Notes under the pieces: model-generated
Told to the model about the DNA's origin: nothing
The model's input: the letters and a program-made list of their open reading frames with translations, nothing else
Databases searched by the model: none
Part shown: positions 1 through 64,000 of the stretch, one piece after another
Layout of the letters: each line of letters begins with the position of its first letter
Numbering within the stretch: the stretch's first letter is position 1
Origin: Sphingomonadales bacterium
GTDB taxonomy: Bacteria > Pseudomonadota > Alphaproteobacteria > Sphingomonadales > Govanellaceae
Length of the DNA stretch: 64,000 nucleotides
Direction of reading: 5' to 3'
NCBI GenBank assembly: GCA_019455285.1
Contig: JACFMS010000017.1
Coordinates: forward strand, 1-64,000
Position numbers and translations under genes: made by a program

Positions 1-33
1 GAATCCAGTTATCCTTCAACGTATTGTATTTCC

Positions 34-78
34 ATGGATTCCCGATCGCGCCGCTTATCGCGGCTTGTCGGGAATGAC
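34..78. repeat. Short intergenic palindromic repeat downstream of glmS
   Basis: The arms ATTCCCGA (38-45) and TCGGGAAT (68-75) are perfect inverted repeats, and the GCCGC/GCGGC arms between them fold as an inner stem. The GGATTCCCG...CGGGAATGAC pattern resembles the small dispersed palindromes common between genes in alphaproteobacteria. It lies 117 bases past the glmS stop and could help end or stabilise the glmU-glmS transcript, although no T-run follows it. No gene is seen in 1-194. Confidence 0.5.
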
Positions 79-194
79 GACTCTAATTTTGAGAATACTG
101 CTTTCGCAGAGGTCTCGTCAAAGGGGGAAGGAAAATAAGCAGGCACGCAGCAGTCCTCCGCCAACTGAGCCGAGGACAGACATACAAACATCCG

Positions 195-2018
<1,824 letters not shown>

Positions 2019-2021
2019 GCT

Positions 2022-3368
2022 CTACCTCTTCCCATCTTTCTTGGCTATTGAGCGCGTGCGAAATTTCGCCGCCCAGCCTTTGATTTCTTTCTGTTCGGCG
2101 CGCGTCACCACCAGCGCATCCGCCTCGACATCCTTGGTGATGGTGCTGCCGGCGCCGACAATGGCGCCCTCGCCGATTGTCACCGGGGCGACGAGCGCGG
2201 TGTTGGAGCCGATGAAGGCGCCGGCGCCGATGTCGGTCTTATATTTGAAAAACCCGTCATAGTTGCAGGTGATGGTGCCGGCCCCGACGTTGGCCCCCGC
2301 CCCCACCCGAGCGTCGCCGATGTAGGTCAAATGATTGACCTTGGCGCCCTCTTCCAGCACCGATTTTTTCACTTCCACGAAGTTGCCGACCTTGGCTTTT
2401 GCACGCAAATCCGCGCCGGGACGCAGCCGGGCGAACGGGCCGATGCTCGCCCCCTCGGCAATGGTCGCGCCTTCCAGATGGCAGAAGGCGTGGATGGTGA
2501 CATTGTCGCCGACGCTGACGCCGGGGCCAAAAATGACATTCGGCTCGACGGTCACATCGCGGCCAAGCTTGGTGTCATAAGAAAAGAACACGGTTTCTGG
2601 CGCGATCAACGTCGCGCCCTCGGCCATGGCGGCGGCGCGGGCGCGGGCCTGAAAGATCGCTTCCGCCTGCGCCAGCTCAGCGCGGGAATTGACGCCAATG
2701 ACTTCCCGTTCGTCGGTTTCCACCACGGCGGCTTTTAAGCCCCGCGCGCGGGCGAGACCAACGATATCGGTCAGATAGTATTCGCCCTTGGCGTTGTCGT
2801 TCTTCACGTGGGCCAAGAGATCAAACAGCAACTTGGCGCTTAACACCATGATGCCGGAATTGCATAAATTGATACGGCGTTCCTCGGCGCTGGCGTCCTT
2901 ATACTCGACAATCGCCTCCAGGCTGCCGTCGGCTGAGATCTTCAAGCGGCCATAGGCCGCCGGATCGGCGGCGCGAAAGCCCAACACCACCAGATCGGCA
3001 TGGGCGCGGACATCGATCATCCGCCGCAGCGTGTCGGCCGTGATCAGCGGCACGTCGCCATAAAGCACCGCCACATCGCCGGTAAAGCCTTTCAGCGCCG
3101 GCGCAGCCTGTTGCACCGCGTGCCCGGTGCCGTGTTGCGGCTCCTGCACCACAAAGGTAGCCCGGTCGCCGATCTGGGCCTCCACCTGAGCCCGCTCAGA
3201 GCCCACCACCACCACCCGCCGGGCGGGGCTGAGGGCGTCGAGCGTCGCCATCACGTGCTCGACCATGGGCCGTCCGGCCACGGGGTGAAGCACCTTGTGG
3301 CGGGCGGATTTCATCCGCGTGCCTTTGCCGGCGGCGAGGATCAGGGCTGCGATGGGGCTTGAGGTCAT
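2022..3368 (-). CDS. glmU: Bifunctional UDP-N-acetylglucosamine pyrophosphorylase / glucosamine-1-phosphate N-acetyltransferase
   Basis: GlmU acetylates glucosamine-1-phosphate and then joins it to UTP, giving UDP-GlcNAc. The N-terminal uridylyltransferase domain carries the signature LILAAGKGTRMKS, with a matching EPQHGTGHAV segment. The C-terminal half is a left-handed beta-helix of hexapeptide repeats with the acetyltransferase segment NFVEVKKS and the conserved HLTYIGDA. An open frame continues upstream to 3488, but the family signature begins only a few residues after the ATG at 3368, and the upstream 40 codons run through an inverted-repeat region, so 3368 is chosen (448 residues). It heads the glmU-glmS operon. 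Confidence 0.97.
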   Translation of the reverse strand: MTSSPIAALILAAGKGTRMKSARHKVLHPVAGRPMVEHVMATLDALSPARRVVVVGSERAQVEAQIGDRATFVVQEPQHGTGHAVQQAAPALKGFTGDVAVLYGDVPLITADTLRRMIDVRAHADLVVLGFRAADPAAYGRLKISADGSLEAIVEYKDASAEERRINLCNSGIMVLSAKLLFDLLAHVKNDNAKGEYYLTDIVGLARARGLKAAVVETDEREVIGVNSRAELAQAEAIFQARARAAAMAEGATLIAPETVFFSYDTKLGRDVTVEPNVIFGPGVSVGDNVTIHAFCHLEGATIAEGASIGPFARLRPGADLRAKAKVGNFVEVKKSVLEEGAKVNHLTYIGDARVGAGANVGAGTITCNYDGFFKYKTDIGAGAFIGSNTALVAPVTIGEGAIVGAGSTITKDVEADALVVTRAEQKEIKGWAAKFRTRSIAKKDGKR

Positions 3369-3446
3369 GTCTCGATTATGTTGTGAGCGCCTTGAAGTTG
3401 TGCCAAAACCTGCCACAAAGGTTCTAAGAATTCCATAATGGTTCGT

Positions 3447-3647
3447 CGTGAAAAAGTCCCACGGTTTCACCTCGGTATACTTTTTCACGGGATCATAATG
3501 CCAAATCCGCCCTTAAGGCGGCTTTGCGGGCGGATTTGAGCTTACTGGAAAAACTTGTTAACGTGGCGCAGGGCCGCCCCAAGCCACGTTAACGCATTGA
3601 TGAAATTGAAAAAAGTACACTGAGCGCCAGCGAAGGACTTTTTTCAA
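3447..3647. repeat. Array of four evenly spaced perfect 11-bp inverted repeats
   Basis: Four hairpin-forming inverted repeats fill the divergent glmU/gph gap. The arms are 3447-3457/3479-3489 (CGTGAAAAAGT and its complement, loop 21), 3502-3512/3528-3538 (CAAATCCGCCC, loop 15), 3557-3567/3583-3593 (GTTAACGTGGC, loop 15) and 3606-3616/3637-3647 (TTGAAAAAAGT, loop 20). Every stem is exactly 11 bp and the centres lie about 52-55 bases apart. The outer two share a TGAAAAA core, while the inner two are GC-rich and unlike each other. Their role is not known: operators, RNA hairpins, or a small palindromic element are all possible. Confidence 0.75.
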
Positions 3648-3677
3648 GATGTGCAATTATAACCCTGTGGCGAATTG

Positions 3678-4370
3678 ATGACCCTCCCCCTGCCCCGCGC
3701 TGTCGTTTTTGATCTTGATGGCACTTTGGTGGATACCGCACCCGACCTGACCTCGGCCCTCAACTGGGTTTTGGAGAGCGAGGGCCGCGAGCCCCTGCCC
3801 GAAATGGACGTCCGCCACATGGTAGGCAGGGGCGGCCGGCATCTCCTGATGCGCGGCCTGGCGGTCAGCGGCGTTACCGCCAGCGAGGCCGAGCTTGACC
3901 TCCTCTTACCCCGCTTTCTCGCCTACTACGGCGACCACGTGGCCGAGCGCAGCACCCTCTTTCCCGGCGTCGAGGCGGCGCTCCTGGCCCTCGCCGGGCA
4001 TGGCGTGCGGCTGGCGGTATGCACCAACAAGCCGATCGGCCTGACCGAGCCGTTGCTGGCGGCCATGGGCATCGACCGGCATTTCCAGGCCATCCTGGGC
4101 GGCGACAGCTTTACCTTTAGGAAGCCCGATCCCCGCCACCTGTTGGAAACCTTGAACCGGCTGGAGGTCGCGGCGGCCGAGGCGATCATGGTCGGCGACA
4201 GCGATAGCGACGTCAAGGCCGCCCGGGGCGCCGGGGTGCCGGTGATCGGCGTCTCCTTCGGCTATACCGAAACGCCGATCCACGAGCTGGGGGTCGATAA
4301 AATCATCGACCATTATGATGAACTGCTGCCGGCCCTCGCCGGGCTGCGGCAAGTGGATATCCGGTCTTGA
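3678..4370 (+). CDS. gph: Phosphoglycolate phosphatase (HAD superfamily)
   Basis: This HAD hydrolase is predicted to remove phosphate from 2-phosphoglycolate in the cytosol. Motif I is VFDLDGTLVDT, with the two catalytic aspartates close to the N-terminus; the cap domain follows. Motif II is the threonine in VCTNKP, motif III the lysine in RKPDPRHLLE, and motif IV is MVGDSDSDVKAA. Its length (230 residues) fits the Gph/CbbZ group. The ATG at 3678 is preferred, with TTG at 3675 directly before it as an alternative. It diverges from glmU across the inverted-repeat array. A related activity, such as pyrophosphatase or another sugar-phosphate phosphatase, cannot be excluded. Confidence 0.9.
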   Translation: MTLPLPRAVVFDLDGTLVDTAPDLTSALNWVLESEGREPLPEMDVRHMVGRGGRHLLMRGLAVSGVTASEAELDLLLPRFLAYYGDHVAERSTLFPGVEAALLALAGHGVRLAVCTNKPIGLTEPLLAAMGIDRHFQAILGGDSFTFRKPDPRHLLETLNRLEVAAAEAIMVGDSDSDVKAARGAGVPVIGVSFGYTETPIHELGVDKIIDHYDELLPALAGLRQVDIRS

Positions 4371-4375
4371 GAATG

Positions 4376-4481
4376 CCACCTCATCCGTCACGCTATCGCG
4401 TGACACCTTCTCCTCGAAGGAGAAGGAAAATCCCCCTCTCCTTTGAGGAGAGGGAGGGCGCGAAGCGCCAGGGTGAGGTGG
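4376..4481. repeat. Compound palindromic intergenic repeat
   Basis: The outer arms CCACCTCA (4376-4383) and TGAGGTGG (4474-4481) enclose three further stems: GTCACGC/GCGTGAC (4387-4404), CCTTCTCC/GGAGAAGG (about 4407-4427) and CCCTCTCC/GGAGAGGG (about 4433-4455). This nested design, with CTCATCC and TCTCC..GGAGA motifs, matches dispersed palindromic elements widespread in alphaproteobacterial intergenic regions. It lies between the convergent ends of gph and the nucleotidyltransferase gene. Confidence 0.7.
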
Positions 4482-4489
4482 CCTGATGG

Positions 4490-4507
4490 CTAGGGTCTTG
4501 ACCCTAG
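4490..4507. terminator. Possible bidirectional hairpin between convergent genes
   Basis: CTAGGGTC and GACCCTAG form a tight inverted repeat that overlaps the stop codon of the minus-strand nucleotidyltransferase gene. There is no T-run, so intrinsic termination is uncertain. Confidence 0.3.
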
Positions 4508-5569
4508 GGTTCGCCTCCAAACCTTGACGCCCAAGTGCCGGGCCAGCATCAGGGGCGGCATGCGGAGCCAATGGGAGCGGATATATAAAAGCTCCCCCGC
4601 CACCGCCGCGCCGGCTGCGCGGTCGAAGAGATGGGGCGGGATCAAGGCGGCGCGCACACACCAATCCATCACCCACCGCAACGGCGGCCAAGGCAGGGCG
4701 CGACGGGCGTCCGTCAGCACCTCCGCCGGCACCGGAGCCGCCAACAGATCGTGGGCGTAGCTGAGCGAATAGGCTAACGGCCGGGTAAGCCCCAACTCTT
4801 CGGCGCGGGCCTTCAGACGCTGCCAGAAGGCTGCATCACGGCCAAATTCCGCAATCAAGTCGCGCTGGTCGACGAGATCGCGCAAGCCGCCCCGAAGCTC
4901 GCCGTCGGCAAATAGATGCGCGGCGCTGTGCAAGAGAAGATCGGTATCGGAAAACACCGCGAAGCGCTCGTCGATCATGCGAGCATTGGCCAGGAGCTTC
5001 GCCGGGTCGGGCTTGTAGCGGCTGGTGGGCGGCAAAATGGTGTGATGGATGTCGATCACCGCGTTGCGCTCAGGGTGGCGCAACGGCGGCAGCTCATGCA
5101 TCCAGTCTCGATAATACTGCTGATCATAGTTGCTGCTTTTCACCTGCTGCCAGCCGGCGGCCATCAGCGTCGCCTCCAGCCATTGCAGGCTGTCGCGGCC
5201 AACCATGACGTCGATATCGGAGCTGACGCGGCCGGCGGCGCAGGGCAGCCCGGCGGCGACGTAGGCCGCGCCTTTCAGGAGTACGATCTTGATGTCGGAG
5301 CCAAGCGTCGCCCGCCGCACCCGGTCCATCTCCCACAGCAGCCGGGTGCGGCTCATCTCGGCGACTCGCCGCGCCCCGATCAACTGGTCACGCACGCCAG
5401 CAGCAAGACTGTCAAGGAGGCCATAGCGCTCGGCATCCGCCGCCACTCGGCCAAGGAGGCCGCAGGCCCGGGCCAAATAGAGCACTTGCGACCAGGCGTC
5501 CGCCGACAGTCCAGCCTGACGGGCGGGGTTTTTCAACACCGTCAACAGCAGTCGCGCGCCCTCCCTCAT
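4490..5569 (-). CDS. Nucleotidyltransferase family protein of an HPr-rel-A type operon
   Basis: The protein (359 residues) resembles the NTP_transf_5 group of uncharacterised nucleotidyltransferases. The core signature is visible: LLKGAAY near residues 97-103, then R114 and SSDIDVMV, with D118 and D120 as likely metal ligands. It is the last gene of a four-gene minus-strand operon; its ATG overlaps the stop of the HprK-like gene by 4 bases, which suggests translational coupling. Proteins of this kind recur beside HprK-related kinase A and a PqqD-like protein. What is nucleotidylated is not known: the kinase, the small secreted protein of the operon, or a sugar are all conceivable. Confidence 0.8.
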   Translation of the reverse strand: MREGARLLLTVLKNPARQAGLSADAWSQVLYLARACGLLGRVAADAERYGLLDSLAAGVRDQLIGARRVAEMSRTRLLWEMDRVRRATLGSDIKIVLLKGAAYVAAGLPCAAGRVSSDIDVMVGRDSLQWLEATLMAAGWQQVKSSNYDQQYYRDWMHELPPLRHPERNAVIDIHHTILPPTSRYKPDPAKLLANARMIDERFAVFSDTDLLLHSAAHLFADGELRGGLRDLVDQRDLIAEFGRDAAFWQRLKARAEELGLTRPLAYSLSYAHDLLAAPVPAEVLTDARRALPWPPLRWVMDWCVRAALIPPHLFDRAAGAAVAGELLYIRSHWLRMPPLMLARHLGVKVWRRTLGSRP

Positions 5570-6492
5570 GGCGCGTGCTCCATCAGGTCGGAAACCATGC
5601 GGATCGCCTGATCGAGGGAGCGGTAAATGAGGCGAAAAGAGCGGCAGCGGTCGGTCAGCGCCGCCAAAGTGCGAAACGCCGTCTCGCCTAAGCGGTCGCA
5701 GTTGACCGCCGCGCCGCGCACCATGGCGAAGGCCTCGTGCTTGGGCAGTTCAATGACCTGGGATTTGGCGTTGGGGTTATAGTTCGGATAGAGGATCAAG
5801 GACGCCGGCGCGGTTTCCGCCATGCGCTCCAGGGCGTCGCGAGGCGGCTTGAGGTAGCGGATGGTGCCTTTCGGCGTCTCGTGCAGAGGCCGGCTTAAGC
5901 GCTCGGGCATCACCCGTTCGGCCAGCACAGGGATCGATTCATTCTTCAAGGAGATGGGTCGGGGGTGGGGATGGAAAGCCAGGGTGTCGGGGTCAAGTAG
6001 CCCGAACTCGTCGGTAAAAAACCGCCAACCGGACAGCGACAGGCCGGCGGTCAGCGTGCTTTTGCCGATGCCCGAGGCGCCGGGCATGAGGATTGCCTTG
6101 CCGTCCCGCTCCACCAGCCCGGCATGAAACATCAAAAAACGGTCGCTGGAGGTGGCGACCAGCCAATTGAGGCCCATTTCCATAGCCAACATGCCCAAGT
6201 CCCCCGGCAGCGGCACGAAGGGCGTGTGGGCGAAGCCGGCGTCCGCCATCAGCTTGGGCCGGACCCAGCGGCGCAGCGGCGAGGTGGCGCGCACCTGAAG
6301 ATGAAAAGTCGTCGCTTCCGCCTCGCTGGCCAGGGGAAAGCCTTCGTACGTTTCGAGGAAATCATGGCGAAGGCGGGAAAACGGCGTGCGCACGTGGGCG
6401 ACAAACGGCCCAACGCGAAAGCGCAAGCCCTCACGTCTCAGCGCCCGGAAGTGCTCAGGCAATCGGGTGATGTCGCGAACGTCCCGCCCCAT
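5566..6492 (-). CDS. HprK-related kinase A
   Basis: This 308-residue cytosolic protein carries a P-loop, GASGIGKST at about 138-146, preceded by the conserved FHAG histidine region (H123) and followed by a TDEFGLL acidic motif near 160. This is the layout of the HPr kinase/phosphorylase C-terminal domain. The N-terminal 100 residues lack the normal HPrK regulatory domain. The match is to the 'HprK-related kinase A' group, which always travels with a PqqD-like protein and a nucleotidyltransferase. The target is unlikely to be HPr itself. The gene overlaps the downstream nucleotidyltransferase gene by 4 bases and follows the PqqD-like gene by 18 bases. Confidence 0.88.
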   Translation of the reverse strand: MGRDVRDITRLPEHFRALRREGLRFRVGPFVAHVRTPFSRLRHDFLETYEGFPLASEAEATTFHLQVRATSPLRRWVRPKLMADAGFAHTPFVPLPGDLGMLAMEMGLNWLVATSSDRFLMFHAGLVERDGKAILMPGASGIGKSTLTAGLSLSGWRFFTDEFGLLDPDTLAFHPHPRPISLKNESIPVLAERVMPERLSRPLHETPKGTIRYLKPPRDALERMAETAPASLILYPNYNPNAKSQVIELPKHEAFAMVRGAAVNCDRLGETAFRTLAALTDRCRSFRLIYRSLDQAIRMVSDLMEHAP

Positions 6493-6510
6493 GCCTTGTC
6501 GGTACTCGGC

Positions 6511-6852
6511 TTAATGGATGGTGACAAGCGGGAAGATGAGGCCTAAGCGGTCAAATTCCGCCACGATGGCTTCGACCTTGGGCGCCACTTCTACCTCCGG
6601 AGCCTCCAGCAACTCAGCCAGCGCCGTGGTTAAGGCCGATGCCGTGCGCGGGCTTTCCACCAATAGCGACAGCGCCTCATGGGCCAGAGCGTCGACCACA
6701 TGGGTATCGCCGGAGCGGGCGTTGAACACTACCGCCACTGCGCCAAGGTCATGCCATAAGAGCCGCTCGGGCGACGGCACCGTCCAAATGGAAAGCGGGC
6801 CGCCAGAGGGCCCGCTTTGCTGCCTATCGTCGGCCTTGGACACCGCCGTCAC
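6511..6852 (-). CDS. PqqD-like peptide chaperone (HPr-rel-A system)
   Basis: The protein has 113 residues. From about residue 30 on it shows the PqqD/RRE pattern, with a beta strand region (VAVVFNARSGDTHVVDALAH) followed by a helical segment ending LGLIFP. PqqD-type domains bind leader peptides in ribosomal peptide modification systems, so here the domain may present the small protein encoded directly upstream to the kinase or nucleotidyltransferase. The start codon overlaps the stop of that upstream gene by 4 bases (ATGA). The family match is to the HPr-rel-A PqqD proteins; the binding partner is inferred from gene order only. Confidence 0.82.
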   Translation of the reverse strand: MTAVSKADDRQQSGPSGGPLSIWTVPSPERLLWHDLGAVAVVFNARSGDTHVVDALAHEALSLLVESPRTASALTTALAELLEAPEVEVAPKVEAIVAEFDRLGLIFPLVTIH

Positions 6853-7271
6853 CCCGTGGGCAATCCGTTGATGGAAGCGAGACAGGTCTGGCCGATATTG
6901 TTGTTATAGACGAGCGCCCGCAGGCTATCGCTGTCAAGCTGGCCGTCGGCCACGTCGCCAGAACCTTTCGAGATGAAAATCGATTGGTAATTTTCATACC
7001 AAGGGTCGTTCTTTTTCGGTTTATCGACGCCGTCTTTGAGGATCGGCTCAAAATTCTCATCGACCTTGATGATCGCGCCGGGAATCGGCAGGTCGCCTTG
7101 CTGAATAAGGCAGCCGGCGGACACCGCCCAGGCCGAGGTCGAGCGAAACGTAAGGATCAGCGGCGCGCCAACGGCTCCAATCTTCAACAGACGGCGGCGC
7201 GTTTCACGCGCGTCGTTGGCCGCTTCGACCAGGTTATTTTCCATCGCTTTTTCCTGCTCTTTCAGGTTCAT
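6849..7271 (-). CDS. Small Tat-signal-like protein, candidate substrate of the HPr-rel-A operon
   Basis: This 140-residue protein has no family assigned with confidence. Near residues 23-30 it has TRRRLLKIG, close to the twin-arginine consensus (S/T-R-R-x-F-L-K). A hydrophobic stretch (GAPLILT) follows and ends at STSAWA, a plausible signal-peptidase site. The mature part is short and soluble, with two cysteines (in SAGCL and QTCLA) and a charged KKND segment. It is first in the operon and overlaps the PqqD-like gene by 4 bases. A GGAG lies 7 bases before the chosen ATG; a second ATG nine codons in also has an AGGA. A role as modified, exported substrate is inference. Confidence 0.7.
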   Translation of the reverse strand: MNLKEQEKAMENNLVEAANDARETRRRLLKIGAVGAPLILTFRSTSAWAVSAGCLIQQGDLPIPGAIIKVDENFEPILKDGVDKPKKNDPWYENYQSIFISKGSGDVADGQLDSDSLRALVYNNNIGQTCLASINGLPTG

Positions 7272-7574
7272 ACGCTACTCCGACAAGCCTAATGCAACCT
7301 TATCACGCCCACGGTCAATGCGGCATTAATTCCGCCGCCGACCGTTTTATGCCAGAGACTTCATAAAACATTCTAGCAAGATTTAAGCCAGAAGTAATTT
7401 TATCATTAAAATCAATGTATTAATAAATTTGCGCTTCGGGCATTTGCTCGCCGGCGTAAAAAATTCCGACACTTGAAATCTGGATTGATGGCCAGAAAAC
7501 GACGACAAAAAACCGTAACATATCACCGCCATTGCTTGTAAAACTAAGAAGCGCACAGCGAGACGGGCAGGCGG
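7272..7574. other. AT-rich divergent intergenic region
   Basis: No gene is seen here. The stretch separates the minus-strand HPr-rel-A operon from plus-strand phoR and must hold promoters for both. GTTTTATG (7344-7351) and CATAAAAC (7362-7369) form a perfect 8-bp inverted repeat with a 10-base gap, placed about 75-100 bases upstream of the small-protein start; it looks like an operator. Base composition is clearly more AT-rich than the flanking genes. Confidence 0.5.
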
Positions 7575-8876
7575 ATGCGGCAGGAAGACCCCGATATCGA
7601 CTATATCCGGATAGCGGCCACCGCTTTACCGGTGCTGCTGGCGATCCTGATTTTAAGCGCCTTGGCGCATGTTGACCGGACCGCCATGGTGGCGCTGTGG
7701 GCAACGGCGGCGATTTCCCTTCTATGGCTTCTGGCGCGCTATCGGGCCGACATCCTACGGGAACGCCGGCGCCTCCGCATCAGCGCCGGCGTGCGCGAGC
7801 GCGGCGGCGTGGCGCCGCGAGCGCTCACCCGCCTCGTCGAAGGGATGGCTGATCCGCTTCTCCTGTTGGATATGAAACAGCGGGTCATCCATGCCAATCG
7901 CGCCGCCCGCGCGCTGTTGGGTGAAACCGTCGTCGGCAAGGACATTTCCTTCTATATGCGCCACCCGGCCGCCCTCGACGCCCTTGACGCCGCCATCGCC
8001 ACGGGAGAGGCGGCGGAGCGGGAGTTCACCCTCCTCGACCCGGTGGAGCGGACTTGCATGATGCGCGCCAGCATCATCGAGGCTGGCGAGGAGGATACGC
8101 TAGAGCGTTTTGTCCTGGCGTCGATCTTTGATCTGACGAAAATGAAACGGGCGGAAAAAATGCGTGCCGATTTCGTCGCCAACGCCAGCCACGAATTGCG
8201 CACGCCCTTAGCCGCCATCATCGGTTTTATCGAGACCCTGGCCGGGCCGGCGGCCAATGATGCCGAGGCCCGCCGGCGGTTCTTGGCCATCATGGGCGAA
8301 GAGGCGGCCCGCATGCTGCGCCTTATTGAAGATTTGCTATCCCTGTCGCGCATCGAAATGGATGAGCACCTGCCGCCCAGCGGCGCGGTTGATCTGGCGC
8401 CGCTTTTAGAGAACATCGTCGACACCATGGCGCCGCGCGGCAAAAAGGATGCGCCGGAAATCCGCCTGTCGCTTGCCGAGGCACTGCCGCCGGTGCGGGC
8501 TGACCGCGACCAATTGGTTCAGGTCTTTCAAAATCTGATCGACAACGCCATCAAATACAGCCGCGCCGGCACGCCGGTGGACATCACCGCGCAGCTGGTG
8601 GAGCGCCTCCCCGGACGCTCGGAGGGCGGCGTCGCCGTGACCGTCTTCAACCAGGGCGAGGCCATTCCCCCTGAGCACATCCCACGCCTGACTGAACGGT
8701 TCTACCGGGTGGACAGCGCCCGCTCGCGCAAGCTCGGCGGCACCGGCCTGGGGCTTGCCATCGTCAAGCACATCGTTTCCCGCCACCGGGGAACCCTAAC
8801 CATTGATAGTGCGCCAGATCAGGGTACGACGGTGACGGTCCATCTGCCCTCCATTGCCGTCGCGTCTCTAGCGTAA
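7575..8876 (+). CDS. phoR: Phosphate regulon sensor histidine kinase PhoR
   Basis: PhoR senses the state of the Pst transporter through PhoU and phosphorylates PhoB. The 433-residue protein has two N-terminal membrane helices (about 12-31 and 37-53), a PAS domain (about 85-185), a dimerisation/phosphoacceptor domain with NASHELRTPL (phospho-accepting H206), and an ATPase domain with N, G1 and G2 boxes (NLIDNAIKYS and GGTGLGLAIVKHI). It directly precedes pstS on the same strand, while phoB stands at the far end of the block. The short N-terminus without a periplasmic loop is typical for PhoR and favours this identity over other histidine kinases. Confidence 0.93.
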   Translation: MRQEDPDIDYIRIAATALPVLLAILILSALAHVDRTAMVALWATAAISLLWLLARYRADILRERRRLRISAGVRERGGVAPRALTRLVEGMADPLLLLDMKQRVIHANRAARALLGETVVGKDISFYMRHPAALDALDAAIATGEAAEREFTLLDPVERTCMMRASIIEAGEEDTLERFVLASIFDLTKMKRAEKMRADFVANASHELRTPLAAIIGFIETLAGPAANDAEARRRFLAIMGEEAARMLRLIEDLLSLSRIEMDEHLPPSGAVDLAPLLENIVDTMAPRGKKDAPEIRLSLAEALPPVRADRDQLVQVFQNLIDNAIKYSRAGTPVDITAQLVERLPGRSEGGVAVTVFNQGEAIPPEHIPRLTERFYRVDSARSRKLGGTGLGLAIVKHIVSRHRGTLTIDSAPDQGTTVTVHLPSIAVASLA

Positions 8877-8881
8877 CAAAA

Positions 8882-8899
8882 CTGTCACAAGACTGTCGT
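8882..8899 (+). promoter_or_regulatory. Pho box (PhoB binding site) before pstS
   Basis: CTGTCAC (8882-8888) and CTGTCGT (8893-8899) are direct repeats whose starts are 11 bases apart, matching the PhoB consensus of two CTGTCAT half-sites one helical turn apart. The site begins 6 bases after the phoR stop and about 110 bases before the pstS start, so pstSCAB-phoU-phoB should be induced by phosphate starvation. Confidence 0.85.
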
Positions 8900-9009
8900 A
8901 ATTGAGTCATTGCCCGCGCCTAGGGTCCGATCGTCGGCAGGAGGCCGCCATGGGCAGCGCTCAGGAGGTCTCCCTTGAGCCGCAGAATATGAAAGACGGA
9001 GAATTTAAC

Positions 9010-10047
9010 GTGTTGAAACATTCTCTCATCGTGGCGTTCGGCGTAGGCGTCGCCGCCATGGCTTGGACGGGCGAAGCGGCGGCCCGCGACCAAATCCGCG
9101 TCGTCGGCTCGTCTACGGTATTTCCTTATAGCCAAGCGGTTGCCGAGGAATTCGGCAATGCAACCGGCAATGTCGCGCCTGTCGTCGAGTCGACGGGCAC
9201 CGGCGGCGGCATGAAGATTTTCTGCCAGGGCATCGGCCCGGCCCATCCGGACGCCACCGGCGCTTCCCGCGCCATGAAGAAGTCGGAATGGGATGAGTGC
9301 GCTAAAAACGGCGTCACTAATATTTCCGAGGCCATGATCGGCTATGATGGCTTGTCCGTCGCCCACTCGCGCAAGGGCAAGGCCATGGATCTGACAAAGC
9401 GACAGCTTTATCTGGCGTTGGCGGCCGAAGTGCCGATCAAGGGCAAGCTGGTGGCCAACCCGTACAAGACCTGGAATCAAATCGACGCCAAGCTGCCCAA
9501 CATGGCCATCCGCGTCTATGGCCCGCCGCCCACCTCAGGCACCCGCGACGCTTTCGTCGAACTGGTCATGGAAGAAGGCTGCAAGGGCTTTGCTGAAATC
9601 AAGGCCCTGGATAAGGACAAGGCCAAGGAAGTCTGCGCCCGCATGCGTCAGGATGGACTGTTCATCGAGGCCGGAGAGAATGACAATCTGATCGTGCAGC
9701 GACTGAACAGCGATCCGACGGCGCTTGGCATCTTCGGGTATTCGTTCCTTTATGAGAACCAGGACAGTCTGTCGGCAGTAACCATTGCCGGCGTAGCGCC
9801 GACCTTTGAGACCATCGCCGATGGCAGCTACGGCATTTCCCGCCCCATCTTCATGTACTTCAAGAACGCTCACCGCCAGGCGATCAAGGGCTTTAATGAA
9901 TTCATCGCCGAGTATGTGAGCGATGCGGCGCTGGGAGCTGACGGCTATCTGCATGAGCGCGGCTTGGTGCCGCTGCCGGACGCCAAGCGCGCTGTGGTGC
10001 AAAAGGCGATGCTGCAAGCAAAGCCCATGGCGGCGCCGGTAAAGTAG
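9010..10047 (+). CDS. pstS: Phosphate ABC transporter, periplasmic substrate-binding protein
   Basis: PstS binds phosphate in the periplasm and delivers it to PstCA. The signal peptide follows the chosen GTG start (LKHSLIVAFGVGVAAM..., cleavage near GEAAA). The mature protein opens with IRVVGSSTVFPYS, the phosphate-binding serine/threonine segment, and contains ESTGTGGGMKIFCQG, the characteristic second loop. GGAG lies 8 bases upstream of GTG 9010. In-frame ATG codons at 8989 and further upstream would add residues ahead of the signal peptide and are less likely. It belongs to the PstS group that binds phosphate in alphaproteobacterial Pst systems with long PstC and PstA subunits. Confidence 0.93.
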   Translation: MLKHSLIVAFGVGVAAMAWTGEAAARDQIRVVGSSTVFPYSQAVAEEFGNATGNVAPVVESTGTGGGMKIFCQGIGPAHPDATGASRAMKKSEWDECAKNGVTNISEAMIGYDGLSVAHSRKGKAMDLTKRQLYLALAAEVPIKGKLVANPYKTWNQIDAKLPNMAIRVYGPPPTSGTRDAFVELVMEEGCKGFAEIKALDKDKAKEVCARMRQDGLFIEAGENDNLIVQRLNSDPTALGIFGYSFLYENQDSLSAVTIAGVAPTFETIADGSYGISRPIFMYFKNAHRQAIKGFNEFIAEYVSDAALGADGYLHERGLVPLPDAKRAVVQKAMLQAKPMAAPVK

Positions 10048-10077
10048 TAGGGTTGATTTAACATCGACATGTATGCA

Positions 10078-10113
10078 AGGGCCGCCGCAAGCAAAGGTTA
10101 GTGTGGCGGCCCT
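10078..10113 (+). terminator. Hairpin between pstS and pstC
   Basis: AGGGCCGCC (10078-10086) and GGCGGCCCT (10105-10113) form a perfect 9-bp stem with an 18-base loop. The following bases are AATTGATAG, without a T-run. In this position it more likely protects the pstS message or partly attenuates transcription, giving more binding protein than permease, than acts as a full terminator. Confidence 0.55.
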
Positions 10114-10162
10114 AATTGATAGCAGGCACTACCAAAGAAGGTCGCAATAAGAAAGCCGCCAG

Positions 10163-11542
10163 ATGTTCATGACCACCCTCCTTTGTCTGCTGGCGCTCTC
10201 CATGGCGAGCTTTTTCCTGTTCAATGCCCGCGCCCGCGCCATGGCTGCCAACACATCCGCGCGGCTCCATTCCCTGCCGTCCTATCATGGCGCTTACGTA
10301 GCGTTGCGGGTGGCGCTTCCCTCTGTCGCTTTCTTGCTGATCTGGAGCTTGTGTCAGCAGCCGATCATCGATCGGCTGGTGATGTCGGGCCTGCCCGCTG
10401 AAGCTACCACCGGCATGGGCAGAGGTGCGCTTGATCTGATCTTAAGCGAAATAAAGACTGTCGCCGACGGCCGCATTTTTGGCGAGCCTAGCCCAACCAT
10501 TCTTGCAGCGGCGGAGCAATACAAAGAATGGCGACAACTTGGCCAGTATGCGCTCTTTGCCGGCGGACTAGGGATTGCGATTGTCGCCCTCTATCTGGCG
10601 CATCGCAAAATCGCCGTGGAGTTCCGCGCCCGCCAGCAGGTGGAGCGCATCGTCAATGGTCTGATGATTTTCTGCTCCCTGGTGGCCATTCTGACCACGC
10701 TCGGCATCGTTTTCTCGCTACTGTTTGAGGCCTACCGGTTTTTTGAACTTGTCCCCTGGCATGAATTCTTCTTCGGGCTCAACTGGGAGCCGCAAATCCC
10801 CCTGCGCGCTGATCAAGTGGCGGGGTTGGGCGCGTTCGGCGCTATTCCGGTATTTACCGGAACGTTATTGATCGCCATCGTCGCCATTCTGGTGGCCGGT
10901 CCGATCGGGCTTTTCAGCGCCATTTATCTGGTGGAATACGCCGCGCCGAAAACCCGCGCTGTCATCAAGCCGACCTTGGAGATCCTGTCCGGCATCCCCA
11001 CGGTGGTCTACGGCTTTTTTGCGGTGCTGGTCGTGGCGCCGGCGATCACCGCTTTCGGTCAGCACCTCGGCATCGAGATGGCGCCCAACAGCGCCCTGGC
11101 GGCGGGGTTGGTGATGGGAATCATGATTGTACCCTTCATTTCCTCCCTGTCCGATGACGCCATTCGCGCCGTGCCGCAGGCGATGCGCGACGGCGCCTAT
11201 GCCCTCGGCGCCACCAAGGCGGAAACCATCGTATCGGTGTTATTGCCGGCGGCGCTGCCGGGCATCGTCGGCGGTTTTCTCCTGGCCATCAGCCGCGCCA
11301 TCGGCGAGACCATGATCGTGGTGATGGCGGCCGGACTCATCGCCAACCTCACCGCCAATCCGTTTGAGGCGGTGACCACGGTAACCGTACAAATCGTCAC
11401 CCTCCTTATCGGCGACACCGAGTTTGACAGCCCCAAGACGCTGGCCGCCTTTGCGCTGGGTCTGGTGCTGTTTGCCGTAACCCTGTGCCTGAATATCATC
11501 GCCCTTAGGATCGTGCGGAAATATAGGGAAATGTATGAATAG
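10163..11542 (+). CDS. pstC: Phosphate ABC transporter permease PstC
   Basis: PstC is an inner-membrane subunit of the high-affinity phosphate importer. The 459-residue protein is longer than the E. coli form because of an N-terminal extension with two or three extra hydrophobic segments (residues 1-150). The permease core starts near residue 230 and contains the ABC coupling motif region MRDGAYALGATKAETI, followed by PAALPGIVGGFLLAISRAIGET. The gene overlaps pstA by 8 bases. A second ATG two codons in (10169) is an equally possible start. The extended form is usual for PstC proteins of alphaproteobacteria. Confidence 0.93.
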   Translation: MFMTTLLCLLALSMASFFLFNARARAMAANTSARLHSLPSYHGAYVALRVALPSVAFLLIWSLCQQPIIDRLVMSGLPAEATTGMGRGALDLILSEIKTVADGRIFGEPSPTILAAAEQYKEWRQLGQYALFAGGLGIAIVALYLAHRKIAVEFRARQQVERIVNGLMIFCSLVAILTTLGIVFSLLFEAYRFFELVPWHEFFFGLNWEPQIPLRADQVAGLGAFGAIPVFTGTLLIAIVAILVAGPIGLFSAIYLVEYAAPKTRAVIKPTLEILSGIPTVVYGFFAVLVVAPAITAFGQHLGIEMAPNSALAAGLVMGIMIVPFISSLSDDAIRAVPQAMRDGAYALGATKAETIVSVLLPAALPGIVGGFLLAISRAIGETMIVVMAAGLIANLTANPFEAVTTVTVQIVTLLIGDTEFDSPKTLAAFALGLVLFAVTLCLNIIALRIVRKYREMYE

Positions 11543-12830
11543 TCCCGCCGCGCCATCCCAGAAGCCCATGTCCTTCTTTCTGACCACGGCGGCCATTAAT
11601 AGGGTGTGTCGCCGCAAGGCGGCGGATCGGCGCCTGCGGCTTTATGGTCTGATTGCCATTGGACTGGCGGTGGCCATGCTGGCGACGCTCTTTGTTTCAC
11701 TCATCATGACCGGTTATCCCTCCTTCGTGCAAACCCATGTCACGTTGGATGTCTATCTGAACCCCGCCGATATCAAGGCTGACAACCCCGAAACCGGCAA
11801 TTACCGCGCCGTCATCAAGGAGAGCCTTGTTACGCTGTTTCCCGAGGTCAAGAATCCCCGGCAACAGCGCGCTTTGCAGGGCCTGATCAGCAACGGCGCG
11901 CAATATATGCTGCGCGACAAAGTGGCCGCCAACCCGTCGCTTATCGGCCAAATGGTTTCCCTTAAGGTTCCGGCCACTGATATGGTGGACCAGTTCCACA
12001 AGGGCGTTATTTCCCGCGAACTGCCGGAAGATCAGCGCAAGATCAGCGATCAGCAAATTGTCTGGTACGATGCGCTGGCAGCCGCCGGCCGCATCACAAC
12101 GCCGTTCAACTGGGCCTTGTTTTTCAATTCCGACAGCCGCTTTCCTGAGCTTGCGGGCTTGAAGGGCGCCATCGCTGGTTCCTTCTATGCCTTGGCGGTT
12201 TGTTTTCTGATCAGCTTTCCCGTCGGCATCGCCGCCGCCATCTACCTTGAGGAATTCGCCGCAAGGAACAAGATGACCGACTTCATCGAAGTGAACATCA
12301 ACAATCTGGCAGCTATTCCTTCAGTGGTGTTCGGGCTTTTGGGTCTGGCGCTGTTCCTGCAGTTCATGGGCTTGCCCCGCTCCGCGCCATTGGTCGGCGG
12401 CATCGTGCTGTCATTGATGACGTTGCCGACCATCATCATCGCCACCCGAGTGGCCCTGAAGGCGGTACCGCCCAGCATCCGCGAAGCGGCGCTGGGGCTG
12501 GGCGCCTCGCGCCAGCAGGTAGTGTTCCATCACGTTCTGCCGCTGTCCCTGCCCGGCGTCATGACCGGCGCCATTATCGGCTTGGCGCGGGCGTTGGGGG
12601 AAACCGCACCCTTGCTCCTTATTGGCATGAACGCCTTCATCACTTCAGACCCCGGCGGCCTGATGGATCCGGCGACCGCCCTGCCGACGCAAATATTTAT
12701 CTGGGCTGATAGCCCGGAACGCGGTTTTGCTGCACGCACCTCCGCCGCCATCCTAGTGCTGATCGGCTTTCTCTTGCTCATGAACATCACCGCCATTTTC
12801 CTGCGTCAAAAGTTCGAGCGAAAATGGTGA
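11535..12830 (+). CDS. pstA: Phosphate ABC transporter permease PstA
   Basis: PstA forms the membrane channel together with PstC. The 431-residue protein has an N-terminal membrane helix (about 35-57), then a large hydrophilic insert of about 150 residues before the permease core. The core shows the [20 protein letters not shown] coupling region and [13 protein letters not shown]. This long-insert form pairs with the extended PstC next to it. The start ATG lies inside the last codons of pstC (8-base overlap), which supports coupled translation. Confidence 0.93.
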
Positions 12831-12864
12831 CGCTATTGCATTTAACCTAGAGGCGATTAGAGTC

Positions 12865-13689
12865 ATGGATGTTGCCGAACTGCCATTAAGGACACCAGGT
12901 ATGGCAAGCCTTATCCAGGATGCCCCCCTGCAGGACATCAAAATTCAAGCCCGCAATGTGTGCGTGCATTACGGCGACAAGCTTGCCTTGAACGACGTCA
13001 GCGTTGATATTCTGGACAAGACCGTAACCGCATTCATCGGTCCGTCCGGCTGCGGTAAGTCCACTTTCCTGCGCTGCTTTAATCGCATGAACGATGTCAT
13101 CGAAGGCTGCCGCTTTAGTGGGCAGATCACTCTTGACGGCAGCGACATCTATGATCCCGCCGTCGATCCAGTCCATTTGCGTGCCCGGGTCGGCATGGTG
13201 TTTCAAAAACCCAATCCGTTCCCGAAATCTATCTATGACAATGTCGCCTATGGCCCGCGCATCCACGGCCAAGCCGCCAACAGCAGCGAACTTGATGAGA
13301 TCGTCATCACCAGCCTGCAGAAATCCGGGCTTTGGGATGAGGTCAAGGATCGCATGGATGAGCCCGGCACCGCCTTATCGGGTGGGCAACAGCAACGCTT
13401 GTGCATCGCCCGCGCCATTGCTGTCGATCCCGAAGTCATTTTGATGGACGAACCCTGCTCCGCCTTGGACCCCATCGCCACCGCCCGGATCGAGGAACTG
13501 ATCGATGACTTGCGCACTCGCTACGCCATCGTCATCGTCACCCATTCGATGCAGCAGGCGGCCCGGGTATCGCAGAAGACCGCCTTCTTCCACCTCGGGG
13601 TATTAATGGAATACGGCCCGACGGCGCAGATTTTCACCAATCCTAGGAACGAAAAAACCAAGGATTACATTACCGGCAGGTACGGCTGA
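12865..13689 (+). CDS. pstB: Phosphate ABC transporter ATP-binding protein
   Basis: PstB drives phosphate import by ATP hydrolysis on the cytoplasmic side. All ABC motifs are present: Walker [11 protein letters not shown]-loop [16 protein letters not shown], signature [14 protein letters not shown], Walker [14 protein letters not shown] and the switch histidine in VTHSMQQA. The Q-loop sequence is diagnostic of PstB. The protein has 274 residues. A GAGG-like site precedes the ATG at 12865; an alternative ATG lies at 12901. It sits 34 bases downstream of pstA. Confidence 0.97.
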
Positions 13690-13703
13690 CGGAGATCGCC
13701 GCC

Positions 13704-14423
13704 ATGGTTCATCGCCACACTGTAAGCTCCTATGATGAAGACTTAAACCACCTGCGCGGCCTGATTACGCGCATGGCCGGCCTGGCCGATATGCAGCTTT
13801 CGGATGGCGTCAGCGCGCTGATCAAGCGCAACGATGACATCGCGCGGCAAGTCATCGCCGCTGATAAGGCTCTCGATATCATGGAGAATGAGGCCGAGCA
13901 GGCAGCCATCGAGCTCATTGCGCTTCGCTCGCCCATGGCTGATGATCTGCGCGAAATCGTCTCCGCCCTGAAAATATCCTCGATTCTGGAGCGCATCGGC
14001 GACTATGGCAAGAATATCGCCAAGCGGTCTTTGGTGTTGAATCAAAGCGAGCCCATAAAAACCGCCGTCATCATTCCGCAGATGGCGGCTCATGCCAAAA
14101 CCATGCTCAAGGATGCGCTGGACGCCTTCATTGATCGCGATAGCGACAAGGCGATGATGGTCTGGCAGAGCGACAAGGCGATCGATGGCTTAAACAGCAG
14201 CCTGTTTCGCGAGCTGCTGACTTATATGATGGAAAATCCCCGGCTGATCACGCCATGCACCCATTTGCTGTTCGTATCAAAGAACATCGAGCGCATCGGC
14301 GATCATGTCACCAACATCGCGGAGATCGTCTATTACCTCGTCACCGGCAATCGTCTGGATCAAGATCGACCAAAAAGCGACGAGTCGGCAACGATTTCGG
14401 TAACGCCGCCCATCGGCCGATAG
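13704..14423 (+). CDS. phoU: Phosphate signalling complex protein PhoU
   Basis: PhoU links the Pst transporter to PhoR and keeps the kinase in its phosphatase state when phosphate is plentiful. The 239-residue protein is built of two three-helix bundles, each with the PhoU pattern: MAGLADMQLSDGV with D..IE..A in the first half, and KNIERIGDHVTNIAEIV in the second, where acidic residues bind metals. The gene begins 14 bases after pstB, with GGAG shortly upstream, and precedes phoB by 14 bases. Confidence 0.95.
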   Translation: MVHRHTVSSYDEDLNHLRGLITRMAGLADMQLSDGVSALIKRNDDIARQVIAADKALDIMENEAEQAAIELIALRSPMADDLREIVSALKISSILERIGDYGKNIAKRSLVLNQSEPIKTAVIIPQMAAHAKTMLKDALDAFIDRDSDKAMMVWQSDKAIDGLNSSLFRELLTYMMENPRLITPCTHLLFVSKNIERIGDHVTNIAEIVYYLVTGNRLDQDRPKSDESATISVTPPIGR

Positions 14424-14437
14424 GAAACACTTTTGCC

Positions 14438-15127
14438 ATGACCGCGCGCCTCCTCCTCATCGAAGACGACCTGAGCTTGACCGAGCTCATTCGCTATAAC
14501 CTCGAGCAGGAGGGCTTTGCGGTAACAGTCACCACCGACGGCGAGGACGGACTGGCCCAGGCGTTGGAAATGCCGCCCGATCTCATCATCCTCGATTGGA
14601 TGCTGCCCAGCCTGTCGGGCATCGAAATCTGCCGCCGGTTGCGCCGCGCGCCGGCCACCGCCAACGTGCCGGTAATCATGCTGACCGCCCGCGCCGAGGA
14701 GGCTGATCGGGTGCGCGGTCTTGATACCGGGGCCGACGATTATCTGACCAAACCCTTCTCCCCCCGGGAACTGATTGCCCGAATTCATGCCATTTTACGG
14801 CGCATCCGCCCGGCCCTGGCGGGCCAGAGTCTGCATTTTGATAGCATTGTTCTTGATGCCACCTCGCACAAGGTGACAAGGGACGGCGCACCCGTCCATC
14901 TCGGCCCCACTGAATTCCGTCTCCTGCGCCATTTCATGGAGCACCCCGGCCGGGTGTTTTCCCGCGAACAGCTGCTGGACGCCGTGTGGGGACATGACGT
15001 CTATGTGGAATTACGGACGGTGGACGTCCATATCCGCCGGCTGCGCAAGGCGCTCAACCGCAGCGGCGGCAAGGATGTCATCCGCACCGTCCGCGCCGCC
15101 GGCTATGCCCTGGACGCCAATACCTAA
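14438..15127 (+). CDS. phoB: Phosphate regulon response regulator PhoB
   Basis: PhoB is the transcription factor of the phosphate regulon and should bind the Pho box at 8882. The receiver domain (1-120) has the acidic pair in LIEDD, phosphoacceptor D53 in LDWMLP, and K in TKPFSPRELIARI. The C-terminal OmpR/PhoB winged helix contains VELRTVDVHIRRLRKAL, the recognition region. The ATG at 14438 is chosen because the receiver fold starts immediately; the open frame extends back over the end of phoU without homology. Having phoB at the end and phoR at the start of the block is an uncommon but sensible order. Confidence 0.95.
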   Translation: MTARLLLIEDDLSLTELIRYNLEQEGFAVTVTTDGEDGLAQALEMPPDLIILDWMLPSLSGIEICRRLRRAPATANVPVIMLTARAEEADRVRGLDTGADDYLTKPFSPRELIARIHAILRRIRPALAGQSLHFDSIVLDATSHKVTRDGAPVHLGPTEFRLLRHFMEHPGRVFSREQLLDAVWGHDVYVELRTVDVHIRRLRKALNRSGGKDVIRTVRAAGYALDANT

Positions 15128-15509
15128 GCCTTAGCTGTCGGCAAGTTTTACACTTGGTAATCTCGAATACATCCTAACTGCAAGAGAATCCCGCAGAATT
15201 CCCGGCTTTTGTCCGGGCGGCTTAGGTGTGGTCCGATTCTTGCTTTTAGTTTTTTCGTGGGTTTTGGGGCGACAGCGATCGCCTTAAAAAAAGAGATCGA
15301 CCACAAACGGCCGGCGCCTCGGCGCCGACGTGGAGAAAAACAGGTGACGAGTCGAAGATATTGTGGTTTTATACCTGCCGGGTGCACGATCTTGTGCCAT
15401 AAGGCCGGGGTTGGGGAATCGCGGCGGATCGTTGACGCACACCAGGCCATGTTCATCTTGGTCGGCAGGCGTAACGTCTCTTTGGCTGTCGGTTCGAGCT
15501 GAGGGGCCA
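15128..15509. other. Intergenic region after phoB, no convincing gene
   Basis: This 382-base stretch has no confident gene. A weak CCCGG/CCGGG hairpin lies about 75 bases after the phoB stop. A GGCGCC-rich palindrome (GGCGCCTCGGCGCC) sits near 15313. A TTG-started open frame on the plus strand (15209-15502) has one hydrophobic patch but no recognisable ribosome site and an odd Arg/Cys-rich composition, so it is not called. The region probably carries the promoter of the small membrane protein gene that follows. Confidence 0.4.
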
Positions 15510-15794
15510 ATGCAAACGATGTCGGACGTATCCCAAGATAATGAAAAAGATCGCCTGTCCTGGCGCAATTCGGTTCTGGTGTGGGTGGTTGGCGCCGTTC
15601 TGGGCTGGGTGGTGGCGGTGGTTGCCGTCTATAGCGCCCTGCGATCCGAAGACAGCCCCATGATCGCGCAAGACCGGCCGGCGCTGCCGGAAGGGCACGA
15701 GCTGGCTGACGACGCGAAGGCCCGGGAACTCAATGAGGTGATGCCCGCCGCCGGTGATGACGTGCCGGAGGAAGTCGGCGGCCGCGAGCCGTAA
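15510..15794 (+). CDS. Small single-span membrane protein, function unknown
   Basis: The 94-residue protein is not recognised. One membrane helix is clear (about residues 21-44, VLVWVVGAVLGWVVAVVAVY). It follows a charged N-terminus and precedes an acidic, proline-rich tail of about 50 residues with several Glu/Asp pairs, which would lie in the periplasm if the N-terminus is inside. The ATG at 15510 is chosen over upstream codons because GAGGGG lies just ahead of it. It ends 2 bases before the convergent protease gene. No homologue-based role can be offered. Confidence 0.65.
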   Translation: MQTMSDVSQDNEKDRLSWRNSVLVWVVGAVLGWVVAVVAVYSALRSEDSPMIAQDRPALPEGHELADDAKARELNEVMPAAGDDVPEEVGGREP

Positions 15795-15795
15795 T

Positions 15796-16575
15796 TTATA
15801 ATCCCGCTTTTTGCAGCAATTGGTAGATGTAAACCACGGGAATGGCGAAGGAAATTCCCGTCGGGTTGGTCAGCGCCCGCTCCTTCGTCTCCTTGACGAA
15901 GGTGCTGTTTAAAATCCCCACCACCCGGCCGCTGGTTATGTCATAGACCGGGCTGCCGCTGTTGCCGGGAAACGCCGTTAAATCAAGTTGATAGACGTCG
16001 AACGGATTGCGCAGGATCATCTTGGCGTCCAGGAGACGCGAATCCGGCTGCGGGATGCGGATCGGCGTGATGGCCGAGATGATGCCGGAATGGGTGACCG
16101 GGTAGACGCCCAGCACCGAGCCGATGGGATAGCCGGTGACGGCAATCGCCGTGCCGTCGGGCATGAGCCCGCCGGTACCCAGACGCGCCGGCGGCAACGC
16201 ATTGCCGGTGATTTTCAGGATCGCCACGTCATGATCAGGATCGATGGCGATCACCTCGGCGTCACGATCGCTGTAATTGCGACCATTGCCAACGATGATG
16301 ACCAGCCGTTCCATATTGGTCACGTTGATGCCGCCGGATACGACATGATAATTGGTGGCTACATACCGACCGTCATGCACGACAAATCCCGTGCCTTTCA
16401 AGTCGATAGGCGGCCGTCGCAATGCCTGAAAGGTGCCGATGCCGACGATGCTGCGACGCACTTCCTGGACGAGGTTGGGCAGACTGTCCGATATCGTCGG
16501 GTGCGCCAAGGCCGCGTTCGCGCCGCTTGCCGCGATGGCAAGCCATACCACACATAAGCGAATGTACGTCATCAT
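15796..16575 (-). CDS. Periplasmic trypsin-like serine protease (DegP-like, without PDZ domain)
   Basis: The 259-residue protein starts with a signal peptide (about residues 1-24, ending GANAALA) and is predicted to be exported. The S1 fold follows with a full catalytic triad: H77 in TNYHVV, D116 in DHDVAILK and S206 in FPGNSGSP. No PDZ domain follows, unlike DegP, DegQ or DegS, and the chain ends after the protease domain. It lies 25 bases downstream of the XrtA amidotransferase on the same strand, so it may be co-transcribed as the last gene of the XrtA locus. A link to processing of exported proteins there is possible but unproven. Confidence 0.85.
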   Translation of the reverse strand: MMTYIRLCVVWLAIAASGANAALAHPTISDSLPNLVQEVRRSIVGIGTFQALRRPPIDLKGTGFVVHDGRYVATNYHVVSGGINVTNMERLVIIVGNGRNYSDRDAEVIAIDPDHDVAILKITGNALPPARLGTGGLMPDGTAIAVTGYPIGSVLGVYPVTHSGIISAITPIRIPQPDSRLLDAKMILRNPFDVYQLDLTAFPGNSGSPVYDITSGRVVGILNSTFVKETKERALTNPTGISFAIPVVYIYQLLQKAGL

Positions 16576-16600
16576 GCGCGGATCCCCATGGAGCCATTAA

Positions 16601-18499
16601 TCATGAAATTTTGGCGCGTTTAAGGCTCGATTCGAACATCAGCACCGCCCATAGGGCGGCGCTATGGTTGGAGCGCCCGGATTGATGCTCATCCACAAGC
16701 CGGGTTAAGAAGCTCATATCGAGAATGCCAGTGTCGCTAAGAAGCTCGCTTTGCGCAACCTTTCTGATCTTGTCTTTGAGCGCGCCGCGAAACCAGTTCT
16801 CCAGCGGCACGGCAAAACCCATCTTTTCCCGATAGAGCGTACGCTCTGACAATAACGGCTCCAGAGCGCGCTTGAACGACAGTTTGCCTTGCCGCCCCTC
16901 GATATGCTGCGCCGGCGGAATCTGCGCCGCCCATTCCATGAATTTGTGGTCGAGGATGGGCACCCGCACCTCCAGCGAATGGGCCATGCTGGCGCGATCA
17001 ACCTTGGTCAGGATATCGCCGGCAAGATAGGTTTTGATGTCAGCGTACTGAATACGCGACAGCTCGTTGTCCACCGGCGCGTTATCCATGACGTTGCGCA
17101 ACACGCTTAAGGCTTCATAACCGCCCAAGCTCTTGCGGAATGAGGAACGCAACAGACAACTACGCAACCGGGTGGGCAGAATCGACACGCTGTGGAAATA
17201 ACCCTCCGCAGCGTCGAACGATAGAGCTTCGAAGGTGGACTTGGCGCGCAGAAATTTGGGCGCCCAGTCGAGCTTGGGGTACAAGCGGCCAAGAGCGCCA
17301 AAAATCGGCCGCCGCAGCATCAACGGCAGGCGATCGCGCAGGCGCTGCTCGTACATGTGCCAGCGGTGACGGCGGTAGCCGGCAAACAACTCATCGCCGC
17401 CATCGCCGGACAGCGCCACCGTGACATGCTCGCGCGCCAGTTCGCACACCCGATAGGTGGGCATTGCCGAGCTATCGGCGAAGGGCTCATCATAAAGATC
17501 GGCCAAGCGATCGACGAGCTCGAAATCATCGGGGTTGACCACCCGCGTGGTATGCGTGGTGTGATAGCGCCGCGCCACCTCTTGGGCGAAATCACGCTCG
17601 TCGTAGTCGGGCTGATCAAAGCCGATGGAATAGGTATTGACCGACCCCGTCGACAAGCCCGCCATCAACGCCACTACGGCGCTGGAATCGACGCCGCCGG
17701 AGAGAAACGCGCCCAACGGCACGTCGGCAATAAGGCGCAGCTTGACCGCCTCTTTCAGGCGCAGCACCAGTTCTTCCCGCACCGCTTCCGGAGTCAGTTT
17801 AGGATCAGTGCGAAATGCAATGTCCCAAAATGCCTTGGGTTCCGCGGCGTCAGCCCCACGGCGCTGTACCAGGATATGGCCAGGCGGCAATTTGCGGACG
17901 CTCTTTAAGATGGTTTTCGGCTCCGGGATATAGCCGTAGGCGAAATAGTCCTCCACCGCCTGCGGATCGATCGCGCGGGGTAAATCAGGAAGGGCGAAGA
18001 TCGCCTTTAATTCCGAGGCGAAGGCCAGACGGCCATCGGCCAAGTGCGCATAATAAAGCGGCTTGATGCCCAGCCGATCGCGGGCCAGAAACAACGTCTT
18101 GACTCGGCGATCCCAGACGGCGATGGCGAACATGCCGCGAAAGCGCTCGACGCAGGCCGGACCCCAGGCATCCCAGCCATAAACGATGACCTCGGTATCG
18201 CAGTGGGAGCGAAACTGGTAGCCCATTTTCTCCAGCTCCGCCCGTACCTCCATGAAATTGTAAATTTCGCCATTGAAGACGACCTGAATGTCGCCCGTCT
18301 CGTTGCTCATCGGCTGATGGCCGGCTTCGGTGAGGTCGATAATGGCCAGCCGGCGATGCCCCAGCGCCACCCCCGGCTCCACATGCACGCCCCAGCCGTC
18401 CGGCCCACGGTGGGTCAGGGTGTCGTTCATGCGGATCAACAACTGCCGGTCGAACTGCCGTTCGCCGGTGCGGTCGAACACCCCTACTAGACCACACAT
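16601..18499 (-). CDS. XrtA/PEP-CTERM system amidotransferase (asparagine-synthetase-like, glutaminase-active form)
   Basis: This 632-residue protein is predicted to transfer an amide group, or form an amide bond, during exopolysaccharide or surface-polymer synthesis. It begins MCGLVGVF, keeping the Cys2 nucleophile of class II glutamine amidotransferases. The synthetase half has the ATP-pyrophosphatase loop LSGGVDSSAVV and a second conserved ALSGDGGDELFAGY. The match is to the amidotransferase repeatedly found in exosortase A loci. It follows the exosortase gene by 21 bases. Ordinary AsnB for asparagine synthesis is the alternative, but context and length favour the XrtA type. Confidence 0.88.
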   Translation of the reverse strand: MCGLVGVFDRTGERQFDRQLLIRMNDTLTHRGPDGWGVHVEPGVALGHRRLAIIDLTEAGHQPMSNETGDIQVVFNGEIYNFMEVRAELEKMGYQFRSHCDTEVIVYGWDAWGPACVERFRGMFAIAVWDRRVKTLFLARDRLGIKPLYYAHLADGRLAFASELKAIFALPDLPRAIDPQAVEDYFAYGYIPEPKTILKSVRKLPPGHILVQRRGADAAEPKAFWDIAFRTDPKLTPEAVREELVLRLKEAVKLRLIADVPLGAFLSGGVDSSAVVALMAGLSTGSVNTYSIGFDQPDYDERDFAQEVARRYHTTHTTRVVNPDDFELVDRLADLYDEPFADSSAMPTYRVCELAREHVTVALSGDGGDELFAGYRRHRWHMYEQRLRDRLPLMLRRPIFGALGRLYPKLDWAPKFLRAKSTFEALSFDAAEGYFHSVSILPTRLRSCLLRSSFRKSLGGYEALSVLRNVMDNAPVDNELSRIQYADIKTYLAGDILTKVDRASMAHSLEVRVPILDHKFMEWAAQIPPAQHIEGRQGKLSFKRALEPLLSERTLYREKMGFAVPLENWFRGALKDKIRKVAQSELLSDTGILDMSFLTRLVDEHQSGRSNHSAALWAVLMFESSLKRAKIS

Positions 18500-18520
18500 C
18501 CACCCGTCCCCTTAACTTAC

Positions 18521-20062
18521 TTATTTTGCGCCGATTGTTCGAAAGCCCGGCAGATCGGCCCGGACATGGGCCAGAAAATCCGCCAGCACGGCGGGAGCCT
18601 CCTCCGCACGATACCCTTCATGGGTGGAAAAAGCGACCACCGCGGCAGCGTCCGAGCCATGACTCAACCGCGCCCAAAGATGCCACGCCTTGGCCAAGTA
18701 GTCATTGCTGGTCAGATGGCCGCCGATCCAGTACCAATGCCAAACCCGGCGCGCCTCGCCAACGGCTGAGATTTCGCTTTCCCGGGCCTTAACGTCGGCG
18801 TTCGCCAGGGTGATTGCGCGGTCGCGGCTGGCGCTCCAGGACCAGCGTCCGGGGTCTATGCCATTGCCGAACTGAATGAGCTCGCCCGCATCGCCCTGGA
18901 TGGCATAATAGCCATAGTATAGGGTAACTTCGGCGCCATCAGTGCGTTGGTAACGCGCCACCAGCTCATCGCTGACCCCGTCATAGCGCGGCGTCCAACT
19001 CGGCGCTGTCACCTCCGTCAACAGTCGCCACGGTCCTGCCGCTTCCGGCGCGGCCAGGGCGGCCAGGGGCGCTGGCGCAATGGTCATGGCGCGCGTCGCC
19101 AGCCACGGCCACGGCGCACTCAGCCCAGCAATCAGGAGAGTGATGACGCCAAGCTTCGCCGGCGGCGTAGCCGACGACGGTATTACCCAGGAAAAATCGA
19201 TGGCTGGCGCGTCGATGGGCTTGTCGGAAAACGACATGCCGATGAAAATCAAGGCCAGCGTCACGATGCTGAAAAAGATCCAGCCGTAGACGATGTGATC
19301 GACGCCGGTAGCGTATTCGTTATCAGTAAGGTACGCGATGTAGACGATGCCAAAAGCGCGAATGCCGTTGGCGACAATAGGCACCGCAAAGGACAGCGCC
19401 ACCACCGCTAGCCGCCGCCACCAGCTTTTAAACGCCATGTCGGCCAGGAGCACGCCCAAGGGGATCATGGCGATGAGGAAGCGCACCCCCGAACAGGCTT
19501 CGGCGACATGAAACTCCCCCGACGGCGTCGACAGAAAAACCCCGTCGCGAAATACCGGCACGCCGATGAGGCGCAAAAACCAGACCACGAAATCGGCGGT
19601 AAGGTTTTGCAGCGGCTGCACCAGGAAGTCGCCAAACGGCACCATGAACAGCAAAAAGCCGATGGGCAGAATGAGGGCGCGCGCCACGGTCCAGCCGACG
19701 ATCGCCAAGGTCGCGCCTTGCAGGGCGAACACCAGGGCGAATTCCTCGACCATGAGCACGCCTACCAACCGACCGAGCAGCCACAGGAAGCCGGCGGCGG
19801 CGACCAGCAGCAGCCCCAAAAGTTGGGGGCGGGGCGCCGTGCGTTGAAAAATCTCCCGCCGCTCCCAGGTCAGATAAGCGGCGATCAAGGGGATCAAAAA
19901 GCAGTGGTTATAGGTGGCTGAATTATGCCAGGTATCCATCATGCTGGCGGCGGTGTCGGCAAACATCGCCACGATGGCAACGATGGCCGCCAGCCACAGC
20001 GCACCGGCAACATACCAGTGGCGCTCCTTGATTGCAGCCGTCTGTGCTTCCGCCGTCACCAC
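18521..20062 (-). CDS. xrtA: Exosortase A fused to an EpsI domain
   Basis: Exosortase A is an inner-membrane cysteine transpeptidase thought to cleave and anchor PEP-CTERM proteins. The 513-residue protein has about eight membrane helices in its first 300 residues. The catalytic set is present: C190 in EACSGVRFL, R235 in NGIRAFGIVY and H256 in DHIVYGWIFF. The last 200 residues form a periplasmic EpsI-type domain (YYGYYAIQG, then YWIGGHLT), which in many loci is a separate gene. The fusion is known in other XrtA loci. No protein with a C-terminal PEP-CTERM signal was noticed in this window, so substrates must lie elsewhere. Confidence 0.93.
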   Translation of the reverse strand: MVTAEAQTAAIKERHWYVAGALWLAAIVAIVAMFADTAASMMDTWHNSATYNHCFLIPLIAAYLTWERREIFQRTAPRPQLLGLLLVAAAGFLWLLGRLVGVLMVEEFALVFALQGATLAIVGWTVARALILPIGFLLFMVPFGDFLVQPLQNLTADFVVWFLRLIGVPVFRDGVFLSTPSGEFHVAEACSGVRFLIAMIPLGVLLADMAFKSWWRRLAVVALSFAVPIVANGIRAFGIVYIAYLTDNEYATGVDHIVYGWIFFSIVTLALIFIGMSFSDKPIDAPAIDFSWVIPSSATPPAKLGVITLLIAGLSAPWPWLATRAMTIAPAPLAALAAPEAAGPWRLLTEVTAPSWTPRYDGVSDELVARYQRTDGAEVTLYYGYYAIQGDAGELIQFGNGIDPGRWSWSASRDRAITLANADVKARESEISAVGEARRVWHWYWIGGHLTSNDYLAKAWHLWARLSHGSDAAAVVAFSTHEGYRAEEAPAVLADFLAHVRADLPGFRTIGAK

Positions 20063-20093
20063 GTCACCTTAGCCGTTGCCCCGCCACGGTATA

Positions 20094-21305
20094 TCATGCC
20101 GTCACTTCCGACAGGTTAAGAAAGCGCTCCAGATGCGCCAGGCTCGCCGGCCAGCTATAGCGTTCGCGCACGCAGGCGCGCGCGTTCCGGCCCAGGCCGC
20201 CGAACTTGCCGTCAAGGACGTCAACCACCGCCGTGGCGAACGCCGTCGCGCCATCAGCGACCAAGAGATGCTCGCCCGGCGTTGCCTCGATGCCCTCGAA
20301 GGCTTCCCCGCTGGCTACCACCGGCTTGGCCATGGCCATGCCCTCCAGAACCTTGTTCTGGATGCCGCGGGCGATGCGCAAGGGACAGACCACCACCCCG
20401 GCATGGGCCAGGTAGGGCCGCACGTCCTCGACCCGCCCGGTCACCCGCACTCCCGACAATTTGGCCAGCGCCTGAACGGCGGCCGTCGGCCGGCCGCCGA
20501 CGATGGAAAAGACGGCCCTGGGAATGGCGGCGCGCACCGCCGGCAACACCTCGCGGACGAACCATTGGACGGCGTCCACATTGGCCCAGTAGTCCATGGC
20601 GCCGGTAAAGACGATGGCGGACTCGCTCGCCGGATAGGGCGAGGCAAAACCATGCTCGGGCGAGAAGTAGTTAAAATCAACGCCATTATTCAAATGGTGC
20701 ACGCGAGACGCCGATTCCGGTGCCAGAGCGCGAAACAGCGCCGCCTCCTTGGGCGAGACGAAGACGCTGACATCAACCGCCGCCGCAACCTGCCGCTCGA
20801 AGGCGAGGAGGCGGCGGTGCTCACGTTTATATACCCACGACATCGGCCAGGGCTTGGTGGCGGCGTACTGCCGCCATTTATCGGAATCCACATCGACGAA
20901 ATCCATCACCACCCGGCCGGCGCTTTTCTTGCTGCCCAGCACATATTGCGCCATCGGTGATGAGAACAGCACCGTGCCGGCAAGGGGACGATGATGGAGC
21001 GTCCAGTCGACCCACGCCATCATGCGGCGATCGTGATAATAGCTTACCGACAGCGCCTCGCCGGTGATGAGTCCTTTCAGAGAGCGCACGCGCCCACGGC
21101 GCGGATGAAGGGGAAGCGCCATCACCGAACCGCACAGGTCTTCCAGGAAACGCAGGTGTTTCCAGTCGTCCGGGTCATCGACAAAGCAGCCCAGATGCAC
21201 GGTATGGCGTTTCGCCAAATGCGCCAGCATGTGCCAGGAACGTATCTTATCGCCCTTGTCCGGCGGATAAGGGATGCGGTGGGCAAGAAACAGCACGTCG
21301 GCCAT
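20094..21305 (-). CDS. XrtA/PEP-CTERM system glycosyltransferase (TIGR03087 type)
   Basis: This 403-residue GT-B glycosyltransferase of the exopolysaccharide locus has an N-terminal acceptor domain opening LFLAHRIPYPPDKGDKIRSW, a motif diagnostic of the XrtA-linked group. The C-terminal GT4 domain has IVFTGAMDYWANVD and the nucleotide-sugar binding stretch around RGIQNKVLEGMAMAKPVV. It should add a sugar to the growing repeat unit at the cytoplasmic face of the inner membrane. It is 31 bases upstream of xrtA and 6 bases after the FemAB-like gene in the operon. The sugar donor is not predictable from sequence. Confidence 0.9.
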   Translation of the reverse strand: MADVLFLAHRIPYPPDKGDKIRSWHMLAHLAKRHTVHLGCFVDDPDDWKHLRFLEDLCGSVMALPLHPRRGRVRSLKGLITGEALSVSYYHDRRMMAWVDWTLHHRPLAGTVLFSSPMAQYVLGSKKSAGRVVMDFVDVDSDKWRQYAATKPWPMSWVYKREHRRLLAFERQVAAAVDVSVFVSPKEAALFRALAPESASRVHHLNNGVDFNYFSPEHGFASPYPASESAIVFTGAMDYWANVDAVQWFVREVLPAVRAAIPRAVFSIVGGRPTAAVQALAKLSGVRVTGRVEDVRPYLAHAGVVVCPLRIARGIQNKVLEGMAMAKPVVASGEAFEGIEATPGEHLLVADGATAFATAVVDVLDGKFGGLGRNARACVRERYSWPASLAHLERFLNLSEVTA

Positions 21306-21311
21306 GGCGCG

Positions 21312-22340
21312 TCAGCCTAAATCGCGGGCGATCAGCGGCCCGAGCCGATTGGCAAGCCATAGCGGTAGCCGCTGCCAGGTAGCCACCATCAGACGATATT
21401 TAGGATTTAAGGGATTGACGTCGGGTACGGCGACGCCGGGCGCGAGCTTATATTCATATTCTAGCGGCGTCGGCTCAAAGCCCCAGTTTTTCTTGAACGA
21501 AAACGCGCCGGTACCGACCTTGGAGCGGCCGAAATCAAAGAGCCGCGCGCCGCGATCCTCGACCGCCCGGCGCATCACCTCCCAATACATGAAATCGTTG
21601 GCGGCAAGGGCGCGCGCCGCCGTCGTGCCGCCGCCGTAATAGGGCAGCACCTCATCGCGAAAATAGAAGTTCATCACCGCGCTGACCGCCTGACCGTCAT
21701 GGCTGATGGTGACGATATCGCAGTCCTTGCCGAAGGCGCGGAGAAGGTTAGCAAAGTAGCGCTTGGCGAATACCGGCGTGCCGAGATTACGCACGCTTTC
21801 CGCATACATGGCGAAAAAGCGATCGACGGTGGCGTCGACCTCGGAAGACAGCCCGCGCTCGATGCCCTTGCGCACCATGGCGCGCTGCTTGCGCGGAATG
21901 GCCTTCATGTTGGCGTCGTGATCGGCGGCGATAGCCTTGCGAAAAGTTGCATAGACGTTGTCCTTGGCCGCCCAATCAGTATGGCGACGCGTGCGGCTGC
22001 GGTATTCAAGGACATCGATACCGCTTGTGCGAGCAATCCGCCAAGCCGCGTCATCCAGCGCTTGCGCCGCTTCAGCCGACGACGCCAACGGTCCACCATA
22101 GACGCAAAAGGCATTGGAAATAAGCGAGCGGCCGAACAGCCGGCTTCTGATCTCAGTCAGCGGCAGCACGCCCTGAACGTCATTACCCTCTAGCGCTAGA
22201 AGATAAGGCGTGCGGTGACCGAAGCTTTCCCTGATCACCCGCGCCCAGGCGGCGCGATGGAAGAAAGTGCCATCGGCATGGGCATCCACATAAGCATCCC
22301 AGCGGGCCTCATCGGCGTCGGCAAGCAAACGAACGTCCAT
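21312..22340 (-). CDS. FemAB-family XrtA/PEP-CTERM system protein
   Basis: The 342-residue protein belongs to the FemAB/GNAT-fold group linked to exosortase A loci (TIGR03019 type). Such folds transfer an aminoacyl or acyl group to an amine, often from aminoacyl-tRNA. Visible features are the N-terminal FFHRAAWARVI segment and the C-terminal GNAT half with YYGGGTTAARALAANDFMYWEV, then FDFGRSKVGTGAFSFKKNWGF, which is characteristic of the family. It lies 1 base after the deacetylase stop and 6 bases before the glycosyltransferase gene. Its acceptor, possibly an amino sugar of the polymer exposed by the deacetylase, is an inference. Confidence 0.9.
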   Translation of the reverse strand: MDVRLLADADEARWDAYVDAHADGTFFHRAAWARVIRESFGHRTPYLLALEGNDVQGVLPLTEIRSRLFGRSLISNAFCVYGGPLASSAEAAQALDDAAWRIARTSGIDVLEYRSRTRRHTDWAAKDNVYATFRKAIAADHDANMKAIPRKQRAMVRKGIERGLSSEVDATVDRFFAMYAESVRNLGTPVFAKRYFANLLRAFGKDCDIVTISHDGQAVSAVMNFYFRDEVLPYYGGGTTAARALAANDFMYWEVMRRAVEDRGARLFDFGRSKVGTGAFSFKKNWGFEPTPLEYEYKLAPGVAVPDVNPLNPKYRLMVATWQRLPLWLANRLGPLIARDLG

Positions 22341-22341
22341 C

Positions 22342-23202
22342 TCACGCCACCTTCAGGAATACGTCATCGACGCGGCCCCAAGAGAAATCTTGCAGCACGC
22401 GGCTCAGTTTCGCTTCCATATGACGCAGATTTGTATAGTGACGAAAACGCGATTTTAAGGGCGCTTGGGTTTGCCGGGGCTGGTCGGGATCGATCTCCCA
22501 GGGATGGAAATAAAACATGCAGGCGCCGCCTTCCGCATTGATACGGCGCATGGCGGCGCGCGACAGCGCATAGGGCAAAAGACGGAAGTAGCCGCCGCCG
22601 CCGCAGGGCAGGCGCTTGCCGAACAGCTCTACGGTGGTGACCGGAATTTCCGTGAACTGACTGCCGGGAAAGGGATGAAAAGCAAAGCGCGGCGCACTGG
22701 GCATGCCATAAAGATCATGCTTGATGGGATAAATGGAGGAGCTGTAGCGGTAGCCGATTTCCGCCAGCACCTCAAGCGCCCATAGATTTTGCTCACCAAT
22801 AGAAAAACTCGCAGCGCGGTAGCCCTGCACCGGAACGCCGCCAATATCCTCCAGAAGCGCCTTGGTATCGCTGACGTCAGTGCGAAAGGTCATGCGGTCT
22901 TGATGATTGGCCCGCACATGATCCATGCCGTGGCTGGCCAGTTCATGGCCTTCGGCGATGATGCGGCGCACCAGCGCGGGAAAGCGCTCCGCCACCCATC
23001 CCAGCGTGAAAAACGTCGCCTTGATGTTTGCTTGCGCGAACAGATCGAGCACCCGGTTGGTGTTACCCTCGACCCGGCTTGGCAAATAGTTCCAAGCGTC
23101 GCGCGCGATCACGTCCTCGAACGCCTGGACCTGGAAATAATCCTCGACGTCGCAGGTCATGGCGTTGCGGATCGGCGCCTCTGCCTTACGACTCGCGACC
23201 AT
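22342..23202 (-). CDS. XrtA system polysaccharide deacetylase
   Basis: This NodB-fold deacetylase is predicted to remove N-acetyl groups from the exopolysaccharide. Motif 1 is MTCDVEDYFQV with the catalytic Asp, and motif 2 is ELASHGMDHVR, supplying the two metal-binding histidines. Late in the chain, MFYFHPWEID is the XrtA-type histidine motif. The ATG at 23202 is chosen because it follows GGGGAGG and leaves a 17-base overlap with the upstream ATPase gene; an open frame to 23289 would need a 104-base overlap. The resulting 286-residue chain matches the usual length of the exosortase-linked group. Confidence 0.9.
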   Translation of the reverse strand: MVASRKAEAPIRNAMTCDVEDYFQVQAFEDVIARDAWNYLPSRVEGNTNRVLDLFAQANIKATFFTLGWVAERFPALVRRIIAEGHELASHGMDHVRANHQDRMTFRTDVSDTKALLEDIGGVPVQGYRAASFSIGEQNLWALEVLAEIGYRYSSSIYPIKHDLYGMPSAPRFAFHPFPGSQFTEIPVTTVELFGKRLPCGGGGYFRLLPYALSRAAMRRINAEGGACMFYFHPWEIDPDQPRQTQAPLKSRFRHYTNLRHMEAKLSRVLQDFSWGRVDDVFLKVA

Positions 23203-24274
23203 CGGCCTCCCCTTCCTGACCTTCCTGCGCCAGCCATTTAGCGGCGATCTCAAGGGCTTGCTTGATGGTCTGGTCATGGAGGCGGACATATTCTTCCAAT
23301 ACGGCGAGCCGCCGCTCGATCTCGCTTAACGAGGCAAGAGGATGTCCGCTGCCGTTGAGGGAAGCGGCCTTGGCCGATAGTTCATCATCAAGATGAGCCT
23401 TGAGCGCCGATACTTCCTCGCTGGTTTTTTGCGCCTCTTCGCGCGCTTTGGCAGCGGCGCGGTTGTCGCGTTCCAGATCGGCGATAACCTCCAGCACCAC
23501 CTCGCCGGTGATCTTGCGCAGCTCTTCCAACGCGCCATAGAGAAGGATACGGCTACACAGCGTATTCAATTTGCGCGGCAGGCCGCCAGTATATTCAAAA
23601 ATCGCCTGAAACGCATCGGGCGTAAATTCAGGATCGCCCTGCCAACCCACCAGCTCCATGCGGTGACGGATGTAATGTTCCGTCTCTTCGGCAGTCATGG
23701 TGGACAGGTGATGAGTGGCGATCACCCGTTGCCGGAGCTGCTCCAGATCGGGGTCGAGCGCCCACTTGTCGCGAAATTCCGGCTGGCCGAGGAGAAAACT
23801 TTGCAGGAGCGCCCGGCCGCTGTCCTGGAAGTTGGACAGCATGCGCAGCTCCTCGAGCGCGCCCTTGGGCAAATTCTGCGCCTCGTCGATGATGAGGAGC
23901 GCGCGCTTGCCCGAGCGCGCCTGGCCGCGCAAGAAGCTTTCGATCCGCTGCAACAGGGTCGCCTTGTCGGCCCCTTCGGTGGGCAAGCCGAAGCCGGAGG
24001 CCACCATGCGCAAGGTATCGTCAGCGTTGAGCTGCGTCGTCACCACCTTGGAGGCGACGTAGCGGTCCCGGTCGAGCTCATCGAAAAGATGGCCAACGAG
24101 AGTCGTCTTGCCGGCCCCGATCTCGCCGGTAACGATGATGAAGCCCTCCCCCTGGTTCAAGCCATAGGTCAGGTACGCCATCGCCTTGCGGTGGGTGCTG
24201 CTGTCGAAATAAAAGCGCGGGTCAGGCGTTAATTGGAACGGCCGTCCCGTCAGCTTGTAGAATTCCACGTACAT
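23186..24274 (-). CDS. XrtA-associated AAA ATPase (ExeA/GspA-like)
   Basis: The 362-residue protein starts with MYVEFYKLTGRPFQLTPDPRF in near-consensus form for the exosortase-linked ATPases. It carries Walker A TGEIGAGKTTLV and Walker B LLIIDEAQN. The arginine-rich sensor segment LRQRVIATHHL and the C-terminal helical lid (GGLPRKLNTLCSRILLYG) follow. The last 90 residues are a charged coiled-coil-like tail. Such ATPases are thought to help assemble the polysaccharide export machinery at the inner membrane. It is placed between the outer-membrane barrel gene (26 bases upstream) and the deacetylase gene (17-base overlap). Confidence 0.92.
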   Translation of the reverse strand: MYVEFYKLTGRPFQLTPDPRFYFDSSTHRKAMAYLTYGLNQGEGFIIVTGEIGAGKTTLVGHLFDELDRDRYVASKVVTTQLNADDTLRMVASGFGLPTEGADKATLLQRIESFLRGQARSGKRALLIIDEAQNLPKGALEELRMLSNFQDSGRALLQSFLLGQPEFRDKWALDPDLEQLRQRVIATHHLSTMTAEETEHYIRHRMELVGWQGDPEFTPDAFQAIFEYTGGLPRKLNTLCSRILLYGALEELRKITGEVVLEVIADLERDNRAAAKAREEAQKTSEEVSALKAHLDDELSAKAASLNGSGHPLASLSEIERRLAVLEEYVRLHDQTIKQALEIAAKWLAQEGQEGEADGRES

Positions 24275-24300
24275 TCAACATCTCTAGAAGGTTACCCGGT

Positions 24301-25746
24301 TTAGAAGGTTGCCCGGATGTTGATCTTCACCGCATTTTCCTTAAGGTCTCGTGAAGCCTCGTCGGATTCCCGGCTGGTGAAGTAGTAGGTCACCCCCCCT
24401 GAGATGTATTGCGAAAAGCTATAATTCAGCCCGGCATGCGCGCCATAGAAGTCGTCTTCCCGGGCCGCCAACCCCTTTATCTCGGTTTTTTCATAGTTCC
24501 CGCCGATATTGGCCGTCAAGCGCGGCGATAGCCGGCGGCTGATAACGCCGTGCCCGCCATAGCGATTTTCCGGCGGCGTGGTGGCGATGTCGAACCGCCG
24601 CTCCTCATAAAAGCCATCCAGCGAGAACGTGGTGCGGCCGCGGCTGCCGTTCACCCCGCCATAGACGCGGTTGCGCTTGAAGGCGCTATCAACCAGCGAA
24701 AAGCCGCCGGGATCAACCACCGGGCCGCCCGGCTCGCCGCCGCTGAGCTCATCCTGCAGGATGCGCAAGGTGGTCGTGATCTCCTCGGTATAGCCGGCCC
24801 GCACCCGGGTGCGGTTCGATATCTTGTAGTTGAGAACCGCCGACCAGTTCATTTCATTATAACGCTCGCCGCCCCGCACCGTCAGCACGGTGCGCGGGCC
24901 CGGCTTCAAGGTGAAGCCCGCATCCCAGGTAACGCCATCACGATCGTTGAGCAGCGAGGTGTCGGTGATATCCTCATAGCCGACGCTGCCCAGGAGCGTC
25001 AGCCATTGGCTGACGGTATAACGCAATTCCGCCCGCCCGATGGCGCGTTCGCTATCACGCCGGCCCTGGGTACGATCATCGCGGGTATAGCTGCCCGAAA
25101 GGCTCCACCCTAAGCGGGTGAAGCTGGGGCCGCTGTCAAGCTGGACAACACCCTGATGGCTGACGGTTTCCGACAGTACGTCAAGCAGCGGGTTGTTGGA
25201 CGCCGGTCCGCTGACGTCGACATAGCTTAAGCGGTAGCGAGCGGTGGCCGTCGCCAGGGTTCCCAGCGGCCGGCGGATATAGGGCGAAATATTGTAGTTC
25301 TGCACCGTGCGACGGTTATCGGTGGCGTTGTCCTGATTGCCAGATATGGCGCCGCCGCGATCAAGAAACTGCTGGTTGACCGAACCGCCGAGGTCGAGGA
25401 AGAAGAAGTCCTCAATAAGCTCGCTGTGACCGCGGGCGTCAAGAAAATGACGCAAGTCCGTATCCTCATCGGACCGGGCGAAAATCAGGTAATTCAACCG
25501 ATATGTCAGGTCGAGAGTAGTGCGGCCGCTCTTGCCGGTCACTTGGACGCCCGGCGAGATGCGGGTAATGAAATCGGTTTTGCGGCCGGTTCCGGTGGCA
25601 TTGAGATCGACGTTATCGGTATAAGTTTCGGCCACCTCAAGCTCCGGCGTGGCGTGCCATTGCCCGGCCATCGCCGGAATGGACGCCAGCCAAGCGATGA
25701 GCGCCGTCGACAGACCGAAACGGCCATAATACGCGCGATGTGTCAT
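24301..25746 (-). CDS. XrtA/PEP-CTERM system outer-membrane beta-barrel protein
   Basis: The protein (481 residues from the chosen start) opens with a signal peptide ending ASIPAMAG. The rest is a run of alternating beta-strand segments rich in Tyr, Arg and Gly, and it ends in phenylalanine (INIRATF), as outer-membrane barrels do. It matches the 'PEP-CTERM system associated' barrel group (TIGR03016 type), probably the outer-membrane port for the polymer. GGGGGGAAA lies about 10 bases before ATG 25746; an upstream in-frame start at 25806 would overlap the tyrosine-kinase gene and give an abnormal N-terminus. Confidence 0.87.
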   Translation of the reverse strand: MTHRAYYGRFGLSTALIAWLASIPAMAGQWHATPELEVAETYTDNVDLNATGTGRKTDFITRISPGVQVTGKSGRTTLDLTYRLNYLIFARSDEDTDLRHFLDARGHSELIEDFFFLDLGGSVNQQFLDRGGAISGNQDNATDNRRTVQNYNISPYIRRPLGTLATATARYRLSYVDVSGPASNNPLLDVLSETVSHQGVVQLDSGPSFTRLGWSLSGSYTRDDRTQGRRDSERAIGRAELRYTVSQWLTLLGSVGYEDITDTSLLNDRDGVTWDAGFTLKPGPRTVLTVRGGERYNEMNWSAVLNYKISNRTRVRAGYTEEITTTLRILQDELSGGEPGGPVVDPGGFSLVDSAFKRNRVYGGVNGSRGRTTFSLDGFYEERRFDIATTPPENRYGGHGVISRRLSPRLTANIGGNYEKTEIKGLAAREDDFYGAHAGLNYSFSQYISGGVTYYFTSRESDEASRDLKENAVKINIRATF

Positions 25747-25777
25747 CCGATTTGTTTCCCCCCTGGAGGTTATCCTC

Positions 25778-26668
25778 TCAGGTGCCGTACCCGTAATAGG
25801 TTCCAAACTTCTTTTCTCCGGCTGAGAAGCGAGATTTATTGAGCAGCAGATTGATGTGTTGACACGAACTTACCAGAGACAACGCTTCTTTCAACTGGGG
25901 TTCGCGCGTCCGCTCCGCTTCGACCACAAACAGGATCTGCCCGACGTGCAGCGCCAGCACCGACGCGACGCTGGAGGCAAGCGCCGGCGGCGAGTCGAAA
26001 ATGACCACCCGGTCGGGATAGCGCTTGGCGATTTCCTCGACGATCACGCCCATGCGTTCGCTGGCCAGAAGCTCGGTGGTCAGGTTGTGCTGACGTCCCG
26101 CCGGCAACAGCACCAAGTTATCGATATTGGTCCGCAACAGACAGTCGCTTAAATCCAAATTTTGGTCGGCCACCACATCCACCAGCCCCCGGCCGCCTTC
26201 CACCCCGAGAGTTTTCAAGACCTCGGGCTTATGGGTATCGGCATCCACCAAGAGCACGGTGACATCCCGCTCCGTGGCGATGCTCATGGCCAAGTTGACC
26301 GCGCAGAAAGTCTTGCCCTCGCCGGGTTGGGTGCTGGTCACCAGGATGAGGTTGCCGTTGCGGATGGCCCCTTCGCCCTTGGCGAAGGCATTCAACAAGA
26401 GGCTGCGTTTAACCAGACGGAACTCTTCCGCCATGGTGGTCGGCTCGCTGTCGGGCGTTAAGTAGTTATCGGCCTTCATGGCCTCGAAATTGATGTTGAC
26501 GCGGCGACCGCGGCGGTTCTCCCGCGCCTCCGGCGCGCTGACCGCCGCCTTGGTTTCCGGCGCCGAGGCGGGGGCGGGCTGGGACTGCGCCATTTTTTCC
26601 GCCGCCCGTTCGACCAGGGAGCCGCCGGCCTTCTTCATCTTCTGCGCTGCGCGTTCAATGAGATCCAT
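25778..26668 (-). CDS. XrtA-associated tyrosine autokinase (BY-kinase)
   Basis: This cytosolic bacterial tyrosine kinase controls polysaccharide chain length together with the membrane protein encoded just upstream. The 296-residue protein has Walker A TSTQPGEGKTFCAVN, Walker A' VLLVDADTHKP and Walker B VVIFDSPPAL. It ends in a tyrosine cluster (FGTYYGYGT), the autophosphorylation tail. The N-terminal 60 residues are charged and low in complexity. As in other XrtA loci, the kinase is a separate protein from the chain-length determinant and has no membrane helix of its own. Confidence 0.93.
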   Translation of the reverse strand: MDLIERAAQKMKKAGGSLVERAAEKMAQSQPAPASAPETKAAVSAPEARENRRGRRVNINFEAMKADNYLTPDSEPTTMAEEFRLVKRSLLLNAFAKGEGAIRNGNLILVTSTQPGEGKTFCAVNLAMSIATERDVTVLLVDADTHKPEVLKTLGVEGGRGLVDVVADQNLDLSDCLLRTNIDNLVLLPAGRQHNLTTELLASERMGVIVEEIAKRYPDRVVIFDSPPALASSVASVLALHVGQILFVVEAERTREPQLKEALSLVSSCQHINLLLNKSRFSAGEKKFGTYYGYGT

Positions 26669-26711
26669 AAAGCCTCCTAGGCCACCAGAAGATTACCGCG
26701 GAGGGCTTCAA

Positions 26712-28259
26712 TCAGCAGCACCCCTCCGTAGGCCCGAACAAACCGATGATGCCAATGCCGAACGCCATCAGATTACGACGGTGCAGACGCTGCTCCTCTT
26801 CCGTCATAATCGCCGATATGCTGCCCAGCACCGGAAAGACGAAGTTTTCCCGCAGCCGCTGAACCGTAGCATAGGTGGTATGCAACTGGCTCATCAAAAA
26901 CGCCACGCCAATGCCGGCGCCCAATCCGACAATCAGCACGCCGGATAAAAACAGCAGGCGGTTGGGGCTGCTTGGTAATTTCGGAACTTGCGGCGGATCG
27001 ATGACGCGAATCTGTACGCCATCGGTCTTGCTTTCCAGCTCCTGCGCCAAGCGCGCCGATTCCCGGCGTTGCAACAGCTTTTCGTAGTTCGCCTTGATGG
27101 TTTCATAATCGCGGTTGAGGCGGGCCAGTTCGGCTTCAACCTCGGGCACCCGCTGGGCCATGCCCTCCAACTGCTCAACGGTCCGACGGTGTTGATCAAC
27201 CCGCCCTTGCAAGCCGGCGATCAACGTCTCCATGTCGATGAGGCGGATTTTCAATTGCTCATAAATCGGGTTCGGCGCCACCGCGCTGCCGCCCGGGATC
27301 GGACCGCCTTCGCCTTTCTCCATCTGCTCGACGATCATCGTCTGCTCTTTGGCAAACTCTTTTTGCAGCTCCGCGATGGTCTCCTTCATGATGATGACGT
27401 CGGGGTGCTGCTCCTTATAACCGCGCTCGCGCAGTTCATCGAGCCGACGCTGCTTGGCGGCGATGCGCTGCGGCAGATCGGACACCGTGCCGCCGATGGG
27501 CGGACCGCCGGCGTTGCTGGCAGCGGTGATATAGGGCGGAACATTGGCCAGCTGCCGCTTCATCTCGTTGCGGCGGACTTTGGCATCCTCCAGATCAGCA
27601 GTCGCCACGACCAGCTGCTGCCGGGAATCCTGAAGCTTCTGGAAATAATTGCTGTCGCCAGGCAGCATCCCAAGATTCTTTTGCTGAAATTCCGCCTTGC
27701 GCCGCTCAGAAGCGGTAAGCTCCTGCTCATGCTTGCGCAGCTGCTCGTCAAGAAAGCGGCGGGTGCCGGTCAAATCTTTGCGGCTGGCGCCGATGTTCGC
27801 TTCCACGAACAAGGTAAGCAGGGACTGCACCACCTTTTTCGACAACTGCGGATCCGGATCCTCATACGACAGCTTGAAAAGATTGGCCCCGCTGACTGCC
27901 AGCCCGATGCGCTTTTGCACGTCGACGATGATCGCTTCCAGCTCGTTCTCGTTCTTGGCATTGAGGTCGAGGTCGGTCATGCGCACGACCTTTTCCATGT
28001 TCGGCCGGCTGATCAACGTCTGCCGGACCATGCTCAATTGCTGCATCATGTCGGTATTGACCGCAATGCCGCGCATCAGGTTGTTGAGCATGGTTTCGGT
28101 GTCGACGTAAATGCGCGCCGACGCCTCGTATTTGTTGGGAATCTGCGCCACCAGAAACCAGCCGATCGCCGACACCACCCAGGCGGTGATGAGCGCATAG
28201 GTCCGGCGCTGCCAAATGCCGTACCCGATGGCGACGATTTGTTGATAAATCTCGTTCAT
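26712..28259 (-). CDS. XrtA system polysaccharide chain-length determinant (C-terminus frameshifted)
   Basis: This Wzz-like inner-membrane co-polymerase (TIGR03007 type, 515 residues as read) has a first membrane helix at about 20-40, a long periplasmic coiled-coil region, the proline-rich PPQVPKLPSSPNR segment, and a second membrane helix (FLSGVLIVGLGAGIGVAFL). The final helix is cut short: the frame ends ...IIGLFGPTEGCC. One base added near 26731-26736 would instead read GAYGGVLLIEALRGNLLVA and stop at 26678-26680, just 10 bases before the kinase start. That alternative reading fits the family. A one-base deletion, real or from sequencing, is therefore likely. Confidence 0.9.
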   Translation of the reverse strand: MNEIYQQIVAIGYGIWQRRTYALITAWVVSAIGWFLVAQIPNKYEASARIYVDTETMLNNLMRGIAVNTDMMQQLSMVRQTLISRPNMEKVVRMTDLDLNAKNENELEAIIVDVQKRIGLAVSGANLFKLSYEDPDPQLSKKVVQSLLTLFVEANIGASRKDLTGTRRFLDEQLRKHEQELTASERRKAEFQQKNLGMLPGDSNYFQKLQDSRQQLVVATADLEDAKVRRNEMKRQLANVPPYITAASNAGGPPIGGTVSDLPQRIAAKQRRLDELRERGYKEQHPDVIIMKETIAELQKEFAKEQTMIVEQMEKGEGGPIPGGSAVAPNPIYEQLKIRLIDMETLIAGLQGRVDQHRRTVEQLEGMAQRVPEVEAELARLNRDYETIKANYEKLLQRRESARLAQELESKTDGVQIRVIDPPQVPKLPSSPNRLLFLSGVLIVGLGAGIGVAFLMSQLHTTYATVQRLRENFVFPVLGSISAIMTEEEQRLHRRNLMAFGIGIIGLFGPTEGCC

Positions 28260-28604
28260 TGCACCTTACTTCCGCACCCTCGCAGACGGTTCTTCATCAC
28301 CAGCGAACGAGCCGTCCTGGCTGTTACCGTCGGGGGCAAGCCCGCCCTTGCGCTGGCCTGACTTGCCAATACCCCGGTTCGACTTGGCCTTAGTATGAAA
28401 CCGCCGAATTAACAGCCACTTAAAGCAAACTCAAGAAAGTTATGTGACTTAAGCGTCATTTCACCCCAAGGCCGCTCCGCCGCGCCGATTGACTCTTGGG
28501 CCGTGGCGGGAACCACCGAAGACTACAGTCGGCGCCCCATGTTCATAGCGGCGCCGACCGCGTTGTTTTTGCCCGACGAGACTCGGACGTGCCTTAACGG
28601 AGGC
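28260..28604. other. Intergenic region between export lipoprotein and chain-length genes
   Basis: No gene is seen in these 345 bases. GTCGGCGCC (28528-28536) and GGCGCCGAC (28550-28558) form a perfect 9-bp stem with a 13-base loop, 47 bases past the export gene stop. It has no T-run on the minus strand, but it may slow or end transcription. The more AT-rich half, about 28380-28480, lies upstream of the chain-length gene and probably holds its promoter, dividing the XrtA locus into at least two transcripts. Confidence 0.5.
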
Positions 28605-29216
28605 TTAGAAGAAGCTCTCCGGGATGATGATGACATCGCCCGGCATGATGCCGACGTTGGCGGTGGAATCGCCATCCTTCAGGAGGTCCGAAATTCTCAA
28701 TCCATATTCCTTCTGGGCGCCACCTTCGCTGCGCACCAGGGCCGCACCATTACCGGACGCGAATTCGGTCAGCCCGCCCACCGCGATCATGACGTCCAGA
28801 AGCGTCATGTTGGCGCGATAGGGGATCGCCTGCGGCTTGGCCGCCGCACCCACCACCCGCACCTGCTGGGCGAAGGGACCGACAAAGCCGGTGACCATCA
28901 CGGTGACGATCGGGCTTTGGATGTAGGAGCCAAGTTTCTCCTCGATCGCCCGCGCCAATTCGGTCGGCGTCTTGCCGGTGGCCACCATGTCATCGATCAG
29001 CGGCACCGAGAACCGGCCGTCGGGGCGCACCTGTACCGAGGTCGACAGCTCCGGGTTGCGCCAGACGAAGATCGACAGGTTATCGAGCGGACCAACTACA
29101 TAGTTTGGCCCCGGACCTTCCTGTGGCGGCACGAAATTGGCCGACGGCAATTCACCACCGCCATGGGAGCAAGCCACTAAGAACAGGCCAAGAATGGCCG
29201 CCGACACTACCTTCAT
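28605..29216 (-). CDS. XrtA/PEP-CTERM system polysaccharide export lipoprotein (Wza-like)
   Basis: This periplasmic/outer-membrane polysaccharide export protein has 204 residues. A lipoprotein signal is clear: MKVVSAAILGLFLVACS, with the lipobox VAC. The polysaccharide export domain follows (YVVGPLDNLSIFVWRNPELS, then VQVRPDGRFSVPLI) and then a SLBB domain (GAAAKPQAIPYRANMTLLDVM). The C-terminus PGDVIIIPESFF is typical of the family. The ATG at 29216 is preferred over upstream starts because GGGGA lies 8 bases before it and it leaves a standard lipoprotein signal. It should form the export pore with the chain-length protein. Confidence 0.92.
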   Translation of the reverse strand: MKVVSAAILGLFLVACSHGGGELPSANFVPPQEGPGPNYVVGPLDNLSIFVWRNPELSTSVQVRPDGRFSVPLIDDMVATGKTPTELARAIEEKLGSYIQSPIVTVMVTGFVGPFAQQVRVVGAAAKPQAIPYRANMTLLDVMIAVGGLTEFASGNGAALVRSEGGAQKEYGLRISDLLKDGDSTANVGIMPGDVIIIPESFF

Positions 29217-29544
29217 TGCAGAAATCCCCTGAAAGCTCTGGGTCATGGATGAGCGTGTCCTCTTCATGATCGCGTTCGCAATAAGTTGCGATCGATCTTG
29301 TGATAAAAAGCCTGCCGCTGACCTAGCCGATGGGGCTATCCCGTTGGCTTAATGATCACTCGACACGGCTTCCCGACGCTTATAAAAACCTGAACAGTTT
29401 AAGAAATATTGAAGCAGCGGGAGATTTTAGCCTTTTCGGACATGGGTGTCACCCGGCGACCGCTGCTATCCCCTAATTCTTTGGTGGCAAAATCCTTGAC
29501 ATTCCGCGACTTTGGCCGATTTGGTTGCAGTTAACGGCGCTATT
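29217..29544. other. Upstream region of the export lipoprotein gene
   Basis: These 328 bases hold no gene. The stretch separates the ligase-decarboxylase-amidotransferase module from the export gene and should contain the promoter for the latter. TCGCAA (29276-29281) and TTGCGA (29286-29291) form a small inverted repeat about 60 bases upstream of the start codon and could be an operator. I looked for a sigma-54 type GG..GC promoter, as known for some XrtA loci, and did not find a convincing one. Confidence 0.4.
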
Positions 29545-31398
29545 TTAACGGTCACTGTGTCTTTCCAGCCACAACTCAAGGATAGCAATATCCCAGGCAA
29601 AGCCATCCACCGGGGTCGTCCGCGATTCGCGGATGGCTGCCTGGACTTGGCTGATGAACGCCGGATTGAAGTAGCCGCGCGGCCGCATCGCCGCCACCAA
29701 GTCCTCGATGGCGGATTTCAGCGGCGGGTCGGCCTTGATCCATTGGGCGAACGGCAGGCCGAAGCCATGCTTGGTCTTGGCCAGGATTTCCGGCGGCAGG
29801 AAGCCGACCATGGCATCCTTGTAGAAACGGCGCAGGTCGGTGCCGGGCAGCAGAAACCGTGATGGCACGCTGGCGGCAAAAGCCACCAGATCATCGTCCA
29901 GGAGTGGATATCTGACCTCGACCCCGGCTACGGCGCACATCCGGTTGACCTTCCTTAAGTCATTGTCCGCCAGGGCGGATTTCAGATCGAGGTGCATCAT
30001 GCGCTGGAGCATGTCGGCGCTGGCGGGGCGATCATAGACTTCACGCAGGATGTCCATGGGTTCGGCCAGGTCGATGGTCCGAGCCAATTCGGCGGTAAGC
30101 ACGGAAGCCGGATCGACATCGCCCAGGAAACCGTAGGAAAACATCCGCTCCGGCATCGGGATGGCATAGCGGCGCGCCCAGCGCCGGGCCTGCCCGAGGA
30201 GCGGCATGGTATCGACGGCTTGCGGCGCCAGGACAAGATTGAGAAGCGCCCGCAAAGGCCGCGGGATACGGCCGAAGTTCTCGATCCGCTGCATCTGGGC
30301 GTAGCGCTCATTGCCAGCGAAGATCTCGTCGCCGCCATCGCCGGCCAGCATCACCTTGACGCCCGCCTCTCTGGCCATGCGGGCACAGCAATAGGCGGGA
30401 ATGGCCGAGGTATTGCCGTAGGGCTCGTCATAGGCCTCGGCGAGCTTGGGCATCAGGTCAAGCACGTCCTGCGGCGTCGGGATGTATTCTTGATGATCGG
30501 TGGCAAAATGCTTGGCGGCGATGCGGGCATAGCCGCTTTCATCGAACGCCGGCTCGTTGAAGGCGATGGTAAAGGTCCGCCCGCCGCCGTAATGCTGGGC
30601 CATCAGCCCGGCCACGGTGCTGGAGTCGAGCCCGCCCGACAAAAATGCCCCGATATCGCCCACCGGCAGTCCATCGACGGTGCGGGCAAAGGCATCCGCC
30701 AATTGCGCCTTCAGTTCGACGGCCAAATCCTCCGCCGAGGCGCCCTTGCGCTGGGTATAGGGCATGGTCCAGTAAAAGCGGCGGGTGGTCTCGCCATGCC
30801 GCCAGACGATCATCTCGCCGGGCAGCAGTTTCGACTGGCCCTCATAGATAGCGGTGGGCGCCGGTACGGTATAGGTGAAGAGAAAATTGAAGATTGCCTG
30901 CGCCGAGACGCGGGTCGGTGCGCCGGGATAGGCGCAAACGCCGTCGGTGGCGGCGGCAAAAACGCAAGCCCCGTCCTCGGCCCGGCCATGGACCAGGGTG
31001 GCGATGCCCATGCGGTCGATGGCGGCCAGCCCTGCCTCCTTAGCCGGTTCCGCGATGGCGACGGCGAACGCGCCTTTCAGGCGGCGCAAGAAGCGTTCCT
31101 CATAACGCCGGTAGGCGGCGATCAGGCTCTTGGCAAAGCCCACTTTTTGCGCCAGCGCGGCCAGCTCGGGATCATCCCACCACGGCCGACCGTGGATGAC
31201 GGCGGCAATACCCCCCTCTTCAGCGGCATCGGCAAAGCTTAGTCCGACCCGCGCCGCCAGACCGTACCCGTTGCCGGCAAGCGGCAGGACCGGCGACGGC
31301 CCCTCGCCCCGTCCGATGGCATCCACCATACAGGCCAAGATGGCCGCGCCCTCTTGTGCGCCGATGCTGCCGCCAAACCAGCCTGCGATGCCGCTCAT
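29545..31398 (-). CDS. Asparagine-synthetase-like protein lacking the glutaminase cysteine (XrtA locus)
   Basis: This 617-residue protein has the two-domain plan of class B asparagine synthetases. The synthetase half is intact (FLSGGLDSSTVAGL, MLAGDGGDEIFAGN). However, it starts ATG AGC GGC (MSGIAGWFGG): the essential Cys2 is serine, and the N-terminal domain is divergent. Glutamine hydrolysis should therefore be lost, as in beta-lactam synthetase and related amide-forming enzymes. It may use ammonia or join a carboxylate to an amine supplied by the decarboxylase product. It starts 3 bases after the decarboxylase stop, so the two are coupled with the ligase upstream. Confidence 0.87.
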   Translation of the reverse strand: MSGIAGWFGGSIGAQEGAAILACMVDAIGRGEGPSPVLPLAGNGYGLAARVGLSFADAAEEGGIAAVIHGRPWWDDPELAALAQKVGFAKSLIAAYRRYEERFLRRLKGAFAVAIAEPAKEAGLAAIDRMGIATLVHGRAEDGACVFAAATDGVCAYPGAPTRVSAQAIFNFLFTYTVPAPTAIYEGQSKLLPGEMIVWRHGETTRRFYWTMPYTQRKGASAEDLAVELKAQLADAFARTVDGLPVGDIGAFLSGGLDSSTVAGLMAQHYGGGRTFTIAFNEPAFDESGYARIAAKHFATDHQEYIPTPQDVLDLMPKLAEAYDEPYGNTSAIPAYCCARMAREAGVKVMLAGDGGDEIFAGNERYAQMQRIENFGRIPRPLRALLNLVLAPQAVDTMPLLGQARRWARRYAIPMPERMFSYGFLGDVDPASVLTAELARTIDLAEPMDILREVYDRPASADMLQRMMHLDLKSALADNDLRKVNRMCAVAGVEVRYPLLDDDLVAFAASVPSRFLLPGTDLRRFYKDAMVGFLPPEILAKTKHGFGLPFAQWIKADPPLKSAIEDLVAAMRPRGYFNPAFISQVQAAIRESRTTPVDGFAWDIAILELWLERHSDR

Positions 31399-31401
31399 GA
31401 C

Positions 31402-32637
31402 TTAGACCAAAATTTCGCGTGCCGGGGGATGGCCGAGGAAGGCCGCGGGACTGGCGGTCAGGCCATAGGCGCCGGACTGGAACACCGCCACCAGATCGCC
31501 GACCTCGGCGCGGGGCAGCGAAACCTTGTCACCCAGCCGATCCAAGGGCGTGCACAGGCAGCCGACCACGTTCGCCTCCTCGCTCGCCGGCGCGCCCATG
31601 CGATTGGCGATGGCCACCGGATAATTCTTGCGAATGACCTGGCCGAAGTTGCCCGACGCCGCCAGTTGATGATGGAGCCCGCCGTCGGTGATGAGGAACA
31701 CTTGGCCGCGCGACTCCTTGCGATCGACGATGCGGGCAATGTAGACCCCCGCCTCGCCGACCAGAAAGCGGCCCAGCTCGATCACCGTCTCCGCCCCCGG
31801 CAGTTCTTGGCGCAGACGCGGCATCAGATTTTCCAAGCCATCGCCCAGCACCTTCAGATCGAGCCGCTGCTCGCCGGGAAAATAGGGAATGCCCAGACCG
31901 CCGCCAATATTGACAAGCTTTGGAGCCCGCGGCGCGTGGGACGCAAGTTCGAGGGCCAAGTTGATGGTCTTTTCCTGAGTTTCCAGGATCGACTCCTCGC
32001 GCAAGTTCTGCGAGCCGGAGAAGATATGAAAGCCATGAAAATCGAGAGGCAGCGCGCTGAGGCGCTTGAGCATCTGCGGCACCTGTTCGGCATCGACGCC
32101 GAACTGTTTCGCTCCGCCGCCCATTTTCATGCCCGAGGTTTTCAATTCAAAGTCGGGGTTGACCCGGATCGCCACCTTGGGCCGCAGCCCCAAGCGCGTG
32201 GCGGCGTCCGCCGCCACTTCCATTTCATGCGGACTTTCCAGGTTGATGACGATGCCGGCGGCCACCGCCTGGGAAATTTCCTGCGCCGTCTTGCCGGGAC
32301 CGGCGAAGCTGATGGTCAAGGGATCAATGCCGGTATCAAGCGCCACCTGCATCTCACCCGCCGAGGCCACATCAAGCCCATCCGCCAGCCGCGCCAGGTG
32401 CTGCACCACGGCGGGCATGGGATTGGCCTTGATGGCGTAATGAAAGTGCACGTCCTTGGGGTAAGCGGCGCGCAGCTCGGCCACCCGGGCGCTCATCAGC
32501 GCGCGGTCGTAGGCGAAGAACGGCGTCGCGCCCACCTGCTCGGCAAGCCTGGTTACCGGCATGCCGCCCACGGCAAGACAGCCGTCGATGACGGAAAAGC
32601 CGATGATCTCGGCGTGTTGCGGCGTGTCTTTTTTCAT
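31402..32637 (-). CDS. PLP-dependent decarboxylase, exosortase A system-associated
   Basis: This 411-residue enzyme is of the alanine-racemase-fold decarboxylase group (diaminopimelate/ornithine decarboxylase family III). The PLP lysine is K70 in HYAIKANPMPAVV. The HGFHIFSG segment and the glycine-rich VNIGGGLGIPYFPGE phosphate-binding loop follow, and GCLCTPLDRLGD near the C-terminus supplies the cross-subunit substrate Cys/Asp region. It matches the XrtA-linked decarboxylase type (TIGR03099). It is encoded between the AMP ligase and the glutaminase-dead amidotransferase with gaps of 9 and 3 bases, suggesting a short pathway that makes an amine and attaches it. The amino-acid substrate is unknown. 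Confidence 0.92.
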   Translation of the reverse strand: MKKDTPQHAEIIGFSVIDGCLAVGGMPVTRLAEQVGATPFFAYDRALMSARVAELRAAYPKDVHFHYAIKANPMPAVVQHLARLADGLDVASAGEMQVALDTGIDPLTISFAGPGKTAQEISQAVAAGIVINLESPHEMEVAADAATRLGLRPKVAIRVNPDFELKTSGMKMGGGAKQFGVDAEQVPQMLKRLSALPLDFHGFHIFSGSQNLREESILETQEKTINLALELASHAPRAPKLVNIGGGLGIPYFPGEQRLDLKVLGDGLENLMPRLRQELPGAETVIELGRFLVGEAGVYIARIVDRKESRGQVFLITDGGLHHQLAASGNFGQVIRKNYPVAIANRMGAPASEEANVVGCLCTPLDRLGDKVSLPRAEVGDLVAVFQSGAYGLTASPAAFLGHPPAREILV

Positions 32638-32646
32638 ACCCGTCCC

Positions 32647-34227
32647 TTATTTGCCCATTTCGGTGCGGATGCGGTCGCCGATATCCTTGCGGTCGAGCTT
32701 GCCGTTGGGATTGCGCGGCAGCTCCGGCCACGCGATCACATGGTGCGGCACCATGTAAGTCGGCAGCTCCTTGCGACAGTAGGCGATGAGCGCGTCCTTG
32801 TCCAAGGCGGCGCCGTCCTTGGGCGTCGCCACCACGGCGATGGACTGGCCGAGTTCGGCATCATCCAGCCCCAAAGCCACCACCTCGCCGATCAGGCCGC
32901 TGGCGTAGAGGATTTCTTCCAACTCGGTGGGGCTGACCCGATAGCCCGAGGTCTTGATCATCTCGTCATTGCGACCGACGAAGTAGAAATAGTTATCGGC
33001 GTCGCGCTTGACCTTGTCGCCCGACCAGACGGCGATTTCCGGGATCGGAATGCCGGCGGGCTGACCGGGAGCCGGCTTGAAGCGTTCCGCCGTGCGCTTG
33101 GGATCATTCCAGTAGCCCATGGCCACCAGCGCGCCGCGGTGCACCAGTTCACCGATCTCGCCCGGCGCGCAGGGCGTGCCGTCTTCCCGCACCACCATGA
33201 TCTCGGCGTTGGGGATCGCCTTGCCCATGCAATCGAGGCGTTTGTCGATCTCCTCGAACGGCAGGTAGGTGGAGCGGAAAGCCTCGGTCAGGCCGTACAT
33301 GATGATGACCTTGGACTTCGGCAAGCGCTCACGCAGTTTGGCGATCACCGGGCGCGGCATACGGCCGCCGGTGGAGGCGATGTAGCGCACGCTTTCCACC
33401 GCTTCCGCCGGCCAGTCGATGTCTTTCAGTTGAATCCACAACGGCGGCACACAGGTCAGCCCGGTGACGCGGTAATGCGCCACCGCCTTGACCACGTCGC
33501 GCGGCAGCAGATAGTTCATCAGCACCGCCCGCGCGCCTGAGGCAAAGGCAGTGGTCAGCTGGCTCAAGCCAGCATCGAACGACAACGGCAGCACGCTTAA
33601 GATCACGTCGTCGGGATTGTTTTCCAAATATTCAGCGACGCTTTTGGCGCCTGCCACCATGTTGCGGTGGGACAGCACCACGCCCTTCGGCATGCCGGTG
33701 GAGCCCGAGGTGTAAAGGATCGCCGTCATGTCGGCGTCGATCACCCGATGGGGCTTATGATCCCCTGCCCCGGCCATGAAATCCTTCCACGTCGCAAGCT
33801 TGACGCCGGGCAGAGCGACGGCGGCAACCTTGTCATTGGTCACCACCACCTGGGCGAGGTCCGGACAGTCCTTCAACTCCTCGGCCAGACCCACCAGGCG
33901 GTCGTTGGAGGTGATAAAAAGCCGCACGTTGCAGTCTTTGAGGATATAGGCCACCTGGCGGCCTTTGAGTGCCGGGTTGACCGGCACGAACACCGCCCCG
34001 GCGCGACTGGTGCCGAAAATCGCCGCCACGGTTTCGATTTGTTTGGGCAGGTAGATGGCCACCCGCTCGCCGCGGCCGAGGCCGGCGGCCAGCACGGCGC
34101 GGGCGGTCTTTTCCATCAAAGCTTCCAGCTCGGCGTAACTGAGCCGCTCGTCCTTATATTCCAGGGCGATGTGAGCGGGCAGCCGCCGGGCGCTGTCGCG
34201 GATGAGGTGGGGGATGAGGGTGCTCAA
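32647..34227 (-). CDS. Acyl-CoA ligase (AMP-forming), exosortase A system-associated
   Basis: The 526-residue protein is an ANL-superfamily adenylating enzyme. The ATP motif is ILYTSGSTGMPKGVV, the A5-like motif is IMYGLTEAF, the hinge region is YFVGRNDEMIKTSGYRVSP, and the catalytic lysine sits near the end in NPNGKLDRKDI. It fits the XrtA-linked ligase type (TIGR03098). No acyl carrier protein gene is seen beside it, although one often accompanies this ligase in other loci. It starts the minus-strand module that continues with the decarboxylase and the amidotransferase-like protein. Confidence 0.92.
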   Translation of the reverse strand: MSTLIPHLIRDSARRLPAHIALEYKDERLSYAELEALMEKTARAVLAAGLGRGERVAIYLPKQIETVAAIFGTSRAGAVFVPVNPALKGRQVAYILKDCNVRLFITSNDRLVGLAEELKDCPDLAQVVVTNDKVAAVALPGVKLATWKDFMAGAGDHKPHRVIDADMTAILYTSGSTGMPKGVVLSHRNMVAGAKSVAEYLENNPDDVILSVLPLSFDAGLSQLTTAFASGARAVLMNYLLPRDVVKAVAHYRVTGLTCVPPLWIQLKDIDWPAEAVESVRYIASTGGRMPRPVIAKLRERLPKSKVIIMYGLTEAFRSTYLPFEEIDKRLDCMGKAIPNAEIMVVREDGTPCAPGEIGELVHRGALVAMGYWNDPKRTAERFKPAPGQPAGIPIPEIAVWSGDKVKRDADNYFYFVGRNDEMIKTSGYRVSPTELEEILYASGLIGEVVALGLDDAELGQSIAVVATPKDGAALDKDALIAYCRKELPTYMVPHHVIAWPELPRNPNGKLDRKDIGDRIRTEMGK

Positions 34228-34501
34228 ACAGTTACTCCTAGCTCTTCGGACGGCAAGATAGCGGAGCGAAGATTAGAAAAATATGAAAAAAGCGGGAAAA
34301 TTCAGTGGCTATTGGTTGTCCAATTCCATGCATGGCAGGGCCAATCAACCGTTGTGAAGCCATGAATATACATGGGGGTCTCTTTTTGTTCTCTCCTCCA
34401 CTCTCCCAGCCATGATATAGTCTAGTCGCCCGCAAGGGGGGCTTTAAGCAACATAACGGTTCAATCAACGCAACTTGTTGTCAGATGATGGGGGCTTTTA
34501 C

Positions 34502-34864
34502 ATGACACAGAATATTGACCGCTATTTTTTTCTCGTCGCCGTATTGTTCGCCGTGCTCGGCATGGGTTTCGGCATCAGTATGGGGATGGTTCAGGATTTC
34601 TCGCTGCAATCCATGCATTCCCACCTGCTGCTCATCGGCTGGGCGACGCTGGCCCTGTTCGGCATCGGCTACCGGCTCGATTTTGCCGCCAAGAACAAGC
34701 TGGCGGTGGCGCATTTTATCTTTGCCGTGGCGGGAGCGCTGGCGATGCCGCTGGGCATTTATTGCGCCGTACGGCAGAATCAGCACGCCGTCGCCATCCT
34801 CGGCTCGCTCCTGATCCTGGTCGCCACGCTGTTGTTTCTGGTCAACGTTTGGCGCCGCCGCTGA
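34502..34864 (+). CDS. Small four-helix membrane protein resembling a cytochrome oxidase subunit I fragment
   Basis: The 120-residue protein has four predicted helices, at about 9-31, 38-59, 68-88 and 95-115. The second opens with MHSHLLLIGWATLALFGIGYR, whose His-x-His and aromatic pattern recalls the heme-ligand helix of cbb3-type oxidase subunit I and of NorB. The chain is far too short to be an oxidase. GGGGG ends 8 bases before ATG 34502. The gene's last 23 bases overlap the end of the convergent SRPBCC gene. A heme-binding role is a guess from one motif. Confidence 0.7.
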   Translation: MTQNIDRYFFLVAVLFAVLGMGFGISMGMVQDFSLQSMHSHLLLIGWATLALFGIGYRLDFAAKNKLAVAHFIFAVAGALAMPLGIYCAVRQNQHAVAILGSLLILVATLLFLVNVWRRR

Positions 34865-35315
34865 CGGCGATCCGCGCCATAATGAGCTCACGCCAGGCAT
34901 CGATCATGGCGGCGAACTCCGCCTCGGTCAGGCGATCCAGATAGGCCTGTCCGGCCGGACTGAGCGCGGTGTAGTCGTAGCCCACCGTCACCGCGGTCAT
35001 GTCCGGCGCCAGGGCGCGGCAGACCACATCGACGAACCCGAACCGCGATTCCGGCGTCACCCGCGCATAGCGCATGTGGTGAGCCTCAGGCTCCCAGGCG
35101 ACGCACGCCCAGAGCGTCGTTTCGCCGCCGTGGCCGGTGCGAAACACCATGCCATCCCGCGGTTCGCCATCCGGCGGGTAGAAGAACTCCGGCCGCCAAT
35201 CATCGACCCAGGCGATTTCGCCCTTGGGCGTAAAGAGGGCAAACGCCGCCGCCGTATCCAGGGGCAAGGTAATGGTATGCCGCCGCTCGATATGAGTAGT
35301 GGTATTCATGGGCAT
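34842..35315 (-). CDS. SRPBCC (START/Bet v1-like) family protein
   Basis: The 157-residue cytosolic protein has the SRPBCC plan: an N-terminal strand (IERRHTITLPLDTAAAFALFTP), a bent sheet with the family-like DWRPEFFYPP and WACVAWEPE segments, and a long C-terminal helix (LTEAEFAAMIDAWRELIMARI). Such folds bind hydrophobic ligands, so its role cannot be named. It converges with the small membrane protein gene (23-base overlap) and diverges from the NTF2-like gene across a promoter region. Confidence 0.75.
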   Translation of the reverse strand: MPMNTTTHIERRHTITLPLDTAAAFALFTPKGEIAWVDDWRPEFFYPPDGEPRDGMVFRTGHGGETTLWACVAWEPEAHHMRYARVTPESRFGFVDVVCRALAPDMTAVTVGYDYTALSPAGQAYLDRLTEAEFAAMIDAWRELIMARIAVSGGAKR

Positions 35316-35408
35316 ATCCGCTGGAATTAATGTCGGGTGCTGCGCATACGGGGCTTGGGCCGTAGAGTACCCATCTGGAGTAGAATTTTAAAATATAAGA
35401 TTTAAGTA

Positions 35409-35437
35409 TTGACATGAGATTTTTGTCTCATTAAAGT
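35409..35437 (+). promoter_or_regulatory. Sigma-70 promoter with an embedded palindromic operator
   Basis: TTGACA (35409-35414) and TAAAGT (35432-35437) are separated by 17 bases, which is a strong vegetative promoter. Inside the spacer, ATGAGA (35414-35419) and TCTCAT (35426-35431) form a perfect inverted repeat, well placed for a dimeric repressor. The TetR-family gene downstream on the same strand is the natural candidate to bind it. Confidence 0.7.
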
Positions 35438-35479
35438 ACCAGTTTGCCGATTGATGCACAGAGAGAAGGAGCCTTAGAC

Positions 35480-35902
35480 GTGGCGATCACCCGCAGCGAC
35501 ATGGATCGCAAAATGGATGAACACTTCGGTTACGAGGCGCGCGACGACGTGGCCGGCGTGCTGGCGACCCTGGCCCCGGATGTGGAGCACGATATCGTCG
35601 GCTGGCCGTTGGGGCCTACCCATGGCCGCGCCGCCGCCCGCCCCTTTTACGAGGCCTTGTTCGCCGATCTGGCCGACGGCGAGATCAAAACACTGAAGCG
35701 CTATTACGGTGACGACTTCATGGTTGATGAATCGCTGTGGCGCGGCACCGCGCCCGGCAAGCCGTTTGGCCTTGAAGGCAAGAACCGACCGCTCAAATTC
35801 CGGCTGCTGCACGTCATCGAATTTACCGACAATGGCGACATCAAACGTGAAAACGTGTGGGTGGACCTGGCGGATATCATCCGGCAACTGCCGCAAGATT
35901 AA
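35480..35902 (+). CDS. NTF2-like / SnoaL-like fold protein
   Basis: This protein of about 140 residues is predicted to adopt the cone-shaped NTF2/SnoaL fold. It has an N-terminal helix with DEHFGYEARDDVAGVLATL, a central GPTHGRAAARPFYEALF segment, and a final strand pair ending FTDNGDIKRENVWVDLADI. Members include polyketide cyclases, dehydratases and isomerases, so the reaction is open. GTG 35480 is chosen since AAGGAG lies 8 bases ahead. It shares a promoter-operator with the TetR gene 21 bases downstream, which probably controls it in response to a small molecule. Confidence 0.75.
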   Translation: MAITRSDMDRKMDEHFGYEARDDVAGVLATLAPDVEHDIVGWPLGPTHGRAAARPFYEALFADLADGEIKTLKRYYGDDFMVDESLWRGTAPGKPFGLEGKNRPLKFRLLHVIEFTDNGDIKRENVWVDLADIIRQLPQD

Positions 35903-35923
35903 CGTAGGACGGCAGCGCGAGAG

Positions 35924-36529
35924 ATGGGCCGACCCAACCAGAAAAGCCGCACCCGCAAGGATCTGCTGCAAGCCGCCGCGCGGCTGACGCGCCAAGGCCG
36001 CCAGCCCAGTCTGGAGGACATCGCCGAGGAAGCGCTGGTGTCCCGCGCCACCGCCTATCGCTATTTTCCAAATGTCGAAGCGCTGCTGGTCGAAGCCTCC
36101 CTGGATATCGCCTTTCCGGAGGCTGACGGGCTGTTCGACGATCTGCCGGCGGATGATCCTGTGGCGCGCCTCATTCGCGTCGATACGGCGCTTGATGAGA
36201 TGATCCTGGCCAACGAACCGTCGCTGCGTATGATGCTGGCGCATGCGCTGACACGGGGATTAAGGAGCGGGGAAGATACCGACCTGCCGGCGCGCCAGAA
36301 CCGCCGCACGCCGTTGATCGAGGCAGCGCTGAAACCGGCGCGCCAGCAATTCAAGCCGGCGGCGCTCGATGCCTTGATCAAAATCCTAGCGCTGATCATC
36401 GGCACCGAATCCCGGGTGGTATTCAAGGATGTTCTACAAACGGACGAGCGGGAAGCGCAGAAAGTTAAACGCTGGGCCATTCGCGCCCTGGTGGAAGCGG
36501 CGCGAAAACCGCGCCCGGAAGCAACGTAA
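35924..36529 (+). CDS. TetR/AcrR family transcriptional regulator
   Basis: The 201-residue repressor has an N-terminal helix-turn-helix domain at about 8-55 (RKDLLQAAARL, then SLEDIAEEALVSRATAYRYF), closely following the TetR pattern. The C-terminal all-helical domain would bind a ligand; no specific subfamily is evident. It follows the NTF2-like gene by 21 bases and likely represses the promoter at 35409, and so itself. Confidence 0.9.
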   Translation: MGRPNQKSRTRKDLLQAAARLTRQGRQPSLEDIAEEALVSRATAYRYFPNVEALLVEASLDIAFPEADGLFDDLPADDPVARLIRVDTALDEMILANEPSLRMMLAHALTRGLRSGEDTDLPARQNRRTPLIEAALKPARQQFKPAALDALIKILALIIGTESRVVFKDVLQTDEREAQKVKRWAIRALVEAARKPRPEAT

Positions 36530-36654
36530 GACGCGCATTTTTCCCCACCCTTCGACTTGCGACAGGCAGGCGGCTCAACCCGGCAGCCTTGCCTCCCTGA
36601 CGGCAACCTACGTATACTGAAGGGATTGAGCTACCACCTGGCGGAGGAGGCGCA

Positions 36655-37569
36655 ATGGCGGGTCAGCGATCCCCCCAGCCCCCACAGCAAAACCGTGCAA
36701 CGCCGCAGCGGCACGGTAAGGCTCTGGCGTTGCCCGCCGCAGTGGCGTTGGCGGTTGCGGTTCTGCTCTTGGCATCGCCAGCGCCAGCCGGCGGCGAGGC
36801 GGATTTCAGCGGCTGTCGCGAGGAGAAAAATCCCACGCTTGTCTATGCCGCGTGCACGCGGGCGATTTCCACCCCGGGGATCGGCGTGCAAAAACTCAGC
36901 GCCGCCTATTTCAATCGCGCCATCGTGATGGCCGGTTACGGCAAAGTCCGCGAGGCGATCGCAGACCTGACGCGGGCGATCGAGCTTGATCCGGACCACC
37001 ACAAAGCCTTGAACGAACGCGGCCGTCTTTATCGCGATCAAGGCGATCTTGAATTGGCCATGGATGACTTCAACCGCGCCATTGAGCTTGCGCCCGACAC
37101 CTCCCGTTATTTCAGCAATCGCGGCCTTGCCGAAAAGCTGCAGGGCAATTTTCTTGCCGCCCTCACCGATTACAACGAAGCCTTGCACCTCGATCCCGAC
37201 AATGAGGCGGCGCTCCATCGCCGCGGCGCGCTCCATCGCGAAATGAAAAATTTCGACGATGCTGTTGCGGATCTGCGGCGCGCGCTGGCGATCGAACCTG
37301 ACAACGCCGCGATCATGCTGGAGATCGGCCTTGCTTATGCCGATCAAGGACGGCATGCGACAGCCATCGCCTATTTCAGCGACGCCATTGAACGCCGGCC
37401 GCGCTATGCCGAGGCGTGGCTGCGCCGCGGCTTATCCTACGCCGCGCTTGATAGCCATGATCTGGCGGTGCGCGATCTGCAAATGGCCGAAGAGCTGGGC
37501 GAAGCAGCGTCGGACCTTAAATCTATGCTTGCCGAGCAACGCCGTCTGGCTGGCAAAAAACGAAGCTGA
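36655..37569 (+). CDS. Exported tetratricopeptide repeat protein
   Basis: The 304-residue protein has a basic N-terminus, a hydrophobic segment (about 22-43) that may be a signal peptide or membrane anchor, then about six TPR units with the usual 34-residue period (ELDPDHHKALNERGRLYRDQGD, AIELAPDTSRYFSNRGLAEKLQG and so on). TPR arrays bind other proteins; no enzyme domain is present. AGGAGG lies just upstream of the ATG. The gene is flanked by the TetR gene and, 190 bases on, the cysteine-synthase-like gene, with no clear operon. Confidence 0.85.
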   Translation: MAGQRSPQPPQQNRATPQRHGKALALPAAVALAVAVLLLASPAPAGGEADFSGCREEKNPTLVYAACTRAISTPGIGVQKLSAAYFNRAIVMAGYGKVREAIADLTRAIELDPDHHKALNERGRLYRDQGDLELAMDDFNRAIELAPDTSRYFSNRGLAEKLQGNFLAALTDYNEALHLDPDNEAALHRRGALHREMKNFDDAVADLRRALAIEPDNAAIMLEIGLAYADQGRHATAIAYFSDAIERRPRYAEAWLRRGLSYAALDSHDLAVRDLQMAEELGEAASDLKSMLAEQRRLAGKKRS

Positions 37570-37760
37570 GGCAAATTAATATAAAAGCCCGTATACAGAC
37601 TCCGGCGCACACCTTTCGGCAGGGGCCGGCCATGCAAAACCGCCAATACACATCTCGATAGAGAACAAATAAAGAAGGAAAAATTCGAGAAGGCAATGTA
37701 ATCTGTCCACAACAAAAAAATAAAAAAAATTGAGTGTCTGGGCAATTCCAGGAAAGCTAC

Positions 37761-38729
37761 ATGGATCGAACGTCACACATCCTGCCTTCCGTTTTGGATG
37801 CAATTGGACACACGCCGCTTGTCAGCCTTGACCGCCTGACCAAAGAGTGCGGCGGTAAAATATACGCCAAGCTGGAATACTTGAATCCAGGATTTTCCCG
37901 CAAGGACCGCGTCGCCCGGCAACTGATGCTGGATGCTTTGCAAGATGGTAGTCTGCGGCCCGGGCAGCCGGTGATCGAATTAACCAGCGGCAATACGGGA
38001 ACTGGGCTGGCCATTGCCTGCGCCGTGTTGGGACATAAATTCATCGCCGTCATGTCCAAGGGCAATTCCCCGGAGCGGGCGCGCATGATGCGGGCGTTAG
38101 GCGCTGATGTCGTGCTCGTGGACCAAGCCCGCGGCAGCGCGGCAGGACATGTATCCGGCGAAGATTTGGCCCTGGTGGAACAAGAAACCCAACGCTTGAC
38201 GAAGGAACTGAGCGCTTTCCGCGCCGATCAATTTATCTTACCTGGACATATCGATTGCCATTATCATGGCACCGCCCAGGAAATCCTGGCGCAAACCAAC
38301 GGTGCGTTTGATGCATTTTGCGACTTTGTCGGCTCTGGCGGCACCTTTGGCGGCTGCGCCCGGGCCTTCAAGGAGGTCAATCCTCGCATTCAATGCCTGA
38401 TTGTGGAGCCGGAAGGAGCTGCCGTTCTCGCCGGCCAGCCGACAACGCGACCCTCGCACCGCATTCAGGGCGGCGGATACGGCATGCGCGACCTTCGCGC
38501 CATTGATAAGCGCCATGTTGATGGATATCTGACAGTTAACGATCAGGACGCCGTTGAGGGCGCGCGCCTCCTTGCCCGAAAGGAAGGGATATTTGCCGGC
38601 TTCTCCGCCGGCGCCAATATCGCCGCAGCCCTGAACCTGCTGCGCCGGACAGGTTCCGGCCAACGTATTGTTATTGTCATTCCAGATAGCGGTTTGAAAT
38701 ATCTGAGCACGGATTTATGGCCAGCCTGA
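37761..38729 (+). CDS. PLP-dependent cysteine synthase family protein
   Basis: The 322-residue fold-type II PLP enzyme is related to O-acetylserine sulfhydrylase and cystathionine beta-synthase. The Schiff-base lysine sits in NPGFSRKDRVAR, where most relatives have NPxGSxKDR, so the loop is slightly unusual. The substrate loop LTSGNTGTGLAIA, the phosphate-binding GSGGTFGG and the C-terminal DSGLKYLST are intact. GGAAAG precedes ATG 37761. Whether it makes cysteine, cleaves it, or acts on another beta-substituted amino acid is open. A GC-rich hairpin follows the stop. Its nearness to katG suggests a possible role in oxidative stress, but this is only context. Confidence 0.88.
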   Translation: MDRTSHILPSVLDAIGHTPLVSLDRLTKECGGKIYAKLEYLNPGFSRKDRVARQLMLDALQDGSLRPGQPVIELTSGNTGTGLAIACAVLGHKFIAVMSKGNSPERARMMRALGADVVLVDQARGSAAGHVSGEDLALVEQETQRLTKELSAFRADQFILPGHIDCHYHGTAQEILAQTNGAFDAFCDFVGSGGTFGGCARAFKEVNPRIQCLIVEPEGAAVLAGQPTTRPSHRIQGGGYGMRDLRAIDKRHVDGYLTVNDQDAVEGARLLARKEGIFAGFSAGANIAAALNLLRRTGSGQRIVIVIPDSGLKYLSTDLWPA

Positions 38730-38899
38730 CGCGTCCCTAGAGGAGGCCGCTCGGCAGACCGCCCGCCCCGGCGGCTTATTGAAATCACCTTCCCTTGATC
38801 CGCGTCAAAGGTGAATTCCTTACTCGTCTTTATACTTCAAGCGTAATCCTGGGATGGCGATCTGGATTCTGTCTTGTCATGGGCTTTGATATATTTTAG

Positions 38900-41140
<2,241 letters not shown>

Positions 41141-41157
41141 TGACGATGCCATAACGC

Positions 41158-41188
41158 CCGGACGCCGTTGATATTGAACAGCGTCCGG
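41158..41188. terminator. Hairpin between convergent katG and ThDP enzyme genes
   Basis: CCGGACGC (41158-41165) and GCGTCCGG (41181-41188) form a perfect 8-bp stem with a 15-base loop, 18 bases after the katG stop. No T-run follows on either strand, so it may be a weak or Rho-aided terminator. Confidence 0.45.
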
Positions 41189-41249
41189 ACGTCGCTGTGA
41201 CGCCGGCGAATCTCAACGGTACCTAAAGCAACATGGGCAAAGCAACCGC

Positions 41250-42965
41250 TTATCCCCTTGCCAGGCGGGCGTCCTCGTGCACCCAACTAAAAAGATCCGC
41301 ATTGCCGTGGGGCAGATATTTAAGCCCGCTATCCTGATCAACCCGCACTTGCACCAAGGCTGTCTTGCCGGACTTGAAGGCGCGCTCGATCGCCGGTTTG
41401 ATCTTATCCGCGGTTTCCACATATTCGCCATGGCCGCCCAAAGATTCGATCAGCCGATCAAACCGCGTGTAGGCAAAGCGCGCTTCCGGCGTCGCGCCCA
41501 TTTTTGCATCCAGCGCCGCCAGCTCGGCGGCGAAAGACTGATCGTCATTGACGATAATAACGATCGGCACCTGGTGGCGGGTGGCGGTTTCCAGCTCCAT
41601 GATGTGAACGCCAAGCCCGCCATCCCCCGTCACCAAACAAACCGGCCGATCGCCCACCGCCAGCTTAGCGCCGATGGCATGCGGCAGGCCGGCGCCCAAT
41701 ATGCCAAAGGTCACGTTCCATAAATAATCGTTGCTGCGTTGTTCAAAGGCGTCATTCAAATAAACGCCGGTAAGGCCGCACTCTGTGACGATAACGGCAT
41801 CGTCCGGCACGGCCTCGCGAGCGACCGCCATCAGTTCATAGGGATGCATGGGCTGTTTGCCGCGTGCCGCTTCAATGCGCTCGTGCCGCTCCTTAATGAA
41901 GGCTGCGCGCCATTCGGCAAGCTTTGGATGAACGGGACGAGGGCCCGCCTGCTGTAACGCCGCATTCAACAGCGGCAGAACATCAGGCAATCTGCCCAAT
42001 ACGGGTAGGTCAACCGGCCGGTTGATGCCGAACGCGGCGGGATCTGGGTTGATCATGATCCATTGGCGTGCCGCATCTTTATCTGCCCAGTGACGTTGGC
42101 GGCCGTAATTGATGTGTTCGGGAATGCGCGTGCCCACCGCCACAACCAAATCCGCGTCCGCGATCACTTCCTTGATAGTATCGCTGCTAAAGCCGATGAA
42201 GTGATCATCGGTTTCCTTGATCACGCCGCGCGCCATCATGGGCGTGGTCACCGGGCAGTTCATCAAGCGGGATAAGGCATGCAATTCCGCGAACGTGCGG
42301 GTGCTTTGCACTTCCTCTCCCGCCAGGATCATCGGCGCGCGCGCCGCCTTGATCATGCTCACGGCTTGGGCAATGGATGATTGGGATGGCTCCTGTTTTG
42401 TCAGGCGGTAGTGCTCCGGCGGCGTCATTTCCACATAGTCATGAACCAGTTGATGGCCCTCGTAATCCACTTCCAGGTATACCGGACCCGGCGTGCCGCT
42501 GGTGGCCTCGCGGAACGCTTGCTGCATCATTTCATCTACTTGACGCGGATGCAGGATTTTCCCCGCCCACTTGCATACTTGCGCAAAGGCCGGCAGCAAT
42601 GTACCGCTGTGGAGAAAGCGGCCCGTTCTGACTCCAGTGGTGGACTCATGCTGGCGGCAAGCGCCGATGAGAATAATCGGGATGTGTTCTTCCCGGCAGT
42701 TCACCGCGCCCGGCAGCAAGTTGGCAACACCCGGTCCTTGCGCCCCCATGGCTACCTGCGGCACGCCCGTCATGCGATAATAAGCGGCGGCCATGAAGAC
42801 GCCGGACGATTCATGACGCGGGCCAACCATTTTCAGCCCCTGCTTCAAGGCGTGCTTTTGAATGTCCATCAGGGACAATTCGCCCTGACTGAAAATGACC
42901 TTGACGCCTTCTTGCGCCAGATACTGGACAATGCGTTCGCCGGCAGTCATGCGGTTGCTGGTCAT
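41250..42965 (-). CDS. Thiamine diphosphate-dependent enzyme, copy 1 (benzaldehyde lyase/acetolactate synthase superfamily)
   Basis: The protein (571 residues from the chosen ATG) has the three-domain plan of ThDP decarboxylases and lyases. The cofactor-activating glutamate is E52 in GPRHESSG. The metal/ThDP site is GDGGLGVHIMELETATRHQ followed by IVNDDQ. The usual GxPG motif near residue 25 is replaced by SQGELSLMDIQKHA, shared with copy 2, so substrate chemistry may differ from known acetolactate synthases. It is last in a TonB-cupin-ThDP-ALDH-ThDP operon. Cleaving an acyloin or 2-oxo acid to an aldehyde for the neighbouring dehydrogenase is the best guess. Confidence 0.82.
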   Translation of the reverse strand: MTSNRMTAGERIVQYLAQEGVKVIFSQGELSLMDIQKHALKQGLKMVGPRHESSGVFMAAAYYRMTGVPQVAMGAQGPGVANLLPGAVNCREEHIPIILIGACRQHESTTGVRTGRFLHSGTLLPAFAQVCKWAGKILHPRQVDEMMQQAFREATSGTPGPVYLEVDYEGHQLVHDYVEMTPPEHYRLTKQEPSQSSIAQAVSMIKAARAPMILAGEEVQSTRTFAELHALSRLMNCPVTTPMMARGVIKETDDHFIGFSSDTIKEVIADADLVVAVGTRIPEHINYGRQRHWADKDAARQWIMINPDPAAFGINRPVDLPVLGRLPDVLPLLNAALQQAGPRPVHPKLAEWRAAFIKERHERIEAARGKQPMHPYELMAVAREAVPDDAVIVTECGLTGVYLNDAFEQRSNDYLWNVTFGILGAGLPHAIGAKLAVGDRPVCLVTGDGGLGVHIMELETATRHQVPIVIIVNDDQSFAAELAALDAKMGATPEARFAYTRFDRLIESLGGHGEYVETADKIKPAIERAFKSGKTALVQVRVDQDSGLKYLPHGNADLFSWVHEDARLARG

Positions 42966-42987
42966 GATTGATCTTCCTGCATTCAGG

Positions 42988-44466
42988 CTACTTGTCGTCG
43001 GCGGACGCAAAGGCCGCCTTCAGGCCGTTAATGGCGTTCAACAAGTAAGTCTCCAGGCCGGCGGCATAGGGCGGGCGCTGCGCCGCCAGCGCTGCATCAG
43101 CATTACTTTGAAAAACCACCGGCCGCTGGTTGGAGAAGGTCTTGAAGCCTTCAAAGCCCCGGTAGCGGCCCATGCCGCTTGGCCCGACGCCGCCAAACGG
43201 CAATGTTTCATAGAATATTTGGCACAGCGCGTCATTGATCACCATGCTGCCGGTCCAGACCTTGGCTTGAACCTGTTTCAACTCATCGGCATCAGCGCCA
43301 AAATAGTAGGCCGCCAGCGGCCGATCCCGCCGGTTGATGAAGGCAATGGCGGCGGCGATGTGGTCGTATTCCAGGATCGGCAGAATGGGCCCGAAGATTT
43401 CTTCCTGCATGACGCCCATGTCTTCCGTTGCGCCCAGCACCACCGATAATGGCAAACGTCGATCATTGGCGGGAAGCGGCGACGACATTGCGGTCGATAT
43501 AATCTCCGCCCCCTTCTGCCGGGCATCCTCCAGCAATCCCTGGAGCCGGGAGAAATGGCGATCATTGATGATCGCCGTGTAATCCTTATTGCCGGCAACG
43601 GTGGGATATTGCTGGCGCGCCGCGCCCAGAACGGCCTCTGCAACGCGCCGCGCCTGCCCCTTGGGCGCCAGAACGTAATCCGGCGTCACGCATACCTGGC
43701 CGCCAAAAATCAATTTGCTGTAGGAGAGCCGTGCCGCCATCACCGCTTCATCGGCGCTGCGGCCGATGATCACCGGGCACTTGCCGCCCAGTTCAAGCGT
43801 GACGGGCGTCAGGTTTTCCGCCGCCGCCTTCATCACCTCGCGGCCGACCCGGCTGGAGCCGGTAAACAGCAGGTGATCAAACGGCTGCCGGGCAAAAGCC
43901 TGGGACACGTTGGCGTCACCTTCCACCACCACCGCTTCCAATGGATTAAAGTAGCGCGTAAACAACCGTGACAACAGCGCGGCGGACGCCGGCGCCAATT
44001 CCGATGGCTTCAACATCAAGCGATTACCCGCCGCCAGAATATTGGCGGCGGCGATGGTAGCCAGCAGAAAAGGGCCATTCCACGGGGTGATCACGCCAAC
44101 CACGCCCAGGGGCTGGTAGTGAACTTCGGCGCGCATGCCGGCGGCGACGGCGTCCGCCGGCAAGTCAACGGGCTGCGGCGCTATCCAGGAGGCCAGATGA
44201 TCGCGGTTGAACATGACAACGCCCACCCCGCCCAGGATATCCGCGGCGCGGGTCAAGGTGGGCGCGCGGCCGCCAAAATCCTCCGATTCAGTGGCGACGA
44301 TCTCCTCGTGATGATCCAACAGCAGCCGCGCCAAACGATTCAACCTGTCGACGCGGCTTGCAAGGTCAGGAACGCCATCGGCCAGAAATGCCTGGCGCTG
44401 CGCCTTAAGGAGCGCAGCAATTCGCTGGAATTCCCAATCACCGGAATGTTCAGAGGAGGACATCAT
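42988..44466 (-). CDS. Aldehyde dehydrogenase of the coniferyl-aldehyde dehydrogenase type
   Basis: This NAD(P)-dependent enzyme (492 residues) oxidises an aldehyde to an acid. The catalytic residues are E225 in TLELGGK and C259 in FGGQVCVTPDYVL. The Rossmann segment is FTGSSRVGREVMKAAAENLTP, and GVVGVITPWNGPFLL matches class 3/coniferyl-aldehyde dehydrogenases rather than betaine or succinate-semialdehyde types. The start ATG overlaps the stop of the upstream ThDP gene (ATGATG across TGA), so translation is coupled. It lies between two ThDP enzymes and probably removes the aldehyde one of them releases. The true substrate is not shown by sequence. Confidence 0.87.
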   Translation of the reverse strand: MMSSSEHSGDWEFQRIAALLKAQRQAFLADGVPDLASRVDRLNRLARLLLDHHEEIVATESEDFGGRAPTLTRAADILGGVGVVMFNRDHLASWIAPQPVDLPADAVAAGMRAEVHYQPLGVVGVITPWNGPFLLATIAAANILAAGNRLMLKPSELAPASAALLSRLFTRYFNPLEAVVVEGDANVSQAFARQPFDHLLFTGSSRVGREVMKAAAENLTPVTLELGGKCPVIIGRSADEAVMAARLSYSKLIFGGQVCVTPDYVLAPKGQARRVAEAVLGAARQQYPTVAGNKDYTAIINDRHFSRLQGLLEDARQKGAEIISTAMSSPLPANDRRLPLSVVLGATEDMGVMQEEIFGPILPILEYDHIAAAIAFINRRDRPLAAYYFGADADELKQVQAKVWTGSMVINDALCQIFYETLPFGGVGPSGMGRYRGFEGFKTFSNQRPVVFQSNADAALAAQRPPYAAGLETYLLNAINGLKAAFASADDK

Positions 44467-46169
44467 GCGCCGTCCCTCGTGGGATCCGCCTCCAGCCAAC
44501 TGACCAATTCCTCAATATAGGGCGGCATATAGGCGTAACTAGCGTCCTGATCCGTCGCCACGTGAACGATGGCGGGACGGCCGGAGGCGAACGCCTGCCG
44601 CACGGCGGGAACAATGTCTTCCAGCTTGTCGACATAGACGCCAAAGCCGCCCATGGCGATGGCGATATCGCTGTAGCGCACCGGGCCGAAGGCTACCTCG
44701 ATTTGATGGCCGATATGCTCCATGTGCTGCGCCATCTCCGCGCCTAACGCCTGATCATCGTTCAAAATCACCACCAACGGCAGCTTGTGCCGCACCGCCG
44801 TTTCAAAATCCATGATGTGAAAACCCAGAGCGCCGTCGCCGCTCAACAAGCAAATGGGACGGCGGCCCTGGGTGGCGATGCCGGCGCCGATGGCAAGCCC
44901 GAGACCCGTACCGAGGTGCGAAAAATTCGCCGTGTAGAGAAAGTCGGTTGCTGTTTTTTGGAAGCATGAATGCTGATAGAGCATGGTCAAGCCGCCATCG
45001 ACCACGATGATGGCGTCTTCCGGCACCGCCTTGCGCGCTTCCGCCATCAACCGCCCAGGGTAAATCCGGTTGGTTCTGGGCAAGCCGTCCAACAGGGCTT
45101 GCCGTTCCCGCAAGTAATCTTGCCGCCACGCCGGCAAGCGAGGATGCGGCGCAAATGCCGGGCCGCCGGCAAGGGCGGCAATCAATTGCTCCAGCACCAG
45201 GTCCACCGCCCCCACCAACGCGATATCCACCGGGCGGTTGACGCCCACAGCGGCGGCATCCGGCTCGATCACGATCACCTGGCGATGTTTATCATTGGCG
45301 CTGAAATGCCGCAGCCGGCCATAATTGGCCAGTTCCGGAAAACACGTGCCCGCCGCCAAGAGAACATCGGCATCCGCCAGCGCCTGTTGTCCGGCCCGGC
45401 TCATGTACATCAGCCATTGTTCATCGGTTTCGGGCAACGCGCCGGTGCCGCCATAGGTCGTCAGAACCGGACATTTCAACAAACGCGCCAATTGAGCAAA
45501 CGCACCATGAGCGCGGCTGTGATGCACCCGCTCGCCCCCCAACAGCACGATGGACTTTGCCGCGCGCAACAAATCCACCGCCTGGGATATGGATGACTGG
45601 GGCGCGGGCTGCGGCAAGGCGCGATAGCGGGCCGGCGGCACGAGGGACGGGAAATCCGCACTTTCTTCATTCAGCTTGTAATCATACTCGATGTAAACCG
45701 GCCCCGGCGTACCCGATAGCGCTTGGCGGAAAGCTTCCCGCACCACTTCGTCCAGTACGTCCAAACTATCAACCTTGGCGGTGAACTTGCAAACGGCGTC
45801 GAACATCGGCATCAAGGGCGCGTAAAGCCAGCGGCCGCGACGAATGGACCGGTCAACGCGCCCATGACGGCGCGCCCCCATCAAAATAACCGGAATATGT
45901 TCCTGCGCGGCGGTGACCGCGGCGGGCAGCAGATTGGCCTGTCCAGGTCCAATGGCGCCCAACGCCACTTGCGGTTTTCCGGTCAGGACATAATGGCCCA
46001 TGGCCATGAAAACGCCGGACGCTTCATGACGGGGGCCGATGATTTTCAGGCCCTCAAGCTCGGCGTGCTTTTGAATGTCCTTCATACTGAGATCGCCCTG
46101 TGAATAAAGAGCGGACACCCCCTCTTCCTTCAACAAAGCAATCAGCCGTTCACCAAAGCTCATTTTCAT
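44463..46169 (-). CDS. Thiamine diphosphate-dependent enzyme, copy 2
   Basis: The protein (568 residues from the chosen start) is clearly paralogous to copy 1: GPRHEASG gives E49, the unusual YSQGDLSMKDIQKHA replaces the normal N-terminal motif, and GDGALGFHIMDFETAVRH with ILNDDQ forms the metal/ThDP site. The two copies differ throughout, so this is an old duplication, perhaps with divided substrates or a hetero-oligomer. The start is uncertain: 46169 fits the alignment with copy 1, but open frame runs to 46241 with weak ribosome sites. The stop overlaps the ALDH start. Confidence 0.82.
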   Translation of the reverse strand: MKMSFGERLIALLKEEGVSALYSQGDLSMKDIQKHAELEGLKIIGPRHEASGVFMAMGHYVLTGKPQVALGAIGPGQANLLPAAVTAAQEHIPVILMGARRHGRVDRSIRRGRWLYAPLMPMFDAVCKFTAKVDSLDVLDEVVREAFRQALSGTPGPVYIEYDYKLNEESADFPSLVPPARYRALPQPAPQSSISQAVDLLRAAKSIVLLGGERVHHSRAHGAFAQLARLLKCPVLTTYGGTGALPETDEQWLMYMSRAGQQALADADVLLAAGTCFPELANYGRLRHFSANDKHRQVIVIEPDAAAVGVNRPVDIALVGAVDLVLEQLIAALAGGPAFAPHPRLPAWRQDYLRERQALLDGLPRTNRIYPGRLMAEARKAVPEDAIIVVDGGLTMLYQHSCFQKTATDFLYTANFSHLGTGLGLAIGAGIATQGRRPICLLSGDGALGFHIMDFETAVRHKLPLVVILNDDQALGAEMAQHMEHIGHQIEVAFGPVRYSDIAIAMGGFGVYVDKLEDIVPAVRQAFASGRPAIVHVATDQDASYAYMPPYIEELVSWLEADPTRDGA

Positions 46170-46225
46170 GACGCGTCGCGATCCAACACCTTTGTCATCC
46201 CCATACCGATTCATCATAGCCGAAA

Positions 46226-46648
46226 TTATGGAGCATCCCAAGGCAGTTTCAGCTCTGCGCCATCCGCTGTCTTGACGCGAACAGGCGCCATGCCCAGCGC
46301 CGCAATTAATTGCATGTCGTCATCGGATGTATTGCCGATCTGATGCACCACATTGGGAGCGATCACCAACGTGGAATTAGCGGAAAAATAAAAATCCTCC
46401 TCTCCCGCCCGGCATGTCCCCGATCCACTGAGGATGACGATGACTTCTTCACAGTCGTGAAAGTGGATCGGGGTTTCGGCTCCGGGCGCGATGGTCTGCA
46501 TCCAGACTTCCATGGTCTTTATCCCGTGTTCATGGCCGGCCACGGTTTGGTGTTGCAACCCTGGAAGTTTGTGCGCCTTGACCTGAGAATGATCGACAAT
46601 GCGCACCGCCCCGGGCTTTAATATTTGACCTTCAGCGCCACCGACCAT
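46226..46648 (-). CDS. Single-domain cupin protein
   Basis: The 140-residue protein is a small cupin with the metal-binding motif 1 PIHFHDCEEVIVILSG (two His and a Glu) and motif 2 APNVVHQIGN (His), so a mononuclear metal site is likely complete. Such proteins act as dioxygenases, isomerases or ligand sensors. It overlaps the end of the TonB receptor gene by 31 bases and precedes ThDP copy 2, so it belongs to the same operon. Its role in the pathway is unknown. Confidence 0.82.
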   Translation of the reverse strand: MVGGAEGQILKPGAVRIVDHSQVKAHKLPGLQHQTVAGHEHGIKTMEVWMQTIAPGAETPIHFHDCEEVIVILSGSGTCRAGEEDFYFSANSTLVIAPNVVHQIGNTSDDDMQLIAALGMAPVRVKTADGAELKLPWDAP

Positions 46649-49017
46649 TCCGCACCCCGCGCATAGATGCCCTCCGCAAAACCGCCGTCATTTTGCTGCA
46701 CGCCGGCCAGCAGATATATCTTGTCGGTAATATTTCTGCCCTTGACGGCGACAGAATAGCGCTCATCCGCCGAGAGCCAGGTGACGCCCACATTGAAGAG
46801 ATGGTAGGCTTCTTGTTTCAACACAGCGGTATTGGGCGCGTCCTTTTCGATATCGCTCTTATAGGACCAGTCGACCCTGGGCGTGATGGTGCCATTGTTG
46901 CCAAGGCTGAAGATATAGGATACGGCGCCGCTCATGGTCCACTTTGGAACCATCGCAAATTTCTTGCTATCGGTGATGCCGACGGTAGAAGCGAGCGGGG
47001 TCAGCGATCCTTCAACCCAAGCCGCATCGGTGTAGCCGACGGAAAAGTCAACCATCCAGGCATCATCTGGCACCCAGTTGCCTTCCAGTTCAAAGCCTTT
47101 AATCTTGGCGTCGCCGCAATTGATGAAGGTCGGCGCGATACCGATCACCACGGAGCATTGCAGATCTTTATAGTCTGTATAGTAGACGGCGCCATTCAAG
47201 CGAAGCGTGTTGTTCGCCAGGGTCGATTTGAAGCCAACTTCATATGAATCCACGGTTTCGACATCAAATGTCCGCGCCACGTCCACCGGCAGCGCAATCC
47301 GCTGTTCAAAGCCGCCAGCCTTATAGCCACGCGAATAGGACGCATAAAGCATCAGGTTCTCGGTGGCTTGCCAGGAAACATCCGCGTGCGGCGTCCATTC
47401 CTCGAACTTGAGCGGCGTATCGTTATTCAACAGCGGAATCGGCGGATCCATGACGATTTTTGGATCGGCAGGGGTAGCGCCCGGTATCCCCAGAGCAATC
47501 GGCGCAAATTCGTAAATAAGCTGCGTCCGGCCGTTGATAAAGTCATCGCTCTCCGGTGAATAGTTTTTATCTTCCTTGGTGTAGCGGACGCCCAGCGAGG
47601 CTTCCACGGTATCGGTAACGTCATAGGATGCCTGGACGAAGCCGGCCCAGCTTTTGTTCTCGAAATATCCGCCGGAATGCAGAGTGACCGGAAAGAGGTT
47701 GACCGAATCAAGCTGGTAGCCGCTTTCTTTTAAATAATAAACACCGGCAATCCAGTCCAGACGATCATTCAACATTGTGCCGGAGAATTGAAATTCCTGG
47801 GTGAACTGTTTCTGCTCCAGATCGCTGTTGGCCTCCAGAACTTCATAAGGCGTATGATCGGGGTTGCGAGGATTGCGAGCCTCCAGATCCCGATAAGCTG
47901 TGACCGATTTTATCGCTACATTATCCAGATCCAAGACAAAGGTCTGGCTGATGCCGCGAACCTCGGTGAAATCCTTCGACTGAAATGGCTCCTTATTGAA
48001 ATCATTGATGAACGTATTATCAATTTCGTAGCCGAAGGCTGTCTTGTGCGGGCCAAGGATAAAGAACTGATCGACGCAAGCGCCGCCGGCATTCCCCGCC
48101 GCGCCATTCGCACACCCCAACGCTAGATTACGCAGCGCCACGAACGTTGCACCGCCGCCGATGGGATTGGATTCAAACAAATCGATCAGCACATAGGGAG
48201 CAGCGCTGTTATTCTCCCGCATGTAATCGACATGGGTGGTGGCCAGCAGATTATCGGTTATCTGCACTTCCAACGTGCCGCGGCCCGACCAGCTGCTTTG
48301 CCGGCCAAAGTCCTCCCGATCATAAATATCTTCCACATAACCATCTTGCTTGCGGCGCTGAACGGAGAATTTGGTTCGCACCTTATCCGAAATCGGGAGA
48401 TCAACGGAGCCGCTGACGATGATCAGATCATCCGTGCCGTATTCCACGCCAAGGCTTGCCTCCAATTTATCGGAGGGCCGCTTGGAGCGGACGATCATGG
48501 CGCCGCCAATGCTGTTGCGGCCAAACAGCGTGCCTTGCGGTCCACGCAAAACCTCAATGGCTTCGATATCGACCACATTGAGCACGTTGCCCATGATGCG
48601 CGCCAGATAGACATCATCCACATAGACGCCAACGCCCGGCTCGGTGCCCAGGGAAAACTCAGTGGTGCCGATGCCGCGAATGAAAATCGAGCCGTTGTTG
48701 GTGGAGCCGGTCAGCGGCGCTACCGGTTCAAACACCACGTTGGGCGCTACCTCGGCGATCTGGTTGGCCCGCGTGATATTGCGCGCCGCCAAGCCTTCGG
48801 CATTGATGGCGGTCACCGCCACGGGTGTTTCTTGTAAATTTTCCTGCTTGCGGCGCGACATAACGACGATTTCGCCCAGCGTACCGATGGTTTCCTCGGT
48901 CGCAGCCGCGCCTTCGGCAGCCGCAGCGGCGCCGGCAACGGATGTCAAGAGCAGCGCAAGCACGCTAACCGAAGCACAATAACGTCCTGAATTATATTTA
49001 TTTTTTTCAGACTTCAT
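46618..49017 (-). CDS. TonB-dependent outer-membrane receptor, first
   Basis: The 799-residue receptor has a signal peptide ending AGAAAAAEG, a short TonB-box-like segment GEIVVMSRRKQENLQET, a plug domain (VAVTAINAEGL through EVLRGPQGTLFGRNSIGGAM) and a 22-strand barrel ending VALKVKY. It imports a scarce substrate across the outer membrane with energy from TonB. The family includes many receptors for aromatic and other organic compounds as well as siderophores. AAAGGAGTG lies 7 bases before the ATG. It heads the cupin-ThDP-ALDH-ThDP operon, so its ligand is probably the compound those enzymes degrade. Confidence 0.92.
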   Translation of the reverse strand: MKSEKNKYNSGRYCASVSVLALLLTSVAGAAAAAEGAAATEETIGTLGEIVVMSRRKQENLQETPVAVTAINAEGLAARNITRANQIAEVAPNVVFEPVAPLTGSTNNGSIFIRGIGTTEFSLGTEPGVGVYVDDVYLARIMGNVLNVVDIEAIEVLRGPQGTLFGRNSIGGAMIVRSKRPSDKLEASLGVEYGTDDLIIVSGSVDLPISDKVRTKFSVQRRKQDGYVEDIYDREDFGRQSSWSGRGTLEVQITDNLLATTHVDYMRENNSAAPYVLIDLFESNPIGGGATFVALRNLALGCANGAAGNAGGACVDQFFILGPHKTAFGYEIDNTFINDFNKEPFQSKDFTEVRGISQTFVLDLDNVAIKSVTAYRDLEARNPRNPDHTPYEVLEANSDLEQKQFTQEFQFSGTMLNDRLDWIAGVYYLKESGYQLDSVNLFPVTLHSGGYFENKSWAGFVQASYDVTDTVEASLGVRYTKEDKNYSPESDDFINGRTQLIYEFAPIALGIPGATPADPKIVMDPPIPLLNNDTPLKFEEWTPHADVSWQATENLMLYASYSRGYKAGGFEQRIALPVDVARTFDVETVDSYEVGFKSTLANNTLRLNGAVYYTDYKDLQCSVVIGIAPTFINCGDAKIKGFELEGNWVPDDAWMVDFSVGYTDAAWVEGSLTPLASTVGITDSKKFAMVPKWTMSGAVSYIFSLGNNGTITPRVDWSYKSDIEKDAPNTAVLKQEAYHLFNVGVTWLSADERYSVAVKGRNITDKIYLLAGVQQNDGGFAEGIYARGAEWSVALKVKY

Positions 49018-49188
49018 TTCCTCACTCCTTTAATAGCATTCTTCTGTCGAATCAGTGTTGCCATGCCCTGCAAAGGCACCAATTGTTTATGCTCACAGAA
49101 TCCACCATTTGATGCAGCCCGTCTTGTCTGACCCAGAACTGAAACATGACCCGTATTGAACCTGAGGCTTGGATGCATCGCCCTCGCC

Positions 49189-50082
49189 TCATTTCGCCAA
49201 GGCTTGTTCAATAAAGCGGCCGATCGTCCGGCTGGCCTCCAGCGCCTCATCCACATAGGCCGGGAACAAATGCCAGACATGCGACATGTGGGGCCACACT
49301 TCCAAGACAACGGGGACACCGGCCCGGCCGGCGTTCTGCGCCAACATTCCCGCATCGCCCAGCAGAACTTCATCGGACCCTACTTGAATCAACAAAGGCG
49401 GCAGACCGGTTAAATTGCCCAGTATTTTTTGCAAATCACCGACGCAAGCAGCGCCGTCGCATAAGTACTGATTGATATCCTCCAACAATCCATGGCGGGA
49501 AATGAAGGGGTCTGCGGCTGCTTTATCCTCATAGGTGGAGGAGCTACAGGTAAAATCATAAAGTGGGCTTATCATCACCGCCGCCTTGGGCATGACTTGG
49601 CCATCATCCCGGAGGCGACACAAGGCCAATAGCACAATGGTGGCGCCCGCTGAATCGCCCGCCAATACGAGCCTGGACGGATCACTGCCTTGATCGAGCA
49701 GCGCCTGGTAGACCGCGATCAGGTCATCAACCGCCGCCGGATGCGGATGTTCCGGCGCCAGACGGTAGGCGATCGACAACACTGGCACGCCGGCATACTG
49801 CGCAATATTCTCACAAAGCGCCTGATGGGAATGCGGAGACCCCGCCACAAAGGCCCCGCCATGGGCATATATCACCATACCCGTACCGGAGGCTTGCCGC
49901 GGCTGAAATTTCGCTGCCCGCACGCCGCCCAATGTCTGCCAGTTCAGCGGTTTTAATGATCCGCCGCTGCCAAAGGCGGCAATATTATCAACCCCTGCAC
50001 GCCGTTCGGCCAGCGATACAAGCTGCCTGTTGCTCATCCTGTCGCGAATGGCCAGTTTGAGGCGATCTATGCCGAGAACCAT
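49189..50082 (-). CDS. Alpha/beta hydrolase of the hormone-sensitive lipase (HSL) family
   Basis: This 297-residue esterase has the HSL oxyanion motif YAHGGAFVAGS and nucleophile motif LAGDSAGATIV. The likely acid is in QVGSDEVLLGDA and the base in HMSHVWHL. There is no signal peptide, so it acts in the cytosol. It is 171 bases upstream of the TonB receptor gene, on the same strand, and could cleave an ester formed or imported by this catabolic cluster. Substrate range in the family is wide. Confidence 0.88.
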   Translation of the reverse strand: MVLGIDRLKLAIRDRMSNRQLVSLAERRAGVDNIAAFGSGGSLKPLNWQTLGGVRAAKFQPRQASGTGMVIYAHGGAFVAGSPHSHQALCENIAQYAGVPVLSIAYRLAPEHPHPAAVDDLIAVYQALLDQGSDPSRLVLAGDSAGATIVLLALCRLRDDGQVMPKAAVMISPLYDFTCSSSTYEDKAAADPFISRHGLLEDINQYLCDGAACVGDLQKILGNLTGLPPLLIQVGSDEVLLGDAGMLAQNAGRAGVPVVLEVWPHMSHVWHLFPAYVDEALEASRTIGRFIEQALAK

Positions 50083-50231
50083 CCCTTGGGAGAACCACTT
50101 ATTAGAGTAAACGATGCCGCGCGCCGTCGCTCGATATCCGATCGACCGCTGGTAGGGAGTATAGGAATTGAGAGACGGCTAGGCTTGCTCGTAAGCGAAC
50201 ATCAATATGATCGCTGCCGAATTATAAACAA

Positions 50232-51200
50232 TCAGGAACGACGATCTGGTGTCAGGGAATTACGGAAAGAGCGGGGAGAAACACCGAAATGCTGCTTGAA
50301 CTTACGGCTAAAATGCGCCGAGTCGTTAAAACCCCAGGCATAACAAATCTCGGATATGGTGCGACCGGAATGTCCCGCATTGGAGAGATCCGCCTGACAG
50401 CGCTCCAGACGCCGCTGCCAAATCCAATTTACCACCGTTTGACCGGTAGACTTGAATAGATAGTGCAAGTAACGGTCGGTGATATTGAAGGCGGCGGCAA
50501 TAAGCTTGGGCGACAGCGCCGGATTGGATAAGTTTCCCTCGATATAATTCTGGATCATGCCGAGCTGGTTGATTTGTCTGGAGCTTTGCTCCACCCCGGC
50601 GGATCGTTGGTCCGTGCTTTCAAAAGAGGCGATGAGGAAATCGGAAACGCGGCCAAACAGCATATTAAAGTGCTTTTTATTGATGGCGTGCCGCTCGCGC
50701 AGAAGCGTATCAATAAAGTTGACAAAGATGGCGTTGATTCCGAAATTGCCGTGAAACCGCAAGGCAACGGGGTTGCCGCAAAATTTCAGTCGCCGGTGCA
50801 GGGCGTCGTGCGGCATGCGCAGGATTACGCGTCGAACCGGCTCATCATATTTGATTTTATAGGGAAATCGGCTATCTACTATGGTATAGTCGCCAGGGCC
50901 AAGACTGGAATTGCGTCCCTGTTGAGATACAATGGAACGCCCTGCCAACTGCAATGTTACATAGTAGCTGGATGAGCCGCCATCCCGAATATCTGAGTAG
51001 GTGTGCGAAATTTCCAGCGGATCGCAAACCAGCTCCGTCAGTTGGAACTGGCCGAAGTCGAAATGCTCCAACTCCCATGAAAAAGCACCACGCGCCAACG
51101 GCTGCGCGGTGACGCGAAATTCCCGCCGGCAAAAGTCATCCTGAAAGTAACGGAATCCGCCGCCAGCTAATCTGCTCTTCCGGAAATTCTCCCCTAGCAT
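50232..51200 (-). CDS. AraC family transcriptional regulator
   Basis: This regulator (about 323 residues) has an N-terminal AraC-binding-like cupin domain and a C-terminal double helix-turn-helix (SPKLIAAAFNITDRYLHYLF, then TISEICYAWGFNDSAHFSRKF). The start is uncertain: open frame runs to 51377, but its first 55 residues look unlike a protein domain. ATG 51200 follows a GAGG-containing stretch and gives the usual length; ATG 51215 is also possible. It is well placed to activate the neighbouring receptor-enzyme operon or the MFS pair in response to their substrate. Confidence 0.85.
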   Translation of the reverse strand: MLGENFRKSRLAGGGFRYFQDDFCRREFRVTAQPLARGAFSWELEHFDFGQFQLTELVCDPLEISHTYSDIRDGGSSSYYVTLQLAGRSIVSQQGRNSSLGPGDYTIVDSRFPYKIKYDEPVRRVILRMPHDALHRRLKFCGNPVALRFHGNFGINAIFVNFIDTLLRERHAINKKHFNMLFGRVSDFLIASFESTDQRSAGVEQSSRQINQLGMIQNYIEGNLSNPALSPKLIAAAFNITDRYLHYLFKSTGQTVVNWIWQRRLERCQADLSNAGHSGRTISEICYAWGFNDSAHFSRKFKQHFGVSPRSFRNSLTPDRRS

Positions 51201-51483
51201 CCGACCCTGCCTCATGTAGCAGCCTACGGCGCCTGCATTGTACCCCATATCATAACCGGCGCAAGGGACCCCCCAACCGGCGACCAAACGGCGGAGCATC
51301 CCCTGGGTAAGAAATCGATGCATCCGGTAGCATGGCCAACAGCTAGGGTGACCACAACTATAATTTAATAAAATCAATGGGTTATATTTATTCTTACCGA
51401 AATTTCTCGGTCACGTGGCTAATGTGGCAGGCGGCGGGCCGATAAGGCAAGCGCCATCGCCCATCGCGTGCTGCCAAGGATCA

Positions 51484-52899
51484 TTAAGGTGCTGGCCCTA
51501 GAATAGCTCGAAGCGGCGCGATATTCACTGCGCGCTGATATTCGCGATGTATCCTCTTACTCGGAGACGGATGGACCCGCCGCGGGTTCGGCAAAACCGC
51601 GGCCGCTGATTTTGAGGGTCTCAGTCGCCAAATGGCCAGTCCTGCGATAAGGAGCGGAATGGCGAACAAAGCAAAATTGACGGCTTTGGAACTTTCAAGG
51701 CTAATCAGCAAGCCGCCCAGGAAGGGGCTGCAAATGGCGCCGGCGCGGCCGGCTCCCACCGCCCAACCGATGCCGGTGGTGCGCACTTGGGTGGGGTAAA
51801 CTCTGGCGGTGACCACGTACAAGCCAATAAACCCCGCAAGCATAAAAAAGCCGATAAAAAGGCTAATGCTCAACAGCCATATGGCATTGGTTGGTGAAAA
51901 TCCGAACACTATCATGCTCAGACTGCCGGCGATCAGAAAAATTGTAATCAGCCGGTGAAGGCCCGCAGTGGCCGACCAATAGCCTAATAATATAGCGCCC
52001 ACGGCGCCGCCCATGTTCACGGCGACCCCGGCATAAATGCCGTAGCTCAGATCAAGGCCGGCATCCACCACCATTTTCGGCATCCAGCTTTGCACGAAGT
52101 ACAACGAAACGAAGGTGGCAAAGAACGCCAGCCAGACCATCAGCGTGGACGACTTGAAATCCGGCGCCAGCAGCGCCCGCACCCCGGGCCTGAGCGTTTC
52201 CGCCATTTCCCGGGGCGGCAAGGCCGAACACGACGGCAGCCGCATGCGGTCCATGATGGCGTTGAATTTTTCGAGCCCGCGCGGCGGCGATCTTTCACTT
52301 AAGAACTGCAGCGACTCCGGCATAAAGAAGTAAATCACGGGTGCGAGCAGCATGGCCACAATCCCGCCGGCAAAAAATACTGCTTGCCAACCAAAGGCGG
52401 GAATAAGCCAGGCGGCGAAAAAGCCGCCCACGGTGGCGCCGATCAGGTAGCCTGAATGGAGAATGCCGATGGCCAGGTTTCGATGCCGGTTCGGCATGTA
52501 TTCCGCCCCCATCGTCGTCAGACTCGCCAACATGGCGCCGATGCCGAGGCCATTGACGAGACGGATCAGGAAAAATTCCCAGAACGAACTGGCAAAGCCG
52601 GTCAGGGTCATGGTGACGCAGATGAATAAAAGGGAAGATAAAATAAGCGTGCGGCGGCCATAGAGATCGGCGTAGGGCGCGATAAACAGCGCGCCCAAGG
52701 TCGTGCCGATCACCCCGGCGCTGAAAACCGCCCCAAGAGAATTGGCGCTCAGCTTTAGGCTGCCGGATAAAGACGGCGCCACGTAGGCGATCGCCATGAC
52801 ATCCAAGCCATCCAGCATATTCAATAGAAAGCACAGGGCGATGACCATCACCTGCAGCCGCGTCACAGGCGCGCGGTCGATCAGCTCCCGCACTGTCAT
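51484..52899 (-). CDS. MFS transporter, aromatic acid:H+ symporter (AAHS) type
   Basis: The 471-residue inner-membrane protein has twelve predicted helices. The first helix LLNMLDGLDVMAIAYVAPSL contains the D-x-x-D pattern typical of PcaK/BenK-like carriers, and the loop 2-3 motif is PYADLYGRRTLIL. These features fit uptake of an aromatic or similar carboxylic acid. The gene overlaps the alpha/beta hydrolase gene by 4 bases (ATGA), so import and hydrolysis are made together. The C-terminal 40 residues are basic and not conserved. Confidence 0.87.
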   Translation of the reverse strand: MTVRELIDRAPVTRLQVMVIALCFLLNMLDGLDVMAIAYVAPSLSGSLKLSANSLGAVFSAGVIGTTLGALFIAPYADLYGRRTLILSSLLFICVTMTLTGFASSFWEFFLIRLVNGLGIGAMLASLTTMGAEYMPNRHRNLAIGILHSGYLIGATVGGFFAAWLIPAFGWQAVFFAGGIVAMLLAPVIYFFMPESLQFLSERSPPRGLEKFNAIMDRMRLPSCSALPPREMAETLRPGVRALLAPDFKSSTLMVWLAFFATFVSLYFVQSWMPKMVVDAGLDLSYGIYAGVAVNMGGAVGAILLGYWSATAGLHRLITIFLIAGSLSMIVFGFSPTNAIWLLSISLFIGFFMLAGFIGLYVVTARVYPTQVRTTGIGWAVGAGRAGAICSPFLGGLLISLESSKAVNFALFAIPLLIAGLAIWRLRPSKSAAAVLPNPRRVHPSPSKRIHREYQRAVNIAPLRAILGPAP

Positions 52900-53723
52900 G
52901 CAATTTCCCTCCCCTGCGGGACCGTGGCAAGAAAGTCGATAATGGCGCGGTTGAACTTATCAGGATTTTCCAGGTTGCTCAAATGTCCCCCCGGCATTTC
53001 CACCAAACGGGCCTTGGGGATAAGAGCCGCCATATCGCGAATATCCTTGATCGGCGTTACCCGGTCATCGGTGGAGCCGATCAGCAGGGTGGGAACGGCA
53101 ATGGTGGCGAGCACTTCGGTGCTATTGAATTGCACCACCGTTTCCACCGCTTTGAGAAACGACTCCTGTCGCAGCTTGCCGAGGCTTTCCATGAGGTCGT
53201 CGCGCACCGCGCTCGCCGTACTGTCGCACACCAGACTATCAACAATCGCTGGCGCGCAATCCATGATCGACAGGCCAGACATCAACGGCGTGCGACGCAG
53301 ATCCACGAATTCCTGTTTCTGATGGGGCGTCCAATCGGCGGCGGGGCCGGCGTTGGTATTGGCCAGCACCAGCGATCTGACGCAATCGGGAAAATGGCGA
53401 TAGAACTCCTGCGCGATCATGCCCCCCAGCGACAGTCCCACGATATGGGCCTTGGGAACGGCAAAGTGATCCAATACCCGCTTGACGTCATGGCAGACGT
53501 CTCTGATGGACATAGGGCCGTCATAATCGTCGCTGTCGCCGTAACCGCGCATGTCCCAGGCTGCGGCAAGATAAAACGGAGAAAGAGCCTCAATCTGGGC
53601 GTGCCAATTCGAGCGGTTGCCGCCGACGCCATGCAGAAACAGCACCAGGTCGCCACTGCCTGCATAGGCAATGGCAAGACGCGGCGAAGGCCCAATTTTT
53701 ATGATGGAAGTCGGGGCTGTCAT
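52896..53723 (-). CDS. Alpha/beta hydrolase (PcaD/enol-lactonase-like fold)
   Basis: The 275-residue hydrolase has an oxyanion HGVGGNRSNW region, the nucleophile elbow VGLSLGGMIAQ, an acid in IGSTDDRVTP and a base in MPGGHLSNLENP, so the triad is complete. The sequence resembles 3-oxoadipate enol-lactonases and C-C bond hydrolases of aromatic breakdown, but the match is not specific. ATG 53723 is chosen; 10 extra codons upstream are possible. It leads a two-gene operon with the AAHS-type transporter, which supports a role on a compound that carrier brings in. Confidence 0.87.
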   Translation of the reverse strand: MTAPTSIIKIGPSPRLAIAYAGSGDLVLFLHGVGGNRSNWHAQIEALSPFYLAAAWDMRGYGDSDDYDGPMSIRDVCHDVKRVLDHFAVPKAHIVGLSLGGMIAQEFYRHFPDCVRSLVLANTNAGPAADWTPHQKQEFVDLRRTPLMSGLSIMDCAPAIVDSLVCDSTASAVRDDLMESLGKLRQESFLKAVETVVQFNSTEVLATIAVPTLLIGSTDDRVTPIKDIRDMAALIPKARLVEMPGGHLSNLENPDKFNRAIIDFLATVPQGREIA

Positions 53724-53751
53724 TAAAAAATGCCTTATGCACGATACTGAC

Positions 53752-53795
53752 AAAAAAACTGCTTGAGAAAAGGCGTGCGCTGCCTTTTCTCAAGC
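53752..53795 (-). terminator. Rho-independent terminator after the second TonB receptor gene
   Basis: GCTTGAGAAAAGGC (53761-53774) and its complement (53782-53795) form a perfect 14-bp stem with a 7-base loop, followed on the minus strand by AG and seven T residues. It begins 11 bases after the receptor stop codon. Confidence 0.9.
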
Positions 53796-53805
53796 ATCAA
53801 GGACG

Positions 53806-56319
53806 TTAATTGAAGTTATACCTGACGCTTAGGCCCCACCAGCGAGGCTTTCCCCATGCTTGTTCGGAACATCCGCAAAGGGTGGAAAGATCGTATCCCG
53901 AGGTACGGTAGCGCTTGTCGGCGACGTTGGTTACGAACAATTGCACGTCCCACAGGTTATTTGCGCTCATCCAGGACAGACGAACATTGCCGATGAGATA
54001 GTCGGGGATCAGGTGGGTCTGGAAATTTCGGATATTGTCGTAAGCTTCGCCCACATAATTGCCATCGACTTGCAGGGCAACGGTACCGTTATAAAGAACA
54101 TTGGGCCATTGATAACGCGCCAAGCCGGACAATTGCCATTTGGGCGTATAAAGCGGCCTGACATCGCGCAATACGCCGGTGGCCACGGCGACGTCCTTGA
54201 TGGTGGCGTCAATATAGGCAACGCCCAGCATGACATCCAGATTGTCCACCGGATTGGCGGCCAGCTCCAACTCGAAACCTTTATATTCGGCATCCCGGTT
54301 GAAAATCGCGCCGGAAGACAGCTTGAACAAAAAGGCCTGGTAGTCATTGTAGTCATAGTAGTAGACGCTGCCGTTCAGCCGGGCCCGACGGTCAAACAGG
54401 CTTGCCTTAAAGCCGACTTCATAAGCGATTAGGACTTCTTCCTTGTAGCCAAAGTCTTCATCCGCCAGGCGCGGCGAACCATCGACCAGCGGCGCGTTGA
54501 AGCTTCCCGCCTTGACGCCTCGGTTGACACCGGCATAAAGCAGCAAGTCATCATTGGGGCGATATTCCAATTGAACCTTGCCGGACCACAGCCAGTCCGA
54601 GGTAGATTCGCTGTAGGGCGGCGATGCCTCGGCGATGAAAATATCGGTTTCCAGCAGGCGGTCATCGTTATTGACGTAGACGTTGTAGACGGAGTTGAAC
54701 GACTTCTCCTCCAGGATCAGACGCATGCCGGCCACCAGCGTCCACTTATCCGCCAACGCAACATCAACCTGCCCGAACGCCGAATATGAGTTGGTTTTGA
54801 CCCGCGCCAAGGTATTGGCCTCCAGCGGCGGCAAGCCGGCGATGCAGCCGACATCGGGATCAAAGGCGTTGCCCACCACCAGGCAAGGATAAAGCGTGGT
54901 GGTGAAAGGGCCGCCCGGAGAATTGGCGAGCCCCTGATTATGCTCAGCATCGATCCACAGGTAATAAAGGCCCGTGACCCACTTTACCCGTTCCGTTTCG
55001 CCGTTCAGGCGGAACTCCTGGCTGAAGGCATCGGTATCCTGATCCGCCATGGTGACCACTTGCGCCACCGGGCCGGAATCCACGTCCAAGGCGAAGCGCC
55101 GCTCGCTATGAATATAATGGCTGATGGCGGTCAAGGTTTTGCCATCCATGTCCCAGGTCAGCTTCGCCGTGCTGCCGTAGGAAACGTAGCGGTTAAAGTC
55201 CTTGACCGCAAAATCCATGGAGGTGTCGTAGTTTTTCAGATCAGAATCGAAATAGCCGAACAGATCGCCGCCCTGCACCGGCCTGACGCCATCCTCGGGC
55301 GCGGCAAAGCCGGGAAATCCGCCCGCCAATTCGCCGTCCACGCCGCCCAAGGCCACGCACCCGTCGGTGACCGCAGAGATCGCTTCACAGCCTTGCGGAT
55401 CATCGGCGGCCGGGATGGAGTCGATGTGGTTGCCGTTGGCGTCCAGGATGGCGGTGGTGGCCCGCGCCTGGTAAAGGCTGCTGTTGACCTTTTGCTTGGC
55501 GGCAAAGCCGCTGATCTGCAGCTCCAGGTCGTCATTAAGCTTCCATAACGTCTGCAGCCGCGTCGCCCACTGGTTGTCATTGCCGAGATCGGCGAAATTA
55601 TCCGCCTGCCCCGCCGGCGATGCGGACCATGGCGGCCCCGCCGGGTCGGGATTGGCGGGCGCCCCAGCCGGATAGGTGTTTTTGGCAATGGGATCGTGGC
55701 GATTATAAAGCACGGAAAGCCGCGCCAGCACATGTTGGCTCAATGGTCCGCCGACCGCTCCTTCAAATCTGACCTTATCGTAGGAGCCATAGGAAATATC
55801 GGCAAAACCATCAAATTCCTCGGTGGGTTTGCGGCTGATATAGTGCACCAACCCCCCGGTCGCGTTGCGCCCGAACAATGTTCCTTGCGGGCCTTTTAGG
55901 ACCTCGACCCGCTCCAGATCGAAAGAGGCGAAGACCTGAGTTTGCTGCGCCGGCATATAGCCTTCGTCGATATAGACCGCATTCGGCGGCTCAGCATGAT
56001 CGCCAAAATCATTTTGCCCGACGCCACGGATGGTGAACTGCCGGGCTTGGCCGCCATTCTGCTCGGCCAGATGAACGCCCGGAACCTGCGCGGCGATATC
56101 GGTGCTTTCGCCAATGCCCAAGGTTTCCAGCAAATCGCCGGAAAATGCCGTGATGGCGATGCCGACATCCTGCAGGTTTTGCTCCCGCTTTTGAGCGGTG
56201 ACGGTAATTTCTTCCAAGACTTGCGCATGGGCGGCCCCGTACAGCGCCGCAACGCACACGGACGTTGCCAGGTGATTTATAAGCTTGCGACAACCAATAC
56301 CTTTTATCTGATGTTTCAT
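53806..56319 (-). CDS. TonB-dependent outer-membrane receptor, second
   Basis: The 837-residue receptor has a signal peptide (cleavage near YGAAHAQ), a TonB box and plug start LEEITVTAQKREQNLQDVG, the plug signature LKGPQGTLFGRNATGG, and a long barrel ending SVRYNFN. ATG 56319 is preferred because GGGGAGAG lies just before it; the frame extends 13 codons upstream. Its promoter region carries a GAATGACATTC palindrome that recurs before the SDR-TetR pair and the propeller gene. The ligand is unknown but is likely tied to that regulon. Confidence 0.92.
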   Translation of the reverse strand: MKHQIKGIGCRKLINHLATSVCVAALYGAAHAQVLEEITVTAQKREQNLQDVGIAITAFSGDLLETLGIGESTDIAAQVPGVHLAEQNGGQARQFTIRGVGQNDFGDHAEPPNAVYIDEGYMPAQQTQVFASFDLERVEVLKGPQGTLFGRNATGGLVHYISRKPTEEFDGFADISYGSYDKVRFEGAVGGPLSQHVLARLSVLYNRHDPIAKNTYPAGAPANPDPAGPPWSASPAGQADNFADLGNDNQWATRLQTLWKLNDDLELQISGFAAKQKVNSSLYQARATTAILDANGNHIDSIPAADDPQGCEAISAVTDGCVALGGVDGELAGGFPGFAAPEDGVRPVQGGDLFGYFDSDLKNYDTSMDFAVKDFNRYVSYGSTAKLTWDMDGKTLTAISHYIHSERRFALDVDSGPVAQVVTMADQDTDAFSQEFRLNGETERVKWVTGLYYLWIDAEHNQGLANSPGGPFTTTLYPCLVVGNAFDPDVGCIAGLPPLEANTLARVKTNSYSAFGQVDVALADKWTLVAGMRLILEEKSFNSVYNVYVNNDDRLLETDIFIAEASPPYSESTSDWLWSGKVQLEYRPNDDLLLYAGVNRGVKAGSFNAPLVDGSPRLADEDFGYKEEVLIAYEVGFKASLFDRRARLNGSVYYYDYNDYQAFLFKLSSGAIFNRDAEYKGFELELAANPVDNLDVMLGVAYIDATIKDVAVATGVLRDVRPLYTPKWQLSGLARYQWPNVLYNGTVALQVDGNYVGEAYDNIRNFQTHLIPDYLIGNVRLSWMSANNLWDVQLFVTNVADKRYRTSGYDLSTLCGCSEQAWGKPRWWGLSVRYNFN

Positions 56320-56396
56320 CTTTCTCTCCCCTGGGACTTGTGATCTTGCCCATTCCAAAAATGACCGCGGCGAGGATTGCCGAATCGAAGCGCATT

Positions 56397-56433
56397 AAAA
56401 AAGTATTATATTTTTTATTGAATGTCATTCTTT
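56397..56433 (-). promoter_or_regulatory. Operator/promoter of the second TonB receptor (shared motif copy 1)
   Basis: Read on the minus strand, GAATGACATTC (plus-strand 56420-56430) is followed by an A-rich run, TATAAT and TACTTTTTT. This whole 37-base block closely matches the block upstream of the propeller gene (58117-58153), differing mainly in the palindrome centre and just before TACTTTTTT. It lies about 80-110 bases upstream of the receptor ATG. Confidence 0.65.
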
Positions 56434-56536
56434 TTTTAATTAAGAATAAAACCCAATGAAATCCGCGCACTGTCGCAACGGCGTCCGCCGTCCAGAGCGA
56501 ACAAATTTTACTCATCGAGCGGTAAAAAAATATAAG

Positions 56537-56547
56537 GAATACAATTC
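56537..56547 (+). promoter_or_regulatory. Palindromic operator before the SDR gene (shared motif copy 2)
   Basis: GAATACAATTC is an imperfect-centre palindrome (GAAT-3-ATTC) 34 bases before the SDR start. TACAAT inside it could serve as a -10 element, so a bound repressor would block RNA polymerase. It is the second of three GAATnnnATTC sites in this part of the window. Confidence 0.6.
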
Positions 56548-56581
56548 TCTTTTATGCTAACCAGATACCAAGAGGAGAAAA

Positions 56582-57343
56582 ATGGCGATGGCCAAGATTG
56601 CGGTGAAGGGCGGCGTGGCCCTGGTGACGGGGGCGGCGGGAGGGATCGGCTCAGCGCTAGTCCAGGAACTGCTGGACCGTCAGGCCCGACGAATTTATTG
56701 CGCCGACTTGGCGCCGTTCTCTCCCCGCTGGCTGGGGAGCAGCCGCGATGAACGTCTTATTCCCTTATCTCTTGATATCACCGATGAGCGCAGCATCGCA
56801 GAGGCGGCAAAAATCTGCACCGATATTTCCTTGCTTTTCAATGTGGCGGGGCAGTGCGCCTGGCAAGGCTTCGTCGATCCCTTCGACATCAACAAGGCGC
56901 AACGGGAAATGGCAATAAATTTTTGGGGTCCGGTTAGCCTGACGCATCACTTAATCCCTACACTGCGAAGAAATCACCCGTCAGCCATTGTCAACATGGC
57001 CTCGTTCGCCGCCTTCGTCAGCCTGCCGATGGTAGGAAGTTACAGCGCAACGAAAAGCGCCTTAAAAAGCTATACGGAATGCTTGCATGCCGAACTTCAA
57101 GGGCAAGACGTCCATGTCATGGGCGTCTATCCTGGACCGGTGGACACCGCCATGAACCGTTATCGCAAGGACGGCGAACCAGCCTCGCCGCAATCGGTTG
57201 CGCGCTCGATTCTGGATGGCCTTGAGAGGCAAGAAGAGTATTGTTTCCCGGACGCTTGGTCGGCTGAGTGGGCCGACCGCTATTGGAGTGGACCGAAGGA
57301 AACACTATCAATATTGCGAGGAAATACCGCCACATCCGACTGA
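56582..57343 (+). CDS. Short-chain dehydrogenase/reductase
   Basis: The 253-residue classical SDR has cofactor motif VTGAAGGIGSALV, the NVAG strand motif, and the catalytic YSATK (Tyr and Lys), with the Ser in the preceding VNMASF segment. Later, VYPGPVDTAM is typical of NAD(P)-binding SDRs. AGAGGAG lies just upstream of the ATG. Ten bases separate it from the TetR gene, so the two form an operon. It probably oxidises or reduces a carbonyl or alcohol intermediate of the catabolic region. Confidence 0.9.
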   Translation: MAMAKIAVKGGVALVTGAAGGIGSALVQELLDRQARRIYCADLAPFSPRWLGSSRDERLIPLSLDITDERSIAEAAKICTDISLLFNVAGQCAWQGFVDPFDINKAQREMAINFWGPVSLTHHLIPTLRRNHPSAIVNMASFAAFVSLPMVGSYSATKSALKSYTECLHAELQGQDVHVMGVYPGPVDTAMNRYRKDGEPASPQSVARSILDGLERQEEYCFPDAWSAEWADRYWSGPKETLSILRGNTATSD

Positions 57344-57353
57344 GAGGGAAACG

Positions 57354-57989
57354 ATGCCGCAAATAAAAAAACCAGCCGTTCGTGATAGAATCTTAAAAAG
57401 TGCGGACCGGCTTTTTGAAAAGAAATCCTATGTCGGCACAACCTTGGCCGCCATCGCCAAGGATTCCAAAACGTCGATCGGCAGCATCTATATTTATTTT
57501 TCCTCAAAGATCGAAATTTTTTATACTTTATATACGCCGTGGTTTAGGACCCAGATTGAGAATCTGGAAAAAAGCGCTGCAAAAATTTCTTCTCCGGAGG
57601 AACGTCTACGACATATCCTGCACGTGTTCTGGTATGAAATACCCACGGCCCGCAAAGGCTTTTCCAATAACCTCATTCAGGCCATTTCCGGCGCCGAACC
57701 AGGACAGAGAAGTTTTGATCTGCTGTGGTGGGCATCAGATAGATTGATGAATCTCATCCGCGCCTGCCTGCCTGCAGAGCGGCACGGCATCTTATCCGGC
57801 CGCGTCTTGGCGGATATTCTGTTCATGGCCTATGGCGGTTATAGCATCAACTATAAATTCGGCTTTCCCCATGAGCGCATTGCCGAGGCGGTGGACCTCA
57901 TGACCGCCCTCCTGTTGGGAAAGCCGGTGGCGGCGCGCAAGCTGGACCCCATGTTCGGCTATCGTATCGACGGCCCCGCTGACAAATGA
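57354..57989 (+). CDS. TetR family transcriptional regulator, likely repressor of the GAATnnnATTC sites
   Basis: The 211-residue protein has a TetR helix-turn-helix at about 8-55 (RDRILKSADRLFEKKSYVGTTL, then TSIGSIYIYFSSK). The helical C-terminal domain is not assigned to a known ligand class. ATG 57354 follows GAGAGGG; the open frame reaches back into the SDR gene without homology. Its own operon and two other promoters nearby carry the same 11-bp palindrome, which makes it the best candidate to bind there. That assignment is inference from position. Confidence 0.88.
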   Translation: MPQIKKPAVRDRILKSADRLFEKKSYVGTTLAAIAKDSKTSIGSIYIYFSSKIEIFYTLYTPWFRTQIENLEKSAAKISSPEERLRHILHVFWYEIPTARKGFSNNLIQAISGAEPGQRSFDLLWWASDRLMNLIRACLPAERHGILSGRVLADILFMAYGGYSINYKFGFPHERIAEAVDLMTALLLGKPVAARKLDPMFGYRIDGPADK

Positions 57990-58099
57990 GGAGGCCTGAA
58001 GAGAGCCGACTGTGCTATCACGACAACAGCCTAACGCCTTAACAGACAGCAAAAAATAGCCCAAGAATACGCTGCCCCAATGAAATTTTACGCTTTGTC

Positions 58100-58129
58100 T
58101 TGACGCGTGTTCAATAAAGAATATAATTC
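58100..58129 (+). promoter_or_regulatory. Promoter with overlapping operator before the propeller gene (shared motif copy 3)
   Basis: TTGACG (58100-58105), a 16-base spacer and TATAAT (58122-58127) make a strong vegetative promoter. The -10 box lies inside GAATATAATTC (58119-58129), the third copy of the GAATnnnATTC palindrome. The layout suggests repression by a dimeric regulator. Confidence 0.7.
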
Positions 58130-58229
58130 AATAAAAAACGATATACTTTTTTAGCAACATTGCCGGGCGCTGATGAAAATCGTTGATCGAGCGCCCCCAT
58201 CCGCCGCCAATTTCCAGGGGAGAATTCTG

Positions 58230-59822
58230 ATGCGGTCATCGTTTTCGCCAGTCGCGTTAAGTTGCGGCATCATGCTGCTTACGGCGGCCTCGACATGGGC
58301 GGGCGCTTCCCGACCCGCCATCCCCACCTCCGATCTGGCGGGCATCGTCCGCGCGGAAAATGGTCAGCCGGTCTCAGAAGCGCTGGTCACGGCGCGCAAT
58401 GACCAAAAGAAGGTTTCGGTATCCGTCTATACGTCGGCGGCAGGCCGGTTTGAGTTCAGCAATCTTTGGGATGGGAATTACCGCGTAACTGCCCGCAAGA
58501 CGGGTTTGCAATCCTCTCCCCTTGAAACGCGGGTTGCCCGTGGCAAGGCGGTGTCGGATCTGCGCCTAGCTTTGCCGTCCAGCGCGCAACCCTTGGTCAA
58601 GACCGACCCGGAATTCCTGCGAGACTTGCCCGACGGCGAAGGCAAATCCCTGGTGCGGTCGGTCTGCATACAGTGCCACGGATTGACGGAACAAATCGCA
58701 TTCCAGAAAAAGACGCCGCAGGAATGGGCGCTCAGCGTCGATAGCATGCTGGCTAAGATCGCGCCGCTGCCAGCGGGCCAGCGCGAGATCATCCTCGACT
58801 TCCTTAACGCTCATTTTGGCCCCACCAGCAGTCGTGAAAAAAATACCGACGTCCTTGAGATGGCCGGAGACTACGCCGCCAACGTGGTGATCACCGAATA
58901 TGACATGCCGCCCCACAAAGGCGAAACTTATGAGAAAACCGCCGGCGCAAAGGTGACAGCCCACGATGTCCGCGTGGATAAAAATGGCAATGTCTGGATT
59001 TCCGAAATGGGACGGGATGCGCTGGTCATGCTCAACCCCAAGGACGCCACGTATAAGGAGTATGACATCGCCTACCCCGGCTCGGCCCCGCATGGCATCA
59101 TCATTGACAAAAAGGGCGACATTTGGGTCACGCTGATCTGGGCGGACCGGATTTTGAAGTTTGACCCTGTGCTGGAAAAATTCACGGTTGATTTCAAAAT
59201 TCCGGCTCCCCAATCATGGCCGCACACCAATGTGGTCGACAGTAAAGGACGCATCTGGGTTACGGAAATGTACGGCAACGCCATCGGTCGTTATGATCCG
59301 TCCGATAATTCTTTCAAGAGATACCCCGTGCCGACGCCCCGGGCCACGCCTTATGGCCTGACGGTGGATCAGCAGGATAACGTGTGGTTTACCGGTATCA
59401 CTTATCACAAATTCGGCAAGATCAACGCCGCGGACGACAAGATCACCGAATACCCGACGCCGACGCCCTTATCGGCGACGCGAAAGATGGCGGTAGACAA
59501 GCAGGGCATCGTGTGGTGCACGGAATTCGGCGTCGGCAAGCTGGCGAAGATGGATCCCGCCACCGGCAACATTACGGAATATAATCTGCCGTCAAAATAT
59601 TCGTCGCCCTATGACGTGACCGTGGCGCCCGACGGCAAAATCTGGTTCCCGGATTTCACCGGCAACAATATCATCTCATTTGATCCAATCACCGAGAAGT
59701 TCCTGCAATACCGCATCCCAACGGACTTCTCGCGCCCGAGGATTGTCGATATCGGCAAAGACGGCGTTGTTTGGTTCTCCGAGTCTGAAGCCGGCCGCGT
59801 CGCGCGGTTGGAGATAAGGTAA
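58230..59822 (+). CDS. Exported protein: carboxypeptidase-regulatory-like domain, cytochrome c motif and Vgb-like seven-bladed propeller
   Basis: The 530-residue protein has a signal peptide ending STWAGA. An Ig-like CarboxypepD_reg domain follows at about 36-115. A heme c attachment site, CIQCH, lies at 146-150 in a short cytochrome-like segment. From about residue 210 to the end there are seven repeats of a W-[VF]-[ST]-E type (NVWISEMGRDA, RIWVTEMYGNA, IVWCTEFGVGK, VVWFSESEAGR and others), as in virginiamycin B lyase. A heme group suggests a periplasmic oxidoreductase role rather than antibiotic cleavage. GGGGAGAA precedes ATG 58230. It is under the GAATnnnATTC operator. Confidence 0.83.
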   Translation: MRSSFSPVALSCGIMLLTAASTWAGASRPAIPTSDLAGIVRAENGQPVSEALVTARNDQKKVSVSVYTSAAGRFEFSNLWDGNYRVTARKTGLQSSPLETRVARGKAVSDLRLALPSSAQPLVKTDPEFLRDLPDGEGKSLVRSVCIQCHGLTEQIAFQKKTPQEWALSVDSMLAKIAPLPAGQREIILDFLNAHFGPTSSREKNTDVLEMAGDYAANVVITEYDMPPHKGETYEKTAGAKVTAHDVRVDKNGNVWISEMGRDALVMLNPKDATYKEYDIAYPGSAPHGIIIDKKGDIWVTLIWADRILKFDPVLEKFTVDFKIPAPQSWPHTNVVDSKGRIWVTEMYGNAIGRYDPSDNSFKRYPVPTPRATPYGLTVDQQDNVWFTGITYHKFGKINAADDKITEYPTPTPLSATRKMAVDKQGIVWCTEFGVGKLAKMDPATGNITEYNLPSKYSSPYDVTVAPDGKIWFPDFTGNNIISFDPITEKFLQYRIPTDFSRPRIVDIGKDGVVWFSESEAGRVARLEIR

Positions 59823-60304
59823 GCGCCAACACCCGATAGTGTCCGGAATGTTTTGCACCTTGAGCAGGCGACGGCTCAATGGGTTGCTCTATGGTCGACA
59901 TAGGACGGCGCCATGTTCATCATACTTACGGGGCGGCCACTGGCAGCTAGGACCGTCTGCAAAAACTCCGACCATACGCGTTCAGCGCGCGATCTCCTCG
60001 CCGCCAGCGTAGCAGGCAAGGCGCACTAAGCCCAAGCTTACCGGTACCGACGCCATCACCCCAAAGTCCCGCGGCATTCCGTAGGCTTGCGGCAGGCGCT
60101 AAAAATAATTTAACTTATTAATATATAAGAGAAAAATAGCTGTCGGAGGGGGTGGGATTGTGAAAAACGCTTACGTGTTTCGCGTTTTTCATCCTCGGGG
60201 GATTAAAATCCCCTCGGACCGCCTCGCTGAACGCTCGGCGTCGTTCGCCCGCTTACGCCGGCTTCACCGAACCCTGTGGGCTCTCGGTCATCCACCCTTT
60301 CCGG
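59823..60304. other. Non-coding stretch with multiple hairpins beside the tRNA gene
   Basis: No protein gene is supported here. Near 59840 is a TGTCCGGAATGTTTTGC-like sequence that may be a decayed insertion-sequence end. From about 60160 on, hairpins follow closely: TGAAAAACGC (60161-60170) with GCGTTTTTCA (60182-60191), and GGGGATT (60198-60204) with AATCCCC (60207-60213), then GAACG/CGTTC-type stems within the GC-rich 60215-60300 segment. Read on the minus strand this lies directly downstream of tRNA-Ser and its terminator, and could be a structured RNA. Confidence 0.45.
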
Positions 60305-60338
60305 CCATTATAAAAGCCCCTCGTGGGGGCTGTTATAA
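60305..60338 (-). terminator. Terminator of tRNA-Ser
   Basis: On the minus strand AGCCCC and GGGGCT pair around a short loop and are followed by TTTTA. The outer bases CCATTATAA and TTATAATGG extend the stem, so the whole inverted repeat spans 60305-60341 and touches the tRNA CCA end. Confidence 0.8.
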
Positions 60339-60428
<90 letters not shown>

Positions 60429-60477
60429 GCATCGGTCTTGGGCTCGTGGCTAAAGAGCCCGGCGGTAAACGGCGCGC

Positions 60478-60506
60478 ACCATAGCGGATGCCCTCGCCCC
60501 TCGCAA
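60478..60506 (-). promoter_or_regulatory. Probable promoter of tRNA-Ser
   Basis: On the minus strand TTGCGA and TATGGT are 17 bases apart, with the -10 box about 50 bases upstream of the tRNA 5' end. Confidence 0.5.
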
Positions 60507-60630
60507 GGTCGTATTGCTGGTTGTCGATCCCCTCCCCTATGGATAGGATAAACCGCGACAAGGCCAACACTCAGTGGAGTTTTCCGATACGAAGGGCGAC
60601 TTTGCTGAAAAAAGCAGCGGGTACAGCGTG

Positions 60631-62400
60631 ATGAATGCCACGGATCAACCTTTGCCCCCGAATGGCCCGCCACCCTGGTCAATCCTGGTCGAAGCCATCG
60701 AAAGCTTATCTGCCGCCCGCACTCTGGAGCGGATCATAGAGATCGTTCGCCTGGCGGCGCGCGACATTTCCGGAGCCGACGGTGTCACCTTCGTGCTGCG
60801 CGACGGCGATCTTTGCCATTACGTGGATGAAAACGCCATCAGCCCGTTATGGAAGGGGCAGAAGTTTCCCATGTCCGCCTGCATTTCCGGCTGGGCGATG
60901 CTCAACAAGCGCACGGCCGTAATCCCTGATATCTATGTCGACCCGCGCATTCCCCATGACGCCTATCGGCCGACATTCGTCAAAAGCCTGATCATGGTGC
61001 CGGTCAGGGTGGAAGATCCGCTGGCCGCCATCGGCGCCTACTGGGCTAACCATCATCTTCCCAACGCCCATGAAACCGCCTTACTGGAAAGTCTGGCGCG
61101 GGCCACCGCCATTTCGCTGGCCAATGTCTCGCTGGAAAGTTCGCTCCGCGCGGCGACGGCGCAGGCCGTCACTCAGGCGGAGGAAATCCGCGCCGCCTAC
61201 GCCGAGGTCAAGCGCGAGGCGATGCAACGCCAGCAAACGGAAGAGCAACTGCGCCAGTCGCAAAAGATGGAAGCCATTGGCCAGCTCACCGGCGGCATGG
61301 CGCACGATTTCAACAATCTCTTGAGCGTCATCATCGGGAATCTTGATCTGCTGCTGTCGGAAAAGGAAAATGACCCGACGACCCAAGAGCTTGCCGGCCA
61401 TGCGCTGGAGGCGGCGTTGAGGGGTGCCGATCTGATCCGCCGCCTCTTGGCCTTCGCCCGCCGTCAACCGCTGCAACCGCGTCGCGTCGATGTCAATGAA
61501 CTGGTCCGCAAGCTGGCGATGCTGATGCAAAGAATGTTGGGGGAACACATCAAGGTCGAGCTGGATCTATCGGGCGACGTCTGGCCCGTCATTGTTGATC
61601 CGGCGCAACTCGAGACCAGCCTCGCCAATCTCGCCACCAACGCCCGCGACGCCATGCCCCAGGGCGGTCGGCTGCGCATCGCCACGGCCAATCGCTATCT
61701 GGACGAAGATTATGCCGCCCGGTACGCTGAAGTTATCGTCGGCGATTACGCCATGATCGAGGTCACCGATTCCGGCATGGGCATTCCCAGCCATCTGATA
61801 GGCCGTATTTTCGAACCGTTTTTTACCACCAAAGCGCAGGGCAAAGGCACCGGCCTGGGCCTCGCCATGGTTTTTGGCTTCATCAAGCAATCTGGCGGCC
61901 ATATCAATGTCTATAGCGAGGAAGGAATGGGAACCACCTTCCGTCTATACGTTCCGCGCGCCCTTGATGAGGCGCAGGAGCCGGATGCCGTACCGGAAAA
62001 AACCGCCGCCATCGGAAAAGGGGAAGCGGTGCTTATCGCCGAGGACAATGCGGAAGTGCGGCGCGTCGCGGCGATGCAGCTGACCAGTCTCGGCTATCGC
62101 GTCCTGGAAGCAAGCGATGTCAGCGCCGCGCTGAAGGCGTTGGAGAGCAACCAGGTTGATCTCCTGCTGACCGACATCATCATGCCCGGCGGACGCAGCG
62201 GCTATGATCTTGCCCATGCCGCACTGGCGCGCTGGCCCGCCTTGCGCATCGTTCTGACCTCAGGCTTTCCGGATGCCATGGGCAAGGACGAACCGGCGAT
62301 GGCCAAGCTGCCCATGCTCAATAAACCTTACCGCAAGGACGACCTGGCCCGCGCCTTGCGCCTGGCGCTGGAGGGTCCGCCGCCCGATCAAGCGTCATAG
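60631..62400 (+). CDS. Hybrid sensor histidine kinase with GAF and receiver domains
   Basis: The 589-residue protein has no membrane helix, so it senses a cytosolic signal. A GAF domain spans about 25-165. A coiled-coil linker leads to the phosphoacceptor motif MAHDFNNLL (H225), then an ATPase domain with [19 protein letters not shown] and [11 protein letters not shown]-terminal receiver domain has the AEDN acidic pair, phosphoacceptor Asp in [10 protein letters not shown] and Lys in NKPY. ATG 60631 is chosen; the frame extends upstream to a GTG at 60574. No output gene is next to it, so its target is elsewhere. Confidence 0.9.
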
Positions 62401-62416
62401 GGCTTTAAAATCCCGC

Positions 62417-63142
62417 CTACTTTGCCGCCAGGCTGTCGGCCAGCGCGCGCAGCAATGACGCGCCATCGCCGCGCCAGGCGCTGCCGTGCATGCAGGCCAG
62501 CGTGCCGGGCCGCAACGCCGCCAGGCGTTCCAACTGGGCGCGGGTATTCGGCCCATGGGCGTAGTAATCCATGGGGGCGCGAAAGGCCTCGCTCGGTCCC
62601 AGGATGTCGCGCTCCGTCAACGCCGGGTTATTCGCGCCGCCTTGGGTAAAAAGATCGCCGCACAGCAGCGTGGCGGTGCTCGCCTCCATCATAAAGCCGC
62701 AATCCCAACCGTGGGGGACTTGGGGAGTATCGAGCCATTGCACGGTCTTTTGCCCCAGGCTTACTTTTTCGCCGTCGGCCAGGGGGCGGGGCGGCCGGTC
62801 GGCGAAATCGCCGATCGAGGTCATGGCGCCGATGCCGCCGCACAACACCTCCGCCTGAGGCGCCAGCGCCAGGAACTGGTTCAGCGCCCCGCACTCGTCG
62901 GCTTCGAAATGGGAAAAGCCGATATAGCGCAGCCGTGAGAGCGGCAGCACCCGCTCGATGGCGGCGCGCACCGACGGGAACAACTGGCGCTGGCCGGTGT
63001 GAAACAACAGCGGCGCGTCATCGACGATCAGGTATTGATTAAAGGAGAAGCCATTGCCGTCGGGGGTGCCGGCAGGGGTGGACAGGCGGTAGATCTGGGG
63101 GGCGATTTCATCGATCCGGGTGGTATGGTTTGGGGTTGTCAT
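62417..63142 (-). CDS. Diiron metallo-beta-lactamase-fold protein (oxygen-binding ODP type)
   Basis: The 241-residue cytosolic protein has the flavodiiron-type metal motif, not the usual HxHxDH: SHFEADECG gives H78, E80 and D82. The rest of the set is H144 (VPHGWD), D163 (CGDLF) and H219 (MHGSAW). This pattern is that of the oxygen-reducing domain of flavodiiron proteins and of ODP oxygen sensors. There is no flavodoxin domain. It converges with the hybrid histidine kinase, 16 bases away. Oxygen or NO sensing or reduction is a reasonable guess. Confidence 0.85.
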   Translation of the reverse strand: MTTPNHTTRIDEIAPQIYRLSTPAGTPDGNGFSFNQYLIVDDAPLLFHTGQRQLFPSVRAAIERVLPLSRLRYIGFSHFEADECGALNQFLALAPQAEVLCGGIGAMTSIGDFADRPPRPLADGEKVSLGQKTVQWLDTPQVPHGWDCGFMMEASTATLLCGDLFTQGGANNPALTERDILGPSEAFRAPMDYYAHGPNTRAQLERLAALRPGTLACMHGSAWRGDGASLLRALADSLAAK

Positions 63143-63229
63143 GGGGCTGCTCTTTCATCTGGTGGGCTTTAACCTTACACCGGCCTTCAGGGCGGGTCAC
63201 CACCGGCGGCGCGTGCCCCGCCCTTAAGC

Positions 63230-63257
63230 TTGACTTTGGCCCTTCAATGGCTATAGT
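63230..63257 (+). promoter_or_regulatory. Promoter of the rplU-rpmA operon
   Basis: TTGACT (63230-63235) and TATAGT (63252-63257) are separated by 16 bases. This leaves a leader of about 170 bases before rplU, which could hold an autoregulatory structure; a short CCGG..CCGG stem lies near 63318-63333. Confidence 0.65.
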
Positions 63258-63432
63258 CCGCCCACTTCGGCCACGCCATGGCGGCGAGGGCCGGTTTTGT
63301 GTGTGCTAATAAAATCCGGTCTTTGGGCCGGCAAGAACCACAAATTATATTGGAACAACAGGCCATTACGGCGTCGCTCGGCTTCTGGCAAAGCTTCGCT
63401 CGGACGTGGCGAAAAAAGAATGGATTTTGACG

Positions 63433-63909
63433 ATGTTTGCAGTCGTAAAGACGGGCGGCAAGCAATATCGCGTTGCCCTCGACGACGTTATCACGGTCGA
63501 GAAGCTCAATGGCGATGCCGGCGCCGAGATCGCCTTGAGCGAGGTGCTGATGGTCGGCGATGATCAGGGGGTCAAGGTCGGCTCTCCCTTTATCGCCGGG
63601 GTTTCGGTGGCGGCCGAGATCGTCGAGCAGACCCGCGGCGACAAGGTGCTGATCTTCAAGAAGCGCCGCCGCCACCACTACCGCAAGCATGGCGGCCACC
63701 GCCAGGATTTGACGATGCTGCGCATCACCGGCATCGGCGACGTCAAGTCGACCAAGCCGAAGGCGGAAAAGAAGGCCAAGGCCGCGCCGGCTGAAACCAA
63801 GGCGGAAAAGCAGCCGGCCGCCAAGAAGGCAGCGCCGAAAAAGGCCGCGGCCGAGAAGAAACCGGCGGCTAAGAAGCCAGCCGCCAAGAAGCCCGCGAAA
63901 AAGGCTTAA
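63433..63909 (+). CDS. rplU: 50S ribosomal protein L21 with Lys/Ala-rich C-terminal tail
   Basis: L21 is a structural protein of the large ribosomal subunit. The first 103 residues are the L21 fold, starting [14 protein letters not shown] and including [24 protein letters not shown] tail of about 50 residues, made almost only of Lys, Ala, Pro and Glu ([12 protein letters not shown] and similar), follows, as is common in alphaproteobacterial L21. ATG 63433 is the family start; nine upstream codons are open but not conserved. rpmA begins 12 bases on. Confidence 0.97.
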
Positions 63910-63921
63910 GGAGAAGTCGAG

Positions 63922-64000
63922 ATGGCACATAAGAAAGCAGGCGGCAGTTCCAGAAACGGCCGCGATTCCGCCGGGCGTCGCCTGGGCGTGAAGAAATTCG
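63922..64000 (+). CDS. rpmA: 50S ribosomal protein L27, truncated by the window edge
   Basis: Only the first 26 codons lie within the window. They read [16 protein letters not shown] followed by [10 protein letters not shown], the invariant N-terminus of L27. GGAG lies 9 bases before the ATG. It forms the usual operon with rplU. Confidence 0.96.

Follow-up and report, generated by a model that had tools for sequence, protein, structure and literature searches.

The operon and the protein encoded by its first gene

The window, as we call the whole 64,000-nucleotide stretch of DNA from a Sphingomonadales bacterium that was analyzed, contains four closely spaced genes on its minus strand, which are designated here A, B, C and D in the order of their transcription. 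These genes, two segments of protein A and a gene cluster located outside the operon are the following:

6849..7271, minus strand: gene A, encoding a small twin-arginine protein with two cysteines, the proposed substrate (140 amino acids; list of open reading frames and family alignment)
7128..7202 (approximate), minus strand: twin-arginine signal-like region of A, about residues 24-49, TRRRLLKIGAVGAPLILTFRSTSAWA
6873..6884, minus strand: near-C-terminal Cys-x-x-Ser of A (C130-L-A-S133; alignment), the proposed modification site
6511..6852, minus strand: gene B, encoding an HPr-rel-A PqqD-family protein with a predicted RRE fold (113 amino acids; TIGR04353 and structure model)
5566..6492, minus strand: gene C, encoding the HprK-related kinase A (308 amino acids; TIGR04352)
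4490..5569, minus strand: gene D, encoding a nucleotidyltransferase (NTP_transf_5, 359 amino acids; PF14907)
15796..34227, minus strand: exosortase A (XrtA)/PEP-CTERM exopolysaccharide locus, the likely functional setting (models over cut-off)

An original prediction, made from the sequence of this DNA, had described four minus-strand genes joined by 4-base overlaps or an 18-base gap, and the coordinates of the open reading frames confirm this arrangement: A and B overlap by four bases (GTGA), as do C and D (ATGA), while B and C are separated by 18 bases. The identities assigned there to the three downstream genes (a PqqD/RRE-like protein, an HprK-related kinase and a nucleotidyltransferase) are corroborated by curated models, since B scores 56.2 bits against TIGR04353 (cut-off 35), C 271 bits against TIGR04352 (cut-off 200) and D 184.9 bits against PF14907. 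Comparison with the close relative L070 shows purifying selection on each of the four genes, with dN/dS values of 0.17 for A, 0.17 for B, 0.05 for C and 0.08 for D. Because A is both under selection and conserved, we could rule out that it is a spurious open reading frame.

The grouping of kinase, chaperone and nucleotidyltransferase, which had been described as recurrent but of obscure function, corresponds to the HPr-rel-A system: B and C are members of it (TIGR04353 chaperone, TIGR04352 kinase), D is its usual PF14907 partner, and the gene order is the same. These enzymes are hence already known as a named but uncharacterized system. The name HPr-rel-A covers the kinase and the chaperone only, so that A falls outside it; in a Sphingomonas record where the genes are arranged identically, the enzymes carry HPr-rel-A names while the upstream relative of A is annotated as a "hypothetical protein." Our literature search on HPr-rel-A, TIGR04352, PF14907, and exosortase together with PqqD or HPr kinase retrieved no paper on the system, and in the literature searched we did not find the candidate substrate family, its spread across classes, or its tie to lasso-type tailoring.

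Protein A carries the TRRRLLKIG motif and exactly two cysteines (C54 and C130), as had been pointed out, and the motif is followed by a short hydrophobic stretch that closes at an A-x-A-like site. An alignment of 51 relatives revealed seven invariant residues (R26, L29, G32, S51, C54, C130 and S133, in the numbering of the window protein), of which the arginine pair, the leucine, the glycine and the Cys..Ser near the end had been partly pre-selected when the first set of A sequences was gathered, while S51 and C54 had not. Beyond the arginine pair, the conserved elements of the family are a Ser-x(2,4)-Cys that follows the signal and, near the C-terminus, a Cys-x-x-Ser; the latter is found in all 12 relatives that were picked without a rule for this motif. 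In a second family of A proteins, the 16 aligned sequences, from other classes, end in an invariant C-W-x-S. Conserved ends flank long, variable and often acidic or repetitive inserts, and the length of the proteins varies between 116 and 298 amino acids. The number of cysteines is even in 64 of the 67 A-type proteins, which suggests that disulfides are formed outside the membrane.

The description of A as Tat-signal-like holds at the level of the motif. The RR-x-[LF] motif is present in 51 of 51 A relatives (partly pre-selected for the arginine pair) and in 16 of 16 proteins of the second family, and the host genome encodes TatC; the curated Tat-signal model, however, matches a single one of the 51 relatives, and does so weakly (E 0.002). 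Searches of A against Pfam and NCBIfam gave no useful match, and among the 51 relatives each library yielded one weak match, to a twin-arginine-signal model. Likewise, a profile search of A against the PDB found nothing credible, and the structure model of A was poor (pLDDT 61) and too unreliable for a fold search.

Association of protein A with the HPr-rel-A genes

A single-query contig scan recovered one close relative only, and family-level searches were therefore adopted. An unanchored search of 60 relatives for A alone returned many matches that adjoined kinase matches. In whole-genome profile searches of 198 genomes of the order, which likewise were not anchored to the operon, the kinase exceeded its cut-off in 88 genomes and A was detected in 89. 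Both proteins were present in 87 genomes, A only in two, the kinase only in one, and neither in 108 (Fisher P = 6e-53, uncorrected for the relatedness of the genomes). One of the two genomes with A only (G093) contains a kinase scoring 197.7 of the 200 bits needed, the other (G105) is 78% complete, and the sole kinase-only genome of the order (G035) is 89% complete.

Of 61 individual loci, namely that of the window and 60 from the order, profile searches placed a homologue of A immediately ahead of B in 57. Across the phylum, 61 of 398 genomes were above the kinase cut-off; among the 31 loci read from other classes, 28 have a gene for a twin-arginine protein just upstream of the operon, and for the remaining three the A gene is located on a different contig of the same genome. 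The profile of the second A family matched 39 of the 398 genomes, each of which also contained the kinase (39/39; P = 1e-38). With an association so far above chance, an accidental adjacency of A to B-C-D is ruled out. The tight coupling of the small first-gene protein to the HPr-rel-A genes, which had been singled out at the outset, is thereby borne out, with A as their constant partner. The stricter expectation that A always adjoins the PqqD-like gene applies to most loci of the order and of the other classes, and the exceptions that we checked keep A elsewhere. We looked for kinase-carrying genomes devoid of any A across some 95 loci and 600 genomes, and the incomplete genome G035 alone showed none by either profile search or visual inspection. 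Collectively, A is a near-obligate partner of the HPr-rel-A genes.

In one genus (g28) and in genome G052 the operon is split, with B-C-D at one site and A at another beside PhoR. The A gene is kept in every split genome examined, and when parted from B-C-D it adjoins PhoR, its usual upstream neighbor (L175, L189-L191). Tandem copies of A occur at three loci (L054, L095, L099), and orphan copies without adjacent enzyme genes occur in one genus (L185-L188); in all of these genomes the kinase is single. Duplicated or orphan A genes alongside single enzymes are what one expects of a substrate, and these extra copies fit one modifying set that serves several substrates. The orphan paralogues of L185-L188, situated far from the HPr-rel-A genes, retain the signal and the near-C-terminal Cys-x-x-Ser.

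Given that A is found beside B-C-D and almost never without them, it is probably the protein that B, C and D chemically modify before export.

Predicted functions of the enzymes and comparison with lasso peptide tailoring

The structure model of B (pLDDT 88.5) comprises a three-stranded sheet and three helices of the RRE type. When this model was compared with the PDB by Foldseek, the top matches were TbiB1 and TfuB1, lasso-pathway RREs whose structures were solved with leader peptides; MibB, PqqD (5sxy) and other RiPP enzymes were also among the top ten. The matches reached a probability of 1.00, yet their E-values lay between 0.002 and 0.05, with none below 0.001. A profile search of B against the PDB had given weak matches, including TfuB1 and a sactipeptide enzyme, and the question was settled by the fold search. 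The proposed RRE-like nature of B is hence upheld as a predicted fold, that of a leader-binding RRE most similar to those of lasso clusters.

In their alignments, C and D retain residues of the catalytic type. Over 89 sequences of C, H123, G141-x-G-K144 (with G143), an S/T, T146, D161, E162 and K208 are invariant or nearly so; the protein has the P-loop of HPr kinases (G-x-x-x-x-GK[ST]) with an upstream His and a downstream Asp, and a phmmer search of C against the PDB gave no useful match. Over 78 sequences of D, R114, D118 and D120 are invariant and D173 is nearly so, which corresponds to a D-x-D plus a third Asp.

A comparable set of proteins operates in the tailoring of lasso peptides (PadeK, ThcoK, SyanK and PsmK/PsmN), where an HprK-like kinase, a PqqD-like RRE and a nucleotidyltransferase likewise attend to one ribosomal substrate. 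The tailoring kinases phosphorylate the C-terminal serine of the lasso peptide, and PsmN is reported to place hexoses on that serine, possibly after prior nucleotidylation (PMC9266682). As in A, the conserved serine of these substrates is near the C-terminus. One relative possesses a lasso-type cluster (L199, 5399-12947, minus strand) that combines a cyclase scoring below the curated lasso cut-off with PqqD-like, HprK-like and PF14907 proteins and an ABC transporter, and it thus holds homologues of B, C and D. At two further loci, in other genomes, L200 (6295-8503, plus strand) and L203 (6100-8200, plus strand), an HprK-like kinase gene is directly followed by that of a PF14907 enzyme, and no cyclase was recognized beside these pairs. 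Their kinases possess a long N-terminal extension that looks PqqD-like by eye. The suggested resemblance of the operon to a ribosomal peptide modification system is therefore sustained in part, through the predicted RRE fold of B and through the kinase/PF14907 combination, which is a tailoring pair in lasso-type clusters.

The A-B-C-D operon departs from lasso clusters in several respects: genes for a B2 peptidase, a lasso cyclase and an ABC exporter are absent, the proposed substrate A is long and bears a twin-arginine signal, and C has D161-E162 where the lasso-type kinases that we examined have DD. We sought a lasso cyclase and a leader peptidase in the operon and found neither, which rules it out as a lasso cluster. 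The lasso cyclase model requires 525 bits, of which the nearby amidotransferase, an enzyme of the XrtA type (TIGR03108 over cut-off), attains 258.

These data also bear on the idea that A is a genuine RiPP precursor: after phosphorylation and decoration, further cleavage of its mature part would liberate a small product or cofactor, as in the case of PQQ or lasso peptides. While an RRE, a kinase and a nucleotidyltransferase do look like RiPP tailoring enzymes, the operon lacks a peptidase, a cyclase and a dedicated exporter; A, with its long variable inserts, is unlike a short core peptide; and the amidotransferase of the adjoining XrtA loci falls far under the lasso cyclase model. We consider this precursor model quite improbable.

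On balance, we lean towards A-B-C-D being an RRE-guided protein-modification operon, in which B would bind A, C would phosphorylate it, D would decorate it and the Tat system would export the product. With its twin-arginine signal, A would linger in the cytoplasm, where B may grip its N-terminal signal or leader region. Against this speaks that the stretch ahead of the twin arginines varies among A relatives, so that no classical RiPP leader motif is conspicuous. The HprK-like kinase C would phosphorylate a serine of A, most likely S133 of the near-C-terminal Cys-x-x-Ser, and by analogy with the kinase/nucleotidyltransferase pairs of lasso pathways, D might add a nucleotidyl or sugar group to the resulting phosphoserine. 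Modified A would leave the cell via Tat, whereupon its two invariant cysteines could pair. Nucleotide-dependent chemistry must come before export, and this would explain why the Tat route is used.

A third group of A proteins (L154, L160, L166-L171 and L206 of Vibrio) has a signal of the same kind. It lacks the near-C-terminal Cys-x-x-Ser, and its mature part is seemingly unrelated to that of the other groups. Hence, one acceptor site cannot serve all A groups, and the signal region is the sole part of A common to all of them. This last feature would suit a different arrangement, in which B, as a Tat proofreading chaperone, would hold the signal of A; A would be an unmodified exported partner, and C and D would have other targets, for example a sugar precursor or the polysaccharide machinery. 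The position of the operon in or near exosortase/polysaccharide loci is consistent with it as well. Nevertheless, A and C co-occur as tightly as parts of one reaction, even when their genes are unlinked, and in lasso clusters both the HprK-like kinase and the nucleotidyltransferase target the ribosomal peptide itself (PMC9266682), with homologous families present in the lasso-type cluster of a relative. We therefore regard such a chaperone role for B as unlikely.

Genomic setting of the operon

An XrtA locus, which the original prediction did not mention, lies 9 kb from the operon in the same window. The exosortase scores 337 bits, and the XrtA amidotransferase, stp1 glycosyltransferase, FemAB, ATPase, tyrosine kinase and chain-length protein are all over their cut-offs. 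The locus then continues with a second asparagine-synthase-like protein (29545-31398) and with PLP-type decarboxylase-like and acyl-CoA ligase-like proteins. Within the order, phoR-pst, gph-glmU-glmS or XrtA genes flank the operon in 63 of 64 loci. XrtA-system genes are present inside the fetched region in 14 of these 64 loci and in 21 of the 31 loci from other classes. An exosortase is encoded in 82 of 88 kinase-positive and in 69 of 110 other genomes of the order; since so many kinase-less genomes possess one, HPr-rel-A is an optional companion of XrtA. A itself does not carry a PEP-CTERM tail.

PhoR/Pst genes flank 50 of the 64 loci of the order, and this raises the issue of whether A serves in the periplasm as a sensor or regulator connected with phosphate starvation and is co-transcribed with B-C-D through shared regulation, without being their substrate. 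That A remains beside PhoR when parted from B-C-D could be read in the same way; however, this persistence is accounted for by ancestral gene order, and in other classes the pairing of A with the enzymes is maintained without PhoR, which occurs at one of the 31 loci, while XrtA genes are found instead (21/31). A role in phosphate sensing therefore strikes us as highly improbable.

Returning to A as a modified protein, we envisage that its site of action after export would be outside the membrane, where it would probably cooperate with the exosortase A/exopolysaccharide machinery. Our broadest proposal, which we offer tentatively and rate as possible rather than probable, is a new class of RRE-guided post-translational modification that acts on an entire protein exported by Tat rather than on a small peptide: a lasso-type kinase/nucleotidyltransferase pair would first phosphorylate this protein and then glycosylate or nucleotidylate it, and the decorated product would take part in exopolysaccharide assembly linked to exosortase A, perhaps as a polysaccharide carrier or anchor. 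If true, RRE-guided chemistry would extend from peptides to Tat-exported proteins, and the exosortase A/exopolysaccharide loci of many Proteobacteria would gain an added function. HPr-rel-A has so far been a name without a substrate, and A supplies a candidate that is open to mass spectrometry.

Two minor observations concern the surroundings of the operon. The region between D and gph (4378-4488) contains a repeat with palindromic arms that has 35 matches in its own genome and hence belongs to a dispersed REP-like family. The operon is also carried by large plasmids of Sphingomonas parapaucimobilis (880 kb; L205) and Vibrio alfacsensis (L206), the former of which keeps the pst/glmU/glmS neighbors.
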